NCBI RefSeq assembly: GCF_001421665.1 | Contig: NZ_LMKV01000004.1 | Span: 347 to 64,346 of the forward strand | Length of the DNA stretch: 64,000 nt | DNA from: Sphingobium sp. Leaf26 | GTDB lineage: Bacteria; Pseudomonadota; Alphaproteobacteria; Sphingomonadales; Sphingomonadaceae | Direction of reading: 5' to 3' | Position numbers and translations under genes: made by a program | Shown: piece by piece, positions 1 through 64,000 of the stretch | How positions within the stretch are numbered: position 1 is the stretch's first letter | Layout of the letters: the number at the start of each line of letters is the position of its first letter | The notes under the pieces: generated by a model | Seen by the model: the letters and a program-made list of their open reading frames with translations, nothing else | Told to the model about the DNA's origin: nothing | The model's database searches: none

Positions 1-27
1 AATCCTATGAATGCAGACAGCGCCTAG
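1..27. repeat. Terminal fragment of an IS element, first copy of a 27-bp direct repeat
   Basis: These 27 bases, ending in CTAG, recur exactly at 195-221. The second copy forms one end of the small IS remnant at 28-217, so this first copy looks like the same end of another, adjacent copy whose body lies outside the window. CTAG fits the YTAR target preference known for the IS427 group of the IS5 family. The repeat is seen directly; its assignment as an IS end is inference. Confidence 0.55.
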
Positions 28-217
28 GCTGTAGTGACGATTTAATCATTTGAGCCATAGCATGATGCTGGCGAGCTTGATGAAGCCAAGGAAGTTGGCG
101 GCGATCTTGTCGTATCGAGTAGCGTCCGTCAGCACCCGTCTGCTCAAAGATCGTCTCCTTCAACGACCTTGAATCAGATCTCATGCAAAATGGAAATCCT
201 ATGAATGCAGACAGCGC
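28..217 (-). mobile_element. Internally deleted IS5-family (IS427-like) element, about 190 bp
   Basis: The stretch is bounded by CTAG at 24-27 and 218-221. On the minus strand it encodes the last part of an IS5-type transposase, with the TRYDK signature and a hydrophobic end reading IMLWLK, preceded by only about 100 bp where a full element would have roughly 700 bp more. This is the shape of a deletion derivative that could be mobilised only in trans. The left and right ends share only patchy inverted similarity by eye. It stops 8 bp short of the stop codon of the neighbouring secreted-protein gene. Confidence 0.5.
46..147 (-). pseudogene. IS5-family transposase, C-terminal remnant
   Basis: Reading the minus strand from a TTG at 147 gives 33 residues and a stop at 46-48. 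Residues from ATRYDK onward match the known C-terminal end of IS427-group transposases, where this arginine-tyrosine motif follows the catalytic glutamate. The DDE catalytic residues and the whole N-terminal part are absent, so the fragment cannot be active. The first nine residues before ATRYDK may be a deletion junction or the natural sequence of this lineage. Confidence 0.5.
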
Positions 218-225
218 CTAGTCGG

Positions 226-756
226 TCAGTCCGGCGTCGCACCCTCCAGTTCCTCCATCGTCGCGCGGTCTTCATCCGACACGAATTCGCAGGCAAGCAG
301 GGTTTGCCCCTTGAGCGCCGGTCCCTGCCGGGCGACGATCGAAATCAGGCCCATATCTTTCATCCCCTGATCGGCGTCAGGCAGTTGCCGGGAAAAGCCG
401 AGGCTGGCACTGCCCAGCAACCGGTGCGATTCCGGCTTGAGATCAAAGCGCTCGGCCAGTTTGCCCGCCACCTCGCCCTGGATCAGCACGCCGACGGCCA
501 TGCCGCCGAACATCACATCCTGAGTGACGAACCCATCGCGTTCGATCGGTCTACGCAAATGATAGATCGCCGCGCCCAGCGCCGATGTGTCGGGCTTGGC
601 GATCTTTTCCGCCGCCTCGTAAAGAGCCGTGGCGCTGCCAAGCGAATAGGGCGGCTGGCACAGGGCCGCGCCGAAGAAATCCGGCTCGGCGGCCAGTGAA
701 GGGAGCGGCGAAAGGGCGAACAGGAGTGACAGGCTCCGCAGGGAAAAGATCATCAT
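226..756 (-). CDS. Secreted protein of unknown function
   Basis: The gene encodes 176 residues. A clear Sec signal peptide occupies residues 1 to about 22 (hydrophobic core after MMIFSLRS, cleavage near LAA-EPD), so the product is probably periplasmic. Two cysteines in the mature part (near residues 33 and 151) could form a disulfide. I do not recognise a domain. It lies downstream of the helicase gene on the same strand with a 43-bp gap and may be co-transcribed with it. Its stop codon is 5 bp from the CTAG that bounds the IS remnant, so the original C-terminus or terminator may have been altered by insertion. Confidence 0.7.
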   Translation of the reverse strand: MMIFSLRSLSLLFALSPLPSLAAEPDFFGAALCQPPYSLGSATALYEAAEKIAKPDTSALGAAIYHLRRPIERDGFVTQDVMFGGMAVGVLIQGEVAGKLAERFDLKPESHRLLGSASLGFSRQLPDADQGMKDMGLISIVARQGPALKGQTLLACEFVSDEDRATMEELEGATPD

Positions 757-799
757 TACAGCAGTATGGGTCTTTAGCTGATCCCGATCAACTCAGGCG

Positions 800-3211
800 T
801 CAGTCCGCCCGCATCGCCTCTGCCACCAGCGCCTCTGCCTCCATCAACAGTGCATCTTCGGCCGCCGTCTGCGCCACATGCTCCCGGCCGATCAGGATCA
901 GCACCGGCACCGCGAGCGGACTGACCCGGTCCAGCGTCACATGCAGCATGGTCTGGCCCGCCCGGTCGATCAGGTCGCCCAGCCGCCCGACATCGGTCAT
1001 GCGCGCGCGCGCATCCGCCCATGCGGCCTTCAGCAGCAGATGATCGGGCTGATATTTGCGCAGTACGTCGTAGATGAGATCGGTGGAGAAGGTGACCTGC
1101 CGCCCGGTCTTGCGCTTGCCCGGATGCTGCCGCTCGATCAGCCCGGAGATGACCGCCACATCGCGGAAGGCGCGCTTGAGCAGGCTCGACTGCTCGACCC
1201 AGTCGACGAACTCGTGGTCGAGAATGTCGGCGGAAAAAAGGCTGGCCGGATCGGTGACCGGCTTCATGCCATAGACCGCCAGCGCATAGTCGTTGGCGAC
1301 GAAGCCCAGCGGCATCAGCCCCTGACTTTCCATTCGCCGGGTCAGCAACATGCCCAGCGACTGATGCGCATTCCAGCCTTCGAAACTGTAGCAGACCAGA
1401 TAATGCCGCCCTTCATGCGGGAAGGTTTCGATCAAAAGCTGGCCGGGCTGGGGCAGGGTGGAGCGCAGCTTCTGCATTTCCAGCCATTCGCGCACGTCGG
1501 GCGGGAAGCGATGCCATTCCTCCGGCTCAGCCAGAAAATGGCGCACCCGGTCGGCCAGCCGCGTCGACATCGCCATCCGTGATCCGCCCCAACTGGGGAT
1601 GCGCGCCTGCTTCGACGTCGCGCGCACGGTCAGGTCGGACGTATCCATCCGCACCACTTCCAACGCCATGCCGGAAAAGAAGAAGCTGTCGCCGGGGCGT
1701 AGCTGCGCGGCGAACCCTTCCTCCACCGTGCCGAGCTTGCGCCCGTTGGCGAAGCGGACGGCGAGGGCCGGCTGATCGACGATGATGCCCGCGTTGAGCC
1801 GATGCTGCTGGATGAAGCGGGGATGGGACACGCGCCAGCTACCGTCATCATCCTGCGTCAGCCGCTTGAACCGGTCATAGGCGCGCAGGGCATAGCCACC
1901 ACCCTCGATAAAATGCAGGACATGGTCGAACGCTTCGGGGGTCAGCGCGCTATAGGGCATGGCCGATTGCACCTCCGCCAGCAATTCTTCCGCGCGGAAC
2001 GGCCCGGCGCAGGCCAGGCCCATGACATGCTGCGCCAGCACGTCGAGGCTGCCGGGCCGGAAATCATCGGCATCGCGCTCGCCTGCCTCCACCGCGTCGA
2101 GCGCCGCGCGCGCCTCCAGATATTCGAAGCGATTGCCGGGTATCAGAATCGCCTCCGACGCCATGTCGAGCCGGTGATTGGCGCGACCGATGCGCTGGAG
2201 CAGACGCGACGATCCCTTGGGCGCGCCCATCTGGATCACGCAGTCGACATTGCCCCAATCCACGCCAAGGTCGAGGCTGGCGGTCGCGACCAGCGCGCGC
2301 AGCTTGCCCGCCGCCATCGCCGACTCGACCTTGCGCCGCGCCTCGATCGACAGGCTGCCATGGTGGATGGCGATCGGAAGGTTGGCGTCGTTGACGGACC
2401 AGAGCTCCTGAAAGATCAGCTCCGCCAACCCGCGCGTATTGCAGAAGACCAGCGTGGTCTGCCGCGCCTCGATCTCCGCCATCACCTGCTTCGCGGCATA
2501 TTTGCCCGAATGGCCCGACCATGGCACGCGGCCTTCGGGAATCAGGATCGCGACGTTCGGTTCGGCGCCCGCCTCGCCCATGACTGGCGTCACGGCGTCG
2601 ATATCGCCATCGGGCGCCAGCCAGGCGCGATAGGCATCGACATCGGCCACGGTCGCGGACAGCGCGACGCGGCGCAGCGTCGGATTGATCGCCTGCAAGC
2701 GCGCCATCGACAGGTTCAGAAGGTCGCCACGCTTCTGCGTGGCAAAAGCATGGACCTCATCCACGATCACCGTCTTCAGGTCGGAGAAGAGCAATGCCGC
2801 ATCGGGATAGCTGAGCAGGAGCGACAGCGATTCGGGGGTGGTCAGCAATATGTGCGGCGGGCGCACCCGCTGCCGCGCCTTGCGATCCGATGGCGTGTCA
2901 CCGGTCCGCGTCTCGACACTGATCGACAGCCCCATTTCCTCGATCGGCGTCAGCAGATTGCGGCGCACATCGACCGCCAGCGCCTTGAGCGGCGAGACAT
3001 AGAGGGTGTGCAGCCGGTCGGTCGGATGGGCGATCAGATCCGCCAGGCTCGGCAGGAAACCCGCCAGCGTCTTGCCCGCCCCGGTCGGTGCAACCAATAG
3101 CGCATGGTCGCCGCGTTCCGCCGCCGCCAGCATATCCATCTGATGCCGCCGCGGACGCCAGCCGCGCGCGTCGAACCAGGTGTCGATGATGGCGGGGAGG
3201 GTGACCGGCAT
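800..3211 (-). CDS. Ligase-associated DNA damage response DEXH-box helicase (Lhr-type)
   Basis: This is an SF2 helicase of the Lhr family, in the subgroup normally encoded with an ATP-dependent DNA ligase, an exonuclease and the PdeM phosphoesterase; the set is linked to DNA repair. From the ATG at 3211 the protein has 803 residues. Visible motifs are Walker A (APTGAGKT, about residues 41-48), a DEVH box, the SAT motif (ALSAT) and QRIGRANH for motif VI, followed by the long Lhr C-terminal region. An upstream in-frame start at 3277 would add 22 basic, low-complexity residues; I prefer 3211 because homology-like sequence begins there. No ligase or exonuclease gene is adjacent; PdeM lies 36 kb away at 38987-39646. 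Confidence 0.88.
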   Translation of the reverse strand: MPVTLPAIIDTWFDARGWRPRRHQMDMLAAAERGDHALLVAPTGAGKTLAGFLPSLADLIAHPTDRLHTLYVSPLKALAVDVRRNLLTPIEEMGLSISVETRTGDTPSDRKARQRVRPPHILLTTPESLSLLLSYPDAALLFSDLKTVIVDEVHAFATQKRGDLLNLSMARLQAINPTLRRVALSATVADVDAYRAWLAPDGDIDAVTPVMGEAGAEPNVAILIPEGRVPWSGHSGKYAAKQVMAEIEARQTTLVFCNTRGLAELIFQELWSVNDANLPIAIHHGSLSIEARRKVESAMAAGKLRALVATASLDLGVDWGNVDCVIQMGAPKGSSRLLQRIGRANHRLDMASEAILIPGNRFEYLEARAALDAVEAGERDADDFRPGSLDVLAQHVMGLACAGPFRAEELLAEVQSAMPYSALTPEAFDHVLHFIEGGGYALRAYDRFKRLTQDDDGSWRVSHPRFIQQHRLNAGIIVDQPALAVRFANGRKLGTVEEGFAAQLRPGDSFFFSGMALEVVRMDTSDLTVRATSKQARIPSWGGSRMAMSTRLADRVRHFLAEPEEWHRFPPDVREWLEMQKLRSTLPQPGQLLIETFPHEGRHYLVCYSFEGWNAHQSLGMLLTRRMESQGLMPLGFVANDYALAVYGMKPVTDPASLFSADILDHEFVDWVEQSSLLKRAFRDVAVISGLIERQHPGKRKTGRQVTFSTDLIYDVLRKYQPDHLLLKAAWADARARMTDVGRLGDLIDRAGQTMLHVTLDRVSPLAVPVLILIGREHVAQTAAEDALLMEAEALVAEAMRAD

Positions 3212-3368
3212 GACCCCGGTGTAGGGTGCCTTGCCGCGCCTGTCACCGCTTGCGCTTTGCCAGCGGGTTGCAGCCATGTTAGATTGCGCATCTGCCTTCA
3301 GACTCGCGCAACTCCACAGGGGATCATGCGTATAGGGGTGTCGCGCCGCACGCCTTTATGGAGAGACT

Positions 3369-3566
3369 ATGACCGAGAAAATGAGCACGCAGGCAATTCC
3401 CGACGTCTTTTTCGACTTCTGGTTCATGCCCGCCGCTTTCTGGACCCAATGGTGGGGCTTCTACGCCGAAACCCTCAATGTCGGGCGATACTCCGCATCC
3501 CGCGACCTGATCGGCCCGGACGACGCGCCGGTCGTCGTCGAGGTGGAGGAGGGGCTGGTCGCCTGA
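3369..3566 (+). CDS. Small aromatic-rich protein of unknown function
   Basis: The 65-residue product starts at the ATG at 3369, preceded by GGAGAG about 8 bases upstream. Residues 14-32 are strikingly rich in aromatics (FFDFWFMPAAFWTQWWGFY) and could be a short amphipathic or membrane-surface helix; the C-terminal third is acidic (VEVEEG). I do not recognise the family. It stands alone between the divergent helicase gene and the cystathionine gamma-synthase-family gene. The good ribosome-binding site and the sharply non-random composition argue for a real gene. Confidence 0.6.
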   Translation: MTEKMSTQAIPDVFFDFWFMPAAFWTQWWGFYAETLNVGRYSASRDLIGPDDAPVVVEVEEGLVA

Positions 3567-3703
3567 GCCGCCGGATTGCACGCGGAATAATCATATAACG
3601 GCAGGAAATAATCTTACTCGCCGCTCTGGCTCTTTGCCGACGGCCTGCGTTACACTCCGGCGCATGACAGCGACGCACAGACGTCGCCAGCAGGAGATAT
3701 GAC

Positions 3704-5041
3704 ATGACCGGCGAAACGCCTGATTTCACCGAAGCCGACCTGACCGGCGTGAACGCGCCGCGCAACCGCCGCCGCCCCAAGGCGCCGATCATGGAGATTG
3801 ACGGCCGCAAGCTGAAGCCCGCGACGCTGATGATGGGCCATGGCTATGACCCGACCCTGTCGGAAGGCTCGCTCAAGCCACCCATCTTCCTCACCTCGAC
3901 CTTCGCCTTCGAGAGCGCAGCGGCGGGCAAGCGCCATTTCGAGGGGGTGACCGGCATTCGTCCGGGCGGCGCGGAAGGGCTGGTCTATTCCCGCTTCAAC
4001 GGCCCCAATCAGGAGATTTGCGAGGATCGCCTGTCCGTGTGGGAGGAGGCGGAGGACGCGCTGCTCTTTTCCAGCGGCATGTCGGCGATCGCCACCACCC
4101 TGCTGGCGCTGGTACAACCCGGCGACGTCATCGTGCACAGCGCCCCGCTTTATGCCGCGACCGAATCGCTGATCGGCCGCATCCTCGGCAAATTCGGGGT
4201 GCAATGGCTCGATTTCCCGGCCGGCGCGACCGAGGACGAGATCGGTGCGGTGATCGAGAAGGCCAGGGGGCTGGGCCGCGTCGCCCTGCTCTACCTGGAA
4301 AGCCCGGCCAATCCGACCAATGTGCTGGTCGACCTGGAGGCGGTTGTCGCGCGGCGCGACTCGCTGTTCGCGGGCGAGGATCATGTCCCGCCGATCGCGA
4401 TCGACAACACCTTCCTGGGACCATTGTGGCACAAACCGATCGCCCATGGCGCCGACCTCGTCATCTACAGCCTCACCAAATATGCCGGCGGGCATAGCGA
4501 TCTGGTCGCCGGCGGGGTGCTGGGGTCCAATGCGCTCATCAACGCCATCCGCCTGATGCGCAACACGATCGGCACGATCCTTGATCCGCACAGCGCCTGG
4601 ATGCTGCTGCGCTCGTTGGAGACGCTGGAATTGCGGATGAGCCGGGCGGGCGAGAATGCGCAGAAGGTCTGCGCGTGGCTGAAGGACCAGCCGCAGGTGG
4701 AAAAGATCGTCTATCTCGGCTTCCCGGAGACGGAGCTGCAGGCCGATATCTACCGCCGCCATTGTAGCGGGGCGGGATCGACCTTCTCGCTGTACCTCAA
4801 GGGCGGGGAGGCGGAGGCCTTCGCCTTTCTCGACGCGCTCAAGATCGCCAAGCTGGCGGTGAGTCTCGGCGGCACCGAGACGCTGGCCAGTCATCCGGCC
4901 GCGATGACCCATTTGTCGGTGCCGGCCGAGCGCAAGAAGGCACTGGCGATCAGCGACAATATGGTCCGCATCTCGATCGGTTGTGAGGATGCGGATGATC
5001 TGATCGCTGATTTCGCGCAGGCGTTGCGACAGATCGGATGA
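3704..5041 (+). CDS. Cystathionine gamma-synthase-family PLP enzyme
   Basis: The product belongs to the Cys/Met metabolism PLP-dependent family (fold type I), which covers cystathionine gamma-synthase, beta-lyase and related sulfur transfer enzymes; the exact substrate cannot be read from sequence. The PLP lysine is in SLTKYAGGHSD, and YSRFNGPNQ and SSGMSAIATT match conserved cofactor and substrate segments. At 445 residues it is about 50 longer than typical members, mostly from a basic N-terminal extension before about residue 40. The start is supported by AGGAG 9 bases upstream. It overlaps the next gene by 4 bp (ATGA), so the two are probably one operon. Confidence 0.88.
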   Translation: MTGETPDFTEADLTGVNAPRNRRRPKAPIMEIDGRKLKPATLMMGHGYDPTLSEGSLKPPIFLTSTFAFESAAAGKRHFEGVTGIRPGGAEGLVYSRFNGPNQEICEDRLSVWEEAEDALLFSSGMSAIATTLLALVQPGDVIVHSAPLYAATESLIGRILGKFGVQWLDFPAGATEDEIGAVIEKARGLGRVALLYLESPANPTNVLVDLEAVVARRDSLFAGEDHVPPIAIDNTFLGPLWHKPIAHGADLVIYSLTKYAGGHSDLVAGGVLGSNALINAIRLMRNTIGTILDPHSAWMLLRSLETLELRMSRAGENAQKVCAWLKDQPQVEKIVYLGFPETELQADIYRRHCSGAGSTFSLYLKGGEAEAFAFLDALKIAKLAVSLGGTETLASHPAAMTHLSVPAERKKALAISDNMVRISIGCEDADDLIADFAQALRQIG

Positions 5042-5991
5042 GCGATACGCGCCCGCCCGACTCACCAGCGATTCTGGTCGCCCAGCCGCATCTGGCGCCA
5101 CTGCTGGGCGCATTGGCACAGGACTATGACGTCCTGCCCCTGTGGGAGGAGGCCGGGCGGGCGCGGCTGGCCGATGCGCAGGCGCTGGTGACGGCGGGCG
5201 AATATCGGCTTGATCCGGCGCTGCTGGCGGCCATGCCGCGGCTTGGCCTGATCGCCTGCTTCACCGTGGGCTATGACGGGGTCGATCTCGACCGGGCACG
5301 GGCGCGGGGTATCGCCGTCACCCATGCGGGCGATGCCAATGCGGAGGATGTGGCCGACCATGCGATCGGCCTGATCCTGGCCCACCGACGGCAGATCGTA
5401 GAGGGCGACCGGCAGTTGCGGGCCGGGGGCTGGGTGGCAGGGGCGAAAACCATCACCCGATCGCTGGGCGGGGCGCGGCTGGGAATCGTCGGCATGGGCG
5501 CGATCGGCATCGCCATCGCCCGCCGGGCCGAAGCGATGCGGATGCAGGTGCAATGGTGGGGGCCAAGGCCCAAGCCCGCACTGGGCTGGCCGCGCGCCGA
5601 CAGTCTGGCGGCGCTGGCGCAGGCGTCCGATATCATGGTCGTGGCGGCGAAGGCGGATGACACGAACCACGGCATGATCGACGCTGATATCATGGCGGCG
5701 CTGGGGCCGGGCGGCTTGCTGGTGAATGTCGCGCGCGGGCAACTGGTGGATGAGGAGGCGCTGATCGCGGCGCTGAAGGACGGGCGGCTGGGCGGCGCCG
5801 CGCTGGACGTGTTCACGCAGGAGCCGACCGCTCCGGCACTCTGGGTCGATGTGCCCAACATCGTACTGACGCCGCATACCGCCGGCGCGACCGATGCGGC
5901 CGTGGCGCGGATGCTGGCCATGCTGCGCGCAAACCTCAGCGCTTATTTTTCTGGGGAGCCGCTGCCGTCAGCGGTGGTGGACAGGGCTTAG
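5038..5991 (+). CDS. D-isomer-specific 2-hydroxyacid dehydrogenase (glyoxylate/hydroxypyruvate reductase type)
   Basis: The 317-residue protein shows the full layout of NAD(P)-dependent D-2-hydroxyacid dehydrogenases. The Rossmann motif GIVGMGAIG lies near residue 150, the catalytic arginine in VARGQLVD, the glutamate in QEPTAP and the catalytic histidine in TPHTAGAT. It would reduce a 2-oxoacid such as glyoxylate or hydroxypyruvate; substrate choice is inferred only from family resemblance. Translation is probably coupled to the upstream PLP-enzyme gene by the ATGA overlap. Its TAG stop is the first three bases of a dispersed repeat copy (5991 onward), so the repeat inserted at, or supplied, the end of this gene. 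Confidence 0.88.
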   Translation: MSDTRPPDSPAILVAQPHLAPLLGALAQDYDVLPLWEEAGRARLADAQALVTAGEYRLDPALLAAMPRLGLIACFTVGYDGVDLDRARARGIAVTHAGDANAEDVADHAIGLILAHRRQIVEGDRQLRAGGWVAGAKTITRSLGGARLGIVGMGAIGIAIARRAEAMRMQVQWWGPRPKPALGWPRADSLAALAQASDIMVVAAKADDTNHGMIDADIMAALGPGGLLVNVARGQLVDEEALIAALKDGRLGGAALDVFTQEPTAPALWVDVPNIVLTPHTAGATDAAVARMLAMLRANLSAYFSGEPLPSAVVDRA

Positions 5992-6091
5992 GGCATCGTG
6001 CGAAAAAGTGGGAACCGGGTTTTCACTCAAGGCGATGCGAAGACAAAAACGGGAGCGCGCGACCTGCGTCGGATCCAACGCAGCGCGCTCC
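5991..6091 (+). repeat. Dispersed intergenic repeat family A, copy 1
   Basis: About 100 bp beginning GGCATCGTGCG match copies at 43416-43518 and 63932-64000. The element has two stem-loop parts: a first half bracketed by GCATCG and CGATGC, and a second half with a near-perfect stem GGAGCGCGC (6051-6059) with GCGCGCTCC (6083-6091). This copy is the most diverged in its first half. The rest of the gap up to 6303 shows no gene; it contains a small hairpin CGACGG/CCGTCG at 6278-6294 just past the 3' end of the next minus-strand gene. Confidence 0.75.
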
Positions 6092-6303
6092 AGGAGTACC
6101 GCTTCCCCGTTCGGGCCAAGCCTATCGCAACCCAATTTTCCGCCATGTAGCGAACTAAGGCAGCTCTTCGAGAGTCCAAAGGCGAACGGGTCTGCGGAAA
6201 GCTTGGAACTGCGCGCTCTTACCCGCTGAATGGGGCAGACGCCAATCCAACATCCAGCGTTTCATAAGAACCAGAAGCTGCGACGGCAAAACCGTCGACC
6301 GAA

Positions 6304-7035
6304 TCAGAATTTGAAGATCGTGCCCAGATAGACGGCCTGGCTGTCCTGGCGATCATCGGTCATCGGGGCCAGGCGGCCCGCCACGCTGTTATTGTAGCGC
6401 ACGCCGGCGGTGACGTTCAGGTTGCGCGTCAGCGAATAGGAACTGGCCAGATCCAGCGAGTATTCCTTGTCCGCCGACGGATTGCGAACCGTGGCCGCGG
6501 CCGTACCCGGCTCACGGCGGGTTTCCAGCATCACCTTGGTACTGAAGCGATCCTTCTTGTCGTCATCCAGCGAGAAATTCTTGGCATCGACCATGGTCTG
6601 GACCGGCACCGGGTCCAGCGCCTTGCGACCCACCGCGTCGGGCAGGGCGAACTTGCGCCAGTTATGCGCCCCGTTCAGGCTGAAAGCGACCGGCTTGATG
6701 TCGACCATGTCGAGCGGACGATTGACCGCAACGCGATCGCCATCCGCCGCGCGCACCATCACGGTGACGGAACGCTGGCCGCTCAGCGAGCCGCTGGTCG
6801 GGGTGAAACGGAAGCCGCGCTGATTCGCGGACGCCACGATCCGGGCATAGGCCGCAGCCAGCCGCGGATCCTTGATCGTCGGGGTGAAGGAGCCGATGCT
6901 CCCCAGCGAAGCGGCGGGCGCTTCGGAACGCGAACGTGCAAGATCGGTCACAGCGCCGATGGCGGGCGACAGCAGGAAGCCAGCCACGGCCAATGCCGCA
7001 CCCGATCCCAGCAAATGTCCCCTTTTCATACCCAT
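6304..7035 (-). CDS. Exported protein, probable small outer-membrane beta-barrel
   Basis: From the ATG at 7035 the product is 243 residues; an ATG two codons later (7029) is an alternative. An N-terminal hydrophobic segment (LLGSGAALAVAGFLLSPAIG) resembles a signal peptide. The C-terminal third alternates hydrophobic and polar residues (YSLTRNLNVTAGVRYN) and ends in phenylalanine (GTIFKF), the usual signal for Bam-dependent outer-membrane insertion. No known family is recognised. Residues upstream of 7035 in the open frame are unlike coding sequence. It is divergent from the DUF3576 lipoprotein gene, with 255 bp between them. Confidence 0.65.
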   Translation of the reverse strand: MGMKRGHLLGSGAALAVAGFLLSPAIGAVTDLARSRSEAPAASLGSIGSFTPTIKDPRLAAAYARIVASANQRGFRFTPTSGSLSGQRSVTVMVRAADGDRVAVNRPLDMVDIKPVAFSLNGAHNWRKFALPDAVGRKALDPVPVQTMVDAKNFSLDDDKKDRFSTKVMLETRREPGTAAATVRNPSADKEYSLDLASSYSLTRNLNVTAGVRYNNSVAGRLAPMTDDRQDSQAVYLGTIFKF

Positions 7036-7222
7036 GACCCGACTCTTGTTCCCGCCCGTATATCTTTGACAACGCTCTACACCCGAAAAGCCTCCATTGG
7101 CTAGGGGCGGACGGGCTTTTTGTCTGAGCTGTTGCACGGAATACACATAAGGCGAAGGCGTCGAAGTGAACGCTACCATAGCGGCCTGTCGCACATGCGC
7201 GGGGCCTGCCTTATGCTAGCCC

Positions 7223-7250
7223 TTGCCCCATGGCGCACGACCACTATAGA
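7223..7250 (+). promoter_or_regulatory. Candidate sigma-70 promoter for the DUF3576 lipoprotein gene
   Basis: TTGCCC at 7223-7228 and TATAGA at 7245-7250 are separated by 16 bp. Initiation would fall near 7257, giving a leader of about 34 nt before the ATG at 7291. The boxes are visible; activity is inference. Confidence 0.4.
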
Positions 7251-7290
7251 AGCGGGCAGTTTTTCGTCTTTTCAAGCTAGGACATGCCTG

Positions 7291-7737
7291 ATGGTCCGCC
7301 GTCTTTCCGTTCCCGCAACCGCCGGCCTGATGCTGGCCGCGATCCTGCCGCTCGCCGCTTGCGGTGGCGGGTCCAAGGACCGGCCCAAGGCCGACATCGC
7401 CGCGTCGAAGGTCACGACGATCGGCGTCAACGCCTATCTGTGGCGCGCGTCGCTCGACACCCTGTCGTTCATGCCGATGGTGCAGACCGATTCGAACGGC
7501 GGCGTGATCGTCACCGACTGGTACGCCAATCCCAACACGCCCAATGAGCGGATGAAGCTGACCGTGTCGATTCTGGACCAGGATCTGCGCGCCGATGCGC
7601 TGCGCGTCGCCGCCAGCCGGCAGGTGAACCAGAATGGCCAGTGGGTCGATGCCCCGGTTCAGGCCGCCACCGTCCAGAAGCTGGAGGAGGTCATCCTTAC
7701 CAAGGCGCGCGACCTGCGCCGCACGGCGATCGGCTGA
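7291..7737 (+). CDS. DUF3576 domain lipoprotein
   Basis: The 148-residue protein begins with a lipoprotein signal peptide ending in the lipobox LAAC (cysteine near residue 23), so it is probably anchored to the outer membrane facing the periplasm. The rest matches the alphaproteobacterial DUF3576 family, with the characteristic IGVNAYLWRASLDTLSFMP segment. The function of the family is unknown. The ATG at 7291 is chosen because the signal peptide starts there; the open frame upstream is basic and non-hydrophobic. It has its own terminator (7750-7774) before leuS. Location next to lptE and leuS is typical of alphaproteobacteria. Confidence 0.85.
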   Translation: MVRRLSVPATAGLMLAAILPLAACGGGSKDRPKADIAASKVTTIGVNAYLWRASLDTLSFMPMVQTDSNGGVIVTDWYANPNTPNERMKLTVSILDQDLRADALRVAASRQVNQNGQWVDAPVQAATVQKLEEVILTKARDLRRTAIG

Positions 7738-7749
7738 ACCACCCCTTTT

Positions 7750-7774
7750 CGGGCGTCACCCATGCCCGTTTTTC
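7750..7774 (+). terminator. Rho-independent terminator after the DUF3576 gene
   Basis: Stem CGGGC (7750-7754) with GCCCG (7764-7768) is followed by five T residues. The stem is short, so termination may be partial. Confidence 0.55.
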
Positions 7775-7784
7775 AAAACCCTTC

Positions 7785-7812
7785 GGGCTGGGCTTCGCAA
7801 TAGGCCCAGCCC
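7785..7812 (+). other. Hairpin in the leuS leader
   Basis: A perfect 9-bp stem, GGGCTGGGC (7785-7793) with GCCCAGCCC (7804-7812), closes a 10-nt loop. It ends 12 bases before the AAGGA ribosome-binding site (7825-7829) of leuS. There is no T-run after it, so it is not a simple terminator; it could modulate leuS expression or protect the mRNA end. Confidence 0.5.
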
Positions 7813-7835
7813 GCCCGCATTTGTAAGGACATGAC

Positions 7836-10364
7836 ATGCAGAGGCGCTTCAACCCGCTGGAGGCCGACGCCCGCTGGCAGGCGACCTGGGACGAGCAGCA
7901 GAGCTTCAAGGCGGACGACGCCTCGACCAAGCCGCGCTCCTATGTGCTGGAGATGTTCCCCTATCCGTCGGGGCGCATCCACATCGGTCATGTCCGCAAT
8001 TACTCGATGGGCGACGTGCTGGCGCGCTTCCGCCGGATGACCGGCCATGAAGTGTTGCATCCGATGGGCTGGGACGCCTTCGGCATGCCGGCCGAAAATG
8101 CGGCGATGGAAAAGAAGGTCCATCCGGGTAGCTGGACCCGCGACAATATCGCCAACATGCGCGCGCAGTTGAAGAAGCTGGGCTTCGCGATCGATTGGAG
8201 CCGCGAACTCGCCACCTGCGAGCCGGACTATTATGGCCATGAACAGGCGCTGTTCCTGGACATGCTGGACGCGGGCCTGGTCTATCGCAAGGAATCGGCG
8301 GTCAATTGGGATCCGGTCGACATGACCGTGCTGGCCAATGAACAGGTGATCGACGGGCGCGGCTGGCGTTCGGGCGCGCTGGTCGAGAAGCGTAAGCTGA
8401 GCCAGTGGTTCCTCAAGATCACGCAGTTCGCCGACGATCTGCTGGAGGGCCTGAAAGGTCTGGACCAGTGGCCCGACAAGGTGCGGACGATGCAGGAAAA
8501 CTGGATCGGCAAGTCGGTCGGCCTGCAATTTCATTTCGAGCCGGTCGCGCCGTTCGACACACAGATCGAGGTCTATTCGACCCGTCCCGACACCATCTTC
8601 GGCGCCAGCTTTGTCGCGATCGCCGCCGACCACCCGGTCGCGCAGGCGGTGGCGGCGAACAACCCGGATGCGGTCGCCTTCATCGAAAAGTGCAAGGAAG
8701 GCGGCACCACGGCAGCCGAACTGGAAACGGCGGAGAAGCTGGGCTTCGACACCGGACTGACCGTCGCGCATCCGTTCGATCCCGAATGGCACCTGCCCGT
8801 CTTCATCGCCAATTTCGTGCTGATGGACTATGGCACCGGCGCGGTCATGGGCGTGCCGGCGCATGACCAGCGCGACCTGGACTTTGCGCGCAAATATATG
8901 CTTCCCGTGGAGCGCGTCGTCGCGCTGGAAGGCGAGGCCGACACGCCGATCCACAACGAAGCCTATACCGGCACCGGCGCTCTGGTGAACTCGCGCTTTC
9001 TGGACGGCATGAGCGTCGAGGAGGCCAAGGCCGCCGTGATCGCCCGCGCCGAATCCGAAGGCTGGGGCGCGGGCAAGACCGTGTTCCGCCTGCGCGACTG
9101 GGGCGTGTCGCGACAGCGTTATTGGGGCACGCCGATCCCGGTCATCCATTGCGAGGGTTGCGGCGTCGTGCCGGTGCCCAAGGCGCAGTTGCCCGTCGTG
9201 CTGCCGGAGGATGTCAGCTTCGACATTCCGGGCAACCCGCTGGATCGGCATCCGACATGGAAACATGTGACATGCCCAAGCTGCGGCAAGCCGGCGGTGC
9301 GCGAGACGGACACGCTGGACACGTTCGCGGATTCGAGCTGGTATTTCATCCGCTTCGCCAGCCAGCCGTCGGATAAGCCGTTCGATCGCGCTACGGTCGA
9401 GCAGTGGCTGCCGGTCGGACAATATATCGGTGGCGTGGAACATGCGATCCTGCATCTGCTCTACGCCCGCTTCTGGACCCGCGCACTCCAGCATATGGGG
9501 CAACTGGACTTTGCCGAGCCGTTCACCGGCCTGTTCACGCAGGGCATGGTGACGCATGAGACGTACAGCCGCGAACAGGGTGAGGGGCTGCCCTCCGTCT
9601 ATTTCGCACCGGCCGAGATCGCCCGCACATCGGACGGCGCGACCCTGATCGCTGACAATGCCCCGGTCGAGGTCGGCCGGGTCATCAAGATGTCCAAGTC
9701 CAAGAAGAATGTCGTCGATCCCGACGATATCATCGCCCAATATGGCGCGGACGCGGTGCGCTGGTTCATGCTGTCGGACAGCCCGCCGGAACGCGACCTG
9801 CCCTGGACCGAGGCCGGAATCGAAGGATCGTGGCGCTTCGTCAACCGCGTCTGGCGGTTGTTCGGCGAAGCGGACGCCAGCGCGCAGGGCGAAGACAAGC
9901 TACTGGACCGCAAGCTGCACCAGACGGTGGACGGCATCGCCAGGGATATCGAGGCGCTGGGCTTCAACAAGGCCGTCGCCAAGATTTATGAACTGACCAA
10001 TGCGATCGAGAAGGCCAGGCCGTCCGCATCGCGCACCGCCGCGATCCGTGGCCTTGCACTGCTGGTCGCGCCGATGACGCCACATCTGGCCGAAGAGGGC
10101 TGGGCGGAAATGGGGCAAGACGGCCTGATCGCCGACGCCGCCTGGCCGACGGTCGATCCGGCGCTGCTGGTGGACGATGAAGTCACCATCGCCTGTCAGG
10201 TGATGGGCAAGCTGCGTGACACCATCACCGTGGCGAAGGATACGCCCAGGGATGAGCTGGAGAAATTGGCTCTGGCCGCGCCCAACGTCGTCCGCACGCT
10301 CGATGGTGCAAGCCCCAAGAAGATCATCGTGGTGCCCGGCCGGCTGGTGAACATCGTCCTCTAA
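7836..10364 (+). CDS. leuS: Leucyl-tRNA synthetase
   Basis: This class I synthetase charges tRNA-Leu with leucine in the cytoplasm. The HIGH motif is at residues 49-52 ([12 protein letters not shown]) and KMSKS at 618-622. Between them lies the CP1 editing domain, with the [15 protein letters not shown] motif that hydrolyses mischarged tRNA, and a zinc-like cysteine pair (CEGCG, CPSCG). The length of 842 residues is normal for bacterial LeuS. The start is supported by AAGGA 6 bases upstream. It heads a plus-strand series with lptE and holA, an order conserved in alphaproteobacteria. Confidence 0.98.
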
Positions 10365-10451
10365 ATCCACCGGGAAGGCAGGAAGGGGCTTCGACATCGG
10401 ACCAAGACAAGCGGCTTGTTCCGACAGCCCGAACGGTTAAAGGTCTGATCC

Positions 10452-10952
10452 ATGAAGCGCATCCTGCCCCTTATCGCCCTGCCTCTGTTGCTCACGGCCT
10501 GCGGGCTGCGTCCCGTCTATGGCGGGGGCGGACAGGGCGTGGTGGCGCAGGCGCTGGGGAATGTCACGGTCGAACCGATCGAGGGCAAGGGCGGCTGGCT
10601 GGTGCGCAATGCGCTCAATGATCGACTCGCCGCCATGCAGGGCGGGTCCGGTCCGCGCTACAAGCTGGTGGTGAAGCTGGACGACAATATCGCCGGTTTC
10701 GGCTTGCGCGCCGACGCCGCCATCACCCGCGAACGCCGCACGCTGCGGGCCCGCTATCAACTGGTGGACGAAACGACCGGCGCGCAGTTGCTGGACGATA
10801 CCGCCGGGTCGGATGCCGGCATCGACGTCACCTCCAGCGAATATGCCACGATCGCGGCCGAAGACACCGCGCTGGAGCGGCTGTCGCAGACGGTGGCGGA
10901 CCAGATCATCACCCGGCTGGCGCTCTATTCGCGCAAGGCGGCGCGCCCTTGA
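10452..10952 (+). CDS. lptE: LPS-assembly lipoprotein LptE
   Basis: LptE plugs the LptD barrel in the outer membrane and helps place lipopolysaccharide in the outer leaflet. The 166-residue product has a short lipoprotein signal peptide with lipobox LTAC (cysteine at residue 17) followed by GLRPVYGG, the conserved start of mature LptE proteins. The family is poorly conserved elsewhere, but size, lipobox and position between leuS and holA are diagnostic. The stop codon TGA overlaps the TTG start of holA. Confidence 0.9.
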   Translation: MKRILPLIALPLLLTACGLRPVYGGGGQGVVAQALGNVTVEPIEGKGGWLVRNALNDRLAAMQGGSGPRYKLVVKLDDNIAGFGLRADAAITRERRTLRARYQLVDETTGAQLLDDTAGSDAGIDVTSSEYATIAAEDTALERLSQTVADQIITRLALYSRKAARP

Positions 10953-11977
10953 AGGCCAGTCGCGGCCAGATCGAACGGGCGCTGGATGCCCCGCCGGCAG
11001 ATATTCGCTTCTTCCTGCTTTACGGTCCCGACGAAGCGGGTAGCCAGTCGCTGGCGAAACGTCTGGAACGCGCCATGGGGCCGCAGGCGGAGCGGATCGA
11101 CCTGGATGGCGCGACACTGAAAGACGATCCCGCCCGGCTGGCGGATGAGGCCGCGTCCTTCTCCATGTTCGGCGACAAGCGCTGGATTCGTATCAGCGGC
11201 ATGGGCGAGGAATCGGTCCCCGCCCTGACCGCCCTGCTGGAGGCGCAGGCCGCCGGCAATCCGGTTATCGCCATCGCCGGCGCGCTCAAGGCAACGTCGA
11301 AACTGGTCAAGCTGGCGCTGGAGCATAAGGGCGCGATGGCCTGCATCTCCTATCAGCCCGACGCGCGCGAATCGGAACAGATCGCCATCGGCATTGCCCG
11401 CGACGGCGGGTTGCGCCTGTCGACGGAACTGGCGCGGCGCATCGTATCGCTTGCCAATGGCGACCGGGCGCTGATGACCGGCGAGATCGAGAAGTTGATC
11501 CTCTATCTCGACGCCGCGCCCGACCGGCCGCGCGACGCCACCGCCGAAGCACTCGACGCCCTGTCCGCCGACAATCCCGATACGGAGGTCGCGCCGCTGG
11601 TCAATGCCGTGCTGGGCGGCGATCTGCGCGCGATGCACCGCGAACTGAGCAGCCTCAGCGAAACCGGCACGGCGATGGCGGCGGTGATTCGACCGCTGCT
11701 CGGCCGCGCCATGCTTATCGCGAATATCCGCACCGATTTCGACGCCAGCGGCCGGCTGGAGGGCGCGGTCGAGGCGGCGGGCAAGGCAGTGTTCTGGAAG
11801 GAAAAGGGGCTGGTCACGCGGCAGGTGCGGACATGGGACGCGCCGGGCATCGCCCGCGTCATCCAGCGCCTGCTGGACGCGGAGCGCGCCACCCGATCCG
11901 GCCGGGGCACCGGCGACCTGCTGGTCCGCCACGAATTGCTGGCGATCGCGCGGCAGGCGGCACGGGAACGGGCTTAA
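10949..11977 (+). CDS. holA: DNA polymerase III delta subunit
   Basis: The delta subunit opens the beta sliding clamp within the clamp-loader complex. The 342-residue protein has the family's N-terminal FFLLYGPDEAGSQSLAKRL segment, the ISGMGEE region and the C-terminal helical domain. The start is most likely TTG at 10949, which overlaps the lptE stop as TTGA and suggests translational coupling; no ATG lies near the expected N-terminus. A second TTGA junction occurs at parA-parB in this window. The gene is separated by 59 bp from msrB. Confidence 0.92.
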   Translation: MKASRGQIERALDAPPADIRFFLLYGPDEAGSQSLAKRLERAMGPQAERIDLDGATLKDDPARLADEAASFSMFGDKRWIRISGMGEESVPALTALLEAQAAGNPVIAIAGALKATSKLVKLALEHKGAMACISYQPDARESEQIAIGIARDGGLRLSTELARRIVSLANGDRALMTGEIEKLILYLDAAPDRPRDATAEALDALSADNPDTEVAPLVNAVLGGDLRAMHRELSSLSETGTAMAAVIRPLLGRAMLIANIRTDFDASGRLEGAVEAAGKAVFWKEKGLVTRQVRTWDAPGIARVIQRLLDAERATRSGRGTGDLLVRHELLAIARQAARERA

Positions 11978-12036
11978 CCCCATAGTTGCCTGAACCCGCA
12001 CTTGAACCACCTGTCATACAGGGCCATATTGCCCCC

Positions 12037-12438
12037 ATGGACAAGCTGACCCTGAGCGAAGCCGAATGGCGCGACCGCCTTTCCCCCGAACAATATCATG
12101 TGCTGCGCGAAGCCGGCACCGAACGGGCCTTCACCGGCAAATATAACGGCAACAAGGCCGACGGCGTCTATTATTGCGCGGGTTGCGGCGCGGAACTGTT
12201 CGATGCAGAGGAAAAATATGACAGCGGGTCGGGCTGGCCCAGCTTCACCGCCCCGGTCGATATCGACGCGGTCGAGGAAATTCGCGACGCCAGCCATGGC
12301 ATGATCCGCACCGAAGTCCGCTGCGCCACCTGCGAAGGGCATCTGGGCCATGTCTTTCCCGACGGTCCCGGCGTCAACGGCTTGCGTTATTGCATGAACA
12401 GCGCCGGGCTGGACTTCAAGCCGCGCGACGAGGCGTAA
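12037..12438 (+). CDS. msrB: Peptide-methionine (R)-S-oxide reductase
   Basis: MsrB reduces methionine-R-sulfoxide in oxidised proteins, using thioredoxin as electron donor. From the ATG at 12037 the protein has 133 residues. It has the two zinc-binding CxxC pairs (CAGC and CATC), the substrate motif SGSGWPSF, the GHVFPDGP loop and the catalytic cysteine in RYCMNS. The upstream open frame adds 17 residues without homology, so the internal ATG is preferred. No signal peptide is present, so the enzyme acts in the cytoplasm. Nothing gene-like is visible in the following 182 bp. Confidence 0.95.
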
Positions 12439-12620
12439 CCGCAGCACTAGGGAGCGGGTCTGCGCATGCTTTCCCCACTGCCTGCATCATGGCTGCACGG
12501 GGGCCGTTCATCCCTGGTAAAGCGCCATTCGCCATGGACGGCGCAACGGTCTTTTTCCGCGTCGGTTGCATGATTTGCGCTGGCAGGGGCCGGGATTAGG
12601 GCGTATCCGAGGCGGCACAG

Positions 12621-14738
12621 ATGGCAGGATCAGGCAAGAAGAAGAGCGCGCCGCGTGGCCGCGCCAAGACATGGGCGCTGCGCGGGCTGAAGATCGGCCT
12701 TGCCGCGGCGGTCGCGGGTTTGTTGGCGGTGGTGATCGCGGTGGTGATCGCGATGCAGTCGCTGCCCGATTATGACAGCCTGAAATCCTCCCCCAATGGC
12801 CAGATGATCCGTGTCCATGCCGCAGACGGCAGGGTGATCGTGTCGCTTGGGCCGAGTTTCGGCCAGTGGTTGCGGTACGACCAGATTCCCGACGTCATGG
12901 TCGATGCCATGGTTTCGACCGAGGATCGCCGCTTCTATTTGCATCCCGGCGTCGATCCGATCGGCATGGCGCGCGCCGCCTGGGTCGCGGTCGAACGGCG
13001 CGGCACCGGCCGCCGGTGGCAGGGCGCTTCGACCATCACCCAGCAGGTCACGCGCAACATCTTCCTCAACAACAGCTATAGTTTCGGCCGCAAGATCCGC
13101 GAAATGGTGCTGGCGCTGGCGCTGGAGCGCAAATTCACCAAGCGACAGATCCTCGAACTCTATCTCAACAAGGTCTATTTCGGCGGCGGCGCCTATGGCA
13201 TCGACGCGGCGAGCCGAAAATTCTTCGGCCATCCCGCCACATCGCTGGACCTGCCCGAAGCTGCGATCATCGCCGGTCTGGTGAAGGCCCCGTCCAGCTA
13301 CTCCCCCACCGCCGATGCCGATGCCGCGATCGGTCGTGCCGGCGTGGTGCTGGACCTGATGCAGGACAATGACGCCATTTCCGCGTCGCAGCGCGCCGCT
13401 GCCGACCTTGGCAGCGTCAAGATGGCGCCGGAGCCGCCACAGAACAGCGTGCGCTACTTCACCGACTGGGCCTTGCCGCAGCTCGACCTGCTGATCGACG
13501 AGCCGAACGAGCCGCTGGAAGTCTATACCACCATCGACCTTGGCATGCAGAATGCGGCGACCGCCGCGATCAAGGCCAATGTGCCGGGCGGCACGCAGGG
13601 CGCGCTGGTCAGCCTGGACCGCGACGGCGCGGTGCGCGCTATGGTCGGCGGGCTCGACTATGTGACGTCCAACTATAATCGCGCCACCACCGCCACCCGC
13701 CAGCCCGGCTCGGCCTGGAAGATCTTCGTCTATATGGCGGCGCTGGAGGCTGGCTACACGCCCGATACCGGCGTCACCGACGAACCGGTGACGATCAACG
13801 GGTGGAGCCCGCGCAATGCCAATGGCCGCTTTGCCGGCGACATCGACGTTCGCACCGCCTTCGCCTATTCGATCAACACGGTCGCGGCGAAGCTGGGCGT
13901 GGAAGTCGGCTTCCCCACCGTCGCGGACATGGCCCGCCGCTTTGGCATCACCACGCCGGTCAACACCCATCCCTCGATGGTGCTGGGCACGTCGGACGTG
14001 CGGCTGATCGACATGACCCGCGCTGCGGCCTCGATCGCGCGCAAGGGCATTGCCGTGACGCCCTATGGCATCACCAAGGTGACGACGGCGGATGGCCGCA
14101 TGCTCTACCAGCATCAGGACGATACCAGTCGCGTGCTGGTCGCCCCCTGGGTCGCGGCGGGCATGACCGACCTGATGCAGACGGCAGTCAGCACCGGCAC
14201 CGGCAAGGCCGCGCAGATCGGTCGCCCGGTCGCGGGCAAGACCGGCACGACCACCAGCAACAAGGATGGCTATTTCCTGGGCTTTTCCAGCGGCATCACC
14301 ACGGGTGTCTGGATGGGCCGCGACGACGCCAGGACGGTCGGCGGACTACAGGGCGGCCGCGCGCCTGCACGGGCCTTTGCCGACTATATGAAGGTGGCGG
14401 TATCGAAGCGTCCTGTGGAGCAGTTCGAGACGCAGGTCACGCTGCCCGAATGGCAGTTGGAGCCGGACGAGGAGGCCTATTATGGCAGCCCGGACAATGG
14501 CACGGGCGGGGCCGATAGCGGCATGATGGTGGATGAGAACGGCCTGCCGATCCAGCGTCAGCGGCCTTCTTCTTCCGGTGAAGAGGCGGAAGATCAGCAG
14601 ATGGAGGTCGATCCGGAGGATCGTCCGCAACCGCCGCGTATTGACCAGCAATGGATCGACAATGTGCTGGGCCGCGATCGTCAGCGCCAGCAACAGCAGC
14701 AGCAACAGCCTTCGCCCCGGCCTTCCGCCAACCCCTGA
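12621..14738 (+). CDS. Class A penicillin-binding protein (transglycosylase/transpeptidase, PBP1a family)
   Basis: This bifunctional enzyme polymerises and cross-links peptidoglycan at the inner membrane, with its active domains in the periplasm. A single membrane anchor spans about residues 24-48. The glycosyltransferase domain follows (EDRRFYLHPGVD with the catalytic glutamate; GASTITQQ). The transpeptidase domain has the serine motif PGSAWK, the SIN motif and KTGTT. The 705-residue protein ends in an acidic linker and a Gln/Pro-rich tail with a run of glutamines. It lies 182 bp after msrB. A GC-rich hairpin without a T-run (14741-14782) sits between it and the convergent gene. Confidence 0.94.
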   Translation: MAGSGKKKSAPRGRAKTWALRGLKIGLAAAVAGLLAVVIAVVIAMQSLPDYDSLKSSPNGQMIRVHAADGRVIVSLGPSFGQWLRYDQIPDVMVDAMVSTEDRRFYLHPGVDPIGMARAAWVAVERRGTGRRWQGASTITQQVTRNIFLNNSYSFGRKIREMVLALALERKFTKRQILELYLNKVYFGGGAYGIDAASRKFFGHPATSLDLPEAAIIAGLVKAPSSYSPTADADAAIGRAGVVLDLMQDNDAISASQRAAADLGSVKMAPEPPQNSVRYFTDWALPQLDLLIDEPNEPLEVYTTIDLGMQNAATAAIKANVPGGTQGALVSLDRDGAVRAMVGGLDYVTSNYNRATTATRQPGSAWKIFVYMAALEAGYTPDTGVTDEPVTINGWSPRNANGRFAGDIDVRTAFAYSINTVAAKLGVEVGFPTVADMARRFGITTPVNTHPSMVLGTSDVRLIDMTRAAASIARKGIAVTPYGITKVTTADGRMLYQHQDDTSRVLVAPWVAAGMTDLMQTAVSTGTGKAAQIGRPVAGKTGTTTSNKDGYFLGFSSGITTGVWMGRDDARTVGGLQGGRAPARAFADYMKVAVSKRPVEQFETQVTLPEWQLEPDEEAYYGSPDNGTGGADSGMMVDENGLPIQRQRPSSSGEEAEDQQMEVDPEDRPQPPRIDQQWIDNVLGRDRQRQQQQQQQPSPRPSANP

Positions 14739-14793
14739 TCGGCCCGGCTGGACCGATAGGGAAGGGGATGGAAAGCCGGGCCTGCGCAGCGCA

Positions 14794-15057
14794 TCAGCGG
14801 CGGGCCAGCTGAACCGCGGACTTGCTGTGGTTGATGGTCAGGCCATTTTGCGCCCATTCGCTCTTCGAGCGGCACTGCGTCACCGGGATGATCGAACCGG
14901 TCATGGTTTCGCGGAAGCAATAGCGGTCGGTCGATGCGTCATAGGTCACCTTGGCCGATCCATAGCGACCTTCAGGCTGGGCGAAGGCGGGGGTGGCAGA
15001 GGCCGATACGGCGACGGTGGCAGCGACGATAGCGGCGGCGAAAGCGATGGTCTTCAT
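14794..15057 (-). CDS. Small secreted protein of unknown function
   Basis: The 87-residue product starts with a clear signal peptide (MKTIAFAAAIVAATVAVSAS, cleavage near AFA-QPEG), so it is exported. The mature part of about 60 residues has two cysteines (RYCFRE and TQCRSKSEWAQNG) that could pair. I recognise this only as a recurrent short secreted type in sphingomonads, without a function. The start at 15057 is chosen from the signal peptide; GGAAGGAC lies just upstream. It is downstream of the aspartyl protease gene on the same strand but 209 bp away. Confidence 0.72.
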   Translation of the reverse strand: MKTIAFAAAIVAATVAVSASATPAFAQPEGRYGSAKVTYDASTDRYCFRETMTGSIIPVTQCRSKSEWAQNGLTINHSKSAVQLARR

Positions 15058-15266
15058 GGTGATGGTCCTTCCCTGAAATCTCTGTGATGATCCGTCGTGG
15101 ATCATGCCAACGACATTGCAGGGGCCGTGCCAGTTTCGGAAAAGCCACGGAAATCAGGGACTCCAGCGCGAACCTACCAGTTTTCTATCGGAAGATTTCC
15201 GACTATCTGGCAAAAAATACCGATAAGTAAGGATCTGTTCATCTCCGTTGCGGAAGAGGGCTACCC

Positions 15267-16283
15267 TCAGTTCTTGGCCTGCTCGTTAACCGCCCAGCGG
15301 GTCGGCTGCGCCGCGCTGGCATCGGGCAAGAGGAAGTCCACCTTCCCCCGGCCGAAGTCGATCGCCACCCGATCGAACACTTTGAGCGCGCTGATGCCCA
15401 AGAGCAGCGCCGGCTTGTCCTGCAAGCCCAGTTCGGCAAAGGGGCTGGCGTCGGCAAACAGCACCGGCACCTCTATCAGGTTGACGCGGCCCATCCGCAC
15501 CCCCTTGATCCGTCCGACCTGGCCCGTCAGCGTCCCACCGGTCACGCTGGTCAGCGTCGCTTCCAGCATCGCCGGCGCGCGCTTCTTCGCCAGCAGCTTG
15601 TCGCGCAGCGCCAGATTGCCGATGCTGAAATGGCTGCCGGTATCCAGCATGACATTGACCCGCATGCCGTTCACCTCGGAATCCAGCAGGATCAACTGGC
15701 CGCGCTTGCGCCGCGCTTCCACCACGATCGTATCGGGATCGACCGACAGGCGCCGGTTGGCGCCACTGCTGGCAATTTCCATCCGTCCGGTGCGAAAGTT
15801 GAGCGTCACCCGCTTGGCATGCAGGCTGTCCAGCCCCAGCAGACCGGCCGCGCCCAGATTTTCACCCTCCAGCACCGGCGCCTCGATATCGTCGATCGTG
15901 CTGGCGCCAAAGCCCAGCCGCGGCACGGCGACGGTCTGCGCCTCCGACCGGCCGGTCATGCTGAGGATGGTGACATTGGCGCGGGGTGCCAGCGCCAGCT
16001 TCTGCGCCAGATCGCGGGCGATCACCGTGCGTTGTGACCCGGTGTCGATGATGAAATCCCACGGCCCCTTGCCGTCGATCGAAATGGGGATGGTGACGCG
16101 ATCGTCCAGCGGCGGCCCTGTCTGCACGATGGTGGGCGGCACATCCGGGTCGAGGGAAGGCTGGGCCGCGGCGGGCAACGGCCCGGCCTGATCCTGCGCG
16201 GCGAGCGGCGGACCGCCGGTCGCCAGCCCGATGCCCAGCAGGGCAGCCAAGGAGACAGCCAGACAGAGCGGGCGCCGTCCCAT
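15267..16283 (-). CDS. Retropepsin-like aspartyl protease family protein, exported
   Basis: The 338-residue protein has a signal peptide (about residues 1-28) and two aspartyl-protease half-domains, each with a catalytic triad: IIDTGSQ near residue 80 and MLDTGSH near residue 212. Bacterial retropepsin-like proteins of this type are periplasmic and mostly of unknown substrate. The double DTGS arrangement in one chain suggests a pseudo-dimeric active site formed within a monomer. The start is supported by GAGGAT just upstream. It is divergent from rho across 266 bp. Confidence 0.82.
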   Translation of the reverse strand: MGRRPLCLAVSLAALLGIGLATGGPPLAAQDQAGPLPAAAQPSLDPDVPPTIVQTGPPLDDRVTIPISIDGKGPWDFIIDTGSQRTVIARDLAQKLALAPRANVTILSMTGRSEAQTVAVPRLGFGASTIDDIEAPVLEGENLGAAGLLGLDSLHAKRVTLNFRTGRMEIASSGANRRLSVDPDTIVVEARRKRGQLILLDSEVNGMRVNVMLDTGSHFSIGNLALRDKLLAKKRAPAMLEATLTSVTGGTLTGQVGRIKGVRMGRVNLIEVPVLFADASPFAELGLQDKPALLLGISALKVFDRVAIDFGRGKVDFLLPDASAAQPTRWAVNEQAKN

Positions 16284-16408
16284 ATCCTCATCCTTCCATC
16301 TTATACCGCTCTTATATCATGGAAGGCCATCGTCGCGCCAGCGCCACCACCCGGCCCGCTTCGGGGTCAAAAAGGCGATTTTCCGCTGCTGCGCGCATCT
16401 GTCCTTGC

Positions 16409-16436
16409 TTGACTTGATGCCCTTGCGATCGTTAAA
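16409..16436 (+). promoter_or_regulatory. Candidate promoter of rho
   Basis: TTGACT (16409-16414) and GTTAAA (16431-16436) are spaced by 16 bp. Initiation near 16443 would leave a rho leader of about 105 nt. Rho commonly regulates its own leader, but no attenuator is evident here. Confidence 0.4.
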
Positions 16437-16549
16437 CGCCAAATAACTCATCCCGTCCGTCCGGAGCGGGACTCGACCGGCGTCCTGTTCGGTTCCATCC
16501 TGCCTTTTCCGGCCACACATTCCTCCTCTCTCCATCGGACCGACTCGCA

Positions 16550-17806
<1,257 letters not shown>

Positions 17807-17859
17807 GCGATGCGGCGATCAGACCGATCGCCATGCGCAAAGCAGTTATTTGCCATTGG

Positions 17860-17891
17860 AGCCGGGCCATATATGGTCCGGCTTTCTTCTT
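17860..17891 (+). terminator. Rho-independent terminator of rho
   Basis: AGCCGGGCC (17860-17868) pairs with GGTCCGGCT (17875-17883) with one G-T pair, followed by TTCTTCTT. It ends the rho transcript before the terC-family gene. Confidence 0.7.
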
Positions 17892-17919
17892 AGCTTAAAG
17901 TCAGGGACGTCAGGCCGCC

Positions 17920-18642
17920 ATGTTCGACCTTCTCGCCACCGCCGCTTCGGCTGCACAGGGACTCGGCTCACCCGCCGATATCTGGCAGCATATCATCCAT
18001 GATTTCAGCAACATCACGTCGCCTTCCGCGCTGTCGGCCTTCGTTCAGGTGCTGATGATCGACGTGCTGCTGGCGGGCGACAATGCCATCGTCGTCGGCG
18101 CGCTGGCGGCGGGCCTGCCGGCCGCCCAGCGCAAGAAGGTGATCCTGATCGGCATCATCGCCGCGCTGGTGCTGCGCATCGCCTTTGCGCTGGTGGTCAG
18201 CCAGTTGATGCAGATCGTCGGCCTGATCCTGGCCGGCGGGCTGCTGTTGCTGTGGGTCAGCTGGAAGATGTGGCGCGAACTGCACCCGGCGCGCGGCGCG
18301 GATACGCCCGACGATCCGACCGACGACGATGTGTCCGGCCTGCGCCCGGCCAAGAGCTTCGCCGCCGCCGCCTGGGCCGTCGCGGTCGCCGACGTGTCGA
18401 TGAGCCTGGACAATGTGCTGGCGGTGGCCGGCGCGGCGCGCGACCATCCCGGCATCCTGATGATCGGTCTGGTCCTGTCGGTCGCGCTGATGGGCATCGC
18501 CGCCAATGTCATCGCCCATTATATCGAGCGGTTCCGCTGGATAGCCTATGTCGGCCTCGCAGTGATCCTCTATGTTGCGGTCAAGATGATCTATGACGGC
18601 TTCGTCGATCATCAGGTCGGGATATTGACGCTGTTCGGCTGA
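17920..18642 (+). CDS. TerC/YjbE-family integral membrane protein
   Basis: The 240-residue product has about seven hydrophobic membrane segments and the TerC-family acidic motifs within membrane helices: DVLLAGDNAIVVGALAAGLP near residue 48 and DVSMSLDNVLAVAG near residue 160. Members of the family are implicated in manganese or other metal ion export, linked to metallation of secreted proteins; the specific substrate here is inferred. The start is preceded by AGGGA. A strong terminator follows at 18673-18712. I see no metal-riboswitch-like leader in the 28 bp between the rho terminator and the start. Confidence 0.85.
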   Translation: MFDLLATAASAAQGLGSPADIWQHIIHDFSNITSPSALSAFVQVLMIDVLLAGDNAIVVGALAAGLPAAQRKKVILIGIIAALVLRIAFALVVSQLMQIVGLILAGGLLLLWVSWKMWRELHPARGADTPDDPTDDDVSGLRPAKSFAAAAWAVAVADVSMSLDNVLAVAGAARDHPGILMIGLVLSVALMGIAANVIAHYIERFRWIAYVGLAVILYVAVKMIYDGFVDHQVGILTLFG

Positions 18643-18672
18643 TCCCCCGCCGCCACCATCACACCTCATTGT

Positions 18673-18712
18673 GGGGCATGATCCAGACCGGGATCATGCC
18701 CCATTTTCTTTT
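18673..18712 (+). terminator. Strong Rho-independent terminator after the terC-family gene
   Basis: An 11-bp perfect stem, GGGGCATGATC (18673-18683) with GATCATGCCCC (18692-18702), is followed by ATTTTCTTTT. Confidence 0.85.
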
Positions 18713-18804
18713 CAGGCCGACACGGACGATCGCGCTTGCTGGCGGCTTGTTATCGATCGACCGGGCCGCTAGCGTCGGCCCGCTCTGCACGAGAAGGGAC
18801 ATAT

Positions 18805-19695
18805 ATGGCCGACCTGGCCCCGATTTACGATGAGATGCGGGCAAGCCCGATGAACGACTGGGTGGGCGGCTCGGACCCCGAACTGGTCGGCGATGCCTGC
18901 ATCGCGATCCTGACCCGGCTGCTGCCGCTCGGCGGCCAGTCGCGCATATTGGATTTCGGCTGCGGCATCGGTCGTGGGCTGGTGTCGCTGCACAAGGCCG
19001 GAGTCCGGCCGCAGCAACTGGTGGGCATGGACATCATGCCGCCGGTGATCGATTTTTGCGACCAGCATATCGCGCCCCATCTGCCGAACACCCGGTTCGA
19101 ACTGATGGAGGGCGCGAACGATCATTATGATCGCTTCATCGAGCAGCGCGAACGCAAGACGACCACAGCCCTGACCGAGGCCTATCGCGACAATTTCACC
19201 GATGCCTATGCCTTTTCGGTATTCACCCACCTGACCCAGGCCGATTTTCAGCTCATGCTGAACTTCGTATCCTCCATGCTGAAGCCGGGGGGGCGGTTCA
19301 TGTTCACCTGCTTCGAGCTGAACGAGTTTTCCCGCCATATGGTGCTGGCCGGTCAGGCGATCTTTCCGCTCGATCGCCAGCGCATGTATGAGGCGGACGA
19401 TGTCTTCATCGCGAATCCAGACGATCCACTGGCCTTCATCGCCTTCGACATCGACCTGATCCGGCAGATGGTGTGGCAGGCCGGCATGGCCGTGACCAAG
19501 GTCAGCTATGGCTGCTGGATGGGCGGCGGCATGGGCGATGGATTGCAGGACGCGATCGTCTGCACCAAATTGCCGGCGCTCAAGGCTGTCGATGATGTGA
19601 AGATGACGCCGCTGGTCCATCGCGAGCCTGACGCCCGGCCGGACAAACCGGCTTCATCGCTCAAAAAGCTGCTCCGTCACTGGACGGGACGATAA
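18805..19695 (+). CDS. Class I SAM-dependent methyltransferase
   Basis: The 296-residue protein has the SAM-binding motif I ILDFGCGIGRGL near residue 50 and the following acidic GMDIMPP segment, typical of class I methyltransferases. A later KPGGRFMFTCFE segment is the usual motif after the substrate-binding strand. The substrate is unknown. The ATG at 18805 is chosen because AAGGGAC lies 5-11 bases upstream. The gene stands alone between two terminators and is convergent with the quinone oxidoreductase gene. Confidence 0.82.
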   Translation: MADLAPIYDEMRASPMNDWVGGSDPELVGDACIAILTRLLPLGGQSRILDFGCGIGRGLVSLHKAGVRPQQLVGMDIMPPVIDFCDQHIAPHLPNTRFELMEGANDHYDRFIEQRERKTTTALTEAYRDNFTDAYAFSVFTHLTQADFQLMLNFVSSMLKPGGRFMFTCFELNEFSRHMVLAGQAIFPLDRQRMYEADDVFIANPDDPLAFIAFDIDLIRQMVWQAGMAVTKVSYGCWMGGGMGDGLQDAIVCTKLPALKAVDDVKMTPLVHREPDARPDKPASSLKKLLRHWTGR

Positions 19696-19696
19696 G

Positions 19697-19733
19697 AAAA
19701 GGGGCCGCCAAGACGCATCGTGGCGGCCCTTTT
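19697..19733. terminator. Bidirectional terminator between convergent genes
   Basis: GGGCCGCCA (19702-19710) pairs with TGGCGGCCC (19721-19729), flanked by AAAA on the left and TTTT on the right. It can serve both the methyltransferase gene (plus) and the oxidoreductase operon (minus). Confidence 0.8.
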
Positions 19734-19742
19734 CATGCCGGT

Positions 19743-20711
19743 TCAGGGGAGAAGGATCGTGGTCCCCGTCGTCTCCCGCGCCTCCAACGCCCGATGCGCC
19801 TCGGCGGCGTCGGCCAAGGCGAAACGCTGGCCGATCACGGCCTTCACCACGCCGCGCTGCATCCGGTCGAACAAACGATCGGCCGTATTGGCCAGATCCT
19901 GCGCCGTAGCGATATAGTCGAACAGGGTGGGTCGCGTCACATAGAGCGAACCGCCCCGGCTGAGGTCCAGCAGGCTGACCGGCGGCACCGCGCCTGACGC
20001 ATTGCCATAGCTGACCATCATGGCGCGCCGCTTGAGGCTGGCGAGCGAGGCGCTCCAGCTATCCTTGCCGACGCCGTCATAGACGACATCCACACCCGCG
20101 CCGCCGGTCAGGTCGCGCACCTGCGCGGCCAGATCCTCGAACGGGCCATGCAGGCTGTGATCCGCCACGACCGACGCTGCTTTTCTGGCCGACCCGCAAT
20201 GGGCGATCACTATCACACCCTTGTCGCGCAGCCAGGGTACCAGCACCGATCCGACACCGCCCGCCGCCGCATGGACGAGGGCGACCTGACCGGCCTTCAG
20301 CGGCACGATATCCTCCGCCAGATAGCAGGCGGTCATGCCCTTGAGCATCATCGCCGCCGCATCCTGCGTCGACACGCCATCGGGAATACGGACCACGCGA
20401 TCCGCCGGCACGATCCGGTGCGTGGCATAGGCGCCAAGGCCATTGGCGCAGCCCACCTTGTCCCCGATCGCCAGACCGGAGATGCCGGGGCCGACGGCGG
20501 CGATCACCCCGGCGCCCGCCGACCCCAGCGGGGTGGGGAGGGGGGCCGGGTAGAGGCCAGTGCGGTAATAGGTGTCAATGAAGTTCAACCCGACCGCGTC
20601 CTGCGCGATCAGCACCTCGCCTTCACCCGGCGCGCCCGGATCGAAATCCTCGCGCGCGATGACGTCCGGCCCGCCATGGCTGCGGGCCACCATGCGCCAT
20701 GCGTCGCTCAT
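19743..20711 (-). CDS. NADPH:quinone oxidoreductase-like MDR protein
   Basis: The 322-residue protein is a medium-chain dehydrogenase/reductase of the zeta-crystallin/quinone reductase type. It has DAVGLNFIDTYYRTGLYP near residue 40, characteristic of Qor proteins, and the NADPH-binding AAAGGVGS motif near residue 145. It lacks the cysteine cluster of zinc alcohol dehydrogenases, as expected for quinone reductases. It would reduce quinones by one or two electrons with NADPH. Its ATG shares a base with the stop of the upstream dienelactone hydrolase gene (TGATG), so the two are co-translated. Confidence 0.87.
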   Translation of the reverse strand: MSDAWRMVARSHGGPDVIAREDFDPGAPGEGEVLIAQDAVGLNFIDTYYRTGLYPAPLPTPLGSAGAGVIAAVGPGISGLAIGDKVGCANGLGAYATHRIVPADRVVRIPDGVSTQDAAAMMLKGMTACYLAEDIVPLKAGQVALVHAAAGGVGSVLVPWLRDKGVIVIAHCGSARKAASVVADHSLHGPFEDLAAQVRDLTGGAGVDVVYDGVGKDSWSASLASLKRRAMMVSYGNASGAVPPVSLLDLSRGGSLYVTRPTLFDYIATAQDLANTADRLFDRMQRGVVKAVIGQRFALADAAEAHRALEARETTGTTILLP

Positions 20712-21406
20712 CAGGCGAGCGACTGCGCGAAGAAATCGGCGGTGCGCCCATCCGCGAGTTCCGCGCCGGCTTCGTCGCGGCGATTGCCCATCTCGGCAGC
20801 GAAGCCATGGTCCAGCCCCTCATAGTCGAACAGGGTGACATGGCGGTTGTCGGCCAACCCTTCGTGCATCGCCTTCTGCGCGTCGGGCAGGACGAAATGG
20901 TCGGCGGTCGGCACATGCAGCAGCACCGGCTTGCCGATCGCATGCTGCTCATTCAGCAGTCCGTCGATGCCGACGCCATAATAGCCGACAAAGGCATCGC
21001 CGTCGGTGCGACAGGCCGCCATGAAGGCCATCCGCCCGCCCAGGCAATAGCCGACGAGGCCAACCTTCTCCGCCCCGGCGGCGCGGGCCGCCGTGATCGT
21101 CGCTTCAATGTCGCGAATGCCCTGATCCTGGTTGAACTTCTGCATCAGGCCGATCGCCGTCTGGAACTCTTCAGGCACATCGGCGTCCAGTTCGACCCTC
21201 GGCTCCAACCGCCAGAACAGGTCGGGCGCATAAGCGACGTAACCGGCCTTGGCCCAGCCATCGCATTTGCGGCGGATGCCTTCATTCACGCCGAAGATTT
21301 CCTGAATGACGATGATCGCCGCCTTCGACTCGCCTTCGGGTCGCGCTACATAGGCGTCGAACGAACCGTCGCCGTCCAACGTGCTGATCGGGGTAAAATC
21401 GCCCAT
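20711..21406 (-). CDS. Dienelactone hydrolase family protein
   Basis: The 231-residue alpha/beta hydrolase has the nucleophile motif GYCLGG with cysteine as nucleophile, which is the hallmark of dienelactone hydrolases, then an aspartate and a histidine (DHGF) late in the chain. True DLH opens dienelactones in chlorocatechol breakdown; many chromosomal members act on other esters, and no catechol genes are nearby, so the substrate is uncertain. No signal peptide is present. It is the first gene of a two-gene minus-strand operon with the quinone oxidoreductase. Confidence 0.87.
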   Translation of the reverse strand: MGDFTPISTLDGDGSFDAYVARPEGESKAAIIVIQEIFGVNEGIRRKCDGWAKAGYVAYAPDLFWRLEPRVELDADVPEEFQTAIGLMQKFNQDQGIRDIEATITAARAAGAEKVGLVGYCLGGRMAFMAACRTDGDAFVGYYGVGIDGLLNEQHAIGKPVLLHVPTADHFVLPDAQKAMHEGLADNRHVTLFDYEGLDHGFAAEMGNRRDEAGAELADGRTADFFAQSLA

Positions 21407-21558
21407 GCCGATATCCTTTTATTGGAAAGATAGAGCGCATATTGGCCGTTCCTATGCCGGGCGCAACCGCTGGCTACGTTTAAAATTTGCCTTGTCACCG
21501 CCATTTGCGGCATGACGGCGCGACCGCGATCAATAGGCCGACAGGGAAGGGCAGGGAC

Positions 21559-21810
21559 ATGAAGGTAACCGTCGATGTGGACTGCACTCCGGCAGAAGCC
21601 CGCGCCTTTCTGGGCCTGCCCGATGTGACGCCCATCCATGACAAATACATCCGCACCATGCTGGACGGCTTCGACGGCATTGGCAGCGCCGAACAGATGG
21701 AGACGCTGTTCAAGAGCTTCTCGCCTATGGGCGATGCGGGCATGCGCCTGTTTCAGCAGATGATGAACATGGGCCTGTCGGGCATGTCGGGAAGCAGCGA
21801 CAAGAAATAG
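21559..21810 (+). CDS. DUF6489 family small protein
   Basis: The 83-residue product (MKVTVDVDCTPAEARAFLGLPDV) matches a small conserved family found in sphingomonads, often just upstream of mnmE. Its function is unknown. A methionine-rich C-terminal helix (FQQMMNMGLSGMSG) is notable and recalls phasin-like or PHA-granule-associated segments, but this is only a resemblance. The start at 21559 has GGCAGGGAC immediately upstream. The gap to mnmE is 5 bp, so the genes are likely co-transcribed. Confidence 0.8.
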   Translation: MKVTVDVDCTPAEARAFLGLPDVTPIHDKYIRTMLDGFDGIGSAEQMETLFKSFSPMGDAGMRLFQQMMNMGLSGMSGSSDKK

Positions 21811-21815
21811 CTTTT

Positions 21816-23108
21816 ATGTCCGCGCGCGACGACGACACGATCTTCGCCCTGTCCAGCGGTGCGCCGCCGGCGGGGATAGCGGTCATTCGGATGAGCGGGC
21901 CGCAGGCCGGTGCCGCGCTCCGTGCGCTTGCGCGCCGCCTGCCGATGCCGCGCACCGCCAGCCTTGCCTTGCTCAAAGACCCGCGCGACGATACCCCGCT
22001 CGACCGCGCGCTGCTGCTGTGGCTGCCCGGCCCCGCCACGGTGACGGGCGAGGACATGGCCGAACTCCATTGCCATGGCGGCCGTGCCGTCATCGCTGCA
22101 GTCGAGGACGCGCTGCGCGCGATGTCAGGCCTGCGCCGTGCCGAAGCCGGTGAATTTACCCGCCGGGCCTTCGCCCATGGCCGAATGGACCTGAACGCCG
22201 TCGAGGGCCTGTCCGATCTGCTCGCCGCCGAAACGCAGGGCCAGCGCCGCGCTGCGCTGCTGATGGCGGAGGGGCATTTCTCCCGCCGAATCGACGACTG
22301 GCGCCGGCGCCTACTCGACCTTGGCGCCATGGCGGAAGCCGCACTCGATTTCTCGGATGAGGATGATGTGCCCGACGCCGCGATCGAGCAGCGGATCGGG
22401 GCGGGCATCGCCGCGCTGGCGCGGGATGTCGCCACTATCCTTGCCGCGCCATCGGCGGAGCGGTTGCGCGATGGTGTGCGGGTCGTGCTGGCCGGGCCGC
22501 CCAATGCCGGCAAGTCCACGCTGCTCAATGCGTTGGTCGGACGTGACGCCGCAATCGTATCGGATATCGCCGGCACCACCCGCGACCGTATCGAAGTGCC
22601 TGCCGCGATCGGTGGCACCGCTTTCCTCTTCACCGACACCGCCGGCCTGCGGGACGAGACAGGCGATGCGATCGAGGCCATCGGCATAGACCGCGCCCGC
22701 GCCGCTTTGGACGCCGCCGACATCATCCTGTGGCTCGGCGACCCCGCCGACCTGCCCCGCGCGGATGCCATCCTGGTCGCCGCGCAAAGTGACCGCAACG
22801 ATGCCGGACGCCCCGGCCTGTCCCTCTCCGCCCACAGCGGCGCGGGCATGGACGCGCTCATCGACATGCTCCGCACCCGCGCCGCAGCGCTGCTGCCGGG
22901 GGAGGGCGACTATGCCCTGCATGCGCGACAGAGACAGCGAGTTGGACAGTTGATCGAGCATCTTCACGCTGCCGGCACGACCAGCGACCTGCTCGTCATT
23001 GCCGAGGATCTCCGTCTCGCCCGCAGCGCCATCGACGCCCTGACCGGGCAAGCCGGCACGGAGGACATGCTGGACCGTCTCTTTTCCGGCTTCTGCATCG
23101 GCAAATAG
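21816..23108 (+). CDS. mnmE: tRNA modification GTPase MnmE
   Basis: MnmE, with MnmG, installs carboxymethylaminomethyl (or related) groups at uridine 34 of certain tRNAs, using a formyl-tetrahydrofolate-type donor and GTP hydrolysis. The 430-residue protein has the N-terminal folate-binding domain (ALSSGAPPAGIAVIRMSGP), the helical domain with the inserted G domain (G1 GPPNAGKSTLLN near residue 227, G3 DTAG) and the C-terminal FCIGK with the catalytic cysteine. The length is near the usual 430-455. It is followed by mnmG after a parS-like site. Confidence 0.97.
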   Translation: MSARDDDTIFALSSGAPPAGIAVIRMSGPQAGAALRALARRLPMPRTASLALLKDPRDDTPLDRALLLWLPGPATVTGEDMAELHCHGGRAVIAAVEDALRAMSGLRRAEAGEFTRRAFAHGRMDLNAVEGLSDLLAAETQGQRRAALLMAEGHFSRRIDDWRRRLLDLGAMAEAALDFSDEDDVPDAAIEQRIGAGIAALARDVATILAAPSAERLRDGVRVVLAGPPNAGKSTLLNALVGRDAAIVSDIAGTTRDRIEVPAAIGGTAFLFTDTAGLRDETGDAIEAIGIDRARAALDAADIILWLGDPADLPRADAILVAAQSDRNDAGRPGLSLSAHSGAGMDALIDMLRTRAAALLPGEGDYALHARQRQRVGQLIEHLHAAGTTSDLLVIAEDLRLARSAIDALTGQAGTEDMLDRLFSGFCIGK

Positions 23109-23112
23109 AAAC

Positions 23113-23128
23113 TGTTCCACGTGGAACG
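23113..23128. other. parS-like ParB-binding site 1
   Basis: TGTTCCACGTGGAACG, a 16-bp near-palindrome centred on CACGTG, lies 4 bp after mnmE. It matches the chromosomal parS consensus TGTTTCACGTGAAACA with symmetrical T-to-C / A-to-G changes, a common functional variant, plus one end mismatch. Confidence 0.75.
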
Positions 23129-23180
23129 CTTTTGACCCTGCCCTCTTAACCTGCCTCCTGCTTTCTGGTAAGGGCGCCCC

Positions 23181-25031
23181 ATGCAAACAAGCTATGATGT
23201 GATCGTGGTCGGTGGCGGCCATGCCGGCTGCGAGGCAGCGGCGGCGGCCGCGCGCAAGGGCGCGTCTGTGGCCCTGTTGACTTTCGCGCGTGAGACGGTC
23301 GGCGCCATGTCCTGCAATCCGGCGATCGGGGGCCTGGGCAAGGGCCATCTGGTCCGCGAGGTCGATGCGCTGGACGGCCTGATCGCCCGCGCCGCCGACG
23401 CCGCCGCCATCCATTATCGCATGCTCAACAGCAGCAAGGGCGCCGCCGTGCAGGGGCCGCGCGTGCAGGCGGATCGCAAGCGCTATCGCGCGGCCATCCA
23501 CCAGATGCTCGACGCGCAGGCCGGGCTGGACATTGTCGAGGGTGAAGCCGATCATCTGCTGGTCGAGCATGGCACGATTGTCGGCATCGCGCTGGCCGAT
23601 GGCCGCACATTGCAAGCCCCGGCCATCGTGCTGGCGACTGGCACCTTCCTGGGCGGTAAGCTCTTCCGCGGCGACGAGCGCGAAACCGGGGGCCGGATCG
23701 GCGAACGCGCCGCCGGCGCGCTGGGTGCCCAGTTGCGCAATCTCGGACTGCCTATCGCCCGGCTCAAGACCGGTACCCCACCGCGCCTCGATGGGCGTAC
23801 GATCAATTGGGCTGCACTCGAAACCCAACCATCGGATGGTGGGCTATGGACCATGTCGCCGCTGTCCGCAGGCCGCATCCTGCCGCAGCTCGATTGCGCC
23901 ATCACCCGCACCAATGATGCGACCCATGCGATCATCCGCGACGGCCTGGGACGCTCGCCTCTGTTCAGCGGTGCGATCGAGGGACGGGGGCCGCGCTATT
24001 GCCCGTCGATCGAGGACAAGGTGTTGCGCTTCGGCGACCGCGACGGCCATCAGATTTTCCTGGAGCCGGAAGGGCTGGACGACCCGCTGGTCTATCCCAA
24101 TGGCATCAGCACATCCCTGCCCACCGATGTTCAGCTCGCCATGGTCCGCTCCATGCCGGGGCTGGAGCAGGTCGAGATTGTGGTGCCCGGCTATGCAGTC
24201 GAATATGACCATGTCGATCCGCGTACGCTCGATTCCACGCTGGAGGTGCGCCAACTGCCCGGCCTGTTCTGCGCCGGCCAGATCAACGGCACCACCGGCT
24301 ATGAGGAAGCAGCCGCGCAAGGCCTGATCGCCGGTATCAATGCCGCCGCCCGCGCCCGCGATGAAGCGCCGCTGATCCTCGACCGCGCCAGTTCCTATAT
24401 CGGCGTGATGATCGACGATCTTGTCCTTCAGGGCGTGACCGAACCCTATCGCATGCTGACCGCGCGCGCCGAATATCGCCTGCGCCTGCGGGCCGACAAT
24501 GCCGAGACGCGGCTCGGTCCGATCGGCCTTGCCCATGGCGTCATCGGCACGGATCGCGCCGCCCGACTGACCGCACGGCAGACGTTGCGCGGACAGATTG
24601 ACGCAGAACTGGACCGGCCGATGACCGCCAGCGAAATGGCGCGCGCCGGTGCTGCCGTTCGACAGGATGGCGCGCGCCGCACCCTGTTCGAATGGGCGCG
24701 CTTCCCTGAGGTGGACCGCACCCTGATCTGCGCACTCGCCCCGACACTGCGCGACGCACCCGTTGACCTGCGCGACGAGATATTGGAGGACGCCCATTAT
24801 GCGCCCTACCTCCAGCGGCAGGATGCAGAGATTGCCGAACTGCGCCGCAACGAGCGGGTCGCCATTCCTGCCGATTTTGATTTTCAGACCATTGGGGGCC
24901 TTTCCACCGAAATGATCGAGCGACTGGACGCCGCCCGCCCGGATACGCTGGCCGCTGCCGGCCGTATTCGTGGCATCACCCCTGCGGCGCTGGCCGCCAT
25001 CCTTGTCCATGTCCGTCGGGTGGCCGCATGA
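23181..25031 (+). CDS. mnmG: tRNA uridine-5-carboxymethylaminomethyl modification enzyme MnmG
   Basis: MnmG is the FAD-dependent partner of MnmE in wobble-uridine modification. The FAD-binding motif [11 protein letters not shown] is near residue 11. The family signatures [21 protein letters not shown] and [12 protein letters not shown] follow, then the second nucleotide-binding region and the C-terminal helical domain that binds MnmE and tRNA. At 616 residues it is full length. It overlaps rsmG by 4 bp (ATGA). Confidence 0.98.
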
Positions 25032-25672
25032 CCGAAGACGAAGCCCGCGCCTGGTTGCAGGCGCAATTCGATGTTTCACGTGAAACATGGGATCTGCTCG
25101 AACGCTATGTCGCGATCCTTCTTTCTGCGGCAGACGAGCAGAACCTGATCGCTGAGTCCACCAAGGCCCACATCTGGACACGGCATATCATGGATTCGGC
25201 ACAGTTGCTGAACCATGCCGGCGATGATGACGGGCGGGACTGGATCGACTTGGGATCAGGCGCCGGTCTGCCCGGCATCGTCATCGCCTGCTTGGTCGAT
25301 CGGCCGTTGATGATGGTTGAATCCCGTCGCAAGCGCATAGACTTTCTCAACGATGTCATCGCCGATCTCGATCTCGGCAACGCCCGCGTCTTCGGAGGAC
25401 GGGTCGAAACGGTCCCCGCGACCAAGGCGGCCGTTATCAGCGCGCGCGCCTATGCGCCCCTGCCCAAGCTGATCGCCTCCGCGCTGCACCTGTCCGATAA
25501 AAAGACCGTCTGGGTGCTGCCAAAAGGGCGAAATGCGCAAAATGAACTGGAGGCGGCGCGTCCGGCATGGCAAGGTGTGTTTCACGTGGAACCGAGCGTA
25601 ACGGACGCCGACAGCGCCCTGATCATCGCTCGGGGCCTCACACCCGCTGGCAAGAAGAAAGGTCGTCCATGA
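25028..25672 (+). CDS. rsmG: 16S rRNA (guanine-N7) methyltransferase RsmG
   Basis: RsmG methylates G527 of 16S rRNA. The 214-residue protein has the SAM-binding motif [12 protein letters not shown] near residue 75 and the [11 protein letters not shown] segment. It overlaps mnmG upstream (ATGA) and parA downstream (ATGA). Two parS-like sites lie inside its coding sequence: a perfect one near the 5' end, read as DVSRET, and a variant near the 3' end, read as VFHVEP. The coding sequence has therefore been kept compatible with two ParB sites. Confidence 0.96.
25072..25087. other. parS: Perfect parS centromere site 2
   Basis: TGTTTCACGTGAAACA matches the widely conserved chromosomal parS consensus at all 16 positions and is a perfect palindrome. 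It lies within rsmG, 0.6 kb before parA. ParB should nucleate here and spread to form the segregation complex. Confidence 0.93.
25578..25593. other. parS-like ParB-binding site 3
   Basis: TGTTTCACGTGGAACC matches the parS consensus at 14 of 16 positions, including the central TTTCACGTG half. It lies in the 3' part of rsmG, 76 bp before parA, where ParB could also influence parAB expression. Confidence 0.78.
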
Positions 25673-26451
25673 TCCGCATCGCCATAGCGAACCAGAAGGG
25701 TGGGGTGGGCAAGACCACGACCGCGATCAATCTCGCGACCGGCCTTGCCGCCACCGGGCTTCGGGTGCTGCTGGTCGATCTCGACCCGCAGGGTAATGCG
25801 TCGACGGGCCTGGGCATCGGTCAGGCCGAACGTGCCCAATCCAGCTATGACCTGCTGGTTGGCAATTGCGCGTTGGACGATACGATCGTCACCACCCGCG
25901 TACCCAAGCTGGATCTCGTCCCGGCGACGCAGGATCTGTCGGGCGCCGAGATCGAACTGATCGACTATGAGGAGCGTACCCACCGGCTCGCGCGCGTACT
26001 GGATGAAGCCCAGCCGGGGCGCTGGGACATCTGCCTGATCGACTGTCCGCCTTCGCTCGGTCTGTTGACGATCAACGCCATGGTTGCGGCGCAATATCTG
26101 CTCGTCCCGCTTCAATGCGAGTTTTTCGCGCTGGAGGGGCTGTCGCAACTGCTCCAGACGGTCGAACGCATTCGCGGTCGCTTCAACCCCGGCCTGTCGA
26201 TCATGGGCGTGGCGCTGACCATGTACGACCGCCGCAACCGCCTGACCGATCAGGTCGCCGACGATGTCCGCGCCTGCCTGGGTGACCTCGTCTTCTCGAC
26301 CGTCATTCCGCGCAATGTGCGTCTGTCCGAAGCGCCCAGCCATGGCGTCCCCGCCTTGATCTACGACTTCCGCTGTTCGGGGTCTGAAGCCTATATGCGT
26401 CTGGCGCGTGAGCTGATCGCGCGCCTGCCCCGACAGGAGGTTGCCGCTTGA
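25669..26451 (+). CDS. parA: Chromosome partitioning ATPase ParA
   Basis: ParA is the Walker-type ATPase whose nucleoid gradient moves ParB-parS complexes apart after replication. The 260-residue protein starts at [17 protein letters not shown], with the deviant Walker A lysine, and carries the DLDPQGNASTG and LIDCPPSLG motifs. The open frame upstream belongs to rsmG read out of frame; the ATG at 25669 overlaps the rsmG stop. There is no N-terminal DNA-binding extension, so it is the chromosomal (Soj-like) short type. It is coupled to parB by a TTGA overlap. Confidence 0.97.
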   Translation: MIRIAIANQKGGVGKTTTAINLATGLAATGLRVLLVDLDPQGNASTGLGIGQAERAQSSYDLLVGNCALDDTIVTTRVPKLDLVPATQDLSGAEIELIDYEERTHRLARVLDEAQPGRWDICLIDCPPSLGLLTINAMVAAQYLLVPLQCEFFALEGLSQLLQTVERIRGRFNPGLSIMGVALTMYDRRNRLTDQVADDVRACLGDLVFSTVIPRNVRLSEAPSHGVPALIYDFRCSGSEAYMRLARELIARLPRQEVAA

Positions 26452-27389
26452 ACGACGAAACGACCGACAAGCCGAAGATCGCCAAGCGCCCCCACGGTCT
26501 GGGCCGGGGCCTGTCCGCCCTGTTGGGCGATGCCACCCGCGAAGAACCGGTTGCCGCGACCAATCCGCCGGCCAATGGCAAGTCCGTGCAGAGTATCGAG
26601 GTGGCACTGATACAGCCGCACCCGGAACAGCCGCGCCGCCATTTCGATGAGGGCGCGTTGCAGGAACTGGCCGACAGCATTGCCAAGCGCGGCGTGATCC
26701 AGCCGATCATCGTGCGGCCCCATGGCGGCGGTTTCCAGATCATCGCCGGCGAACGCCGCTGGCGCGCGTCGCAGCGGGCGCAGCTGCATCGCATCCCCGC
26801 GATCGTCCGCGACTTTGACGAGCAGGAAACGCTCGAAATCGCGCTGATCGAGAATATCCAGCGCGAAGATCTGAACCCGATCGAAGAGGCGGAAGCCTAT
26901 CGCAAGCTGATCGCCGAATTTCATCATAGCCAGGAAGCGCTCGGCCGCATCGTCGGCAAGTCGCGCAGCCATGTCGCCAACCTGATGCGCCTGCTGGAAT
27001 TGCCCAAGACAGTGCAGCAGCAGGTGATGGAAAGCCGGATCAGCATGGGCCATGCCCGCGCCCTGATCGGCCTGCCCGATTCCGAAAAGCTGGCCCGCCA
27101 GATCGAGGAAAAAGGCCTGTCGGTCCGCGACACCGAACAGTTGGTCCGTCGTGTCAAGACCGGCGTGGAAGCCCCCGTCTCGCGGCGCGCAAGCAGCGCG
27201 GGCGCTGGATCGACCAGCGACAAGGATCCCGACATCGCCGCGTTGGAACAGCATCTGGCCGATATATTGGGGCTGAAGGTCGAGATCGCGCATGAAGGCG
27301 GATCGGCCGGCGGCCATCTGTCGCTGCGCTATTCCAACCTCGACCAGTTGGACATGCTATGCCAGCGCCTGTCGGGCGAACGTATCTGA
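26448..27389 (+). CDS. parB: Chromosome partitioning protein ParB
   Basis: ParB binds parS and acts as a CTP-dependent sliding clamp. The 313-residue protein has an N-terminal ParA-interaction segment (RPHGLGRGLSALLGD), the CTP-binding domain with GERRWRA, the helix-turn-helix region (SRSHVANLMRLLELP) and the C-terminal dimerisation domain. The start is probably TTG at 26448, overlapping the parA stop as TTGA; the conserved GLGRGLSALLGD comes only 17 residues later, so no later start is likely. Confidence 0.97.
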   Translation: MNDETTDKPKIAKRPHGLGRGLSALLGDATREEPVAATNPPANGKSVQSIEVALIQPHPEQPRRHFDEGALQELADSIAKRGVIQPIIVRPHGGGFQIIAGERRWRASQRAQLHRIPAIVRDFDEQETLEIALIENIQREDLNPIEEAEAYRKLIAEFHHSQEALGRIVGKSRSHVANLMRLLELPKTVQQQVMESRISMGHARALIGLPDSEKLARQIEEKGLSVRDTEQLVRRVKTGVEAPVSRRASSAGAGSTSDKDPDIAALEQHLADILGLKVEIAHEGGSAGGHLSLRYSNLDQLDMLCQRLSGERI

Positions 27390-27511
27390 ACGACCGGGCT
27401 TTGCTGCGTTCTGCGGCAACAGGCCAGCCGCGCCCGACGCGCATCATGATGGTTCCTTTCCGCCCATAACTACCACTGGCCTTTTGCCCCCTCGCTCCCT
27501 AGCGTGGGGCC

Positions 27512-30112
27512 ATGGCCGACATGCTTTCCACCGCCGCCGCGGCGCCCACCGTCATTCGCCGTCAGGACTATAGTCCGCCCGACTGGCTCGTCCCCGATAT
27601 CGCGCTCGACTTCGACCTCGATCCCGCCCGCACGATCGTTCGCACGGCTCTCTGCGTCACGCGCAATGGCGATCATGACCGGCCCCTGCGGCTGGATGGC
27701 GACGGCATCGTCCCGCTAGCCGTCTGCGTAGATGGCCGCCAGTTGACGCAGGAGGAATGGCATCTGGAGGCCGGCGCGCTCATCATCGCGTTGCCTGATG
27801 CCGCCCACAAGGTCGAAACGCTGGTGGAATTGGCACCGGAAGGCAATAGCAAGCTGATGGGCCTTTATGCCAGCGGCGGCCTGCTCTGCACCCAGTGCGA
27901 GGCGGAAGGCTTCCGGCGCATCACCTTCTTCCCTGACCGGCCCGACGTCCTGTCGCGCTACAGCGTGCGTCTGGAAGCGGACAAGGCGCGCTTCCCGGTC
28001 CTGCTCGCCAATGGCGATCCGATCGAGCAGGGCGACTTGCCCGAAGGCCGCCACTGGGCGCGCTGGAACGATCCCTTTCCCAAGCCCTGCTATCTCTTCG
28101 CACTGGTCGCCGGCGATCTGGCCTGCAACGCCGACCGGTTCGTGACGATGAGCGGGCGTGAGGTGACGCTCGGCATCTGGGTGAAGGAAGCCGACCTGCC
28201 CCGTACCGACCATGCGATGCAGGCGCTCAAGAACAGCATGGCGTGGGACGAGCGTGTCTATGGCCGCGAATATGACCTGGACGTGTTCAACATCGTTGCC
28301 GTCGCTGACTTCAACTTCGGCGCGATGGAGAATAAGGGCCTCAACATCTTCAATTCGCGCTATATTCTTGCCGATCCCGAAACCGCGACCGACATCGACT
28401 ATGACGGCGTGGAAGGGGTGGTCGCGCATGAATATTTCCACAACTGGTCGGGCAATCGCGTCACCTGCCGCGACTGGTTCCAGCTCAGCCTGAAGGAAGG
28501 CTTCACTGTTTTCCGCGACCAGAATTTCTCCGCCGACATGGGCAGCCATGCGGTGAAACGGATCGAGGATGTCCGCATCCTGCGCGCCGGCCAGTTTCAG
28601 GAGGATAGCGGCCCGCTGGCGCATCCGGTGCGGCCCGAATCCTACATGGAAATCAGCAACTTCTACACGGCCACCATCTATAACAAGGGTGCCGAGCTGA
28701 TCCGCATGATGGCGCTGATGATGGGACCGGAACGGTTCCGCGCCGGCACCGACCTCTATTTCGATCGCCATGACGGGCAGGCCGCCACCTGCGAGGATTT
28801 CGTGCTGGCGATGGAGGAGGGCGGGGGACAAGACCTTACCCAGTTCCGCCGCTGGTATGAGCAGGCCGGCACGCCACATGTCCGCGCGCTCCTCAGCCAT
28901 GATCCCGTCAGCCAAAGCGTCGAACTGACGCTGGAGCAGGGCATCCCGCCAACGCCGGGCCAGAACGACAAGCAGGTGATGGCGATCCCGTTGCGCACCG
29001 CCCTGTTCGACGCAGCGACCGGCACCCATCGGGGCGACGAACTGCTGCTGCTGACCGAGGGAAATCAAAGCTTCACCTTTACCGGTTTCGCCAGCGCGCC
29101 GATCCTGTCGATCAACCGCGGTTTCTCTGCCCCGGTGATCGTGGAAACCAACCGCAGCCAAGCCGATCTCGCTTTCCTGTCGGCCCATGACGACGATCCC
29201 TTCGCCCGTTATGAGGCGATGCAGCAGCTGATGGTCAATGTGCTGGTCGGCCGCATCGCCGGGCAGGCGGTGGATGATGCACCGGTCATCGAGGCGGTGC
29301 GTAACACCATCACCGATGCCGCGCTCGACCCCGCCTTCATCGCCGAGGCTATCCGCCTGCCGAGCGAGGCCTATCTGGGCGACCAGATGCGCGTCGTCGA
29401 TCCCGATGCGATCCACGCTGCGCGCGATGCCCTGCAACAGAAGATCGGCGCGGAGCTGGAGCCTTTATGGCGCGATATCCACGCGAAGACGAAGGCCGAC
29501 GCCTTTGCCCTGTCGCCGTCCGCCAAGGGGGCGCGCAAGCTGCGCAATGTGGCGCTTCTCTATCTGGTGGCCTCTGGCGCGCGTGACGGCCCCGCCATCG
29601 CCTTCGCGCAGTTCGACGCGGCCGATAATATGACCGAACGGCAGGCCGCGCTCGCCACGCTCGCCAGCGGCACCAGCGCGGAACGGGAAGCGGCGCTCGA
29701 CATCTTCTACAATCGCTACCGGGATGATGCCCTGACGCTGGACAAATGGTTCCAGACCCAGGCTTTCGCCTTCCATCCGGACACGGTCGAACTGGTCGCG
29801 CAACTGGGCGAGCATAAGGATTTCACTTTGGCCAATCCCAACCGGGTGCGGTCGCTATTCGGTGCCTTCGCGGCCAATCAGTGGGCCTTCCATCATGCGT
29901 CGGGCAAGGGATATCGCCTGCTGGCCGACTGCATCATCGCACTGGACAGGCTCAATCCGCAGACCGCCGCCCGGCTGGTGCCGCCGCTCGGCCGCTGGAA
30001 GCGCTTCGAGGAAGGCCGCGCCGCCCTGATGCGCGCAGAACTGCAACGCATCCTCACCCAGCCCGGCCTGTCCAAGGATGTGACGGAGCAGGCGGGGAAG
30101 AGTCTGGATTAA
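27512..30112 (+). CDS. pepN: Aminopeptidase N
   Basis: This M1-family zinc metallopeptidase removes N-terminal residues from peptides in the cytoplasm. It has the exopeptidase motif GAMENKGLN near residue 272 and the zinc site HEYFH at residues 306-310, with the second-ligand glutamate in SLKEGFTVFRDQ. The 866-residue length and the DUF3458-type C-terminal domains match the E. coli PepN subgroup. The first of two nearby ATGs is used; no signal peptide is seen. It ends at a bidirectional terminator opposite the Mla operon. Confidence 0.95.
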   Translation: MADMLSTAAAAPTVIRRQDYSPPDWLVPDIALDFDLDPARTIVRTALCVTRNGDHDRPLRLDGDGIVPLAVCVDGRQLTQEEWHLEAGALIIALPDAAHKVETLVELAPEGNSKLMGLYASGGLLCTQCEAEGFRRITFFPDRPDVLSRYSVRLEADKARFPVLLANGDPIEQGDLPEGRHWARWNDPFPKPCYLFALVAGDLACNADRFVTMSGREVTLGIWVKEADLPRTDHAMQALKNSMAWDERVYGREYDLDVFNIVAVADFNFGAMENKGLNIFNSRYILADPETATDIDYDGVEGVVAHEYFHNWSGNRVTCRDWFQLSLKEGFTVFRDQNFSADMGSHAVKRIEDVRILRAGQFQEDSGPLAHPVRPESYMEISNFYTATIYNKGAELIRMMALMMGPERFRAGTDLYFDRHDGQAATCEDFVLAMEEGGGQDLTQFRRWYEQAGTPHVRALLSHDPVSQSVELTLEQGIPPTPGQNDKQVMAIPLRTALFDAATGTHRGDELLLLTEGNQSFTFTGFASAPILSINRGFSAPVIVETNRSQADLAFLSAHDDDPFARYEAMQQLMVNVLVGRIAGQAVDDAPVIEAVRNTITDAALDPAFIAEAIRLPSEAYLGDQMRVVDPDAIHAARDALQQKIGAELEPLWRDIHAKTKADAFALSPSAKGARKLRNVALLYLVASGARDGPAIAFAQFDAADNMTERQAALATLASGTSAEREAALDIFYNRYRDDALTLDKWFQTQAFAFHPDTVELVAQLGEHKDFTLANPNRVRSLFGAFAANQWAFHHASGKGYRLLADCIIALDRLNPQTAARLVPPLGRWKRFEEGRAALMRAELQRILTQPGLSKDVTEQAGKSLD

Positions 30113-30120
30113 AGGAAAAA

Positions 30121-30154
30121 GGCCGGTCGCGTCATCGAAAGCGACCGGCCTTTC
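30121..30154. terminator. Bidirectional terminator between pepN and the Mla operon
   Basis: GGCCGGTCGC (30121-30130) pairs perfectly with GCGACCGGCC (30141-30150), preceded by AAAAA and followed by TTTC. Confidence 0.82.
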
Positions 30155-30156
30155 GA

Positions 30157-30801
30157 TCAATTCTTGACCGCAGCAGCCCAGGCGGCGACGTCCACCGCCA
30201 CCTTGTTCGCGGCGGCATTGAGCGGGGCGCCGACCGTGGTCGCCTCGATCTTGCCACTCACCGGCGCACTGGCGGTGAAGCGCTGACGGGCCAGCGCCAC
30301 ACCATTGGGAGTGGTCAGTACCGCATCATAGGTGACGATCGCGCTATGGCTCGCCTCGTCCACGGTGAAGGCGACCAGTTCGCCACTCAGCCGCTGTCCG
30401 CCGTCGCCGGAAAACTGTCCGGCATCCAGCACCACCCGGTCGGTCGTCGCCGTGATCGTCTCCGCCAACAGCCGGCGGAACAGGTGGCGCGGCGTATCGG
30501 CCCATTGCACCTTGGTCACATAGGCGACGCTCGTCGGCCCCAATTGAACCGGCACGCGCACCGTATCCAGCATCTTTGGCGCGTCGGGATCAGCCACGAT
30601 CAGCGTCCGCCCGCCACCGGCCACACGACCGGCGCCGGCCGGCACCTTCTGCGCGGCATCCAGCGTCAGCAACTGCGCCGGCGGCTTGGCGCCGATGGAG
30701 ACGCAGCCCGACAGCAAAAGGCCAGCCGCCAGCGCCATCACGGCGCTCTGGTGTTTCACATGGAACATGGTCCGCATCTTTCTCATCATGGCCCCCGACA
30801 T
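30157..30801 (-). CDS. ABC-type transport auxiliary lipoprotein (PqiC/Mla-associated)
   Basis: The product is a lipoprotein of the ABC_trans_aux type that accompanies MCE transporters and probably contacts MlaD in the periplasm or sits in the outer membrane. The lipobox LLSGC is near residue 32, followed by a mature domain of about 180 residues. The ATG at 30801 shares a base with the mlaD stop (TGATG). Later ATGs at 30786, 30777 and 30768 are also possible, and the last would give a more ordinary signal peptide starting MFHVKH. That stretch also resembles a parS site (30752-30767). Confidence 0.82.
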   Translation of the reverse strand: MSGAMMRKMRTMFHVKHQSAVMALAAGLLLSGCVSIGAKPPAQLLTLDAAQKVPAGAGRVAGGGRTLIVADPDAPKMLDTVRVPVQLGPTSVAYVTKVQWADTPRHLFRRLLAETITATTDRVVLDAGQFSGDGGQRLSGELVAFTVDEASHSAIVTYDAVLTTPNGVALARQRFTASAPVSGKIEATTVGAPLNAAANKVAVDVAAWAAAVKN

Positions 30802-31763
30802 CAAGGCTTGTAATCCGGCAGCTTGGGCGATCCGACCAGCGATCCGGCGCCCTGCTGGTCCAGCTTTTCCGCGACGCCGCGGAAGGAGCGCGACATTTCG
30901 CGCAGGTCATGCACCAACTGGTTGACCTCCGGCATGGTCTGGGTGCTGAACTGCTTCACGCCCGGCTGCGCCTCACCGATGGTCTTGTCCAGCGTCTCAA
31001 TGCTGCGGGTCGCCGCCTGCACACTCTTGCGCAGGTCACCCATCAGCGGCCGGCCTTCCTCGTTCAGCATCGTGTCGGTGGTGGCGGCCAGCTTGCCGAT
31101 CTGCTCGACGGCGACGCCGGTGCGCTGCACCGCGATCCGCGCTTCGGCCAGCGTGGCGGCGATTTCAGGGCTGCGATCGGCGAGCGCGCCCGACACCTTC
31201 TCGACATTGGCCAGGATGCCGGCGATCGATTGCTGATTCTTGTCATTCAGCAATTCGGTCAGTCGCTCGGTCAGCGTCGACAGCCGCTCCAGCAGTTGCG
31301 GCGCATTGTTGAGCAGTTCGCCCAGCGCGCCCGGCTTGGTCGGGATCACCGGCACGCCATCGGGGCAGGCGGCCAGCACATTGTCGGCGGGGCAGGCGAT
31401 CGGCGCCGCGCCCTTCACCGCGCCATCCAGCACGACTTCGCTGACGCCGGTAAAGCCCACGCCGGCGATGGTCGCAGTCGTGCCCTGTAGAACGGGGGTG
31501 CCGTCCTTCACCGAAATGCGGACCTTCACGAAACTCGGATCGCGCTTCCACAGCTCGATCTTTTCGACCTTGCCCGACGGCACACCGGCATAATTGACCG
31601 CCGATCCCTTCGCCAGGCCGCTGACCGATTGTTTGAAGAAGATGTCATATTCCTTGTTCTCGCCATCCGACAGGCGCGAGAACCAGAAGGCGGCGGCCAT
31701 GATCGCGGCCAGCAGCAGCAGCGTGACTGCGCCCACCAGCACATGGTTGGAGCGGGTTTCCAT
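30801..31763 (-). CDS. mlaD: MCE-family lipid-binding protein (MlaD-like)
   Basis: The 320-residue protein has one N-terminal membrane anchor (about residues 9-28) and an MCE domain directly after it, including KGSAVNYAGVPSGKVEKIEL and GVGFTGVSEVVLDG. A long, mostly helical C-terminal tail of about 170 residues follows, with repeated TLTERLTELL-like heptads that suggest a coiled coil or tunnel extension. MCE rings carry phospholipids between the two membranes. It is the third gene of a minus-strand operon mlaE-mlaF-mlaD-lipoprotein, with a 3-bp gap to mlaF. Confidence 0.9.
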   Translation of the reverse strand: METRSNHVLVGAVTLLLLAAIMAAAFWFSRLSDGENKEYDIFFKQSVSGLAKGSAVNYAGVPSGKVEKIELWKRDPSFVKVRISVKDGTPVLQGTTATIAGVGFTGVSEVVLDGAVKGAAPIACPADNVLAACPDGVPVIPTKPGALGELLNNAPQLLERLSTLTERLTELLNDKNQQSIAGILANVEKVSGALADRSPEIAATLAEARIAVQRTGVAVEQIGKLAATTDTMLNEEGRPLMGDLRKSVQAATRSIETLDKTIGEAQPGVKQFSTQTMPEVNQLVHDLREMSRSFRGVAEKLDQQGAGSLVGSPKLPDYKP

Positions 31764-31766
31764 ATC

Positions 31767-32654
31767 CTATCGCCTTCCGTCCGGCGGGCTGACTGCCGCC
31801 TGCTTTGTCTGTTCCCGGTCCTTTTCGCGCGACACCGCCGCCGTGGCGGCCCGGCCGCGCGGACCGTTGAAATATTCCTGTATCCAGGGATGATCGGTCG
31901 CCAGCAATTCGTCGATCGTGCCCACCGCCGTCACCTTCCTGTCCGCCAGCACCGCCACCCGGTCACAGATGGAATAGAGCGTATCGAGATCATGGGTGAT
32001 GAGGAAGACGGTCAGGCCCAGCGTCTGCTGCAACTTGCGCGTCATTTCGTCGAACGCCGCCGCGCCGATCGGGTCGAGGCCGGCGGTCGGCTCGTCCAGG
32101 AATAGCAGATCCGGGTCCAGCGCCAGGGCACGGGCCAGACCCGCGCGCTTCTTCATGCCACCCGACAGTTCGGATGGATATTTCGGGCCGGCCTCGGTCG
32201 GCAGGCCGGTCATGCGGATCTTGTAGGCGGCGATTTCATCGCGCAGTTCCGGCCCGATATTGGGATAATATTCCCGGATCGGCACTTCGACATTCTCGGC
32301 CACGGTCAGGGTCGAGAAGAGGGCACCACCCTGAAACAGCACGCCCCAGCGCTTGCGGACCGCCAGCGCCTCGTCATCCGACCGGCCGATCATGGACTCA
32401 TTGAAAACCTGAATCTCGCCCTCATCGGGGGTCTGGAGACCGATGATCGTGCGCATCAGCACCGACTTGCCAGTGCCGGACCCGCCGACCACGCCCAATA
32501 TCTCGCCCTTGCGCACGTCCAGGTCCAGGCCCTCATGGATGACCTGATCGCCGAAACTGTTGCGGAGCCCGCGTACCGAAATAGCGATGTCGCTCCGCTG
32601 GAACGCTTCTTCGACGCGCCGCTCCTCGGCCTGGAGGATGTCCTCTTCGCGCAT
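31767..32654 (-). CDS. mlaF: Mla-type ABC transporter ATP-binding protein
   Basis: The 295-residue ATPase powers the phospholipid transporter from the cytoplasmic face. It shows Walker A GGSGTGKS, the Q-loop, the ABC signature LSGGMKKR, Walker B LLFLDEP and the switch histidine in LITHDLD. The start is MREEDILQAE at 32654, overlapping the mlaE stop by one base. A much longer open frame runs upstream, but that part is mlaE read in the wrong frame. The C-terminal 40 residues (HPWIQEYFNGPRGRAA) form the MlaF-type tail. Confidence 0.93.
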   Translation of the reverse strand: MREEDILQAEERRVEEAFQRSDIAISVRGLRNSFGDQVIHEGLDLDVRKGEILGVVGGSGTGKSVLMRTIIGLQTPDEGEIQVFNESMIGRSDDEALAVRKRWGVLFQGGALFSTLTVAENVEVPIREYYPNIGPELRDEIAAYKIRMTGLPTEAGPKYPSELSGGMKKRAGLARALALDPDLLFLDEPTAGLDPIGAAAFDEMTRKLQQTLGLTVFLITHDLDTLYSICDRVAVLADRKVTAVGTIDELLATDHPWIQEYFNGPRGRAATAAVSREKDREQTKQAAVSPPDGRR

Positions 32655-33763
32655 CAGTTCCAGCCCACCCAGGTGAAGAAGACCGCGAAAAAGGCGTCGA
32701 TCACGATGACCATGAAAATCGCCTGTACCACGGCTGCGGTCGTGCGCAGGCCGACTTCCTCGGCATTGCCCTTGACCTGCATGCCCTGAAAGCAGCCCGA
32801 CAGGGCGATGATGATGCCGAAGACCGGCGCCTTGATCAGGCCGACCCACAGGTCGGTGATCGGCACGACTTCGCGCAGACGCTGGACGAAGGTGATGGGC
32901 GGAATCTCCAGCGCGATGGCGCACAGGAACCCGCCGCCAATGACCGCCATGACCGAAGCATAAAAGCCCAGCAGCGGCATCATCACGACCACGGCCAGCG
33001 TCCGCGGCAGAACCAGCGCCTCCATCGGCGACACGCCGATGGTGCGCATGGCGTCGACCTCTTCGGTCAGCTTCATCGTACCAAGCTGCGCGGCGAAGGC
33101 GGAACCGGACCGGCCCGCCACCATGATCGCGGTCATCAGCACGCCCAGTTCGCGGAAAGTGAGGCGGCCGACCAGATTGATCGTCAGCATCTCCATGCCG
33201 AACTGGCGCAACTGCACCGATCCTTGTTGTGCGATGACGATGCCGATCAGGAAACTCATCAGGCCGATGATGCCCAGCGCCGATACGCCGACCACCTCGA
33301 ACCGCTGCACCACGGCATTGATGCGGAAACGACGGGGGTGGCGGATGACGCTCCATGTCGCGATCAGGGTCGCGCCGAAGAAACCGAGCAGGCCCATCAG
33401 CGTCGTGCCCGATGCGCAGACCGCCTCGCCGATCTGGCCGACCACGCGGCGCAGCGGATGCACATGGTTCGGCCGGATCGGCACCGGCTCGTCCAGTTCG
33501 CCCACGGCATGGATCAGCCGCCCGGCATCCTCGCTGGCGCCGCTGATGGCGCAGCCCAGCCGCTTGACGGCGCGGTGGATGGTCCAGGCCCCGATCGTGT
33601 CCATATGATCGACCTGCGACAGGTCGATGGCGGACACTGGTCCCTGCACGGCGTCCAGCCGGTCGGGCAGGTCGCCCAGACAGGCAATGGCAAGCGATCC
33701 GGAAAGTCGAACCACATTGCCACCGTCGCGATTTTCCTCGGCAAGATCGGCGGCTTTGTTCAT
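32654..33763 (-). CDS. mlaE: Mla-type ABC transporter permease with N-terminal STAS-like domain
   Basis: The 369-residue protein has an N-terminal STAS-like domain of about 100 residues (VVRLSGSLAIACLG; AIDLSQVDHMDTIGAWTI) fused to a MlaE-family permease with five to six membrane segments and the conserved MTAIMVAGRSGSAFAAQLG and VVPRTLAV-type regions. In E. coli the STAS domain is the separate MlaB protein, so this fusion explains why no mlaB gene is present. It is the first gene of the operon and is divergent from the HAD hydrolase gene across 98 bp. Confidence 0.93.
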   Translation of the reverse strand: MNKAADLAEENRDGGNVVRLSGSLAIACLGDLPDRLDAVQGPVSAIDLSQVDHMDTIGAWTIHRAVKRLGCAISGASEDAGRLIHAVGELDEPVPIRPNHVHPLRRVVGQIGEAVCASGTTLMGLLGFFGATLIATWSVIRHPRRFRINAVVQRFEVVGVSALGIIGLMSFLIGIVIAQQGSVQLRQFGMEMLTINLVGRLTFRELGVLMTAIMVAGRSGSAFAAQLGTMKLTEEVDAMRTIGVSPMEALVLPRTLAVVVMMPLLGFYASVMAVIGGGFLCAIALEIPPITFVQRLREVVPITDLWVGLIKAPVFGIIIALSGCFQGMQVKGNAEEVGLRTTAAVVQAIFMVIVIDAFFAVFFTWVGWN

Positions 33764-33861
33764 GTGATGGGATTACTGGTCCATTATCGGTTGCACGGCA
33801 AGCCGAAACGGCCCATCCGCAAGCCAGAACGAAGGGCGGACAGAAAAGTTTCGGAAACGGC

Positions 33862-34539
33862 ATGACGACATACAGGCTGGCCATCTACGACATGGATCGC
33901 ACGGTGACGTTCAGCGGCACCTATACCGGTTTCCTGATCCATGTGGCCCGGCACATGGCCCCGTGGCGGCTGGTGCTTTTCCCCTGCGTCATCCTGTTGA
34001 TGCTGGCCTATGTGCTCAAGCTCATCAGCCGGCAGCGGCTGAAGGAACTCAATCAGGCGCTGATGGTCGGCTATAATGTCGAGCGGGCGAAATTGATGCC
34101 ACATATCGAAAGCTATGCCGATAAAGTGATGGCGACCAACCTGCGCGCCGGCGCAGTGGCGCAGATCGCGCAGGACCGGGCCGACGGCTATCGGCTGGTG
34201 CTCGCCACCGCCTCCTATCGCCTCTATGTCGAACCGATCGCGCGGCGGCTGGGCTTCGACGCGGTGATCGCCACCGATCATCTGTCGCAGGATCTACGCT
34301 ATGTCCGCGCAAAGATCGCCGGTGAAAATTGCTACGACACGGGCAAGCTGCGCATGATCAAGGCCTGGATGGCGGCCGAGGCGATCGACCGGACCCAGGC
34401 GCATATCCGTGCCTATTCCGACCATGTGTCGGACGCGCCGATGCTGGAGTTCGCCGACATCCCCTTCGCCAGCAATCCGCACAAGCCGCTGGCGAAACTG
34501 GCGGCAGAGCGCGGCTGGACGCGGGTGGACTGGGCCTAG
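33862..34539 (+). CDS. HAD-superfamily hydrolase, subfamily IB (SerB-like)
   Basis: The 225-residue protein has the HAD nucleophile motif YDMDRTVTFSGTY near the N-terminus (DxD with a catalytic aspartate), motif II in LATASYRLYVEP and a C-terminal DHVSDAPMLEFAD for motif III/IV. A hydrophobic stretch (about residues 38-58) follows the nucleophile and forms the cap or membrane-contacting part. Members dephosphorylate small metabolites such as phosphoserine or lysophospholipid-related compounds; the substrate is not evident. Its TAG stop is part of the CTAG boundary of a repeat element, so the present C-terminus (WTRVDWA) may be defined by that insertion. Confidence 0.85.
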   Translation: MTTYRLAIYDMDRTVTFSGTYTGFLIHVARHMAPWRLVLFPCVILLMLAYVLKLISRQRLKELNQALMVGYNVERAKLMPHIESYADKVMATNLRAGAVAQIAQDRADGYRLVLATASYRLYVEPIARRLGFDAVIATDHLSQDLRYVRAKIAGENCYDTGKLRMIKAWMAAEAIDRTQAHIRAYSDHVSDAPMLEFADIPFASNPHKPLAKLAAERGWTRVDWA

Positions 34540-34631
34540 AGCATTTTCGAAGCAGATGGCATCATCTGCTGGCTCGGAAAATGCGGAAAACAAAAGATAA
34601 TCAGAGCATAATCTGATCCTGTATGATCGGA
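34536..34631 (+). repeat. Dispersed CTAG-bounded repeat family B, copy 1 (truncated)
   Basis: About 96 bp starting CTAGAGCATTTTCGAAG match, in inverted orientation, the complete 107-bp copy at 43584-43690. This copy has the left end but lacks the last dozen bases and the second CTAG. It supplies the stop codon of the HAD gene and, on the other strand, the last codons of the thiamine-phosphate-synthase-like gene. Confidence 0.8.
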
Positions 34632-35101
34632 TTACCACCCAATGCCATGACCGGCGCCTCGACCTGCCGCGCCAGTGCCGCAAAGCGCACCCGCCCCAAG
34701 GCCCCGGCACCGACATGGGAACGGGTCGGGAAAAGGGGGGAGACGAAGCAAAGCTCAGCACCCCGTGAAGCAAAGGCCTGCTGACGATCATGGACCGCGC
34801 GGCTGCGGATCAGGGGTCGCACCACCCGATGGGGGTCGCCATGCACGCCATCGGCCCGCCATGCCGCCGCCAGCCGTGCATCGCCCGCCAGCAGCAGCAC
34901 CAGCCGACGCCGTCGCGCGATCGCCCGCAACGCCTCGAACAGTGCCCGCCGGGCCGCCGACGCCGTGCGATAATGGCGAAACACGATGCCGGCTCGCCCC
35001 TTGGGCAACCGGCCTGCCGCCGCCAGCAAGGCCGCCGCCTCGACCCGCTCGTCGGTCATCAGCCAGATCAGGGGCAGCTTTTTGCGGTGGCGGTGCGACA
35101 T
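34601..35101 (-). CDS. Thiamine-phosphate-synthase-like (TenI/ThiE) protein, divergent and short
   Basis: The 166-residue protein is shorter than usual ThiE (about 210). It keeps the phosphate-binding part VSPLFPTRSHVGAGALG and the ending VMALGGN, plus a DGVHG strand that matches the family's GxHxG element. The N-terminal part is arginine-rich (FRHYRTASAARRALFEALRAI) and lacks clear pyrophosphate ligands. Either this is a divergent sphingomonad ThiE/TenI or a non-catalytic relative. The last nine codons (IIQDQIML and stop) are encoded by the repeat element at 34536-34631, so the original C-terminus was replaced. It is divergent from yggS with 23 bp between starts. Confidence 0.7.
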   Translation of the reverse strand: MSHRHRKKLPLIWLMTDERVEAAALLAAAGRLPKGRAGIVFRHYRTASAARRALFEALRAIARRRRLVLLLAGDARLAAAWRADGVHGDPHRVVRPLIRSRAVHDRQQAFASRGAELCFVSPLFPTRSHVGAGALGRVRFAALARQVEAPVMALGGNPIIQDQIML

Positions 35102-35124
35102 GGCCCTCGCCTATAGCAGCGCGC

Positions 35125-35859
35125 ATGACCACAGACAGAATTATCGACGCAGCGGACCGCCTCGCCACCCTGCGTGACAGCATCGATCGCGCCGCCCGCC
35201 TGACCGATCGCACCGCCGACGCCGTCCACCTGATCGCCGTGTCCAAGACCCATGATGCCGACGCCATCCGCCCGCTGCTTCATGCCGGGCAGCGTGTGTT
35301 CGGCGAAAATCGGGTGCAGGAGGCGCAGGAGAAATGGCCCGCGCTGCGCGAGGAGTTTTCCGGCGTGGACCTGCATCTGGTCGGGCAATTGCAATCCAAC
35401 AAAGCCGCCGATGCCGTGGCCCTGTTCGACGTCATCCACAGCCTCGACCGTCCCTCGCTGCTGACCGCGCTCGCCAGGGCGATGGATGCGGCGGGCAAGC
35501 GCGTCCCCTGCTTCATTCAGGTCAATATCGGCTCGGAGGAGCAGAAGGGCGGCTGTCCCATCACCGACACGCCCGCGCTGATCGCCGCCGCGCGCGACGC
35601 CGATATTCCGATCCTGGGCCTGATGTGCGTGCCCCCGGCCGATATCGAGGCCGCGCCCTTCTTCGCGCTGCTCGCAAAAATGGCGCGGGAAGAAGGCCTC
35701 CCGCGCCTGTCGATGGGCATGTCGGGCGATTATGAAACCGCCATCATGCTGGGCGCGACCGACATTCGCGTCGGCACCGCGCTGTTCGGACAAAGGCCGT
35801 CTCCCGCTCGCCCGGTTCCGGCAAGCGGGAGAGGCATGGTCCGCAATTCGTCACACTAG
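35125..35859 (+). CDS. YggS-family pyridoxal-phosphate homeostasis protein
   Basis: YggS (PLPBP) proteins bind PLP without known catalytic activity and keep free PLP and amino-acid pools balanced. The 244-residue protein starts at 35125 and has the PLP-lysine segment HLIAVSKTHDADAIRPLL, GENRVQEAQEKW, HLVGQLQSNK, IHSLDRPSLL and LSMGMSGDYETAI with GATDIRVGTALFG, all diagnostic. After ALFGQR there are about 20 extra residues of low complexity (PSPARPVPASGRG) ending at a TAG that belongs to the CTAG boundary of the palindromic element at 35856-36002. The tail is thus probably a by-product of that insertion. Confidence 0.92.
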   Translation: MTTDRIIDAADRLATLRDSIDRAARLTDRTADAVHLIAVSKTHDADAIRPLLHAGQRVFGENRVQEAQEKWPALREEFSGVDLHLVGQLQSNKAADAVALFDVIHSLDRPSLLTALARAMDAAGKRVPCFIQVNIGSEEQKGGCPITDTPALIAAARDADIPILGLMCVPPADIEAAPFFALLAKMAREEGLPRLSMGMSGDYETAIMLGATDIRVGTALFGQRPSPARPVPASGRGMVRNSSH

Positions 35860-36002
35860 GACGGATTGCCATTCAGGAGATGGCGTGACGAAAATGGTGA
35901 CTTGTCGTGACCCGGAGCGGAGCGACCTTTAAGGTCGTGAGCACCGGAAGCACGGCAAGTCGCCATTTGCAGGCCGCCAGAACTGAATGGCGACCGTTCT
36001 AG
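35856..36002. mobile_element. CTAG-flanked palindromic MITE-like element
   Basis: A 139-bp segment lies between two CTAG copies (35856-35859 and 35999-36002). Its ends are inverted repeats: GACGGATTGCCATTCAG on the left against AACGGTCGCCATTCAG read inward from the right. Internally it folds again: ATGGTGACTTGTCGTG pairs with CACGGCAAGTCGCCAT, and GACCTTTAAGGTC is palindromic at the centre. The arrangement matches non-autonomous elements of the IS5/IS427 type that duplicate YTAR. Each CTAG provides the TAG stop of one neighbour: yggS at 35857-35859 on the plus strand and the TonB receptor at 35999-36001 on the minus strand. No protein is encoded. Confidence 0.7.
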
Positions 36003-38800
36003 AAACTCCCGCGCAAAGTGATGCCATAGGTGCGCGGTTCGGCCAGATAGGCGGAGATGAGCTGGTTCGCCATCGGCGCGCCGGCCGCGAACTGGCCGGT
36101 GGTGGACGTGGCGGGACTGCTCGACTGGAGCGGGCTGGAGAAGGCGACCTGGCTGTAATTCTGGTTGAAGATATTCTGCCCCCACAATTCCACCGACCAA
36201 CGCTGCTGCGGCCCGCGAATGCCGACACGGGCGTTCACCACCGCAAAGCCATCCTGATTCTTCTCGGGGAACAGGTCCGACCCGGTGTTGAAGTCGCTGG
36301 TCATGCGCCCGTCGACATAGAAGAGCGCGGACAGGCCCGACGAACCGATGTCCGGGGTCCACGCCATGCTGGCGGTCGTCACCATCTGCGGCGCGTTGCT
36401 GTTGATCGATCCGGGCAGCAGGAACAGCGCCGTATCGAGCGGCACGCTGCCGTCGCCGCTGCCCACCAGACGGTTGGCGAATTTGGCGCGGGCATAGGTC
36501 GCGCCGCCGGACACGCGGAAATTGCGCGCCGGGCTGACGCTGGCTTCCAGTTCGATACCCTGGCTGATCAGGCCCGGTCCGACATCGCCGCTATCGCAGG
36601 TCCGCGCCGCGCTCAATGCGCTGTCGCAGCCATTGATATTCTGCACGACGAAGCTGGTGCCGTTGAAGGTGTTGAGCTGGAAATTCTTGAACTCCTGCCG
36701 GAAGGCGGCGATGTTCACGCTCCATTTGGGCTGCACATATTTCAGGCCGACTTCAAAACTGTCGACCTTTTCAGCCGCGAAGCGCAGGCTGGTCACGTCC
36801 GCATTGGTGCGCGGCGAAAAGACGGCGGGGATGGCGTTGAGACCGGTCGATCCCAACTGGAAACGATCCAGATTATAGCCGCCCGCCTTATACCCCTTGG
36901 AATAGCTGCCATAGAGCAGCAATTCGTCGATCGGCTTCCAGGACAGCACCGCCGTACCCGAAAATTCGCCGTCGCTGATCTTGTCATTGAGGTCCAGCGC
37001 GTTGAGGCCGGTCGATCCGTTGCCAAGGCACCCCAAGGTCAGGATGCCGCCGGCCAGCGTCGCCGCGCTGCCCAGCGCCGGATTGGTGGCGATGCCGGGC
37101 AGGCCGGACGCCTGCAAGGCTGCGCAGGTCGCGTTATTATTGTTGAAATCGGACGAGAAGCGCTTGCTTTCATGGGTATAGCGCAGGCCCAAAGTCAGAT
37201 CGAGCCGATTGGTGATGTGGACGATATTATGGGTGAAGAGTGCCCAGTTCTCGCTCTTCTGGCGATAGAGGGAGGCGACGTCGCCAGTGCCGGACGGGAT
37301 CGCCGACAGCGCGCGCAGGCCATTGCCAAGGCCCGTCGAGATCGCCCCGGCCTGCGCCGCCGCGATCGGAGCGGGCACGCCCCGCGCGATCAGCGCGGCG
37401 GTCAGTCCGGCGTTCAACTGCGCCTGCGTGCCGTTGATGAGCGGCTGGGTGGCCAGACCGCTGCCGCAGGCCGCCAGTTGTCCGGCGGTCAGGTTGCTGT
37501 TGACGCTGGCGCCGGCCATCAGGCGGCAGGCCGCGAACCGGCCATAATCCGCGCCGAAGCGGATATTGTCCTGCAAGGTCAGCCGCTCATTGGCGTAATA
37601 GCCGCCGACCAGCCAGTCGAGCTTGTCGTTGAACGCCGACCCCTGCAACCGCAGTTCCTGCGTGAAGGTCTTGAACTGGCGATAGGTGTTGGGATCGCGA
37701 TAGAGCAGGTCGGCGGCATTATAGTCATAATCGCCATAGTCGCGGGATTTATAGTCGCGATAGGCGGTGATGCTGGTCAGTTTCGCGCCGCCGAAATCAT
37801 AATTGATCTCGCCCGACACGCCCCAGTCGCGCAGCTTGCTGACATAGTCGCGGCCTGGCGTCACATGCAGTTCGCGATCATAGGGATCGGCCGGGATCAC
37901 GCTGCCCTGACCCGCCAGAATCGCGGCGATCCGGTTGAAGGGCGCGTCGGTATAGCCGCCGCCGGCCGCCGGCCGCCGTTCGCGCGCCTCGACATAGGCC
38001 GCGCCGCAACAGCTTTCGTCGCGATTGGTATAATCGCCGATCAACCGGATCGACAGCGCATCGTTCGGCTCGATCAGCGCCTGTCCGCGCAGGAAATAGC
38101 GGTTGCGGTCATTGGTGTCGCCGACCTTGTTGCCGGCGGTGTCGACCAGCTTGTAGAAACCGTCACGCTTGCTCCACACCCCGTCCAGCGACAGCGCGAT
38201 GCCATCGGCGATCGGCCCGGTGACACGCCCCGACAGCCGCCAATAATCATAATTGCCATAGGTGATCTCACCCTTGGCATGGAATGTGTTTTCCGGGGCC
38301 TTGCTGATGATGTTGATGAGGCCTGCCGAGGCATTGCGGCCGAACAGCGTGCCCTGCGGCCCGCGCAGCACCTCGACCCGTTCGATCTCGCCCAGTTCGT
38401 TGAGGCCCGCGCCGGTGCGCGAACGATAGACGCCGTCGATGAACACCGCGACGGAGCTTTCCAGCCCCGGATTGTCGCCCACCGTGCCGATACCGCGAAT
38501 ACGGGCGGACGCATTGGCTTCGGACCCGGTCGAGGACACCAGCAGCGACGGCGCCAGTTGGTTCAGCGTGCGGATGTCGCTCGCGCCGCTATTCTGCATC
38601 GCCTGCGCGCCCACCGCCGACACCGCGATCGGCACATCGGACAGGGGGCTGGCGCGGCGGGTGGCGGTCACGATGATGTTGGCGCTGCCATCGTCCACGA
38701 CCGGTTGCGGCGCGGCTGCATCCTGCGCCAGAGCGGCAGGGGCAACCATGCACAGCGCCAACGCACCCACGGTCGTCAGCAAGGGACTCTTATGTGTCAT
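35999..38800 (-). CDS. TonB-dependent outer-membrane receptor
   Basis: The 933-residue receptor takes up an unknown ligand across the outer membrane, driven by TonB-ExbBD. It has a signal peptide (about residues 1-25, ending ALA-QDAAA), a Ton-box-like NIIVTATRR, a plug domain (residues about 45-170, with VEVLRGPQGTLFGRNASAGLINI) and a long 22-strand barrel ending RTYGITLRGSF. The start at 38800 is fixed by GGAGAGGAT upstream and the signal peptide; the open frame continues upstream without meaning. No transporter or degradation genes are adjacent. Its ribosome-binding site is perfectly complementary over 10 nt to the two candidate sRNAs in this window. Confidence 0.92.
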   Translation of the reverse strand: MTHKSPLLTTVGALALCMVAPAALAQDAAAPQPVVDDGSANIIVTATRRASPLSDVPIAVSAVGAQAMQNSGASDIRTLNQLAPSLLVSSTGSEANASARIRGIGTVGDNPGLESSVAVFIDGVYRSRTGAGLNELGEIERVEVLRGPQGTLFGRNASAGLINIISKAPENTFHAKGEITYGNYDYWRLSGRVTGPIADGIALSLDGVWSKRDGFYKLVDTAGNKVGDTNDRNRYFLRGQALIEPNDALSIRLIGDYTNRDESCCGAAYVEARERRPAAGGGYTDAPFNRIAAILAGQGSVIPADPYDRELHVTPGRDYVSKLRDWGVSGEINYDFGGAKLTSITAYRDYKSRDYGDYDYNAADLLYRDPNTYRQFKTFTQELRLQGSAFNDKLDWLVGGYYANERLTLQDNIRFGADYGRFAACRLMAGASVNSNLTAGQLAACGSGLATQPLINGTQAQLNAGLTAALIARGVPAPIAAAQAGAISTGLGNGLRALSAIPSGTGDVASLYRQKSENWALFTHNIVHITNRLDLTLGLRYTHESKRFSSDFNNNNATCAALQASGLPGIATNPALGSAATLAGGILTLGCLGNGSTGLNALDLNDKISDGEFSGTAVLSWKPIDELLLYGSYSKGYKAGGYNLDRFQLGSTGLNAIPAVFSPRTNADVTSLRFAAEKVDSFEVGLKYVQPKWSVNIAAFRQEFKNFQLNTFNGTSFVVQNINGCDSALSAARTCDSGDVGPGLISQGIELEASVSPARNFRVSGGATYARAKFANRLVGSGDGSVPLDTALFLLPGSINSNAPQMVTTASMAWTPDIGSSGLSALFYVDGRMTSDFNTGSDLFPEKNQDGFAVVNARVGIRGPQQRWSVELWGQNIFNQNYSQVAFSSPLQSSSPATSTTGQFAAGAPMANQLISAYLAEPRTYGITLRGSF

Positions 38801-38854
38801 GATGTCGATCCTCTCCTGGCCCGCACGGCTTTTCGCCATGTCGGAATGGTGGTG

Positions 38855-38883
38855 ATTATGCTGCCACAGCAAGGACATGGCAA
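38855..38883 (-). promoter_or_regulatory. Candidate promoter of the TonB receptor gene
   Basis: On the minus strand TTGCCA (38883-38878) and CATAAT (38860-38855) are spaced by 17 bp. Initiation near 38848 gives a leader of about 48 nt containing AGGAGAGGAT. No Fur-box-like sequence is evident. Confidence 0.5.
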
Positions 38884-38986
38884 GACTCGCGCACTTTTCC
38901 GCGCTTTTTCCGCATCTGCGGGACAAGGGAGAGGAGCCATGTTGCCGGATAGCAACAAAGGATATGCGCAATTCCGTAACGGAAGC

Positions 38987-39646
38987 TTACGATAAGGGAA
39001 AGCGCAGCAATCGGTCGGCGACCGGCACCAACGCAGCCGCACCCGGCCCGACCGCCCGACGAATCTCTCCATGGCCCGCATCCAGACCTCCCGTCAGCGC
39101 CCCCAGCGCAGGCAGGATCAGCTTGGTGGCCGATCCCACGAAACAACGTCGCGACACATGCCGGCCGCGCAGCGACAGGCGCAGCTTGGGATGGAAATGG
39201 CCGGAAATTTCGGGGCGCGGATCATCCGCTTCCGCCTCATGCCGCAACCATATCCCCTCGACCTGCGCCTCTGCGACCCGACGTCCCCCCGGCATATGCG
39301 CGACAGCAGCATCATGATTGCCGGTAATCCAGATCCAGTCCAGCTTTTCCGTAAGGGAAAACAGTCTTTCGCGCGCCAGCGGGTCCAGCCGGGCAGCGCC
39401 GTCGGCGTCATGAAAACTGTCCCCCAGCGACCAGACCGCCTGCGCGCCGGTCCGCTCGACCAGCGCCTCGATCACGTCCAGCGTCGCCTGGCTGTCATGC
39501 GGGGGCAGGAACTGGCCGAAGCGCGCATACCAGCTCGCTTTCTCGAAATGCAGGTCGGCGACCAGCAGCGCCCGCTGCGCCGGCCAGTAGAGCGCGGCCT
39601 CGGGCAGCGCCATGAAGGCCTGACCTGCGAACGAAAGGGGAACCAT
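38987..39646 (-). CDS. pdeM: Ligase-associated DNA damage response endonuclease PdeM
   Basis: PdeM is a calcineurin-like phosphoesterase normally encoded with the Lhr-type helicase, an exonuclease and a DNA ligase. The 219-residue protein has the metallophosphoesterase motifs VADLHFEK, LGDSFHD, ITGNHDAAV and SGHFHPK, which bind a two-metal centre. In this window it is alone; the matching helicase is at 800-3211. It is divergent from trhO with 64 bp between the starts. Confidence 0.9.
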   Translation of the reverse strand: MVPLSFAGQAFMALPEAALYWPAQRALLVADLHFEKASWYARFGQFLPPHDSQATLDVIEALVERTGAQAVWSLGDSFHDADGAARLDPLARERLFSLTEKLDWIWITGNHDAAVAHMPGGRRVAEAQVEGIWLRHEAEADDPRPEISGHFHPKLRLSLRGRHVSRRCFVGSATKLILPALGALTGGLDAGHGEIRRAVGPGAAALVPVADRLLRFPLS

Positions 39647-39710
39647 GCACCGCCTATGCGCCTGTCCGCCCCGGCTTTCAAGAGGCGGCGCAAAGCCCTA
39701 TAGGCGCGCC

Positions 39711-40538
39711 ATGTCCAGCCATACCGTCGCCGCCCTCTATTGCTTCACCCGCTTCGCCGATCCTGCGGCGATCGCCGCCGACCTGCGCGTCCGGTGCGCG
39801 GACCTCGACACCTGCGGCACGCTGATCCTGGCGGGGGAGGGGATCAATGGCACGGTGGCCGGCAGCGCCGATGCCATCGCCACGCTGATCGCCCATCTGC
39901 GCACCCTGCCGGGCTGCGCCGCCATGGACGTCAAATATTCTCATGCGCACGGCGCGCCCTTCGCCCGGATGAAGGTGAAGGTGAAGGCGGAAATCGTGAC
40001 TTTGGGCGTGGGCGATCTGGACCCGGCCAACCGGGCCGGCACCCATCTCGACCCGGCGGAATGGAACGCCCTGATCGCCGATCCCGACACGGTCATCATC
40101 GACACGCGCAATGCCTATGAGGTGGCGGTCGGCACGTTCGAGCGCGCGATCGACCCCGAAACCCGCTCCTTCCGCGAATTTCCCGACTGGTTCGACGCCT
40201 TCGCCGCCGACCTCAAGGCACAAGGGCGAACTCCGAAGATCGCCATGTTCTGCACCGGCGGCATAAGATGCGAAAAATCCACCGCGCTGGTGAAGGCGCG
40301 CGGCTTCGATGACGTCTACCACCTCAAGGGCGGAATCCTGCGCTATCTGGAGGAAATGCCGGAAGCCGACAGCCGCTGGCAGGGCGACTGCTATGTCTTC
40401 GACGAACGGGTGGCGGTGGGCCATGGCCTCAAGGTCGGCGACTATGCCACCTGCAAATATTGCGGCCTGCCCTATCGGCAGGACGCCGACCATGACTGCC
40501 CCGGCGATGCGTCAGGCGCCTGGCCGCATCGGAGTTGA
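39711..40538 (+). CDS. trhO: tRNA uridine hydroxylase TrhO (rhodanese-domain protein)
   Basis: TrhO (YceA) makes 5-hydroxyuridine at position 34 of tRNAs using oxygen. The 275-residue protein has the N-terminal UPF0176 domain (ILAGEGINGTVAGS) and a rhodanese domain (VIIDTRNAYEVAVGTF) with the active-site loop FCTGGIRCEKS near residue 180. The C-terminus has a zinc-like CKYCG...DHDCPG cluster. The first 22 residues of the open frame before 39711 are non-homologous. Together with mnmE/mnmG it makes this window rich in wobble-uridine modification genes. Confidence 0.92.
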   Translation: MSSHTVAALYCFTRFADPAAIAADLRVRCADLDTCGTLILAGEGINGTVAGSADAIATLIAHLRTLPGCAAMDVKYSHAHGAPFARMKVKVKAEIVTLGVGDLDPANRAGTHLDPAEWNALIADPDTVIIDTRNAYEVAVGTFERAIDPETRSFREFPDWFDAFAADLKAQGRTPKIAMFCTGGIRCEKSTALVKARGFDDVYHLKGGILRYLEEMPEADSRWQGDCYVFDERVAVGHGLKVGDYATCKYCGLPYRQDADHDCPGDASGAWPHRS

Positions 40539-40606
40539 TAGCAAGATGGGATGCGGCCAACTTTTATGAAGCGTTCCCCGACGCAGGCCGGCGAACGCAA
40601 TGATAT

Positions 40607-40870
40607 TCAAACCGGCTCCTCCACCACCTCGGCAATCTCGAAGACATAGCTTTTCCAGCCACGCATCTTCGCGCCGTCCCCGGCTGGCCCCTTCAACTTC
40701 TTCGCCTCCGCCAGCGACCGCGTATGGCCCCAGAACACTTCGGTCTTGCCATTGTCCAGCACCGCCACGATCCGCCAATAATGGGTGAAGGGGTCCGCCG
40801 TCGGCCCGATCCGCTTCACATAGCCGTCCGGCATCGTCGCAATCAGATAGCGTCTCTTCGGCCGTGCCAT
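40607..40870 (-). CDS. Small conserved protein of unknown function
   Basis: The 87-residue product begins MARPKRRYLIATMPDGYVKRIGP and has an aromatic centre (FTHYWRIVAVLDNGKTEVFWGHTRS) resembling a small beta-rich domain. No family is recognised. It follows the YgjP-like metallopeptidase gene on the same strand with a 4-bp gap, and the start at 40870 comes just after that stop. Tight packing argues for a real, co-transcribed gene. Confidence 0.68.
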   Translation of the reverse strand: MARPKRRYLIATMPDGYVKRIGPTADPFTHYWRIVAVLDNGKTEVFWGHTRSLAEAKKLKGPAGDGAKMRGWKSYVFEIAEVVEEPV

Positions 40871-40874
40871 GCGA

Positions 40875-41639
40875 TCAGGCCCGGTAGCGGTGCAGCCCCG
40901 CGCCATGGACGCGCAGCCATTCGCGCGCCGGCCGGGGATCGGCGCCATAGATGCGCCTGTGTGCCGCGTGGAAGGCCGGGCTATGGTCCATATGCAGCAG
41001 ATGGGCCAGTTCATGCGCCACCGTCGCCCGCCGCACCGCCGGCGGGGCCAGGATCAGCCGCCAGCTATAGCGGATCGCGCCGGACGAAGCGCAACTGCCC
41101 CAGCGGCTGCGGGTATCGCCCACGCCCACCGACGCAACGATCAGCCCATGGTCGCGCGCCAGTTCGTGACTCTCCGTCTCCAGCACCGCCCGCGCCCGCG
41201 CCACCAGCCAGCGCTGCACCCGCGCGCCGACCGATTCCGCCGCGCCGCCCAGCAGCAGCCGGTCGCCCTCCAGCCTTATCGTCCGCGTCGCGCCCTCAAC
41301 CCAGTGAATCAGGATGTCGCGCCCCTCCAGCGGAAAGGTCGCACCATGGTCCAGCAGGGTGATCGCCGGCTGCTTCGCCATCTGCGCGCGCACCCAGCCT
41401 TCATGATCCTGCGCCCAGCCGAGCGCTTTCTTGAGGTTCGCCCGCGCCGGCAGCGACAGGCGCAGCGCCCCGCGTGCGCTGTCGATCGTCAGTCGGTAGG
41501 CCCGCGCTCGCGCCGACCGGCGCACCAGCACCGGCATCGCCACGCCATCGATCAGGATCGCGGCGCCAGCCTCAGACTTCCCACCTTCAGACTTCGCGGT
41601 CGACAAGATGATTTTCCCAGTCGCCGGCATCGGCCTCAC
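40875..41639 (-). CDS. YgjP-like (M48/DUF45) metallopeptidase
   Basis: The 254-residue protein ends in the zinc-peptidase site HELAHLLHMDHSPAFH and has the upstream RWGSCASSGAIRYSWRLILAP segment that defines the YgjP/DUF45 group. The target is unknown. From 41639 it overlaps the preceding YcgN-like gene by 53 bp, which is long; a TTG near 41606 would shorten the overlap but is less usual. The first 30 residues are not conserved-looking, so the true start is uncertain. No signal peptide is present. Confidence 0.83.
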   Translation of the reverse strand: MRPMPATGKIILSTAKSEGGKSEAGAAILIDGVAMPVLVRRSARARAYRLTIDSARGALRLSLPARANLKKALGWAQDHEGWVRAQMAKQPAITLLDHGATFPLEGRDILIHWVEGATRTIRLEGDRLLLGGAAESVGARVQRWLVARARAVLETESHELARDHGLIVASVGVGDTRSRWGSCASSGAIRYSWRLILAPPAVRRATVAHELAHLLHMDHSPAFHAAHRRIYGADPRPAREWLRVHGAGLHRYRA

Positions 41640-42024
41640 CCACCGTCCAGCCGCGCACCGACTGGCCGGCGCGATGCACCGCCTCCCGGTCGCCGCAGAC
41701 CAGATAATGCCAGTCGGGCAGGGGCAGCCCTTCGCCCCGCAGCCGATAGGCGCAGGTACGCGGCAACCATTCGATTTGCCGCACCTTGGCCGGGGTCAGC
41801 CGCACGCAATCGGGGACGAACTTGCGCCGGTCCTTGTAATTGCTGCATTGGCCGCTGTGCCGGTCGAGCAGGCGACAGGCAATGTTGGTGGGATAGATCC
41901 GCCCCGTATCCTCATCCTGCGCCTTGTGCAGGCAGCATTTGCCACAGCCGTCGCACAAAGCTTCCCATTCGGCCTTGTCGAGCGTGTCGAGGGGTTTTTC
42001 CCAGAAGTGCGTCACTTGACCCAT
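41587..42024 (-). CDS. YcgN-family cysteine-cluster protein
   Basis: The 145-residue protein belongs to UPF0260/YcgN. It has a conserved cysteine cluster CDGCGKCC near residue 24, followed by further cysteines (ACRLLD, QCSNY, DCVRL, TCAYR, VCGD) likely to bind a metal or an iron-sulfur centre. Its biochemical role is not established. It overlaps the upstream SCO gene by 13 bp and the downstream metallopeptidase gene, so three genes are packed in one operon. Confidence 0.87.
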   Translation of the reverse strand: MGQVTHFWEKPLDTLDKAEWEALCDGCGKCCLHKAQDEDTGRIYPTNIACRLLDRHSGQCSNYKDRRKFVPDCVRLTPAKVRQIEWLPRTCAYRLRGEGLPLPDWHYLVCGDREAVHRAGQSVRGWTVGEADAGDWENHLVDREV

Positions 42025-42677
42025 TTTTCCAGGAAGGCGAGAACCTTGTCCGGCGCGCCTTCGTCCACATCCGCCGTTGCGGGATCATCCACCGGCACCA
42101 GCGCCACCGGCTTGCCGTCGCCATCGAACAGATAGGGCGTGCGGCTGTGGCTGACCAGATAGTCGGTCGCCGCGCCCGCCTTTTCCGTGCCCTTTTCGGG
42201 ATTGTAGATCACGACGAAATCCTTGCCGACCTTCGCGATCTGCTCTTTCGTGCCGGTCAGGCCGATCAGGCGCGGGTGGAAGGCGGCGACATAGGTTTTC
42301 AGCACGGCTGGCGTGTCCCGCTCGGGATCGACGCTGATCAGCATCGGCTGCACCTTCGCGGCCAGCGCCGGTTTGGCCTTCTCGAACTTCGCGAACGCCT
42401 GCATGATCCGTTGCAGGTCGACCGGGCAGACGTCGGGGCAATAGGTATAGCCGAAATAGACCAGCCGATACTGGCCCTTGAAACTGTCCCAACTGGTCGG
42501 CTTGCCGTCCTGGTTGGTCAGGGTGAAGGGCGCTCCGATCCGGGCGCCGATCAATTCGCCCTGTTCGCTCTCCCCGCTTGATGCGTTCCCGCCGGCCCCC
42601 ATATTACAGGCAGCCAGCAGGGCAAGGAAAGGCAGAGCCAGATAAGGCAGGGCGGCGATGGCGACGTCTTTGTTCAT
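42012..42677 (-). CDS. SCO1/SenC-family copper chaperone lipoprotein
   Basis: SCO proteins deliver copper to cytochrome oxidase subunit II or act as thiol reductants in the periplasm. From the ATG at 42677 the protein has 221 residues, a lipoprotein signal peptide with lipobox LLAAC (cysteine near residue 24) and a thioredoxin-like fold. The copper-binding cysteines are in TYCPDVCP and the copper-ligand histidine in LVSHSRTP. No cytochrome oxidase gene is adjacent. It is divergent from the ankyrin gene. Confidence 0.9.
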   Translation of the reverse strand: MNKDVAIAALPYLALPFLALLAACNMGAGGNASSGESEQGELIGARIGAPFTLTNQDGKPTSWDSFKGQYRLVYFGYTYCPDVCPVDLQRIMQAFAKFEKAKPALAAKVQPMLISVDPERDTPAVLKTYVAAFHPRLIGLTGTKEQIAKVGKDFVVIYNPEKGTEKAGAATDYLVSHSRTPYLFDGDGKPVALVPVDDPATADVDEGAPDKVLAFLEKWVK

Positions 42678-42729
42678 GGCATGGCCAGCCATGCCCTGCT
42701 AGGACATGATTTGCAATGCAACGGGGCCG

Positions 42730-43344
42730 ATGATGAAGAGCAAGTATCTTTCCGCTTTCCTGGGGTTGATCTCCATGGCGCTGCTGACGCCCGCTCCGGC
42801 GCAGGCCCAGTTTTCCGACAATTATAATTTCCTGAAGGCGGTGAAGGACAAGGACGGGCAGAAAGTCACCGACCTCATTCAAAAGCCCGGCTCCACCGTC
42901 ATCAACAGCCGCGACGTGTCCACCGGCGAAAATGCGCTGCACTTCATCGTCGCCCGCCGCGACGCCACCTGGCTGACCTTCCTGCTGGCCAAGGGTGCCA
43001 ATCCCAACCTGACCGACAATGACGGCAATACCCCGTTGATGGACGCGGTGCAGGGCCGGTTCGAAGAAGGGGTGCGCACCCTGCTCAGCTACAAGGCGCA
43101 GGTCGACAAGGTGAATGGCAGCGGCGAAACCCCGCTGATCCGCGCGGTGCAGCTCCGCGACGTGGGCATCGTCCGCCTGCTGGTGGCGCAGGGCGCCAGC
43201 CCCGACAAGCGTGACAGCATCGCCGGCATGTCCGCGCGCGACTATGCGCAGCGCGACGGCCGCACCCCCGGCCTCACCGAAGCGCTGGACGCCGCCAAGA
43301 CGACCGCCGCGCCCAAGGGGCCGGTGCAGGGTCCGGTATTCTGA
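42730..43344 (+). CDS. Exported ankyrin-repeat protein
   Basis: The product has 204 residues from the ATG at 42730 (the next codon is also ATG). A signal peptide runs to about residue 26 (LTPAPAQA-QFSD). Four or so ankyrin repeats follow, with recognisable GENALHFIVARRDATWLTFLL, NGDGNTPLMDAV-like and GETPLIRAVQLRDVGIVRLL units. Periplasmic ankyrin proteins usually bind partner proteins; the partner is unknown. The ribosome-binding site is weak. Confidence 0.83.
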   Translation: MMKSKYLSAFLGLISMALLTPAPAQAQFSDNYNFLKAVKDKDGQKVTDLIQKPGSTVINSRDVSTGENALHFIVARRDATWLTFLLAKGANPNLTDNDGNTPLMDAVQGRFEEGVRTLLSYKAQVDKVNGSGETPLIRAVQLRDVGIVRLLVAQGASPDKRDSIAGMSARDYAQRDGRTPGLTEALDAAKTTAAPKGPVQGPVF

Positions 43345-43374
43345 GTCTGCGCCAGGCTGACACTCGACCATTGC

Positions 43375-43402
43375 CCGTCATGCTGAACCTGGTTCAGCAT
43401 CC
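43375..43402. repeat. REP-like palindrome
   Basis: CATGCTGAACCTGGTTCAGCATC is an imperfect palindrome (GCTGAACC with GGTTCAGC). Sequences of this type recur between genes in sphingomonads as far as I recall; only one full copy is visible here. It opens the 377-bp gene-free stretch 43345-43721, which holds this palindrome, a family A repeat, a second diverged arm near 43550 and a family B repeat. Confidence 0.5.
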
Positions 43403-43415
43403 CTTTCTCCGCCTT

Positions 43416-43518
43416 GGAGCATCGTGCGGAAAAGTGGGCACCGGTTTTTCGCTTAAAATGATGCGAAAACAAAAAACTGGAGCGCGCGACCTGCATCGGA
43501 TTTAACGCAGCGCGCGCG
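43416..43518 (+). repeat. Dispersed intergenic repeat family A, copy 2
   Basis: About 100 bp (AGCATCGTGCGGAAAAGTGG onward) match the copies at 5991-6091 and 63932-64000. The first half of roughly 70 bp is nearly identical to copy 3. The second half again forms a GC-rich stem around GCGCGCGACCTGC and AACGCAGCGCGCG. Confidence 0.85.
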
Positions 43519-43583
43519 AGACCCACGGTGCATGGGGGCGCGATGAATCCTGAACCCGGTTGAGGATGATGTTGCCTATATTG

Positions 43584-43690
43584 CTAGAGCATGTTCCGAT
43601 CATACAGGATCAGATTATGCCCTGATTATCTTTTGTTTTCCGCATTTTCCGAGCCAGAAGATGATGCCATCTGCTTCGAAAATGCTCTAG
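43584..43690 (-). repeat. Dispersed CTAG-bounded repeat family B, copy 2 (complete)
   Basis: The element runs from CTAG (43584-43587) to CTAG (43687-43690) with 99 bp between. Its ends are inverted repeats: AGCATGTTCCGA on the left and AGCATTTTCGAA read inward from the right. It is in inverted orientation relative to copy 1 at 34536-34631, which shares about 95 bp with only a few differences. It encodes nothing. Confidence 0.85.
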
Positions 43691-43721
43691 CCTCACGCCG
43701 CCATCCGATCGCCGATATAGC

Positions 43722-44117
43722 CTAACGCCCGGCCTTCACCTCATCCTCGCTCCACCAGCGCAGATGATGGGCGACGCCGCTGCGCAAGACGCAGCTTTCC
43801 AGTGCGCCCGCCAGCCGCTCCACCGTCTCGCTCGCATCGACCCGGCCCAGCCAGCGCCACACCCGCGGTTTCGACGGGTGGATGAAGCACAAATGCCCGT
43901 CGTCACAGGCAGCCAGCGCGCCGCAGCCGATCCACAGCGCAAAGCCGGGATTCTCCAGCGCCACGCACCATCCCCAATCCTCGGCCACCGCCGTCCTTAT
44001 GCGATAGCCGTGGGCGGGCAGGCCGAGGACAAGCTGCCGCGCCAGCAATTCGCCAGGCAGCGCCGTACCGGGCGGATCGCATAATGCCCCGGATCGAAAT
44101 TCCAGATGGGACCGCAT
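43722..44117 (-). CDS. Conserved protein of unknown function
   Basis: The 131-residue product has no signal peptide or membrane segment. It carries several tryptophans (EDWGWCVAL, VWRWLGRVD, LRWWSEDE) and a few cysteines. I do not recognise the family. The start at 44117 has AGGGAG 7 bases upstream. It follows mmcB on the minus strand with a 29-bp gap, so the two may be co-transcribed. Confidence 0.65.
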   Translation of the reverse strand: MRSHLEFRSGALCDPPGTALPGELLARQLVLGLPAHGYRIRTAVAEDWGWCVALENPGFALWIGCGALAACDDGHLCFIHPSKPRVWRWLGRVDASETVERLAGALESCVLRSGVAHHLRWWSEDEVKAGR

Positions 44118-44146
44118 CTTGCTCCCTGTTGCAAAGAATGGCTGGC

Positions 44147-44641
44147 CTACCAGCCGATCTCCGCAGCATGATCCGGGTCGCCGAGCGCCGTCAACCGCCG
44201 TGCGGCGCGCCGGGCGAAGCGTAGCGTCTCCGCCTTGCGCCGCGCCGCCGCCAGCGGCTCCACCGGGGCAGGGCGCACCAGTTCGGCATCATATTGGTCC
44301 GCGACGATCAGCCCGGTGCGGGTCGGCCACAGCGCTTCGCTGTCGAACAGGGCCAGGTCGAACCCCGCCGGCACCGCCCAATAATAGCGGTCGCAATAGT
44401 CGAAATAGTCCGGCCATTTCATGTCGCCCAGCAGGTCGGCCCTGCTGCACTTTATCTCCACGATGGTCAGCCGCCCGGCCCCGTCGATCGCCATGATGTC
44501 CGCCCGGCGCCCGTTGGGCAGCGGCACTTCCAATATCCCGCTCATGTCGTGGCGGAAGAAGAGCCGCAGCGTGCCGCGCGCCACCGCCAGCGCGGTACCG
44601 TCGGTCAGGGGCGAACAGACGTCGATCGGGGCACTACTCAT
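44147..44641 (-). CDS. mmcB: MmcB-family DNA repair protein
   Basis: MmcB was described in Caulobacter as an SOS-linked factor in DNA damage tolerance. The 164-residue protein has a PD-(D/E)xK-nuclease-like core: GRRADIMAIDGAGRLTIVEIKCSRADLLGD, with the acidic residue, the E-x-K motif near residue 62 and the following DMKWPDYFDYCDRYYWAVP. The start is preceded by GGTGGCGGG. No LexA box was recognised in the short gap upstream. Confidence 0.85.
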   Translation of the reverse strand: MSSAPIDVCSPLTDGTALAVARGTLRLFFRHDMSGILEVPLPNGRRADIMAIDGAGRLTIVEIKCSRADLLGDMKWPDYFDYCDRYYWAVPAGFDLALFDSEALWPTRTGLIVADQYDAELVRPAPVEPLAAARRKAETLRFARRAARRLTALGDPDHAAEIGW

Positions 44642-44673
44642 CCCGCCACCTTAGAACAAGACAGGAACATATG

Positions 44674-44704
44674 AAAAGGCCGATTCGGACAAACCGAACC
44701 GGCC
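44674..44704 (-). terminator. Terminator of the cell-wall hydrolase gene
   Basis: GGCCGATTCGG (44678-44688) pairs with CCGAACCGGCC (44694-44704) with one mismatch. On the minus strand the hairpin is followed by TTTT (44677-44674). Confidence 0.72.
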
Positions 44705-44751
44705 TCACAAAGTTTCGCCATCGCAGACCGGCGCGTTACCGCGCCCGATCC

Positions 44752-45417
44752 TCAACGATAAAAGATATGATTGTCGATCATCGCCAGCTTGGCCTTGCCC
44801 CAGCCCGGCGAAACGCGGCGGGCGTGGAAGAAGAGCGCGCCTTCCGCGCGGCTGTCCCAGCTATCGTTCGTCGCGATCTGGGCGATGGCGACGGCCTGCC
44901 GCCAGCTACGGCTGTCGATACGAACCGGGGGCATGCCGCCGCCGCGCACGAAGCTGAACTGGCTCGGCTGGTAGACGACGCCGCACAGGCTGCTGGCGAA
45001 ACGACCGGACTTGGCGCGGTTGATGATCACGCGCGCGACGGCCAGCTGGCCTTCCAGGCTTTCGCCCTTGGATTCGAAATAGACGGCGCCGGCCAGGCAC
45101 TTCATGTCGCCGTCCAGCTCCTCGGGCGCGCCTTGGGCGTCGACCAGAGCAGCGAGGCTGGTGGCCTGCGCGTCGCTATCGGTGGAAAATTCGGTGGGGG
45201 CCTTGTTGGCCGACTCCAGCGGCTGCGACACTTCGCGCGGCGTGGAGAAAATAACGGCAGCCTGAGGGCTGGTCGATGCAGTCGCAGGGAAAGCCTGCGG
45301 AAGAGACGTGACCGAAGCGACCGACTCACCGGCGATCGACATATCGGAAGCCGTGACCGCAGCGGCGGCGGACAGGGCAAAGGCTGCCATCAGGGCAGCT
45401 TTCAGACGAAAACTCAT
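44752..45417 (-). CDS. SleB-family cell wall hydrolase
   Basis: The 221-residue exported protein has a signal peptide (about residues 1-23) and a linker rich in Ser/Thr/Ala. It ends in a hydrolase_2 (SleB-like) domain starting CLAGAVYFESKGESLEGQLAVARVI with the catalytic glutamate in YFESKGE. Members cleave peptidoglycan, probably as lytic transglycosylases or amidases. It acts in the periplasm. It has its own terminator and sits alone, with 174 bp of gene-free DNA upstream. Confidence 0.88.
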   Translation of the reverse strand: MSFRLKAALMAAFALSAAAAVTASDMSIAGESVASVTSLPQAFPATASTSPQAAVIFSTPREVSQPLESANKAPTEFSTDSDAQATSLAALVDAQGAPEELDGDMKCLAGAVYFESKGESLEGQLAVARVIINRAKSGRFASSLCGVVYQPSQFSFVRGGGMPPVRIDSRSWRQAVAIAQIATNDSWDSRAEGALFFHARRVSPGWGKAKLAMIDNHIFYR

Positions 45418-45591
45418 TACGGCTCAAAATCATGCGGTTCTTGGCCGGAAACGTCGTTTTAAACCATATTCTCTGACGTTCGGCCGCCCCCCGTCTGCGT
45501 GTTTACCGGCCCCGCCCCCCGATGGGCGAATTCGGCAACCTGCGCGTTGGCGTGGGGGGCCTGTGCCGAAACCATGACGATGTGTCAACGA

Positions 45592-45933
45592 TCAGCAGAG
45601 TGTTTCCACGGCAAACCGTTCCGCTTCCGCGACGTCGAGTTCCACGATCCACAGGTCGGGGTCCGACCTGTGCCGCCGCGCCATATAGGCGTCCAGGGCT
45701 TCCATCCCCTCATCAGGGGAAGGACCACAGCGCAATAACGCATGACCGCCGTCAAAGTTCGACACCCGCTCGAAAAGACCGGAAAACTGCCCTTTTTCAA
45801 GCGTCTGAACGAGAATCACACCGCTCATTTCGTCGCCCTTGCGCAGGATGGTGGCAAAACCGCCAGCGGCCCCCACTCGGCGCCTGAGCGCGCCCACCAG
45901 CATGGCGCTGGTGAGCCGGGCGTCAGCGGCCAT
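45592..45933 (-). CDS. DUF1491 family protein
   Basis: The 113-residue protein matches DUF1491, a small alphaproteobacterial family of unknown function, with the segments RLTSAMLVGALRRRV, ATILRKGDEMSGVILVQ and DPDLWIVELDVA. No signal peptide is present. It overlaps the 3' end of the thioesterase gene by 11 bp, suggesting co-translation in a short operon with that gene and ptsN. Confidence 0.85.
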   Translation of the reverse strand: MAADARLTSAMLVGALRRRVGAAGGFATILRKGDEMSGVILVQTLEKGQFSGLFERVSNFDGGHALLRCGPSPDEGMEALDAYMARRHRSDPDLWIVELDVAEAERFAVETLC

Positions 45934-46366
45934 AGCCGGGCAACGAAGAGAGCGGGAATTGCGAGCGCATGAAGGTGCCGGTGCCGCGACCGACCTCCTC
46001 GCCGTCCGCGTCGATCAGGCTCGCTTCGGCGACATAGACCCGGCGCTTGCCGCTGATCCAGCGCCCCTCGGCACGGATTCGGCCGGGACCGATCGGCCGG
46101 GTAAAGAGCAGATTGAAGGCGGTGGTCAGGAGGAAGCGATCGCTGACCAGGCTGTTGGCGGCATAGAAGGCCGCATCGTCCAGCATCTTGAAATAGACGG
46201 TGCCATGCACGGCGCCGGCCGCATGAAACTGGCTTTCATCGACGTCGAAGTCGATGACCGACCGGCCCGGCTCGCTGATCGTCAGGTCTGACCGGAACAG
46301 CCGGTTGATCGGCGCGGAGCGATAGAGATTTTCCAGCGCGCGGAAATGCGCCGCCTCGCCGCTCAT
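45923..46366 (-). CDS. PaaI-family thioesterase
   Basis: The 147-residue hotdog-fold protein has the typical HAAGAVHGTVYFKMLDDAAFYAANS helix and the later ISGKRRVYVAEASLIDADGEEVGRGTGTF strand pattern. Family members hydrolyse acyl-CoA thioesters. The true start is 46366; the longer open frame reads through ptsN in another frame and is not a fusion. It lies 4 bp after ptsN and overlaps the DUF1491 gene. Confidence 0.85.
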   Translation of the reverse strand: MSGEAAHFRALENLYRSAPINRLFRSDLTISEPGRSVIDFDVDESQFHAAGAVHGTVYFKMLDDAAFYAANSLVSDRFLLTTAFNLLFTRPIGPGRIRAEGRWISGKRRVYVAEASLIDADGEEVGRGTGTFMRSQFPLSSLPGYGR

Positions 46367-46370
46367 AGGC

Positions 46371-46838
46371 TCAGGCAGCGTCACGTGCCCCGCCGCCCGC
46401 CAGCAGCGCATGCAGCGCCTCGGTCGATTGCGCGCCGCGCAGACGCACCACCTGACTCTCGTCACGCAGATAGCGCGACACGCGCGCCAGCGTCTTGAGA
46501 TGCTCGGCGCCGCTATCGACCGGCGAGAGCAGGGCGAAGACGACATCGACCGGCGCATCGTCCACCGCGTCGAACGGCACGGCCTGGTCCAGCAGCACGA
46601 CCACGCCGCACATCTTGTCCAGCCCTGCAATCTTGGCATGGGGAATGGCCACGCCGCCGCCGAAGCCGGTCGACCCCAGCCGCTCCCGTTCGAACAGGGC
46701 GTCGCCCACCTCGTCCGCGTCCAGATCATAGGCGCAGGCGGCCAGGGTGGCGATCTTCTGGAAAAGCGCTTTCTTGCCGTTCGCCGACAGGCCCGTGGCG
46801 AGCGCATCGGCGGAAACGATGTCGTTGAAGTTGACCAT
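46371..46838 (-). CDS. ptsN: Nitrogen-type PTS EIIA protein
   Basis: PtsN (EIIA-Ntr) receives phosphate from PtsO and regulates potassium, nitrogen or stress functions rather than sugar uptake. The 155-residue protein has the active histidine in GGGVAIPHAKI near residue 66. The start at 46838 excludes 25 upstream residues that are not homologous. In many proteobacteria ptsN follows hpf, as here: hpf is the next gene upstream at 47007-47603, separated by 168 bp containing two GC-rich hairpins (46916-46945 and 46966-46993). Confidence 0.92.
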   Translation of the reverse strand: MVNFNDIVSADALATGLSANGKKALFQKIATLAACAYDLDADEVGDALFERERLGSTGFGGGVAIPHAKIAGLDKMCGVVVLLDQAVPFDAVDDAPVDVVFALLSPVDSGAEHLKTLARVSRYLRDESQVVRLRGAQSTEALHALLAGGGARDAA

Positions 46839-47006
46839 GATAAATCCGAAACGGCCGAGCCGCGCGGGCGAAATCTTCGCGCTTTTCCCCGGACAATGAA
46901 AGCCCGGCCCCATAAGCCGCCTGCACCATCAGGTCAACAGGCGGCCGGGACCTGGATCAGAAGCGACCGGGCCGGCATGTTTCCAACCCGGTCGCCATGT
47001 CCACCG

Positions 47007-47603
47007 TCAGCCGCGCGGTTCCACCCAGCCTATGGTGCCGTCATGCCGGCGATAGACCATGTTGTAGGCCGCCGTCCCGGCATTGAGGAACAGCAGCGCA
47101 TTGGTGTTGCGCAGGTCCAGCATCATCACCGCGTCCGACACGCTGGCTTCGGGAATGTCGACGCGGGTTTCCGCCACGATCAGCGGCGCGTCGGCGGCTT
47201 CCTCCTCTTCCTCGGCGTTACCCGCGAAGATGGTATAGCCTGCGCCGTCAATGTCATCGACGCTATAGCCGCTGGCCCGCTGCGCTTCTGCCGCCGCCGT
47301 CTGGATGCTGCGGTCTTTCAACCGGCGCATATAGCGGCGCAACTGCTTTTCGATCTTTTCGGATGCCTGGTCGAAGGCGGGATGCGCCTCCTGCGCCTCG
47401 CCGGCGCCCTTCAGGATCAGGCCGGTCATCACATGGCAGACGATGTCGCAGTGGAAGGCGCCGTGCGGCGCCTTGCGAAAGGTCACCTGGGCGGAAAGCG
47501 TGCGGGAAAAATATTTCTCGGCCATCGCCTCCAGTCGTTCGGCGACATGGCTCTTGAGCGCCTCGCCCGTTTCGACCTGATGTCCGGAAACACGAATATC
47601 CAT
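47007..47603 (-). CDS. hpf: Ribosome hibernation promoting factor, long form
   Basis: Long HPF dimerises ribosomes into inactive 100S particles in stationary phase. The 198-residue protein has the S30AE domain (residues 1 to about 100, MDIRVSGHQVETGEALKSHV) and the C-terminal dimerisation domain ending MVYRRHDGTIGWVEPRG, linked by an acidic EEEEEAAD stretch. The start at 47603 is fixed by homology and GAAGGCAT upstream. It lies 72 bp after dnaQ. Confidence 0.93.
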   Translation of the reverse strand: MDIRVSGHQVETGEALKSHVAERLEAMAEKYFSRTLSAQVTFRKAPHGAFHCDIVCHVMTGLILKGAGEAQEAHPAFDQASEKIEKQLRRYMRRLKDRSIQTAAAEAQRASGYSVDDIDGAGYTIFAGNAEEEEEAADAPLIVAETRVDIPEASVSDAVMMLDLRNTNALLFLNAGTAAYNMVYRRHDGTIGWVEPRG

Positions 47604-47675
47604 ATGCCTTCTCCTTATTTTTGCCGGATGCCGGAAAAGCATCCGGTGGGCATGGAGGGCATAGGCCAGTACGGT

Positions 47676-48368
47676 CTATGCCTCCTGGTGCCAGAGCGGC
47701 TCTTTCAGCGTCGCGACGAACGCTGCATGCCGCTCCAGCTCCGCCGCGCTGGCCGCAAAGACCCGCGCGGGACGAACAGGGCGAACCACGGTTGATGCCG
47801 TCAGTTCCACCCCGCCGAACTCTTTGTCTTCCTCCTGTGCCAGACCTAGGCCGATCTGCCGGCCGCCGGTCAGTTCGATATAGAGTTGCGCCAGCAGTTC
47901 CGCGTCGAGCAGCGCGCCATGCTTGACGCGATGGCTGCGGTCGATGCCGTACCGGGTGCAGAGCGCGTCCAGGCTGTGCTTGGCGCCCGGATGCAGGGTA
48001 CGCGCGATCGCCACCGTGTCGATCATGCGATCCATCGACACGTCGGGCAGGCCGCATGATTTCAGTTCGTGATTGAGGAATCCGAAGTCGAACCGCGCAT
48101 TGTGCGCGACCAGCGGGCTGTCCTCCAGAAAAGCGAGCAGGTCCGCCGCGCCCTTGGCGAAGACGGGATATTTGGCCAGGAAATCGGCCGACAGGCCATG
48201 CACATTATAAGCGGCGGCCGGCATGTCCCGCTCTGGATGATAATAAGCGTGGAAGGTCCGGCCGCTGGGTACGCGATTGATGAGTTCGATACAGCCGATC
48301 TCGACCAGCCTGTCGCCGGATGCCGGGTCGAACCCCGTCGTTTCGGTATCGAAAATAATCTCGCGCAT
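47676..48368 (-). CDS. dnaQ: DNA polymerase III epsilon subunit
   Basis: The epsilon subunit is the 3'-5' proofreading exonuclease of the replicase. From the ATG at 48368 it has 230 residues with ExoI FDTETTG, ExoII HNARFDFGFLN and ExoIII HGALLDAELLA (the DEDDh arrangement with histidine in RVKHGALLDA). GAAGAGGG just before the ATG at 48368 supports it over the ATG at 48380. The C-terminal clamp and alpha-binding part is normal in length. It belongs to the conserved run ppsR-maf-aroE-coaE-dnaQ next to the origin. Confidence 0.96.
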   Translation of the reverse strand: MREIIFDTETTGFDPASGDRLVEIGCIELINRVPSGRTFHAYYHPERDMPAAAYNVHGLSADFLAKYPVFAKGAADLLAFLEDSPLVAHNARFDFGFLNHELKSCGLPDVSMDRMIDTVAIARTLHPGAKHSLDALCTRYGIDRSHRVKHGALLDAELLAQLYIELTGGRQIGLGLAQEEDKEFGGVELTASTVVRPVRPARVFAASAAELERHAAFVATLKEPLWHQEA

Positions 48369-48400
48369 TGCCCTCTTCATTCGACTCTGTGGGCCAACCC

Positions 48401-48994
48401 TTATCCACCTGTCTTCGTGCCAAGGCAAGCGACCAGTCGGCGCACCTGTGCACGGGTATCGGTGAATGTCGTTCCCGTATGGATGATATAGTTTGCCCGT
48501 TGCCGCTTTTCAGCATCCGGCGTTTGCAGATGGACGATCTGGCGGAATTTTTTTGCGGTCATGCCCGGCCGCGCCAGGACTCGCAGGCGCTGTTTCCATG
48601 CCGGCGCAGTGACGACGATCACGCCGTCCAGCCGCCTTTGCCCGTCCGTCTCGAACAACAGCGGAATGTCGAGCACCACGAATCTGCGCGACCGGTGCCG
48701 GCGCAGGAATCGCGCGCGGGCGGCCTGCACCGCCGGATGGACGATCGCCTCCAGCGCCTTGCGCGCCTGGGGATCGCCGAACACCGCCGCACCCAGCCTG
48801 GCCCGGTCGAGCCCCTTCGGCCCGGTCGTGCCGGGAAAGAGCGCCTCGATCGCGGGCAGCAACGCGCCGCCCGGTGCCTGCAACCGGTGAACCTCGGCAT
48901 CCGCGTCGAACAGCGGCACGCCCTCGCGCCGCAACATCGCCGCCACCGCCGACTTGCCCATGCCGATCGACCCGGTGAGGCCGTAGACCTTCAT
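48401..48994 (-). CDS. coaE: Dephospho-CoA kinase
   Basis: CoaE phosphorylates dephospho-CoA in the last step of coenzyme A synthesis. The 197-residue protein starts MKVYGLTGSIGMGKS with the P-loop (serine and methionine replace the commoner glycine and serine). It also has DADAEVHRL, VHPAVQAAR and DIPLLFE. The first 31 residues of the open frame above 48994 lie outside homology. Its end is 32 bp before dnaQ. Confidence 0.95.
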   Translation of the reverse strand: MKVYGLTGSIGMGKSAVAAMLRREGVPLFDADAEVHRLQAPGGALLPAIEALFPGTTGPKGLDRARLGAAVFGDPQARKALEAIVHPAVQAARARFLRRHRSRRFVVLDIPLLFETDGQRRLDGVIVVTAPAWKQRLRVLARPGMTAKKFRQIVHLQTPDAEKRQRANYIIHTGTTFTDTRAQVRRLVACLGTKTGG

Positions 48995-49022
48995 CAATCG
49001 GCCCTTAATCCTCGCCCCCCCC

Positions 49023-49850
49023 TTAATCTTCGGCAGCGAGCAGCAGCGCGCGCAGTTCCGCGTCCAGTTCACGCGGCGCCTGCGCATCGAAGAAGATATC
49101 GAAGGCCAGCGCCGCCTGCCCGATCAGCATTTCGAGGCCATCAAGCGTCTTGAGCCCCCGCGCCTTCGCCGCCTTGAGCAGGCCCGTCTCCAGCGGCGCA
49201 TAGACGATGTCATAGACGGTCGCCCCCTCGCGCAGCGGCGTCAGGTCCAGGTCCAGCCCCGGCTGACCCACCATGCCGAGCGACGTCGAATTGACCAGCA
49301 GATCGGCGGCCGGCAGCACATCGCCCATGCCGATCACGCGGCCCTTCGTCCCGCCATGATCCAGCAGCGCCTGCCCCTTGGCCAGGTCGCGCGCCATGAT
49401 GGTCAACTCCGGCACGCCCAGACTGGCCAGCGCGAACAGGATCGCCCGCGCCGCGCCGCCCGTACCGAGGATCACGGCGCTCCTGCCCTTCCACATGTCG
49501 CGCAGCAGCGGCTGGAGGAATCCGCCCGCATCGGTATTGGTGCCGATCAGCGGCCCGCCCATCTCGCTGGCGATGGTGTTGACCGCGCCGATCCGTTCCC
49601 GCACGCCCCCCGGATCGTCGACGAAATCCATCACCGCCATCTTGTGCGGGATGGTGACGTTGCACCCCAGCCAGTCGGGATCGCTCCGCCGCATCAGGAA
49701 ATAGGCGGCCAGCCCGTCCGGCGTCACATGGGTCTTCCTATATTCCGCCTCGATATCCAGCGCGTTCAGCCAGAAATTGTGAATCAGCGGGGATTTGCTG
49801 TGCGCGATCGGATCACCGATCACTTCAGCGTAGGGGAGGGCGTCGCTCAT
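49023..49850 (-). CDS. aroE: Shikimate dehydrogenase
   Basis: AroE reduces 3-dehydroshikimate with NADPH in aromatic amino acid synthesis. The 275-residue protein has the shikimate-binding SKSPLIHNF, NVTIPHK with the catalytic lysine, NTDAGGF with the paired aspartate, and the NADP-binding GTGGAARAI. The ATG overlaps the maf stop (ATGA). It is part of the maf-aroE-coaE-dnaQ run. Confidence 0.96.
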   Translation of the reverse strand: MSDALPYAEVIGDPIAHSKSPLIHNFWLNALDIEAEYRKTHVTPDGLAAYFLMRRSDPDWLGCNVTIPHKMAVMDFVDDPGGVRERIGAVNTIASEMGGPLIGTNTDAGGFLQPLLRDMWKGRSAVILGTGGAARAILFALASLGVPELTIMARDLAKGQALLDHGGTKGRVIGMGDVLPAADLLVNSTSLGMVGQPGLDLDLTPLREGATVYDIVYAPLETGLLKAAKARGLKTLDGLEMLIGQAALAFDIFFDAQAPRELDAELRALLLAAED

Positions 49851-50452
49851 GCCGCCAAAACGCCGCGCACGCGCAGAAAGTCAAGCAAAGGCAGCAAGGG
49901 CAGGCCCTGAATCGCGAACTGGCTTCCCTCGACCTTGCTGAATAACTGCACCCCCGGCCCCTCGATCCGGTAACAGCCCACACACCAGCGCAGTTCGTCC
50001 CAGTCGGCATCCAGATAGGATTGGATGAAGGCGTCGGACAAAGGCCGCACCGTCATCCGCACCCGCTCGACATGCCGCCAGATCGGCTCGCCGTTCAGAA
50101 CGATCACCGCCGCGCTGTGCAAATGATGTACCCGGCCCGACAGCAGGCGCAGGATTCGTGTCGCATCCGCCCGATCGACCGCCTTGTCGATCATCTCGCC
50201 CCGGTCTTCGCCCTCACCGATGCTGAGGGTCTGGTCGCATCCCAGCACCAGCGCACCGGGCACCCGACGCGACACCTTGAGCGCCTTCAACTCCGCCAGC
50301 GCATCGGCCAGCGCCCGCGCGTCAAGCCCGTCGGCGCGCAGCGCCTCCTTGGCCGCGTCCTCGTCCACGCCGGGCGACAATGCCTCGAACGGCACCTGCG
50401 CCGCGCTCAGCAACGCCTGGCGGCTGGCACTTTGCGACGCCAGTACGATCAT
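49847..50452 (-). CDS. Maf-family nucleotide pyrophosphatase
   Basis: Maf proteins hydrolyse dTTP/UTP or modified nucleotides and were first seen as septum-formation inhibitors. The 201-residue protein opens LASQSASRQALL (the conserved Ser-Arg binding loop) and has PGVDEDAAKE and LGCDQTLS with the catalytic aspartate. Which of the Maf (dTTP/UTP) or YceF (m7GTP) specificities applies is not certain. It is joined by ATGA overlaps to ppsR upstream and aroE downstream. Confidence 0.93.
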   Translation of the reverse strand: MIVLASQSASRQALLSAAQVPFEALSPGVDEDAAKEALRADGLDARALADALAELKALKVSRRVPGALVLGCDQTLSIGEGEDRGEMIDKAVDRADATRILRLLSGRVHHLHSAAVIVLNGEPIWRHVERVRMTVRPLSDAFIQSYLDADWDELRWCVGCYRIEGPGVQLFSKVEGSQFAIQGLPLLPLLDFLRVRGVLAA

Positions 50453-51276
50453 ATCTCATGCCCTTCCGCCAGTTCGCGGTCGTTGAACAGGTTGATGATG
50501 GCGGCGGCCGCTTCCTCGATCGACCGGCGGGTCATGTCGATCACCGGCCAGCCATTGTCGGCGAACATGCGCCGGGCGAAGGCCAGTTCCTCCTGCACCT
50601 TCTCATTGTCGACATAGGCGGTTTCAGGCGCCTGATTAAGCGACAGCAGCCGGTTGCGCCGGATCTGGATCAGCCGCTCCGGGCTGACGGTCAGGCCGAC
50701 GACCATCGGATGCTTCAGCCTGTAGAGGCTGCGCGGCGGCGGCGATTCCGGCACCAGCGGGATATTGGCGGTCTTGTATCCGCGATTGGCAAGGTAGATG
50801 GACGTCGGCGTCTTGGACGCGCGCGACACGCCGGCCAGCAATATGTCGGCCTCTTCCCAATTTTCATGCCCCACGCCATCATCATGGGCAATCGTGAACT
50901 GGATCGCCTCGATCCGGGCGAAATAGGCCTCGTCCAATATATGTTTGCGCCCCGGCCGGGTGCGGGTCTCCTGCCCCAATATGTTGGACAGCGCGTCGGC
51001 CACGCTGTCCAGCGCCGCGACATGGGGCAGGCCGAGCGCGCGGCAGCGCGTTTCCAGCCGGCGTCGCAGCATATGATTGGTGAGCGTGAACAGCACCAGC
51101 CCCGGATTGGCGCTGATCTCCTCCATGATCCGGTCCAGATGCACTTCGGATCGCACCATCGGCCAGAAATGGCGGATCGCCTCGACATTTTCGAACAGCC
51201 CGATCGCCGCCTTGGCGATATTCTCCAGCGTTTCGCCGGTGGAGTCAGACAGAAGATGCAGGTGGATGCGCGCCAT
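50449..51276 (-). CDS. Pyruvate, phosphate dikinase regulatory protein (PPSR, DUF299; RP001 type)
   Basis: DUF299 proteins are bifunctional serine/threonine kinases and pyrophosphorylases that switch PEP synthase or pyruvate phosphate dikinase on and off. The start at 51276 gives 275 residues, typical of the family: LHLLSDSTGETLE at the N-terminus, the P-loop GVSRASKTPTSIYLA near residue 155 and the C-terminal NGWPVIDMTRRSIEE. Residues encoded above 51276 read through the origin region and are not protein. Its orthologue RP001 flanks the replication origin in Caulobacter. Confidence 0.95.
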   Translation of the reverse strand: MARIHLHLLSDSTGETLENIAKAAIGLFENVEAIRHFWPMVRSEVHLDRIMEEISANPGLVLFTLTNHMLRRRLETRCRALGLPHVAALDSVADALSNILGQETRTRPGRKHILDEAYFARIEAIQFTIAHDDGVGHENWEEADILLAGVSRASKTPTSIYLANRGYKTANIPLVPESPPPRSLYRLKHPMVVGLTVSPERLIQIRRNRLLSLNQAPETAYVDNEKVQEELAFARRMFADNGWPVIDMTRRSIEEAAAAIINLFNDRELAEGHEI

Positions 51277-51565
51277 GGGGACATCTCTGTTGGAGCCCTG
51301 TGGATAAAGCAAGGGATGAAATTGTGGATAAGTTGAGCGGCTTTTCCCGTCCCCACTGACCGGAATCTTATCCACAGGCCCCCAACAGGCCCCCGATTCC
51401 ATCCACAGCCTGTGGGTAACGGGGATAGAGACTCTGACTCGCCACGACTTCCGTGACTCCCGCGAGTCAACATGTTGGCAAAAGCGGGCACAGCGCATAA
51501 ACCCCGCTGCCAACCGACCTACTATCTCCATCATCCCTTGAATCTAAATAATAAGAGAGAATGTG
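51277..51565. other. oriC: Probable chromosomal replication origin (oriC)
   Basis: The 289 bp between the divergent ppsR and hemE genes hold three perfect DnaA 9-mers (TTATCCACA): 51299-51307 and 51323-51331 on the minus strand, and 51368-51376 on the plus strand. Two degenerate boxes (51399-51407 and 51411-51419) form a CCACAG/CTGTGG inverted pair. A short AT-rich stretch (51536-51560) could be the unwinding element. Six GANTC sites lie inside (51363, 51395, 51430, 51436, 51455, 51464), a seventh overlaps 51540, and another is at 51242. In Caulobacter crescentus the origin lies between these same two gene families. Assignment rests on boxes and context; no skew calculation was possible. Confidence 0.78.
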
Positions 51566-52636
51566 ATGCGCGAAGACGCTCCGGTGCGCCTGACGGACAA
51601 GCCGCTCCTGGCCGTGCTCAAAGGGGATCGTCCCGCCATGCCGCGTCAGTCACCGCCCATCTGGCTGATGCGCCAGGCCGGCCGCTATCTTCCCGAATAT
51701 CGGGCGTTGCGGGCGGACAAGGGCGGCTTCCTCGAACTCGTCTATGACAGCGCCGCCGCCGCCGAAGTCACGCTCCAGCCGCTGCGTCGTTTCGGCTTCG
51801 ACGGCGCGATCCTCTTTTCCGACATCCTGATCGTCCCTTATGCCATGGGACAGGATCTCTGGTTCGAGGCCGGCGAAGGCCCCCGCCTCGCCCCGATCCT
51901 CGCCGAAACGGACCTGTCCGCGCTGACACCCGATTTCAGCCGCTTCGAGGCCATCTACGAGACGGTGCGGCAGGTGAAGGCGGCTTTGGACCCCAGCGTC
52001 ACCTTCCTGGGCTTTGCGGGCAGTCCCTGGACCATTTCGACCTATATGGTGGCGGGGCAGGGCAGCAAGGATCATGGGCTGGCCCGCCGCATGGCCTATC
52101 AGGAACCGGACCGCTTCGCCGCGCTGATCGACGCCATTATCGACGCCACCGTCATCTACCTCTGCGGCCAGATCGAAGCCGGCGTGGAGGCCGTCCAACT
52201 GTTCGACAGTTGGGCCGGCAGCCTGTCGCCGCTGCAATTCCAGCGCTGGGTCATCGAGCCGAACAGGCGGATCGTCGCGCGGGTGAAGGCGCTTCATCCC
52301 GATATTCCGGTGATCGGTTTCCCCAAAGGGGCCGGCGCGAAACTGGCCGACTATGCGGCGCAGACCGGCGTCGATGCCGTGGGCGTCGATGAAACGATCG
52401 ACCCGCACTGGGCCAATGCCGCGCTACCCGCCGGCATGCCCGTGCAGGGCAATCTCGATCCGCTGGCACTGATCGCGGGCGGTCGGCCGGTCGAGGAGGC
52501 GGTCGACAGGATCCGCGCCGCCTTTGCCGACCGGCCCCATATCATGAACCTGGGCCATGGCATTTTGCCCGACACCCCCATTGCACATGTCGAAGCGCTC
52601 CTTAGCTATGTGCGAAAGGAAGGAGTCCGCGACTGA
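51566..52636 (+). CDS. hemE: Uroporphyrinogen decarboxylase
   Basis: HemE decarboxylates uroporphyrinogen III to coproporphyrinogen III in haem synthesis. The 356-residue protein has both family signatures, PIWLMRQAGRYLPEYR near residue 30 and GFAGSPWTI near residue 150, with the substrate aspartate in FSDILIVPYAMG. The ATG at 51566 is preceded by a GTG codon and AGAGAG; an ATG at 51561 is followed at once by a stop. Its promoter must lie within or next to the origin, as in Caulobacter. The stop shares a base with the start of hemJ. Confidence 0.97.
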   Translation: MREDAPVRLTDKPLLAVLKGDRPAMPRQSPPIWLMRQAGRYLPEYRALRADKGGFLELVYDSAAAAEVTLQPLRRFGFDGAILFSDILIVPYAMGQDLWFEAGEGPRLAPILAETDLSALTPDFSRFEAIYETVRQVKAALDPSVTFLGFAGSPWTISTYMVAGQGSKDHGLARRMAYQEPDRFAALIDAIIDATVIYLCGQIEAGVEAVQLFDSWAGSLSPLQFQRWVIEPNRRIVARVKALHPDIPVIGFPKGAGAKLADYAAQTGVDAVGVDETIDPHWANAALPAGMPVQGNLDPLALIAGGRPVEEAVDRIRAAFADRPHIMNLGHGILPDTPIAHVEALLSYVRKEGVRD

Positions 52637-53076
52637 TGGCCTATCTTGGTGTCGCCTATCTCTGGGTGAAGGCTGCCCATGTCATCTTCGTCATCTTCCT
52701 GATGGCGGGGCTGTTCATGATGCCGCGATTCTTCGTCTATCATCAGGAAACCGTGCCCGGATCGCCGGAAGACAAGCGGTGGATCGAGCGGGAAGGGCGG
52801 CTGCTCAAAATCATCCTCAATCCCTCGCTGGTCCTGGTCTGGCTCTTCGGCCTGATGCTGATGGTGGAAATCGGTGCCTGGAGCTTCGGCTGGTTCCACC
52901 TGAAGCTGCTCTTCGTCCTGGCCCTGTCCGGCTATCATGGCTGGATCGCGAGCTACACCAGGAAGCTGGCGCGGGGCGAACGCCCGCTCAGCGACAGGCA
53001 GTTGCGGATGCTGAACGAAATCCCCGGCGTCGCCGCCGCGGTCATCGTCATCGCCGTGATCGTGAAGCCTTTTTGA
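52636..53076 (+). CDS. hemJ: Protoporphyrinogen oxidase HemJ
   Basis: HemJ oxidises protoporphyrinogen IX in the inner membrane of many alphaproteobacteria and cyanobacteria. The 146-residue protein has four membrane segments and the conserved histidine-containing AYLWVKAAHVIFVIFLMAG, MMPRFFVYH and HLKLLFVLALSGYHGW regions. It is translationally coupled to hemE (TGATG). The following 142 bp up to the small gene at 53219 contain a CTACAG/CTGTAG hairpin without a T-run and no gene. Confidence 0.93.
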   Translation: MAYLGVAYLWVKAAHVIFVIFLMAGLFMMPRFFVYHQETVPGSPEDKRWIEREGRLLKIILNPSLVLVWLFGLMLMVEIGAWSFGWFHLKLLFVLALSGYHGWIASYTRKLARGERPLSDRQLRMLNEIPGVAAAVIVIAVIVKPF

Positions 53077-53218
53077 GGCTTTTGCCTGTCCTACAGCGCG
53101 CGCGACCTGTAGGGTGGGGGCGTGCGACAGAGGCACGAATAGGATCAACCCCGCGCAATAGAATGTCGCAATCTGCGGGAAAAGTGCGAAGTTAAGCGTC
53201 ATCCATGGAGCAGACCCG

Positions 53219-53347
53219 ATGAACCATCCTCGCTTATGGTTTGGTCCCAAGCGCATGGGTTGGGGCTATGGCCCCAGAACATGGGAAGGCTGGGCGGTGA
53301 TCGGCCTGTGCGTGGCCGCCTGCATCATCTGGAAACGGCTGGCGTGA
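53219..53347 (+). CDS. Small single-span membrane protein, 42 residues
   Basis: The short gene starts ATGAACCATCCTCGC, with GGAG 9 bases upstream, and encodes 42 residues. The N-terminal half carries the pattern WFGPKRMGWGYGPRTWEGW and the rest is one membrane helix (VIGLCVAACIIW) ending in KRLA. I know this FGPK-x-GWG-x(4)-W-x-GW pattern from many short bacterial membrane proteins without assigned function. It ends 1 bp from the stop of convergent panC. Because it is shorter than 60 residues it is easily missed. Confidence 0.78.
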   Translation: MNHPRLWFGPKRMGWGYGPRTWEGWAVIGLCVAACIIWKRLA

Positions 53348-53348
53348 C

Positions 53349-54203
53349 TCAGGTCGGATCGACCGCGATATTGTCGATCAACCGTGTCTTGCCCAGCCTG
53401 GCCGCACCCAGCAGCCGGGCAGGCCGGTCCAGCACGATCATCGGTTCCAGCGTGGCCGCGTCGCACAGCGTCACATAGTCGATCGGGTCAAAGCCATGGG
53501 CCGCCAGCGTGGCGATCGCCCTGGCCAGCGCCCGCTCGACCGGGTCGCCCTTTTCGATCTGCCGCTTCGCCTCGCCCAGCGCACGGGGCAGGGCCAGCGC
53601 CGCCTTGCGCTCGTCGTCGCTGAGATAGGCGTTGCGGGAGGAGAGGGCGAGGCCGTCCTCGGCCCGCTGCGTCGGCAGGCCGATAATCTCGACCGGAATG
53701 TCGAGGTCCGCGACGAAGCGGCGGATCACGGCCAACTGCTGATAATCCTTCTCGCCGAATATCGCGACGTCGGGGCGCACCTGGTTGAACAGCTTGGTCA
53801 CCACCGTCGCCACGCCATCGAAATGGCCCGGCCGCGCCGCCCCGTCCAGCCCGTCGCTGATCCCCGACACCCGGATATTGGTGGCGTATCCGGCCGGGTA
53901 CATCCCATCGACGCTCGGCGCCCAGAGGATATCGACGCCCACCGCCTGCAACATCTGCGCGTCCTTCGCCTCCCGCCGGGGATAGGCATCCAGATCCTCG
54001 TTCGGGCCGAACTGCCGGGGATTGACGAAGATCGACACGACCACATGCCGCCCATGCCGCCGCCCTTCCTCGACCAATGCCATGTGCCCGTCATGCAATG
54101 CGCCCATCGTGGGCACCAGTACCACAGGCTTTCCGTCGCTTTTCAGCATATCGACGGCGGCACGAAGGGCGGGCAGGTCACGCAATATTTGCACGGAAGT
54201 CAC
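53349..54203 (-). CDS. panC: Pantoate-beta-alanine ligase
   Basis: PanC joins pantoate and beta-alanine with ATP to make pantothenate, the precursor of CoA. The 284-residue protein has the ATP-binding PTMGALHDGHMALV (HxGH), FVNPRQFGPNEDLDAYPR, GEKDYQQLAVIRR and SSRNAYLSDDER with the KMSKS-like loop. It points against its neighbours and is divergent from mipZ. CoaE, later in the same pathway, is 4 kb away across the origin. Confidence 0.96.
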   Translation of the reverse strand: MTSVQILRDLPALRAAVDMLKSDGKPVVLVPTMGALHDGHMALVEEGRRHGRHVVVSIFVNPRQFGPNEDLDAYPRREAKDAQMLQAVGVDILWAPSVDGMYPAGYATNIRVSGISDGLDGAARPGHFDGVATVVTKLFNQVRPDVAIFGEKDYQQLAVIRRFVADLDIPVEIIGLPTQRAEDGLALSSRNAYLSDDERKAALALPRALGEAKRQIEKGDPVERALARAIATLAAHGFDPIDYVTLCDAATLEPMIVLDRPARLLGAARLGKTRLIDNIAVDPT

Positions 54204-54302
54204 GGCTCCGATAAGGGCAAAATCCTATGGCTGTCCTGCTAGGCTCGTGCCGGCGCGACCGTCAACACGCATTGCGACAATCAACGGGGTTTACTGGGGC
54301 CA

Positions 54303-55109
54303 ATGGGCAATCCGCAGCCGCATCTTATCGTCTTCGCCAATGAAAAAGGCGGGACCGGCAAGTCGACCACGGCGGTCCATACCGCCATCGCCCTGTCCGC
54401 GCTTGGTCACAAGGTCGGCCTGATCGACCTCGATCCGCGCCAGCGCACCGTCACCCGCTATATGGAAAATCGGCAGGAAACCGCCAGGCGGCGCGGCATC
54501 GACCTGCCCATGCCGGCGTTCGACGTGTTCACCGGCGACAGCATCGCCGCGCTGGACGATCAGGTGATTTCGCTTGCGCTCGGCAACGACTATCTGGTGG
54601 TCGACACGCCGGGCCGCGACGATATCTATGCCCGCCACCTGGCCCCGCACGCCAACACGCTGGTCACGCCGATGAACGACAGCTTCGTCGATTTCGACCT
54701 CATCGGCCAGGTCGATCCGGAAACCTTCAAGGTGCGCAGCCCGTCCTTCTATTCCGAACTCATCTTCGACGCGCGCAAGGCGCGGGCGAAGGTCGATGGC
54801 GTCACCATCGACTGGGTGGTGCTGCGCAACCGTGTCCAGCATCATGACGCCCGCAACAAGAAGCGGGTCGGGGATGCGCTGATGGAACTCTCCCGCCGCG
54901 TGGGGTTCCGCGTGATTCCGGGCCTTTCGGAACGTGTCATCTTCCGCGAGCTGTTTCCTTCGGGCCTCACCCTGCTCGACAAGGGGCATCTGGGCGAACT
55001 GGGCGTCAGCCACATCGCGGCCCGGCAGGAACTGCGCGAAATGGTGTCGGGCCTTGCGCTGCCGACCCTTGAGGGGACCGGCGCGTTGGACCTGCTCGGC
55101 GCCGCCTGA
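54303..55109 (+). CDS. mipZ: Division-plane positioning ATPase MipZ
   Basis: MipZ is a ParA-like ATPase that binds ParB at the origin-proximal parS and forms a polar gradient that blocks FtsZ except at mid-cell. The 268-residue protein has the deviant Walker A KGGTGKST at residues 15-22, DLDPRQRT, VVDTPGRDD and DSFVDFDLIGQVDPETF, which set it apart from ParA. Its site 2.7 kb from the probable origin, with parA/parB and parS in the same window, fits that role. It overlaps the downstream J-domain gene by one base. Confidence 0.93.
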   Translation: MGNPQPHLIVFANEKGGTGKSTTAVHTAIALSALGHKVGLIDLDPRQRTVTRYMENRQETARRRGIDLPMPAFDVFTGDSIAALDDQVISLALGNDYLVVDTPGRDDIYARHLAPHANTLVTPMNDSFVDFDLIGQVDPETFKVRSPSFYSELIFDARKARAKVDGVTIDWVVLRNRVQHHDARNKKRVGDALMELSRRVGFRVIPGLSERVIFRELFPSGLTLLDKGHLGELGVSHIAARQELREMVSGLALPTLEGTGALDLLGAA

Positions 55110-55546
55110 TGGGTGGGCTGACGCTCCTGATCGCCGCGGTTGCGATCTGGCTGATCTGGACGGGAAAGCTGCAACGCATGACGGCAAAGGATGGCATGGC
55201 GTTGGGCGCGGCGCTGGTGGGTGCGGTCCTGGCGGCCAAGGGCAAGCCGGTGATCGGCGCCCCGCTGCTGATCGGGGCCGCGCTCTTCTTCGCCAGGCAG
55301 GGCAATATCAAGGCCAGGGCGAAAGCCCGCAAAACCGCCGTTCCGCCATCCCCGCCGCGCGCTGATGACGTGGCGAAGGCCCGTGCTTTGCTGGGCCTGT
55401 CGCCCGATGCCGATGCAAAGGCGATCCGCGCCGCCCATCGCCGCCTGATCGCGTCGGTCCATCCCGACAAGGGCGGCACCGAAGCGCTGGCGGCGCAGAT
55501 CAACGCCGCCCGCGACCTGCTGCTCGCAGACCAGAAGCAGCGGTGA
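55109..55546 (+). CDS. Membrane-anchored J-domain protein
   Basis: The 145-residue protein has two hydrophobic spans (about residues 2-18 and 30-60) followed by a basic linker and a short C-terminal J domain (ARALLGLSPDADAKAIRAAHRRLIASVHPDKGG), with HPD at the expected place. This layout resembles TIM14/DjlA-like membrane co-chaperones that recruit DnaK to the membrane. It is sandwiched between mipZ (1-bp overlap) and the phosphohexomutase gene (GTGA overlap). Confidence 0.85.
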   Translation: MGGLTLLIAAVAIWLIWTGKLQRMTAKDGMALGAALVGAVLAAKGKPVIGAPLLIGAALFFARQGNIKARAKARKTAVPPSPPRADDVAKARALLGLSPDADAKAIRAAHRRLIASVHPDKGGTEALAAQINAARDLLLADQKQR

Positions 55547-56919
55547 GCCACCATTTCCACCCGACCCTGCTGCGCGACTATGATCTGCGCGGCCGGGTCG
55601 GGGACACGCTGCATGCGGCCGATGCCTGGGCGCTGGGGCGCAGCTTCGGCACGGTGATCGCGCGCTCGGGCGGCCAGCGAATCGCGGTCGGCTATGATGG
55701 CCGGCTGAGTTCGCCAATGCTGGAATCCGCGCTGATCGAGGGGCTGACGCACAGCGGAATCGACGTGCTGCGCATCGGCCTTGGCCCGACGCCGATGCTA
55801 TATCATGCCGAATCGACGAGCCAGGTGGACGGCGGCGTCCAGATAACCGGCAGCCATAATCCCGGCGACCAGAATGGCTTCAAGCTGGTGAAGGGTCATG
55901 CGCCCTTTTTCGGCGCGGATATCCAGGCCCTGGGCGTCATGGCGGCGTCGGGCGACTGGGACTCTGGCGTGGGGCAGGTCGAAACGGTCGCCATCATGGA
56001 CGCCTATGCCGCGCGGCTGGTGCAGGGATTCGACGGCCCGGCCTGCCGCATCGGCTGGGACGCGGGCAATGGCGCCGCCGGCCCGGTGGTGGAGAGACTG
56101 GCGCAATTGCTCCCCGGTGAGCATCATCTGCTCTTCACCGATATAGACGGTCATTTCCCCCACCATCATCCCGATCCTTCCGATGATCGGAATCTGGCCG
56201 ATCTGCGCGCGCTCGTCCGGGACAAACAGCTCGATTTCGGTGTGGCTTTCGATGGCGATGGCGACCGGATCGGCGTGATCGACAGCCTTGGCCGCACCTT
56301 GCCGGGCGACCAGCTTCTCGGCCTGTTCGCGCAAGTCGTGCTGAAAAACCGCCCCGGTGGCAGAATCGTCGGCGATGTGAAGGCCAGCCAGACCGTCTTC
56401 GACCGCATCGCCGCGCTGGGTGGCCAGCCCGACATGTGGAAGACCGGGCACAGCCATATCAAATCCAGAATGAAGCAGATTGGCAGCCCGCTCGGCGGGG
56501 AGACCAGCGGCCATCTCTTTTTTGCCGACGATTATCCCGGCTATGACGATGGCCTTTACGCCGCCGTCCGCCTGATCCGCGCCGTCGGGTCGCTGGGGCG
56601 GAGCGTCACCGCGCTGCATGACGCCATGCCTGCGACCGTCATCACACCGGAATGGCGGTTCCCGATCGCGGACTCCCGCAAGTTCGCCGTGGTCGCGGAG
56701 ATTCTCGCCCGGCTGGAGCAGGACGGCGCCGATATCTGCACCATAGACGGAGTCAGGGTGCGGTCCGGCGACGGCTGGTGGCTGCTGCGCGCTTCCCATA
56801 CCGAGGCGGCATTGGTCGCCCGCGCCGAATCCACGAATCAGGCCGATCTCGACCGGCTTGTCGCGCAAATCGACGCCCAACTCGGCGAATCGGGTGTGAC
56901 AAGACCGGAATCACGCTGA
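55543..56919 (+). CDS. Phosphomannomutase/phosphoglucomutase
   Basis: This alpha-D-phosphohexomutase interconverts hexose 1- and 6-phosphates for nucleotide-sugar and polysaccharide synthesis. The 458-residue protein has the phosphoserine loop TGSHNPGDQNGFK near residue 105, the metal loop DGDGDRIGVID near residue 240, the sugar-binding GETSGH and the phosphate-binding RASHTEA near the C-terminus. The start is GTG at 55543, overlapping the previous stop (GTGA). The 428 bp after it (56920-57347) hold only a candidate sRNA and presumably the fadL-family promoter. Confidence 0.92.
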   Translation: MSHHFHPTLLRDYDLRGRVGDTLHAADAWALGRSFGTVIARSGGQRIAVGYDGRLSSPMLESALIEGLTHSGIDVLRIGLGPTPMLYHAESTSQVDGGVQITGSHNPGDQNGFKLVKGHAPFFGADIQALGVMAASGDWDSGVGQVETVAIMDAYAARLVQGFDGPACRIGWDAGNGAAGPVVERLAQLLPGEHHLLFTDIDGHFPHHHPDPSDDRNLADLRALVRDKQLDFGVAFDGDGDRIGVIDSLGRTLPGDQLLGLFAQVVLKNRPGGRIVGDVKASQTVFDRIAALGGQPDMWKTGHSHIKSRMKQIGSPLGGETSGHLFFADDYPGYDDGLYAAVRLIRAVGSLGRSVTALHDAMPATVITPEWRFPIADSRKFAVVAEILARLEQDGADICTIDGVRVRSGDGWWLLRASHTEAALVARAESTNQADLDRLVAQIDAQLGESGVTRPESR

Positions 56920-57080
56920 TTCGCCTATTTTTATCGCTATACTTTGGTCTGATTTTCACCGGGAGGTCTGACTCATTCCCTTACGGAAAGCGGCACCCGA
57001 GATAACGATTGCATAAAACGCAACGATGCTTGTCTGTTTCGCATTTGCGACAATCATCGCTGCACCGCAAAAGGAACTCG

Positions 57081-57147
57081 CCTTTCAGGCATCCTCTCCT
57101 AAAACTTCAAGGCCGTCCTTCCGGGGCGGCTTTTTTTTATTTTTTTT
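57081..57147 (+). ncRNA. Candidate small RNA 1, anti-Shine-Dalgarno type
   Basis: The segment begins with a 24-nt core (57081-57104) identical to 63855-63878, centred on ATCCTCTCCT at 57091-57100, and ends in a terminator: stem GCCGTCC (57112-57118) with GGGCGGC/GGGGCGGC (57123-57130) and a long T-run. The sequence TTCGCATTTGCG (57038-57049) lies exactly 31 bp before the core in both copies, so TTTGCG would sit at -35 if transcription starts at the core. The RNA would be about 65 nt. The unpaired CCUCUCC resembles the anti-SD loops of alphaproteobacterial cuckoo/ar14-type sRNAs. Expression is not proven. Confidence 0.6.
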
Positions 57148-57347
57148 CGCGGCCTGTGATGGCCGCCAAGCCGTAGCGTTCCTTTCCGTAAACGTCAGGC
57201 AAGCAGCGCCAAAGCATGTGCCGGTCGCCGCGCGACACTGGAAATTAACGACATCTTTGCTAAGCCCCTCGCCTCATAAGCCGGTTTCGCGCGTTGCAGG
57301 GGCGCCGATCGGCAGCAGAAGAGTCGCCACCTAGCAGAGGATTTCTC

Positions 57348-58649
57348 ATGTCCCTTCGCCGCCAACTCAGCCGTGTCCTCCTCGTCACCGGGGTCATGGC
57401 TGCTCCCTTTCCCGCCATGGCCGGCGGCTTCTATCTTCAGGAACAATCGCCGATCGAAACCGGCCGGGCCTTGTCCGGCGGCGCGGCGGCGGGCGATGAT
57501 CCCTCGACCATCTATTTCAATCCGGCCGCGATGACCCAGCTATCGGGTATCCAGACCTCGATCGGCGGTTCCGCGCTGATGGCCTCGGCGCACCAGACCA
57601 ATCGCGGTTCGCGCCGCAGCATCCCCGGATCGACCGCAACGGTGCCGGTCGGCGGCAATGACGGTGGCAATCCGTTCGAAAGCGTCATCCCCATCCCCAG
57701 CTTCTATGCCAGCGCGCAGGTCAGCGACCGGCTCTGGGTCGGCCTGGGCGTCAACGCGCCCTTTGGCCTGAAGCTGGAATATGATGACGGCTTCTTCGGC
57801 CGCTATGACTCGCTGTACACCGACCTCAAAACCTACAACATCCAGCCATCGGCCGCCTATAAGCTGACCGACAATCTGTCGATCGGCGGGGGCGTCGACG
57901 TGCAATATGTGAAGGCGACGCTGACCAACGCGCTGCCGCAACTCTCGCCGCTCGCCACCACCGACGGCTTTGCCAGCCTGAAGGGCGACGACTGGTCGGT
58001 CGGCTGGAATGCGGGCCTCTTCTACACCACCGGCGATACCAATTGGGGCGTCCATTATCGCTCCGGCATCAGCCACACGCTGGCCGGCACCCAGATCGTG
58101 TCCGGCCTGCTCGGTCCGGTCGCGGCGGGCAATGGCGAATTTGCCGCCACCGCGCCGCTGAACCTGCCCGACATCGTCACCGTCTCCATGATGCACAAGC
58201 TGACGCCGCAATTGCGCGCGATGGTCACCGGCAAATGGTATAATTGGTCGAAGTTCAAGGGCATCGCGGTCACCTCGGCCGCCGGCACGACCAACAAGGA
58301 ACTGGACTATAAGGACAGCTATTCGGTCAGCGTCGGTGGCGAATATGATGTCAGCCCGGCCTTCACCGTGCGCGCCGGCACGATGTTCGATCGTTCACCC
58401 ACCAATCCGCAGCATCTGACCACGCGCGTCCCCGATGGCGATCGCGTCTGGCTGACCGGCGGCGCGACCTGGAACATGTCGAAGGCGTTCGCGCTGAATC
58501 TCAGCTACGCCCACACTTTCGTGGAAAAGGCGAACATCATCCGGCCGGACAGCTATTTCCCGTCGCCCGCGACCGTCACGGCCACCACTTTGGCGCAGAC
58601 CAGCGGCAATGCGGACCAGATCGCCGCTTCTGCGACGCTGCGCTTCTAA
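57348..58649 (+). CDS. FadL/OmpP1/TodX-family outer-membrane transporter
   Basis: FadL-type channels pass long-chain fatty acids or hydrophobic compounds such as aromatics through the outer membrane. The 433-residue protein has a signal peptide (ending PAMA-GGFYLQEQS), the family's N-terminal plug signature (GRALSGGAAAGDDPSTIYFNPAAMTQL), a 14-strand barrel pattern and a terminal phenylalanine (ATLRF). The start at 57348 follows AGAGGATTTCTC. Seven nt of that leader (AGAGGAT) match the sRNA core encoded just upstream. The substrate cannot be read. Confidence 0.9.
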   Translation: MSLRRQLSRVLLVTGVMAAPFPAMAGGFYLQEQSPIETGRALSGGAAAGDDPSTIYFNPAAMTQLSGIQTSIGGSALMASAHQTNRGSRRSIPGSTATVPVGGNDGGNPFESVIPIPSFYASAQVSDRLWVGLGVNAPFGLKLEYDDGFFGRYDSLYTDLKTYNIQPSAAYKLTDNLSIGGGVDVQYVKATLTNALPQLSPLATTDGFASLKGDDWSVGWNAGLFYTTGDTNWGVHYRSGISHTLAGTQIVSGLLGPVAAGNGEFAATAPLNLPDIVTVSMMHKLTPQLRAMVTGKWYNWSKFKGIAVTSAAGTTNKELDYKDSYSVSVGGEYDVSPAFTVRAGTMFDRSPTNPQHLTTRVPDGDRVWLTGGATWNMSKAFALNLSYAHTFVEKANIIRPDSYFPSPATVTATTLAQTSGNADQIAASATLRF

Positions 58650-58670
58650 CCGTCACCAAACATCCCTATA

Positions 58671-58699
58671 GAGGCTCCGTAGCTTACGGAGCCTCTTTT
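58671..58699 (+). terminator. Perfect hairpin with T-run overlapping the ispG ribosome-binding site
   Basis: GAGGCTCCGTA (58671-58681) pairs perfectly with TACGGAGCCTC (58685-58695) over a 3-nt loop, followed by TTTT, and the ATG of ispG comes 1 base later (58701). The only Shine-Dalgarno-like bases for ispG, GGAG at 58688-58691, are inside the stem. It therefore looks like both the terminator of the fadL-family gene and a structure hiding the ispG start. Confidence 0.8.
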
Positions 58700-58700
58700 C

Positions 58701-59861
58701 ATGTCCGACCATAATCCCGGCCTGCGCCCCTGGCGCGACATAGCGCGGCGCCAGTCGCGCCAGATCATGGTCGGCAACGTCCCGGTCGGCGGCAATGCCC
58801 CCGTCACGGTGCAGACCATGACCAACACGCTGACCCATGACGTCAAGGGCACGATCGACCAGATCCGCCGGTGCGAGGACGCGGGCGTCGACATCATCCG
58901 CGTCTCCTGCCCTGACGAAGAATCCACCGCCGCGCTGAAGCAGATCGTCCGCGCCGTGCGGGTGCCGATCGTCGCCGACATCCATTTCCATTATAAGCGC
59001 GCGCTCGAAGCCGCCGATGCCGGCGCCGCCTGCCTGCGCATCAATCCCGGCAATATCGGGTCGGAAAAGCGCGTGAAGGAGGTGGTCGACGCGGCCAAGG
59101 CCAATGGCTGCTCGATCCGCATCGGCGTCAATGCCGGCTCCCTCGAAAAGGATCTGCTGGAAAAATATGGCGAGCCTTGCCCGGAGGCGCTGGTCGAATC
59201 CGCGCTCGATCATATCAAGCTGCTCCAGGATCAGGATTTCCACGAATATAAGGTCGCGGTGAAGGCCAGCGACGTCTTTCTCGCCGTCGCCGCCTATATG
59301 CAGCTTGCCGACGCGGTCGATTGTCCGCTGCATCTGGGCATTACCGAGGCCGGCGGCCTGATCGGCGGCACGGTGAAAAGCGCGATCGGCATAGGCAACC
59401 TGCTCTGGGCCGGGATCGGCGACACGATCCGCGTCTCGCTCTCCGCCGAACCCGAAGAGGAAGTGCGGGTCGGTTATGAAATCCTCAAGTCGCTGGGCAT
59501 CCGCACCCGCGGCGTGAAGGTCATCTCCTGTCCGTCCTGCGCGCGGCAGGGTTTCGACGTCATCCGCACGGTGCAGGCGCTGGAAGAACGGCTCCAGCAT
59601 ATCCATACACCCCTGTCGCTCTCCGTGCTTGGCTGCGTCGTCAACGGTCCCGGCGAAGCGCGCGAAACCGACATCGGCCTGACCGGCGGCGGCAATGGCA
59701 AGCATATGGTCTATCTGTCGGGCGTCACCGATCACACCATCCAGGACGCCGACATGGTCGATCATATCGTCCGGCTGGTCGAAGCCAAGGCCGCAGCGAT
59801 CGAGGCGGAAAAGCTGGAAGCGGAATCCACCGACGCCGGCAAGGTGGCAGCGGCGCAATAG
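58701..59861 (+). CDS. ispG: 4-hydroxy-3-methylbut-2-enyl diphosphate synthase
   Basis: IspG (GcpE) is the iron-sulfur enzyme of the non-mevalonate isoprenoid pathway that converts methylerythritol cyclodiphosphate to HMBPP. The 386-residue protein has [14 protein letters not shown] at the TIM-barrel start, LRINPGNIG, and the C-terminal [4Fe-4S] motifs [11 protein letters not shown] and [10 protein letters not shown] short low-complexity tail ([14 protein letters not shown]) follows. Its SD lies in a terminator-like stem, so expression from upstream reads may be controlled by RNA folding. Confidence 0.95.
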
Positions 59862-59878
59862 GCTGCTGGCCCTGCGCG

Positions 59879-60793
59879 ATGGCACATAAGCCGGGCAGTT
59901 TTGCCCTTCCCTTCCTCGTCTGCTGCGCGGGTGTCGCGCTGTTTTCCGTGATGGACGCGGCCATGAAGGGACTGGGGCTGGCGATCGGCCTCTACAACGC
60001 CCTGTTCTGGCGCGCGCTGACCGGGACCGTAATGGGCCTCGTTCTGATGCTGCTCACCCGCCATCGCTGGCCGACGCGGGCGGTGCTGCGCATCCACCTG
60101 CTGCGCGGGACGGTTGTCGCCTTCATGGCCTTGCTCTTCTTCTGGGCGATCCTGCGCCTGCCGCTGGCCGAAGCGATCGCCCTGTCCTTCATCGCGCCGC
60201 TCATCGCGCTCTATCTCGCCGCCCTGCTGCTCAAGGAAGAGGTCGGGCGCCGCGCGATCGGCGCGTCTGTGCTCGGACTGGTCGGCGTCGGCGTGATCCT
60301 GTCGGGCAAATTGCAGGGCCGCTATGAAGCCGATGCGCTGCTGGGCGTGCTGGCAGTGCTTGGCTCGGCCATATTGTTCGCCTGGAACCTCATCATCCAG
60401 CGACAACAGGCGCAGGTCGCATCCCCGATCGAGGTCGCCTTCTTCCAGCATCTCGTCATGCTCGGCGTCTTCGCGATCGGTGCGCCATGGCTCGCCATCC
60501 TCCCGCCGCTCCACGCGATGCCGCTCGTGCTGCTCGCCGCGACGCTGGCCTTCACTTCGCTCGCCGCACTCGCCTGGGCCTATGCGCGGGCAGAGGCGCA
60601 GCGGCTGATCCCGGTCGAATATACCGCTTTCGTCTGGGCCATGATCGTCGGCTGGCTGGCCTTTGGCGAGCATGTGACGCTCAGCACCGTGGCCGGCGCC
60701 TTGCTCATCGTGGGCGCCTGCCTTATCGCCGCGCGCTCGAAAGGGCCTGATCTGGTCCCAAAAGGCTCTCAATTGGAGGCAGGCGCAGTATGA
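59879..60793 (+). CDS. DMT-superfamily (EamA) transporter
   Basis: The 304-residue protein has ten predicted membrane spans in two EamA repeats, the drug/metabolite transporter fold. The first repeat includes AVFSVMDAAMKGLGLAIG and ALFWRALTG; the second starts near residue 160. Such proteins export amino acids or metabolites; the substrate is unknown. It starts 17 bp after ispG and overlaps the GNAT gene by 4 bp (ATGA). Confidence 0.87.
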   Translation: MAHKPGSFALPFLVCCAGVALFSVMDAAMKGLGLAIGLYNALFWRALTGTVMGLVLMLLTRHRWPTRAVLRIHLLRGTVVAFMALLFFWAILRLPLAEAIALSFIAPLIALYLAALLLKEEVGRRAIGASVLGLVGVGVILSGKLQGRYEADALLGVLAVLGSAILFAWNLIIQRQQAQVASPIEVAFFQHLVMLGVFAIGAPWLAILPPLHAMPLVLLAATLAFTSLAALAWAYARAEAQRLIPVEYTAFVWAMIVGWLAFGEHVTLSTVAGALLIVGACLIAARSKGPDLVPKGSQLEAGAV

Positions 60794-61275
60794 GCATCAC
60801 CATTCGCGAGGCTGTGGCCGGCGATATCGGCACCATCCACGCCTTCATCCTCGCGCTGGCCGACTATGAACGGCTCGCCCATGACGTGAAGGGGGATCGC
60901 GCCACGCTGGAGCGGCATCTGTTCGGCCCGCGTCCCATGGCCGAAGTGCTGATTGCCGAGCATGCGGGCGCGGCGATCGGCTTCGCCCTCTTCTTCCACA
61001 ATTTCTCCACCTTCGAGGCGCGGCCCGGCATCTATCTGGAGGATCTGTTCGTCCTGCCCGATGCCCGTGGGCTGGGCGCGGGCAAGGCTTTGCTGGCGCG
61101 GCTGGCCCAATTGGCGATCGAGCGTGATTGCGCCCGGCTCGAATGGTCGGTGCTCGACTGGAACGAACCCGCCATCGCCGTCTACCGCGCGATCGGGGCA
61201 AAGCCGATGGAGGAATGGACGATCCAGCGGCTCGACGGCGATGCGCTGGCGGCGCTGGCTCGCAGCGCCCGATAA
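60790..61275 (+). CDS. GNAT-family N-acetyltransferase
   Basis: The 161-residue protein has the acetyl-CoA-binding motif DLFVLPDARGLGAGKALLARLAQ (Q/RxxGxG/A form) near residue 90, then the AxxxYRxxGAKP end motif (AVYRAIGAKPMEEW). The pattern EAVAGDIGTIHAFILALADYE and SFRLFDLF-like strand resembles diamine or spermidine acetyltransferases, but this is weak. It overlaps the transporter gene. A small perfect hairpin CCCCGGC/GCCGGGG (61283-61300), of a kind often repeated in sphingomonad genomes, follows. Confidence 0.87.
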   Translation: MSITIREAVAGDIGTIHAFILALADYERLAHDVKGDRATLERHLFGPRPMAEVLIAEHAGAAIGFALFFHNFSTFEARPGIYLEDLFVLPDARGLGAGKALLARLAQLAIERDCARLEWSVLDWNEPAIAVYRAIGAKPMEEWTIQRLDGDALAALARSAR

Positions 61276-61433
61276 TGCTGTTCCCCGGCGAAGGCCGGGG
61301 TCAGGTTCCACCGTCCGATCTGGACCCGTCGATCTTGACAGGTGCGGGACGAGCCGAACTGTCGCACCCTTGACGCGGACTCGCGCGACGAGGCATTGTG
61401 CCGAAACGGAACATTTGGGGGACAAGCAGGATT

Positions 61434-63761
61434 ATGGCCGTCGGCCGCACCGTGAAACGCTCGCCGGAATGGCGCGAAATGCTCAAGCGCAGCCTCCTTC
61501 GCAGCGGCGCGCTGATCGGCGCGATCACGCTCATGCTGGCGACCCTGTTCCTGGCGCTGGCGCTGCTCAGCTACGCCCCCAGCGACCCGTCGATGAACAC
61601 GGTCGCGGGGGACCATGTCGCCAACATCATGCAGGCGCCCGGCGCATGGGCGGCCGATTTCCTGCTCTGGCTGCTGGGCGTGCCGGTCGCGCTGATCCTG
61701 CCGCTGATGGCCGTCACCGCCCGTCGTCTATGGGGCGATCAGGATATGCGCGGGTGGAAGGCGCAGTTCGGCAAATGCCTGTTCGGCATCGCCCTGATCG
61801 GCATCGCGCTGGCCCTGTTTCAGGATGCGCCGCTGGTCGGCTTGCCCGCCGGATGGGGCGGCGTCATCGGCCTTGTCGTGGCCAAGGGCATCGCCAGCCT
61901 GACGGCGCAGGCGCCCGCCGCTGCGCCGTGGATCAAGGGGGGTCTGGTCGCCGTGTCGCTGATCGCCGGCCTGTTCGCCTGCTATCGCAGCCTGGCGCTG
62001 GAAAAGCCGATCATCGCGCTGCGCCGCCCCTCGCTGCCCAAACTCAACCTGCCGCGTCCGACTCTGGGGTTCGGTGGGACTGCTGCTGCGGCGCAAGACG
62101 ATGATGATGACGACGGCGAACCAGCCGAGCGCGTCATCACCCCGCGCAAGCAGGTGTCGAACGAGCCCAAGCCGCCCATCACCATCCAGTCGCCCAAGCC
62201 CGCCCCGGTGCAGCGCGCGATGGCGCCGGTCAGCCAGGACGATCTGTTCGGCCATAGCTCGCTGCCCTCGCCGGACCTGCTGAACCCGATTCCCGCCAAT
62301 CAGGGCGGCAAGATCGACAAGGCCGCGCTGGAACGCAACGCCCGCCTGCTCGAATCGGTGCTGGACGACTTCCATGTGAAGGGCAACATCACCGAAGTCC
62401 GACCCGGCCCGGTCGTCACCATGTACGAACTGGAACCCGCGCCGGGCATCAAGGCCAGCCGCGTCATCGCGCTGGCGGACGATATCGCCCGCAACATGTC
62501 GGCGCTGTCCGCCCGTGTCGCGACGATTCCCGGCCGCACCGTCATCGGCATCGAACTGCCCAATGCGAATCGGGAGGGCGTGTCCTTCCGCGAACTCATC
62601 ATCAGCGAGCAATTCGGGCAGGAAGCGACCCTGCCGATCATATTGGGCAAGAATATTTCGGGCGAACCGATCATCGCCGACCTCGCGCCCATGCCGCACC
62701 TGCTGATCGCGGGTACGACCGGATCGGGTAAATCCGTCGGCCTCAACGCGATGATCCTGTCGCTGCTCTACCGCATGACGCCCGATCAGTTGCGCCTCAT
62801 CATGATCGATCCCAAGATGCTGGAACTGTCGACCTATGACGACATCCCGCATCTCCTCTCCCCGGTCGTCACCGAACCGGCCAAGGCGATCCGCGCATTG
62901 AAATGGGCGGTGGAGCAGATGGAGGACCGTTATCGCATGATGGCGTCCATCTCCGTCCGCAACCTCGCCAATTATAATGAGAAGGTCCGCGCGGCGAAGG
63001 CCAAGGGCAAGCCGCTCGGCCGCCGCGTCCAGACCGGCTACGATCCCGAAAACGGCAAGCCCATCTATGAAGAGGAGCAGCTCGATTTCCAGCCGCTGCC
63101 ACAGATCGTGGTGGTGGTCGACGAATTGGCTGACCTCATGATGACGGCAGGCAAGGAAGTCGAATTCCTGATCCAGCGCCTCGCGCAAAAGGCCCGCGCG
63201 GCCGGCATCCACCTCATCCTCGCCACCCAGCGTCCCTCGGTCGACGTCATCACCGGCGTCATCAAGGCGAACCTGCCGACCCGCATCAGCTTCTTCGTCA
63301 CGAGCAAGATCGACAGCCGCACCATCCTGGGCGAACAGGGCGCCGAACAACTGCTGGGCAAGGGCGACATGCTTTATATGCACGGCGGCAAGGGCCTGAC
63401 CCGCGTCCATGGACCATTCGTCTCGGACGACGAAGTCCGCGTCGTTGCCGACCATTGGCGCGCGCAGGGCCAGCCCGACTATATCCAGGCCGTGACCGAA
63501 GAACCGGAAGAGGGGAGCTTCGCCCTCGATGGCGTGGACCTGGGCGACGACAGCCCCGACGCGCAACTGTTCCGCAAGGCGTGCCAGCTTGTGTTCGAAA
63601 ACCAGAAGGCATCGACCAGCTGGCTCCAACGCCAACTCCGCGTCGGCTACAACTCGGCGGCGCGCCTGATCGAACGAATGGAAGAGGAAGGTCTGGTCGG
63701 CCCCCCCAACCATGTCGGCCGCCGCGAAGTGCTGCGCGACGAGAATGGGAATCCGCTCTGA
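61434..63761 (+). CDS. ftsK: DNA translocase FtsK
   Basis: FtsK couples division to chromosome-dimer resolution, pumping DNA towards the terminus at the septum. From the ATG at 61434 (AGGA 5 bases upstream) the protein has 775 residues; a GTG at 61398 is possible. Four N-terminal membrane spans (about residues 22-180) are followed by an acidic/proline linker and the motor domain, with Walker A AGTTGSGKSVGLN near residue 428, Walker B VVVVDELADLMM and the C-terminal winged-helix gamma domain (SWLQRQLRVGYNSAARLIERME), which reads KOPS. Length and order are normal. Confidence 0.97.
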   Translation: MAVGRTVKRSPEWREMLKRSLLRSGALIGAITLMLATLFLALALLSYAPSDPSMNTVAGDHVANIMQAPGAWAADFLLWLLGVPVALILPLMAVTARRLWGDQDMRGWKAQFGKCLFGIALIGIALALFQDAPLVGLPAGWGGVIGLVVAKGIASLTAQAPAAAPWIKGGLVAVSLIAGLFACYRSLALEKPIIALRRPSLPKLNLPRPTLGFGGTAAAAQDDDDDDGEPAERVITPRKQVSNEPKPPITIQSPKPAPVQRAMAPVSQDDLFGHSSLPSPDLLNPIPANQGGKIDKAALERNARLLESVLDDFHVKGNITEVRPGPVVTMYELEPAPGIKASRVIALADDIARNMSALSARVATIPGRTVIGIELPNANREGVSFRELIISEQFGQEATLPIILGKNISGEPIIADLAPMPHLLIAGTTGSGKSVGLNAMILSLLYRMTPDQLRLIMIDPKMLELSTYDDIPHLLSPVVTEPAKAIRALKWAVEQMEDRYRMMASISVRNLANYNEKVRAAKAKGKPLGRRVQTGYDPENGKPIYEEEQLDFQPLPQIVVVVDELADLMMTAGKEVEFLIQRLAQKARAAGIHLILATQRPSVDVITGVIKANLPTRISFFVTSKIDSRTILGEQGAEQLLGKGDMLYMHGGKGLTRVHGPFVSDDEVRVVADHWRAQGQPDYIQAVTEEPEEGSFALDGVDLGDDSPDAQLFRKACQLVFENQKASTSWLQRQLRVGYNSAARLIERMEEEGLVGPPNHVGRREVLRDENGNPL

Positions 63762-63854
63762 CGCCTGCCGGAAGCGCTACGATTGCGCTCCCTGCAATCG
63801 CGCTGCTTTCCTTCGCATTTGCGGTCATGAACCGGTTGGACCATAGAGAGTAGG

Positions 63855-63915
63855 CCTTTCAGGCATCCTCTCCTAAAAACTTTCAGGGCTGATCGTCAGA
63901 TCGGCCCTTTTTTTT
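63855..63915 (+). ncRNA. Candidate small RNA 2, anti-Shine-Dalgarno type
   Basis: The core at 63855-63878 is identical over 24 nt to candidate sRNA 1, with ATCCTCTCCT at 63865-63874. A strong terminator follows: GGGCTGATC (63886-63894) with GATCGGCCC (63899-63907, one G-T pair), loop GTCA and eight T residues. TTCGCATTTGCG (63812-63823) again lies exactly 31 bp upstream while the bases between differ, as expected for a conserved -35 region. The RNA would be about 60 nt. It follows ftsK by 93 bp and could instead be part of the ftsK 3' end. Confidence 0.6.
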
Positions 63916-63931
63916 GTGGTCGGGGAAAGCC

Positions 63932-64000
63932 AGAGCATCGTGCGGAAAAGTGGGAACCGGTTTTTCGCTTAAAACGATGCGAAAACAAAAAACTGGAGCG
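63932..64000 (+). repeat. Dispersed intergenic repeat family A, copy 3 (cut by window end)
   Basis: The last 69 bases (AGAGCATCGTGCGGAAAAGT onward) match copy 2 at 43416-43518 with only a couple of differences; the second stem lies beyond the window. Confidence 0.85.

Follow-up and report, generated by a model that had tools for sequence, protein, structure and literature searches.

The short gap between the divergent genes ppsR and hemE raises the question of whether it holds the origin of replication (oriC) of this Sphingobium-like chromosome. In the window, i.e., the whole stretch of 64,000 nucleotides analysed, the gap is 289 bp long and lies between ppsR on the minus strand and hemE on the plus strand, at the place given in the original prediction (Table 1). 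An alternative start of hemE is possible at the GTG at 51563. A divergent pair of hemE and an RP001 (COG1806) orthologue with a gap between them is the arrangement of the alphaproteobacterial hemE–RP001 origin. The origin of Caulobacter crescentus, which the original prediction put between RP001 and hemE, is indeed placed there in the literature, where hemE–COG1806 is described as the likely ancestral origin frame (PMC1914354). In Sphingopyxis granuli TFA, oriC is reported near hemE, where DoriC predicts it for most Sphingomonadaceae (PMC4741004). As that source already places oriC by hemE in most of the family, the finding presented here is sound and expected. Judging from the sequence, we put the probability that the ppsR–hemE gap is the chromosomal oriC at about 0.93, because the gene context, the cluster of DnaA boxes, its conservation, the proximity of parS and a change of strand bias in relatives agree. 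The same lines of evidence, with conservation taken over 81 gaps, support the origin originally proposed.

Table 1. Positions of the predicted origin, its elements and its flanking genes in the window.
Feature	Position	Strand	Remarks
Four parS-like sites	23113–30767		at 23113, 25072, 25578 and 30752; at most 2 mismatches
ppsR (RP001/COG1806 type regulator)	50449–51276	-	left flank; start at 51276
ppsR–hemE gap	51277–51565		predicted oriC, 289 bp; genes divergent
DnaA box R1, TTATCCACA	51299–51307	-	perfect; kept in 31 of 32 aligned sequences
DnaA box R2, TTATCCACA	51323–51331	-	perfect; differs among relatives
Seven GANTC sites (CcrM-type)	51363–51544		starts at 51363, 51395, 51430, 51436, 51455, 51464 and 51540
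DnaA box R3, TTATCCACA	51368–51376	+	perfect
Degenerate DnaA box R4, CCATCCACA	51399–51407	+	2 mismatches; left half of inverted pair with R5
Degenerate DnaA box R5, TTACCCACA	51411–51419	-	1 mismatch; right half of inverted pair with R4
Conserved 41-bp element, here GTTGGCA ... TGCCAAC	51474–51514		from alignments of relatives
Three-base rhythm before AT-rich stretch	51518–51536	+	DnaA-trio-like at best; weak against shuffles
AT-rich stretch, candidate unwinding element	51521–51560		best 40-mer
hemE, uroporphyrinogen decarboxylase	51566–52636	+	right flank; ATG at 51566

The original prediction had counted three perfect boxes for DnaA and two degenerate ones within about 120 bp, and this count was reproduced: the five boxes span 121 bp, with the three perfect ones lying within 78 bp. 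No exact TTATNCACA was found in the 64-kb window outside the gap, and the cluster is unique in the window, as had also been claimed. With one mismatch allowed, TTATNCACA occurs eight times in the window, four of these in the gap. As shuffling gave 12.2 on average, more than the eight observed, the signal lies in the clustering of the boxes, not in their number.

The clustering was scored in 5630 overlapping 300-bp stretches covering 853,697 bases of the same genome; this sample comprised the window and 43 further stretches, picked partly for holding other boxes. A score of 11 was reached by one stretch, that of the origin, and the best place elsewhere scored 6.5. Next in rank came the origin's own neighbour and then a tandem box pair on contig C33. 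The DnaA-box cluster is thus above chance, as in the hemE–RP001 origins. A search of the whole draft genome (G000; 4,822,147 bases in 33 contigs) found 15 copies of TTATCCACA, three of them in the gap, and 26 of TTATNCACA. Two perfect boxes outside the scored sample, at C1:269208 and C28:113983, are single and have no exact TTATNCACA neighbour in the genome-wide search. The richer cluster elsewhere that the original prediction had named as counting against it was found neither in the 853,697 sampled bases nor in the whole-genome pattern search; the best other place in the sample, the pair on C33, is a bare tandem pair and was rejected as a candidate.

The conservation of the gap was examined in relatives collected by a PpsR search, from which the best 80 of 565 confirmed loci were taken, giving 81 gaps together with our own. 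Two of the shuffle tests below use all 81 gaps, redundant ones included, while the rest drop 11 near-identical gaps and keep 70. In all 80 loci, hemE lies upstream of ppsR on the opposite strand, and the gap, measured to the projected hemE start, is 270–949 bp long (median 292). At least one perfect box was present in all 24 loci of the core Sphingobium clade (our own grouping) and at least two in 22 of them; for the 56 loci outside this clade, the corresponding numbers were 26 and 14. Near the ppsR match, an exact box was found in four of 18 single-contig relatives (G089, G094, G095 and G107, with one or two each) and in none of the other 14, a result that counts against the origin. Boxes with at most two mismatches, meanwhile, averaged 5.3 per gap in the 42 non-redundant gaps outside the Sphingobium-like group, and 0.8 once these gaps were shuffled. 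These counts indicate that perfect boxes are characteristic of Sphingobium and a few others, and that degenerate boxes are general. The inverted pair CACA-N1-4-TGTG occurs in 58 of the 81 gaps, with about one expected by shuffling. In alignments of 32 and 44 of the 81 gaps, the best-kept features were this inverted pair, one GANTC site and GTTGGCA, which is present in 63 of the 81; R5 ranks among the best-kept features of the family. The single exception to the conservation of R1 (L127) has a box of its own shifted by a few bases. Single copies of TTATCCACA elsewhere in the genome would suit a cluster arisen by chance, but the probability of this is practically nil: among the 5630 scored stretches, the score was matched by the origin itself alone, and the boxes are kept across the 81 gaps far above the shuffled rate, which already refutes chance.

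Reading 5' to 3' past the boxes, the gap contains a run of GANTC sites, then the 41-bp element and then the AT-rich stretch, which reaches hemE. The 41-bp element is possibly part of the hemE promoter or a protein site; a sigma-70 promoter scan of the gap found nothing. The AT-rich stretch was originally placed at 51536–51560. It exists, and the A+T content of its best 40-mer is 68% against 35% for the window; the enrichment is real but modest, and its modesty weighs against the origin. Ahead of this stretch runs a three-base rhythm, in which the gap may resemble the BUS unwinding module as described in PMC8287927, a DnaA box lying within 16 bp of three or more DnaA-trios; in the alignment, many relatives also have a box-like TCNAC directly before the rhythm. 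The gap differs from that module in two respects: the trio signal is slight over shuffles, and a clear box within 16 bp of the rhythm is absent from the gap of this genome. Runs with a middle A averaged 3.71 on the top strand and 3.19 on the bottom strand, barely above the shuffled 3.37 and 2.71, and the window itself has 4 and 2.

From these features we infer how the gap would act as an origin. DnaA-ATP would bind the five boxes at 51299–51419, including the inverted pair R4/R5, and would spread toward the AT-rich region 51521–51560, the putative site of melting. Melting would allow helicases to load in both directions, and the nearby parS sites would then separate the new origins.

The CtrA consensus is TTAA-N7-TTAA and that of IHF is WATCAANNNNTTR. 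No CtrA site with at most one mismatch was found in the gap and no exact match to WATCAANNNNTTR in the window; TTAA-N6/7-TTAA is present in six of the 81 gaps. The gap shares with Cori of Caulobacter crescentus the location at hemE/RP001-COG1806, DnaA boxes, parS nearby and GANTC sites, but Cori is described with five CtrA sites, an IHF site and weak G- and W-boxes (PMC1914354, PMC4468827), whereas here there are three perfect boxes, and consensus sites of the Cori type for CtrA and IHF are absent at the stringencies given. The origin described for Sphingopyxis granuli TFA shares this gene context and likewise has conserved DnaA boxes and a putative unwinding element (PMC4741004); it belongs to another genus, and the likeness is one of description, not box by box. 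The gap gives a draft genome of the Sphingobium type its likely origin, and a hemE–ppsR origin with an inverted pair is seen to be kept across 81 gaps of the family. This gives a base for asking why GANTC is packed in the origin and how the origin and parS were rearranged in one clade.

None of 2000 shuffles equalled the seven GANTC sites of the gap. Per kb, the gap has 24 sites, whereas a set of 28 other gaps in the window has 2.06 (18 sites in 8717 bases; genes called by our own script). The 70 non-redundant gaps contain a mean of 4.3 sites against 1.3 after shuffling, and 78 of the 80 relatives have at least two. Across all 81 gaps, seven control pentamers of like form occurred 0.4 to 1.75 times per gap, compared with 4.5 for GANTC. 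A second crowd of eight GANTC sites in 289 bases was observed at 56671–56960 of the window, for the most part within the last portion of a gene. Among the proteins encoded by the genome are a GcrA-family member and a single protein with a RAMA domain; the RAMA domain, which we take to mark CcrM, matched Caulobacter alone among 14 controls. GANTC is reported to be enriched in the intergenic DNA of this bacterial class, and sites are also reported in the Caulobacter origin (PMC3973325).

Methylation control of this predicted origin is possible. In its specific form, the origin would be gated by CcrM: the GANTC cluster, interleaved with the boxes and the 41-bp element, would silence a half-methylated new origin or set GcrA-dependent transcription of hemE through the origin. 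Such gating would be an alphaproteobacterial counterpart of Dam/SeqA control. We regard it as unlikely. Caulobacter without CcrM has a DNA content profile like that of the wild type, and the authors considered CcrM unneeded for the control of initiation (PMC3973325), a result which makes gating less likely. In Agrobacterium, CcrM is described as acting on the second origin and not visibly on ori1 (PMC11514494).

Strand bias was followed with GC skew and with GGGNAGGG, which we take to be the E. coli KOPS. In Sphingobium sp. 15-1 (L114, G119), boxes lie at positions 2526794 and 2526906 on a contig of 3.41 Mb. To the left, nine stretches of 20 kb between 1200 and 2527 kb contained GGGNAGGG 6 times on the plus and 41 times on the minus strand; to the right, eleven stretches from 2527 kb round to 920 kb contained 51 and 23, with the first 20 kb still at 4 plus and 7 minus. 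The GC skew of this genome is noisy; its local cumulative minimum lies about 45 kb to the right, and the dip at the locus itself is shallower. In G089, the sampled GC skew stays below zero between 800 and 2293 kb and is mostly above zero from 2333 kb onward, round to 120 kb, with the cumulative minimum at a distance of 41 kb from the locus; the skew of G111 changes sign near the locus, with the minimum 16 kb away. Flanks compared at 80 and 160 kb differed in the expected sense in eight of ten further genomes; flank skew was near zero in G103 and G078, and the 120 kb profiled in G095 contained no clear turn. In our own contig, C4, there is no local switch: GGGNAGGG occurs 12 times on the plus and 3 times on the minus strand to the left and 7 and 2 times to the right, and GC skew is below zero on either side of the gap until it becomes positive about 33 kb to the right. 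The skew minimum proposed as a check spoke roughly for the prediction, with turning points 16–45 kb from the locus in 15-1, G089 and G111 and agreement in eight of ten flank comparisons; our own contig has no switch, and G103, G078 and G095 were uninformative. An origin on contig C1, suggested by an apparent GGGNAGGG switch near 320 kb among the matches listed, was rejected after direct counting.

The distance of the cumulative minima from the gap in these three genomes, together with our own contig, would fit a reading in which DnaA, through the boxes, controls a promoter region for hemE and ppsR and the true origin lies elsewhere, perhaps tens of kb off. We consider this very improbable, since the minima are blunt and shift with gene order, the 102-kb contig C4, covered in all but 346 bases, holds no second box cluster, the sample offers nothing better elsewhere than a bare pair, and this gap is where the origin is known to lie in Caulobacter and predicted to lie in the family (PMC1914354, PMC4741004).

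In G089, hemE and hemJ are followed by rho and genes matching the parS-bearing block of the window; in our own genome this block is found on the left side of the origin, and panC comes after hemJ, the G089 counterpart of panC lying to the left. Beyond hemJ, panC is found in 23 of the 24 core Sphingobium loci (L098 stops before this point) and in none of the 56 others, while rho is found there in 53 of the 56 non-core loci (L140, L163 and L175 are on contigs that stop before it). It is possible that this reshuffling of genes hides the switch of strand bias in our own contig; 15-1 has the same panC order, with rho and parS to the left, yet the change of polarity is present. The rearranged regions of the window are 16436–30767 and 53349–55109; the left block comprises rho, trmE, gidAB, parAB and parS, the names beyond rho being our own reading.

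Four of the five parS-like sites of the genome sit 20–28 kb from the gap, forming a parS cluster near the predicted origin. The fifth is at C21:20980–20995, near the end of a 21.5-kb contig, which perhaps belongs to a second replicon.

Several minor observations were made on DnaA boxes at other places. The tandem pair at C33:142107–142125 (L004:10108–10126) consists of two perfect boxes head to tail, one base apart, and lies directly after a Cupin_5 gene. The same pair is present in Sphingobium sp. 15-1 at G119:C1:630537–630555 (in L252), with flanks similar to those of our genome. Of 94 genomes of the genus, 29, our own included, have a single copy of the motif TTATCCACA-N-TTATCCACA, and none has its reversed control; the motif may serve as a reservoir for DnaA or as a control site. 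In 16 of the 18 single-contig relatives, TTATCCACA is rarer than its reversed control. An exception is G107, with 43 copies against 13; three of them lie within 146 bp at C1:2322615–2322760, away from the ppsR match at 1850976. Apart from the boxes, a low-GC stretch (44.5%) at L007:9901–11817 (about 330–332 kb of contig C1) carries a ParA-like gene beside a SIR2-like gene, both named by our own reading, and is possibly a small defence or mobile element.
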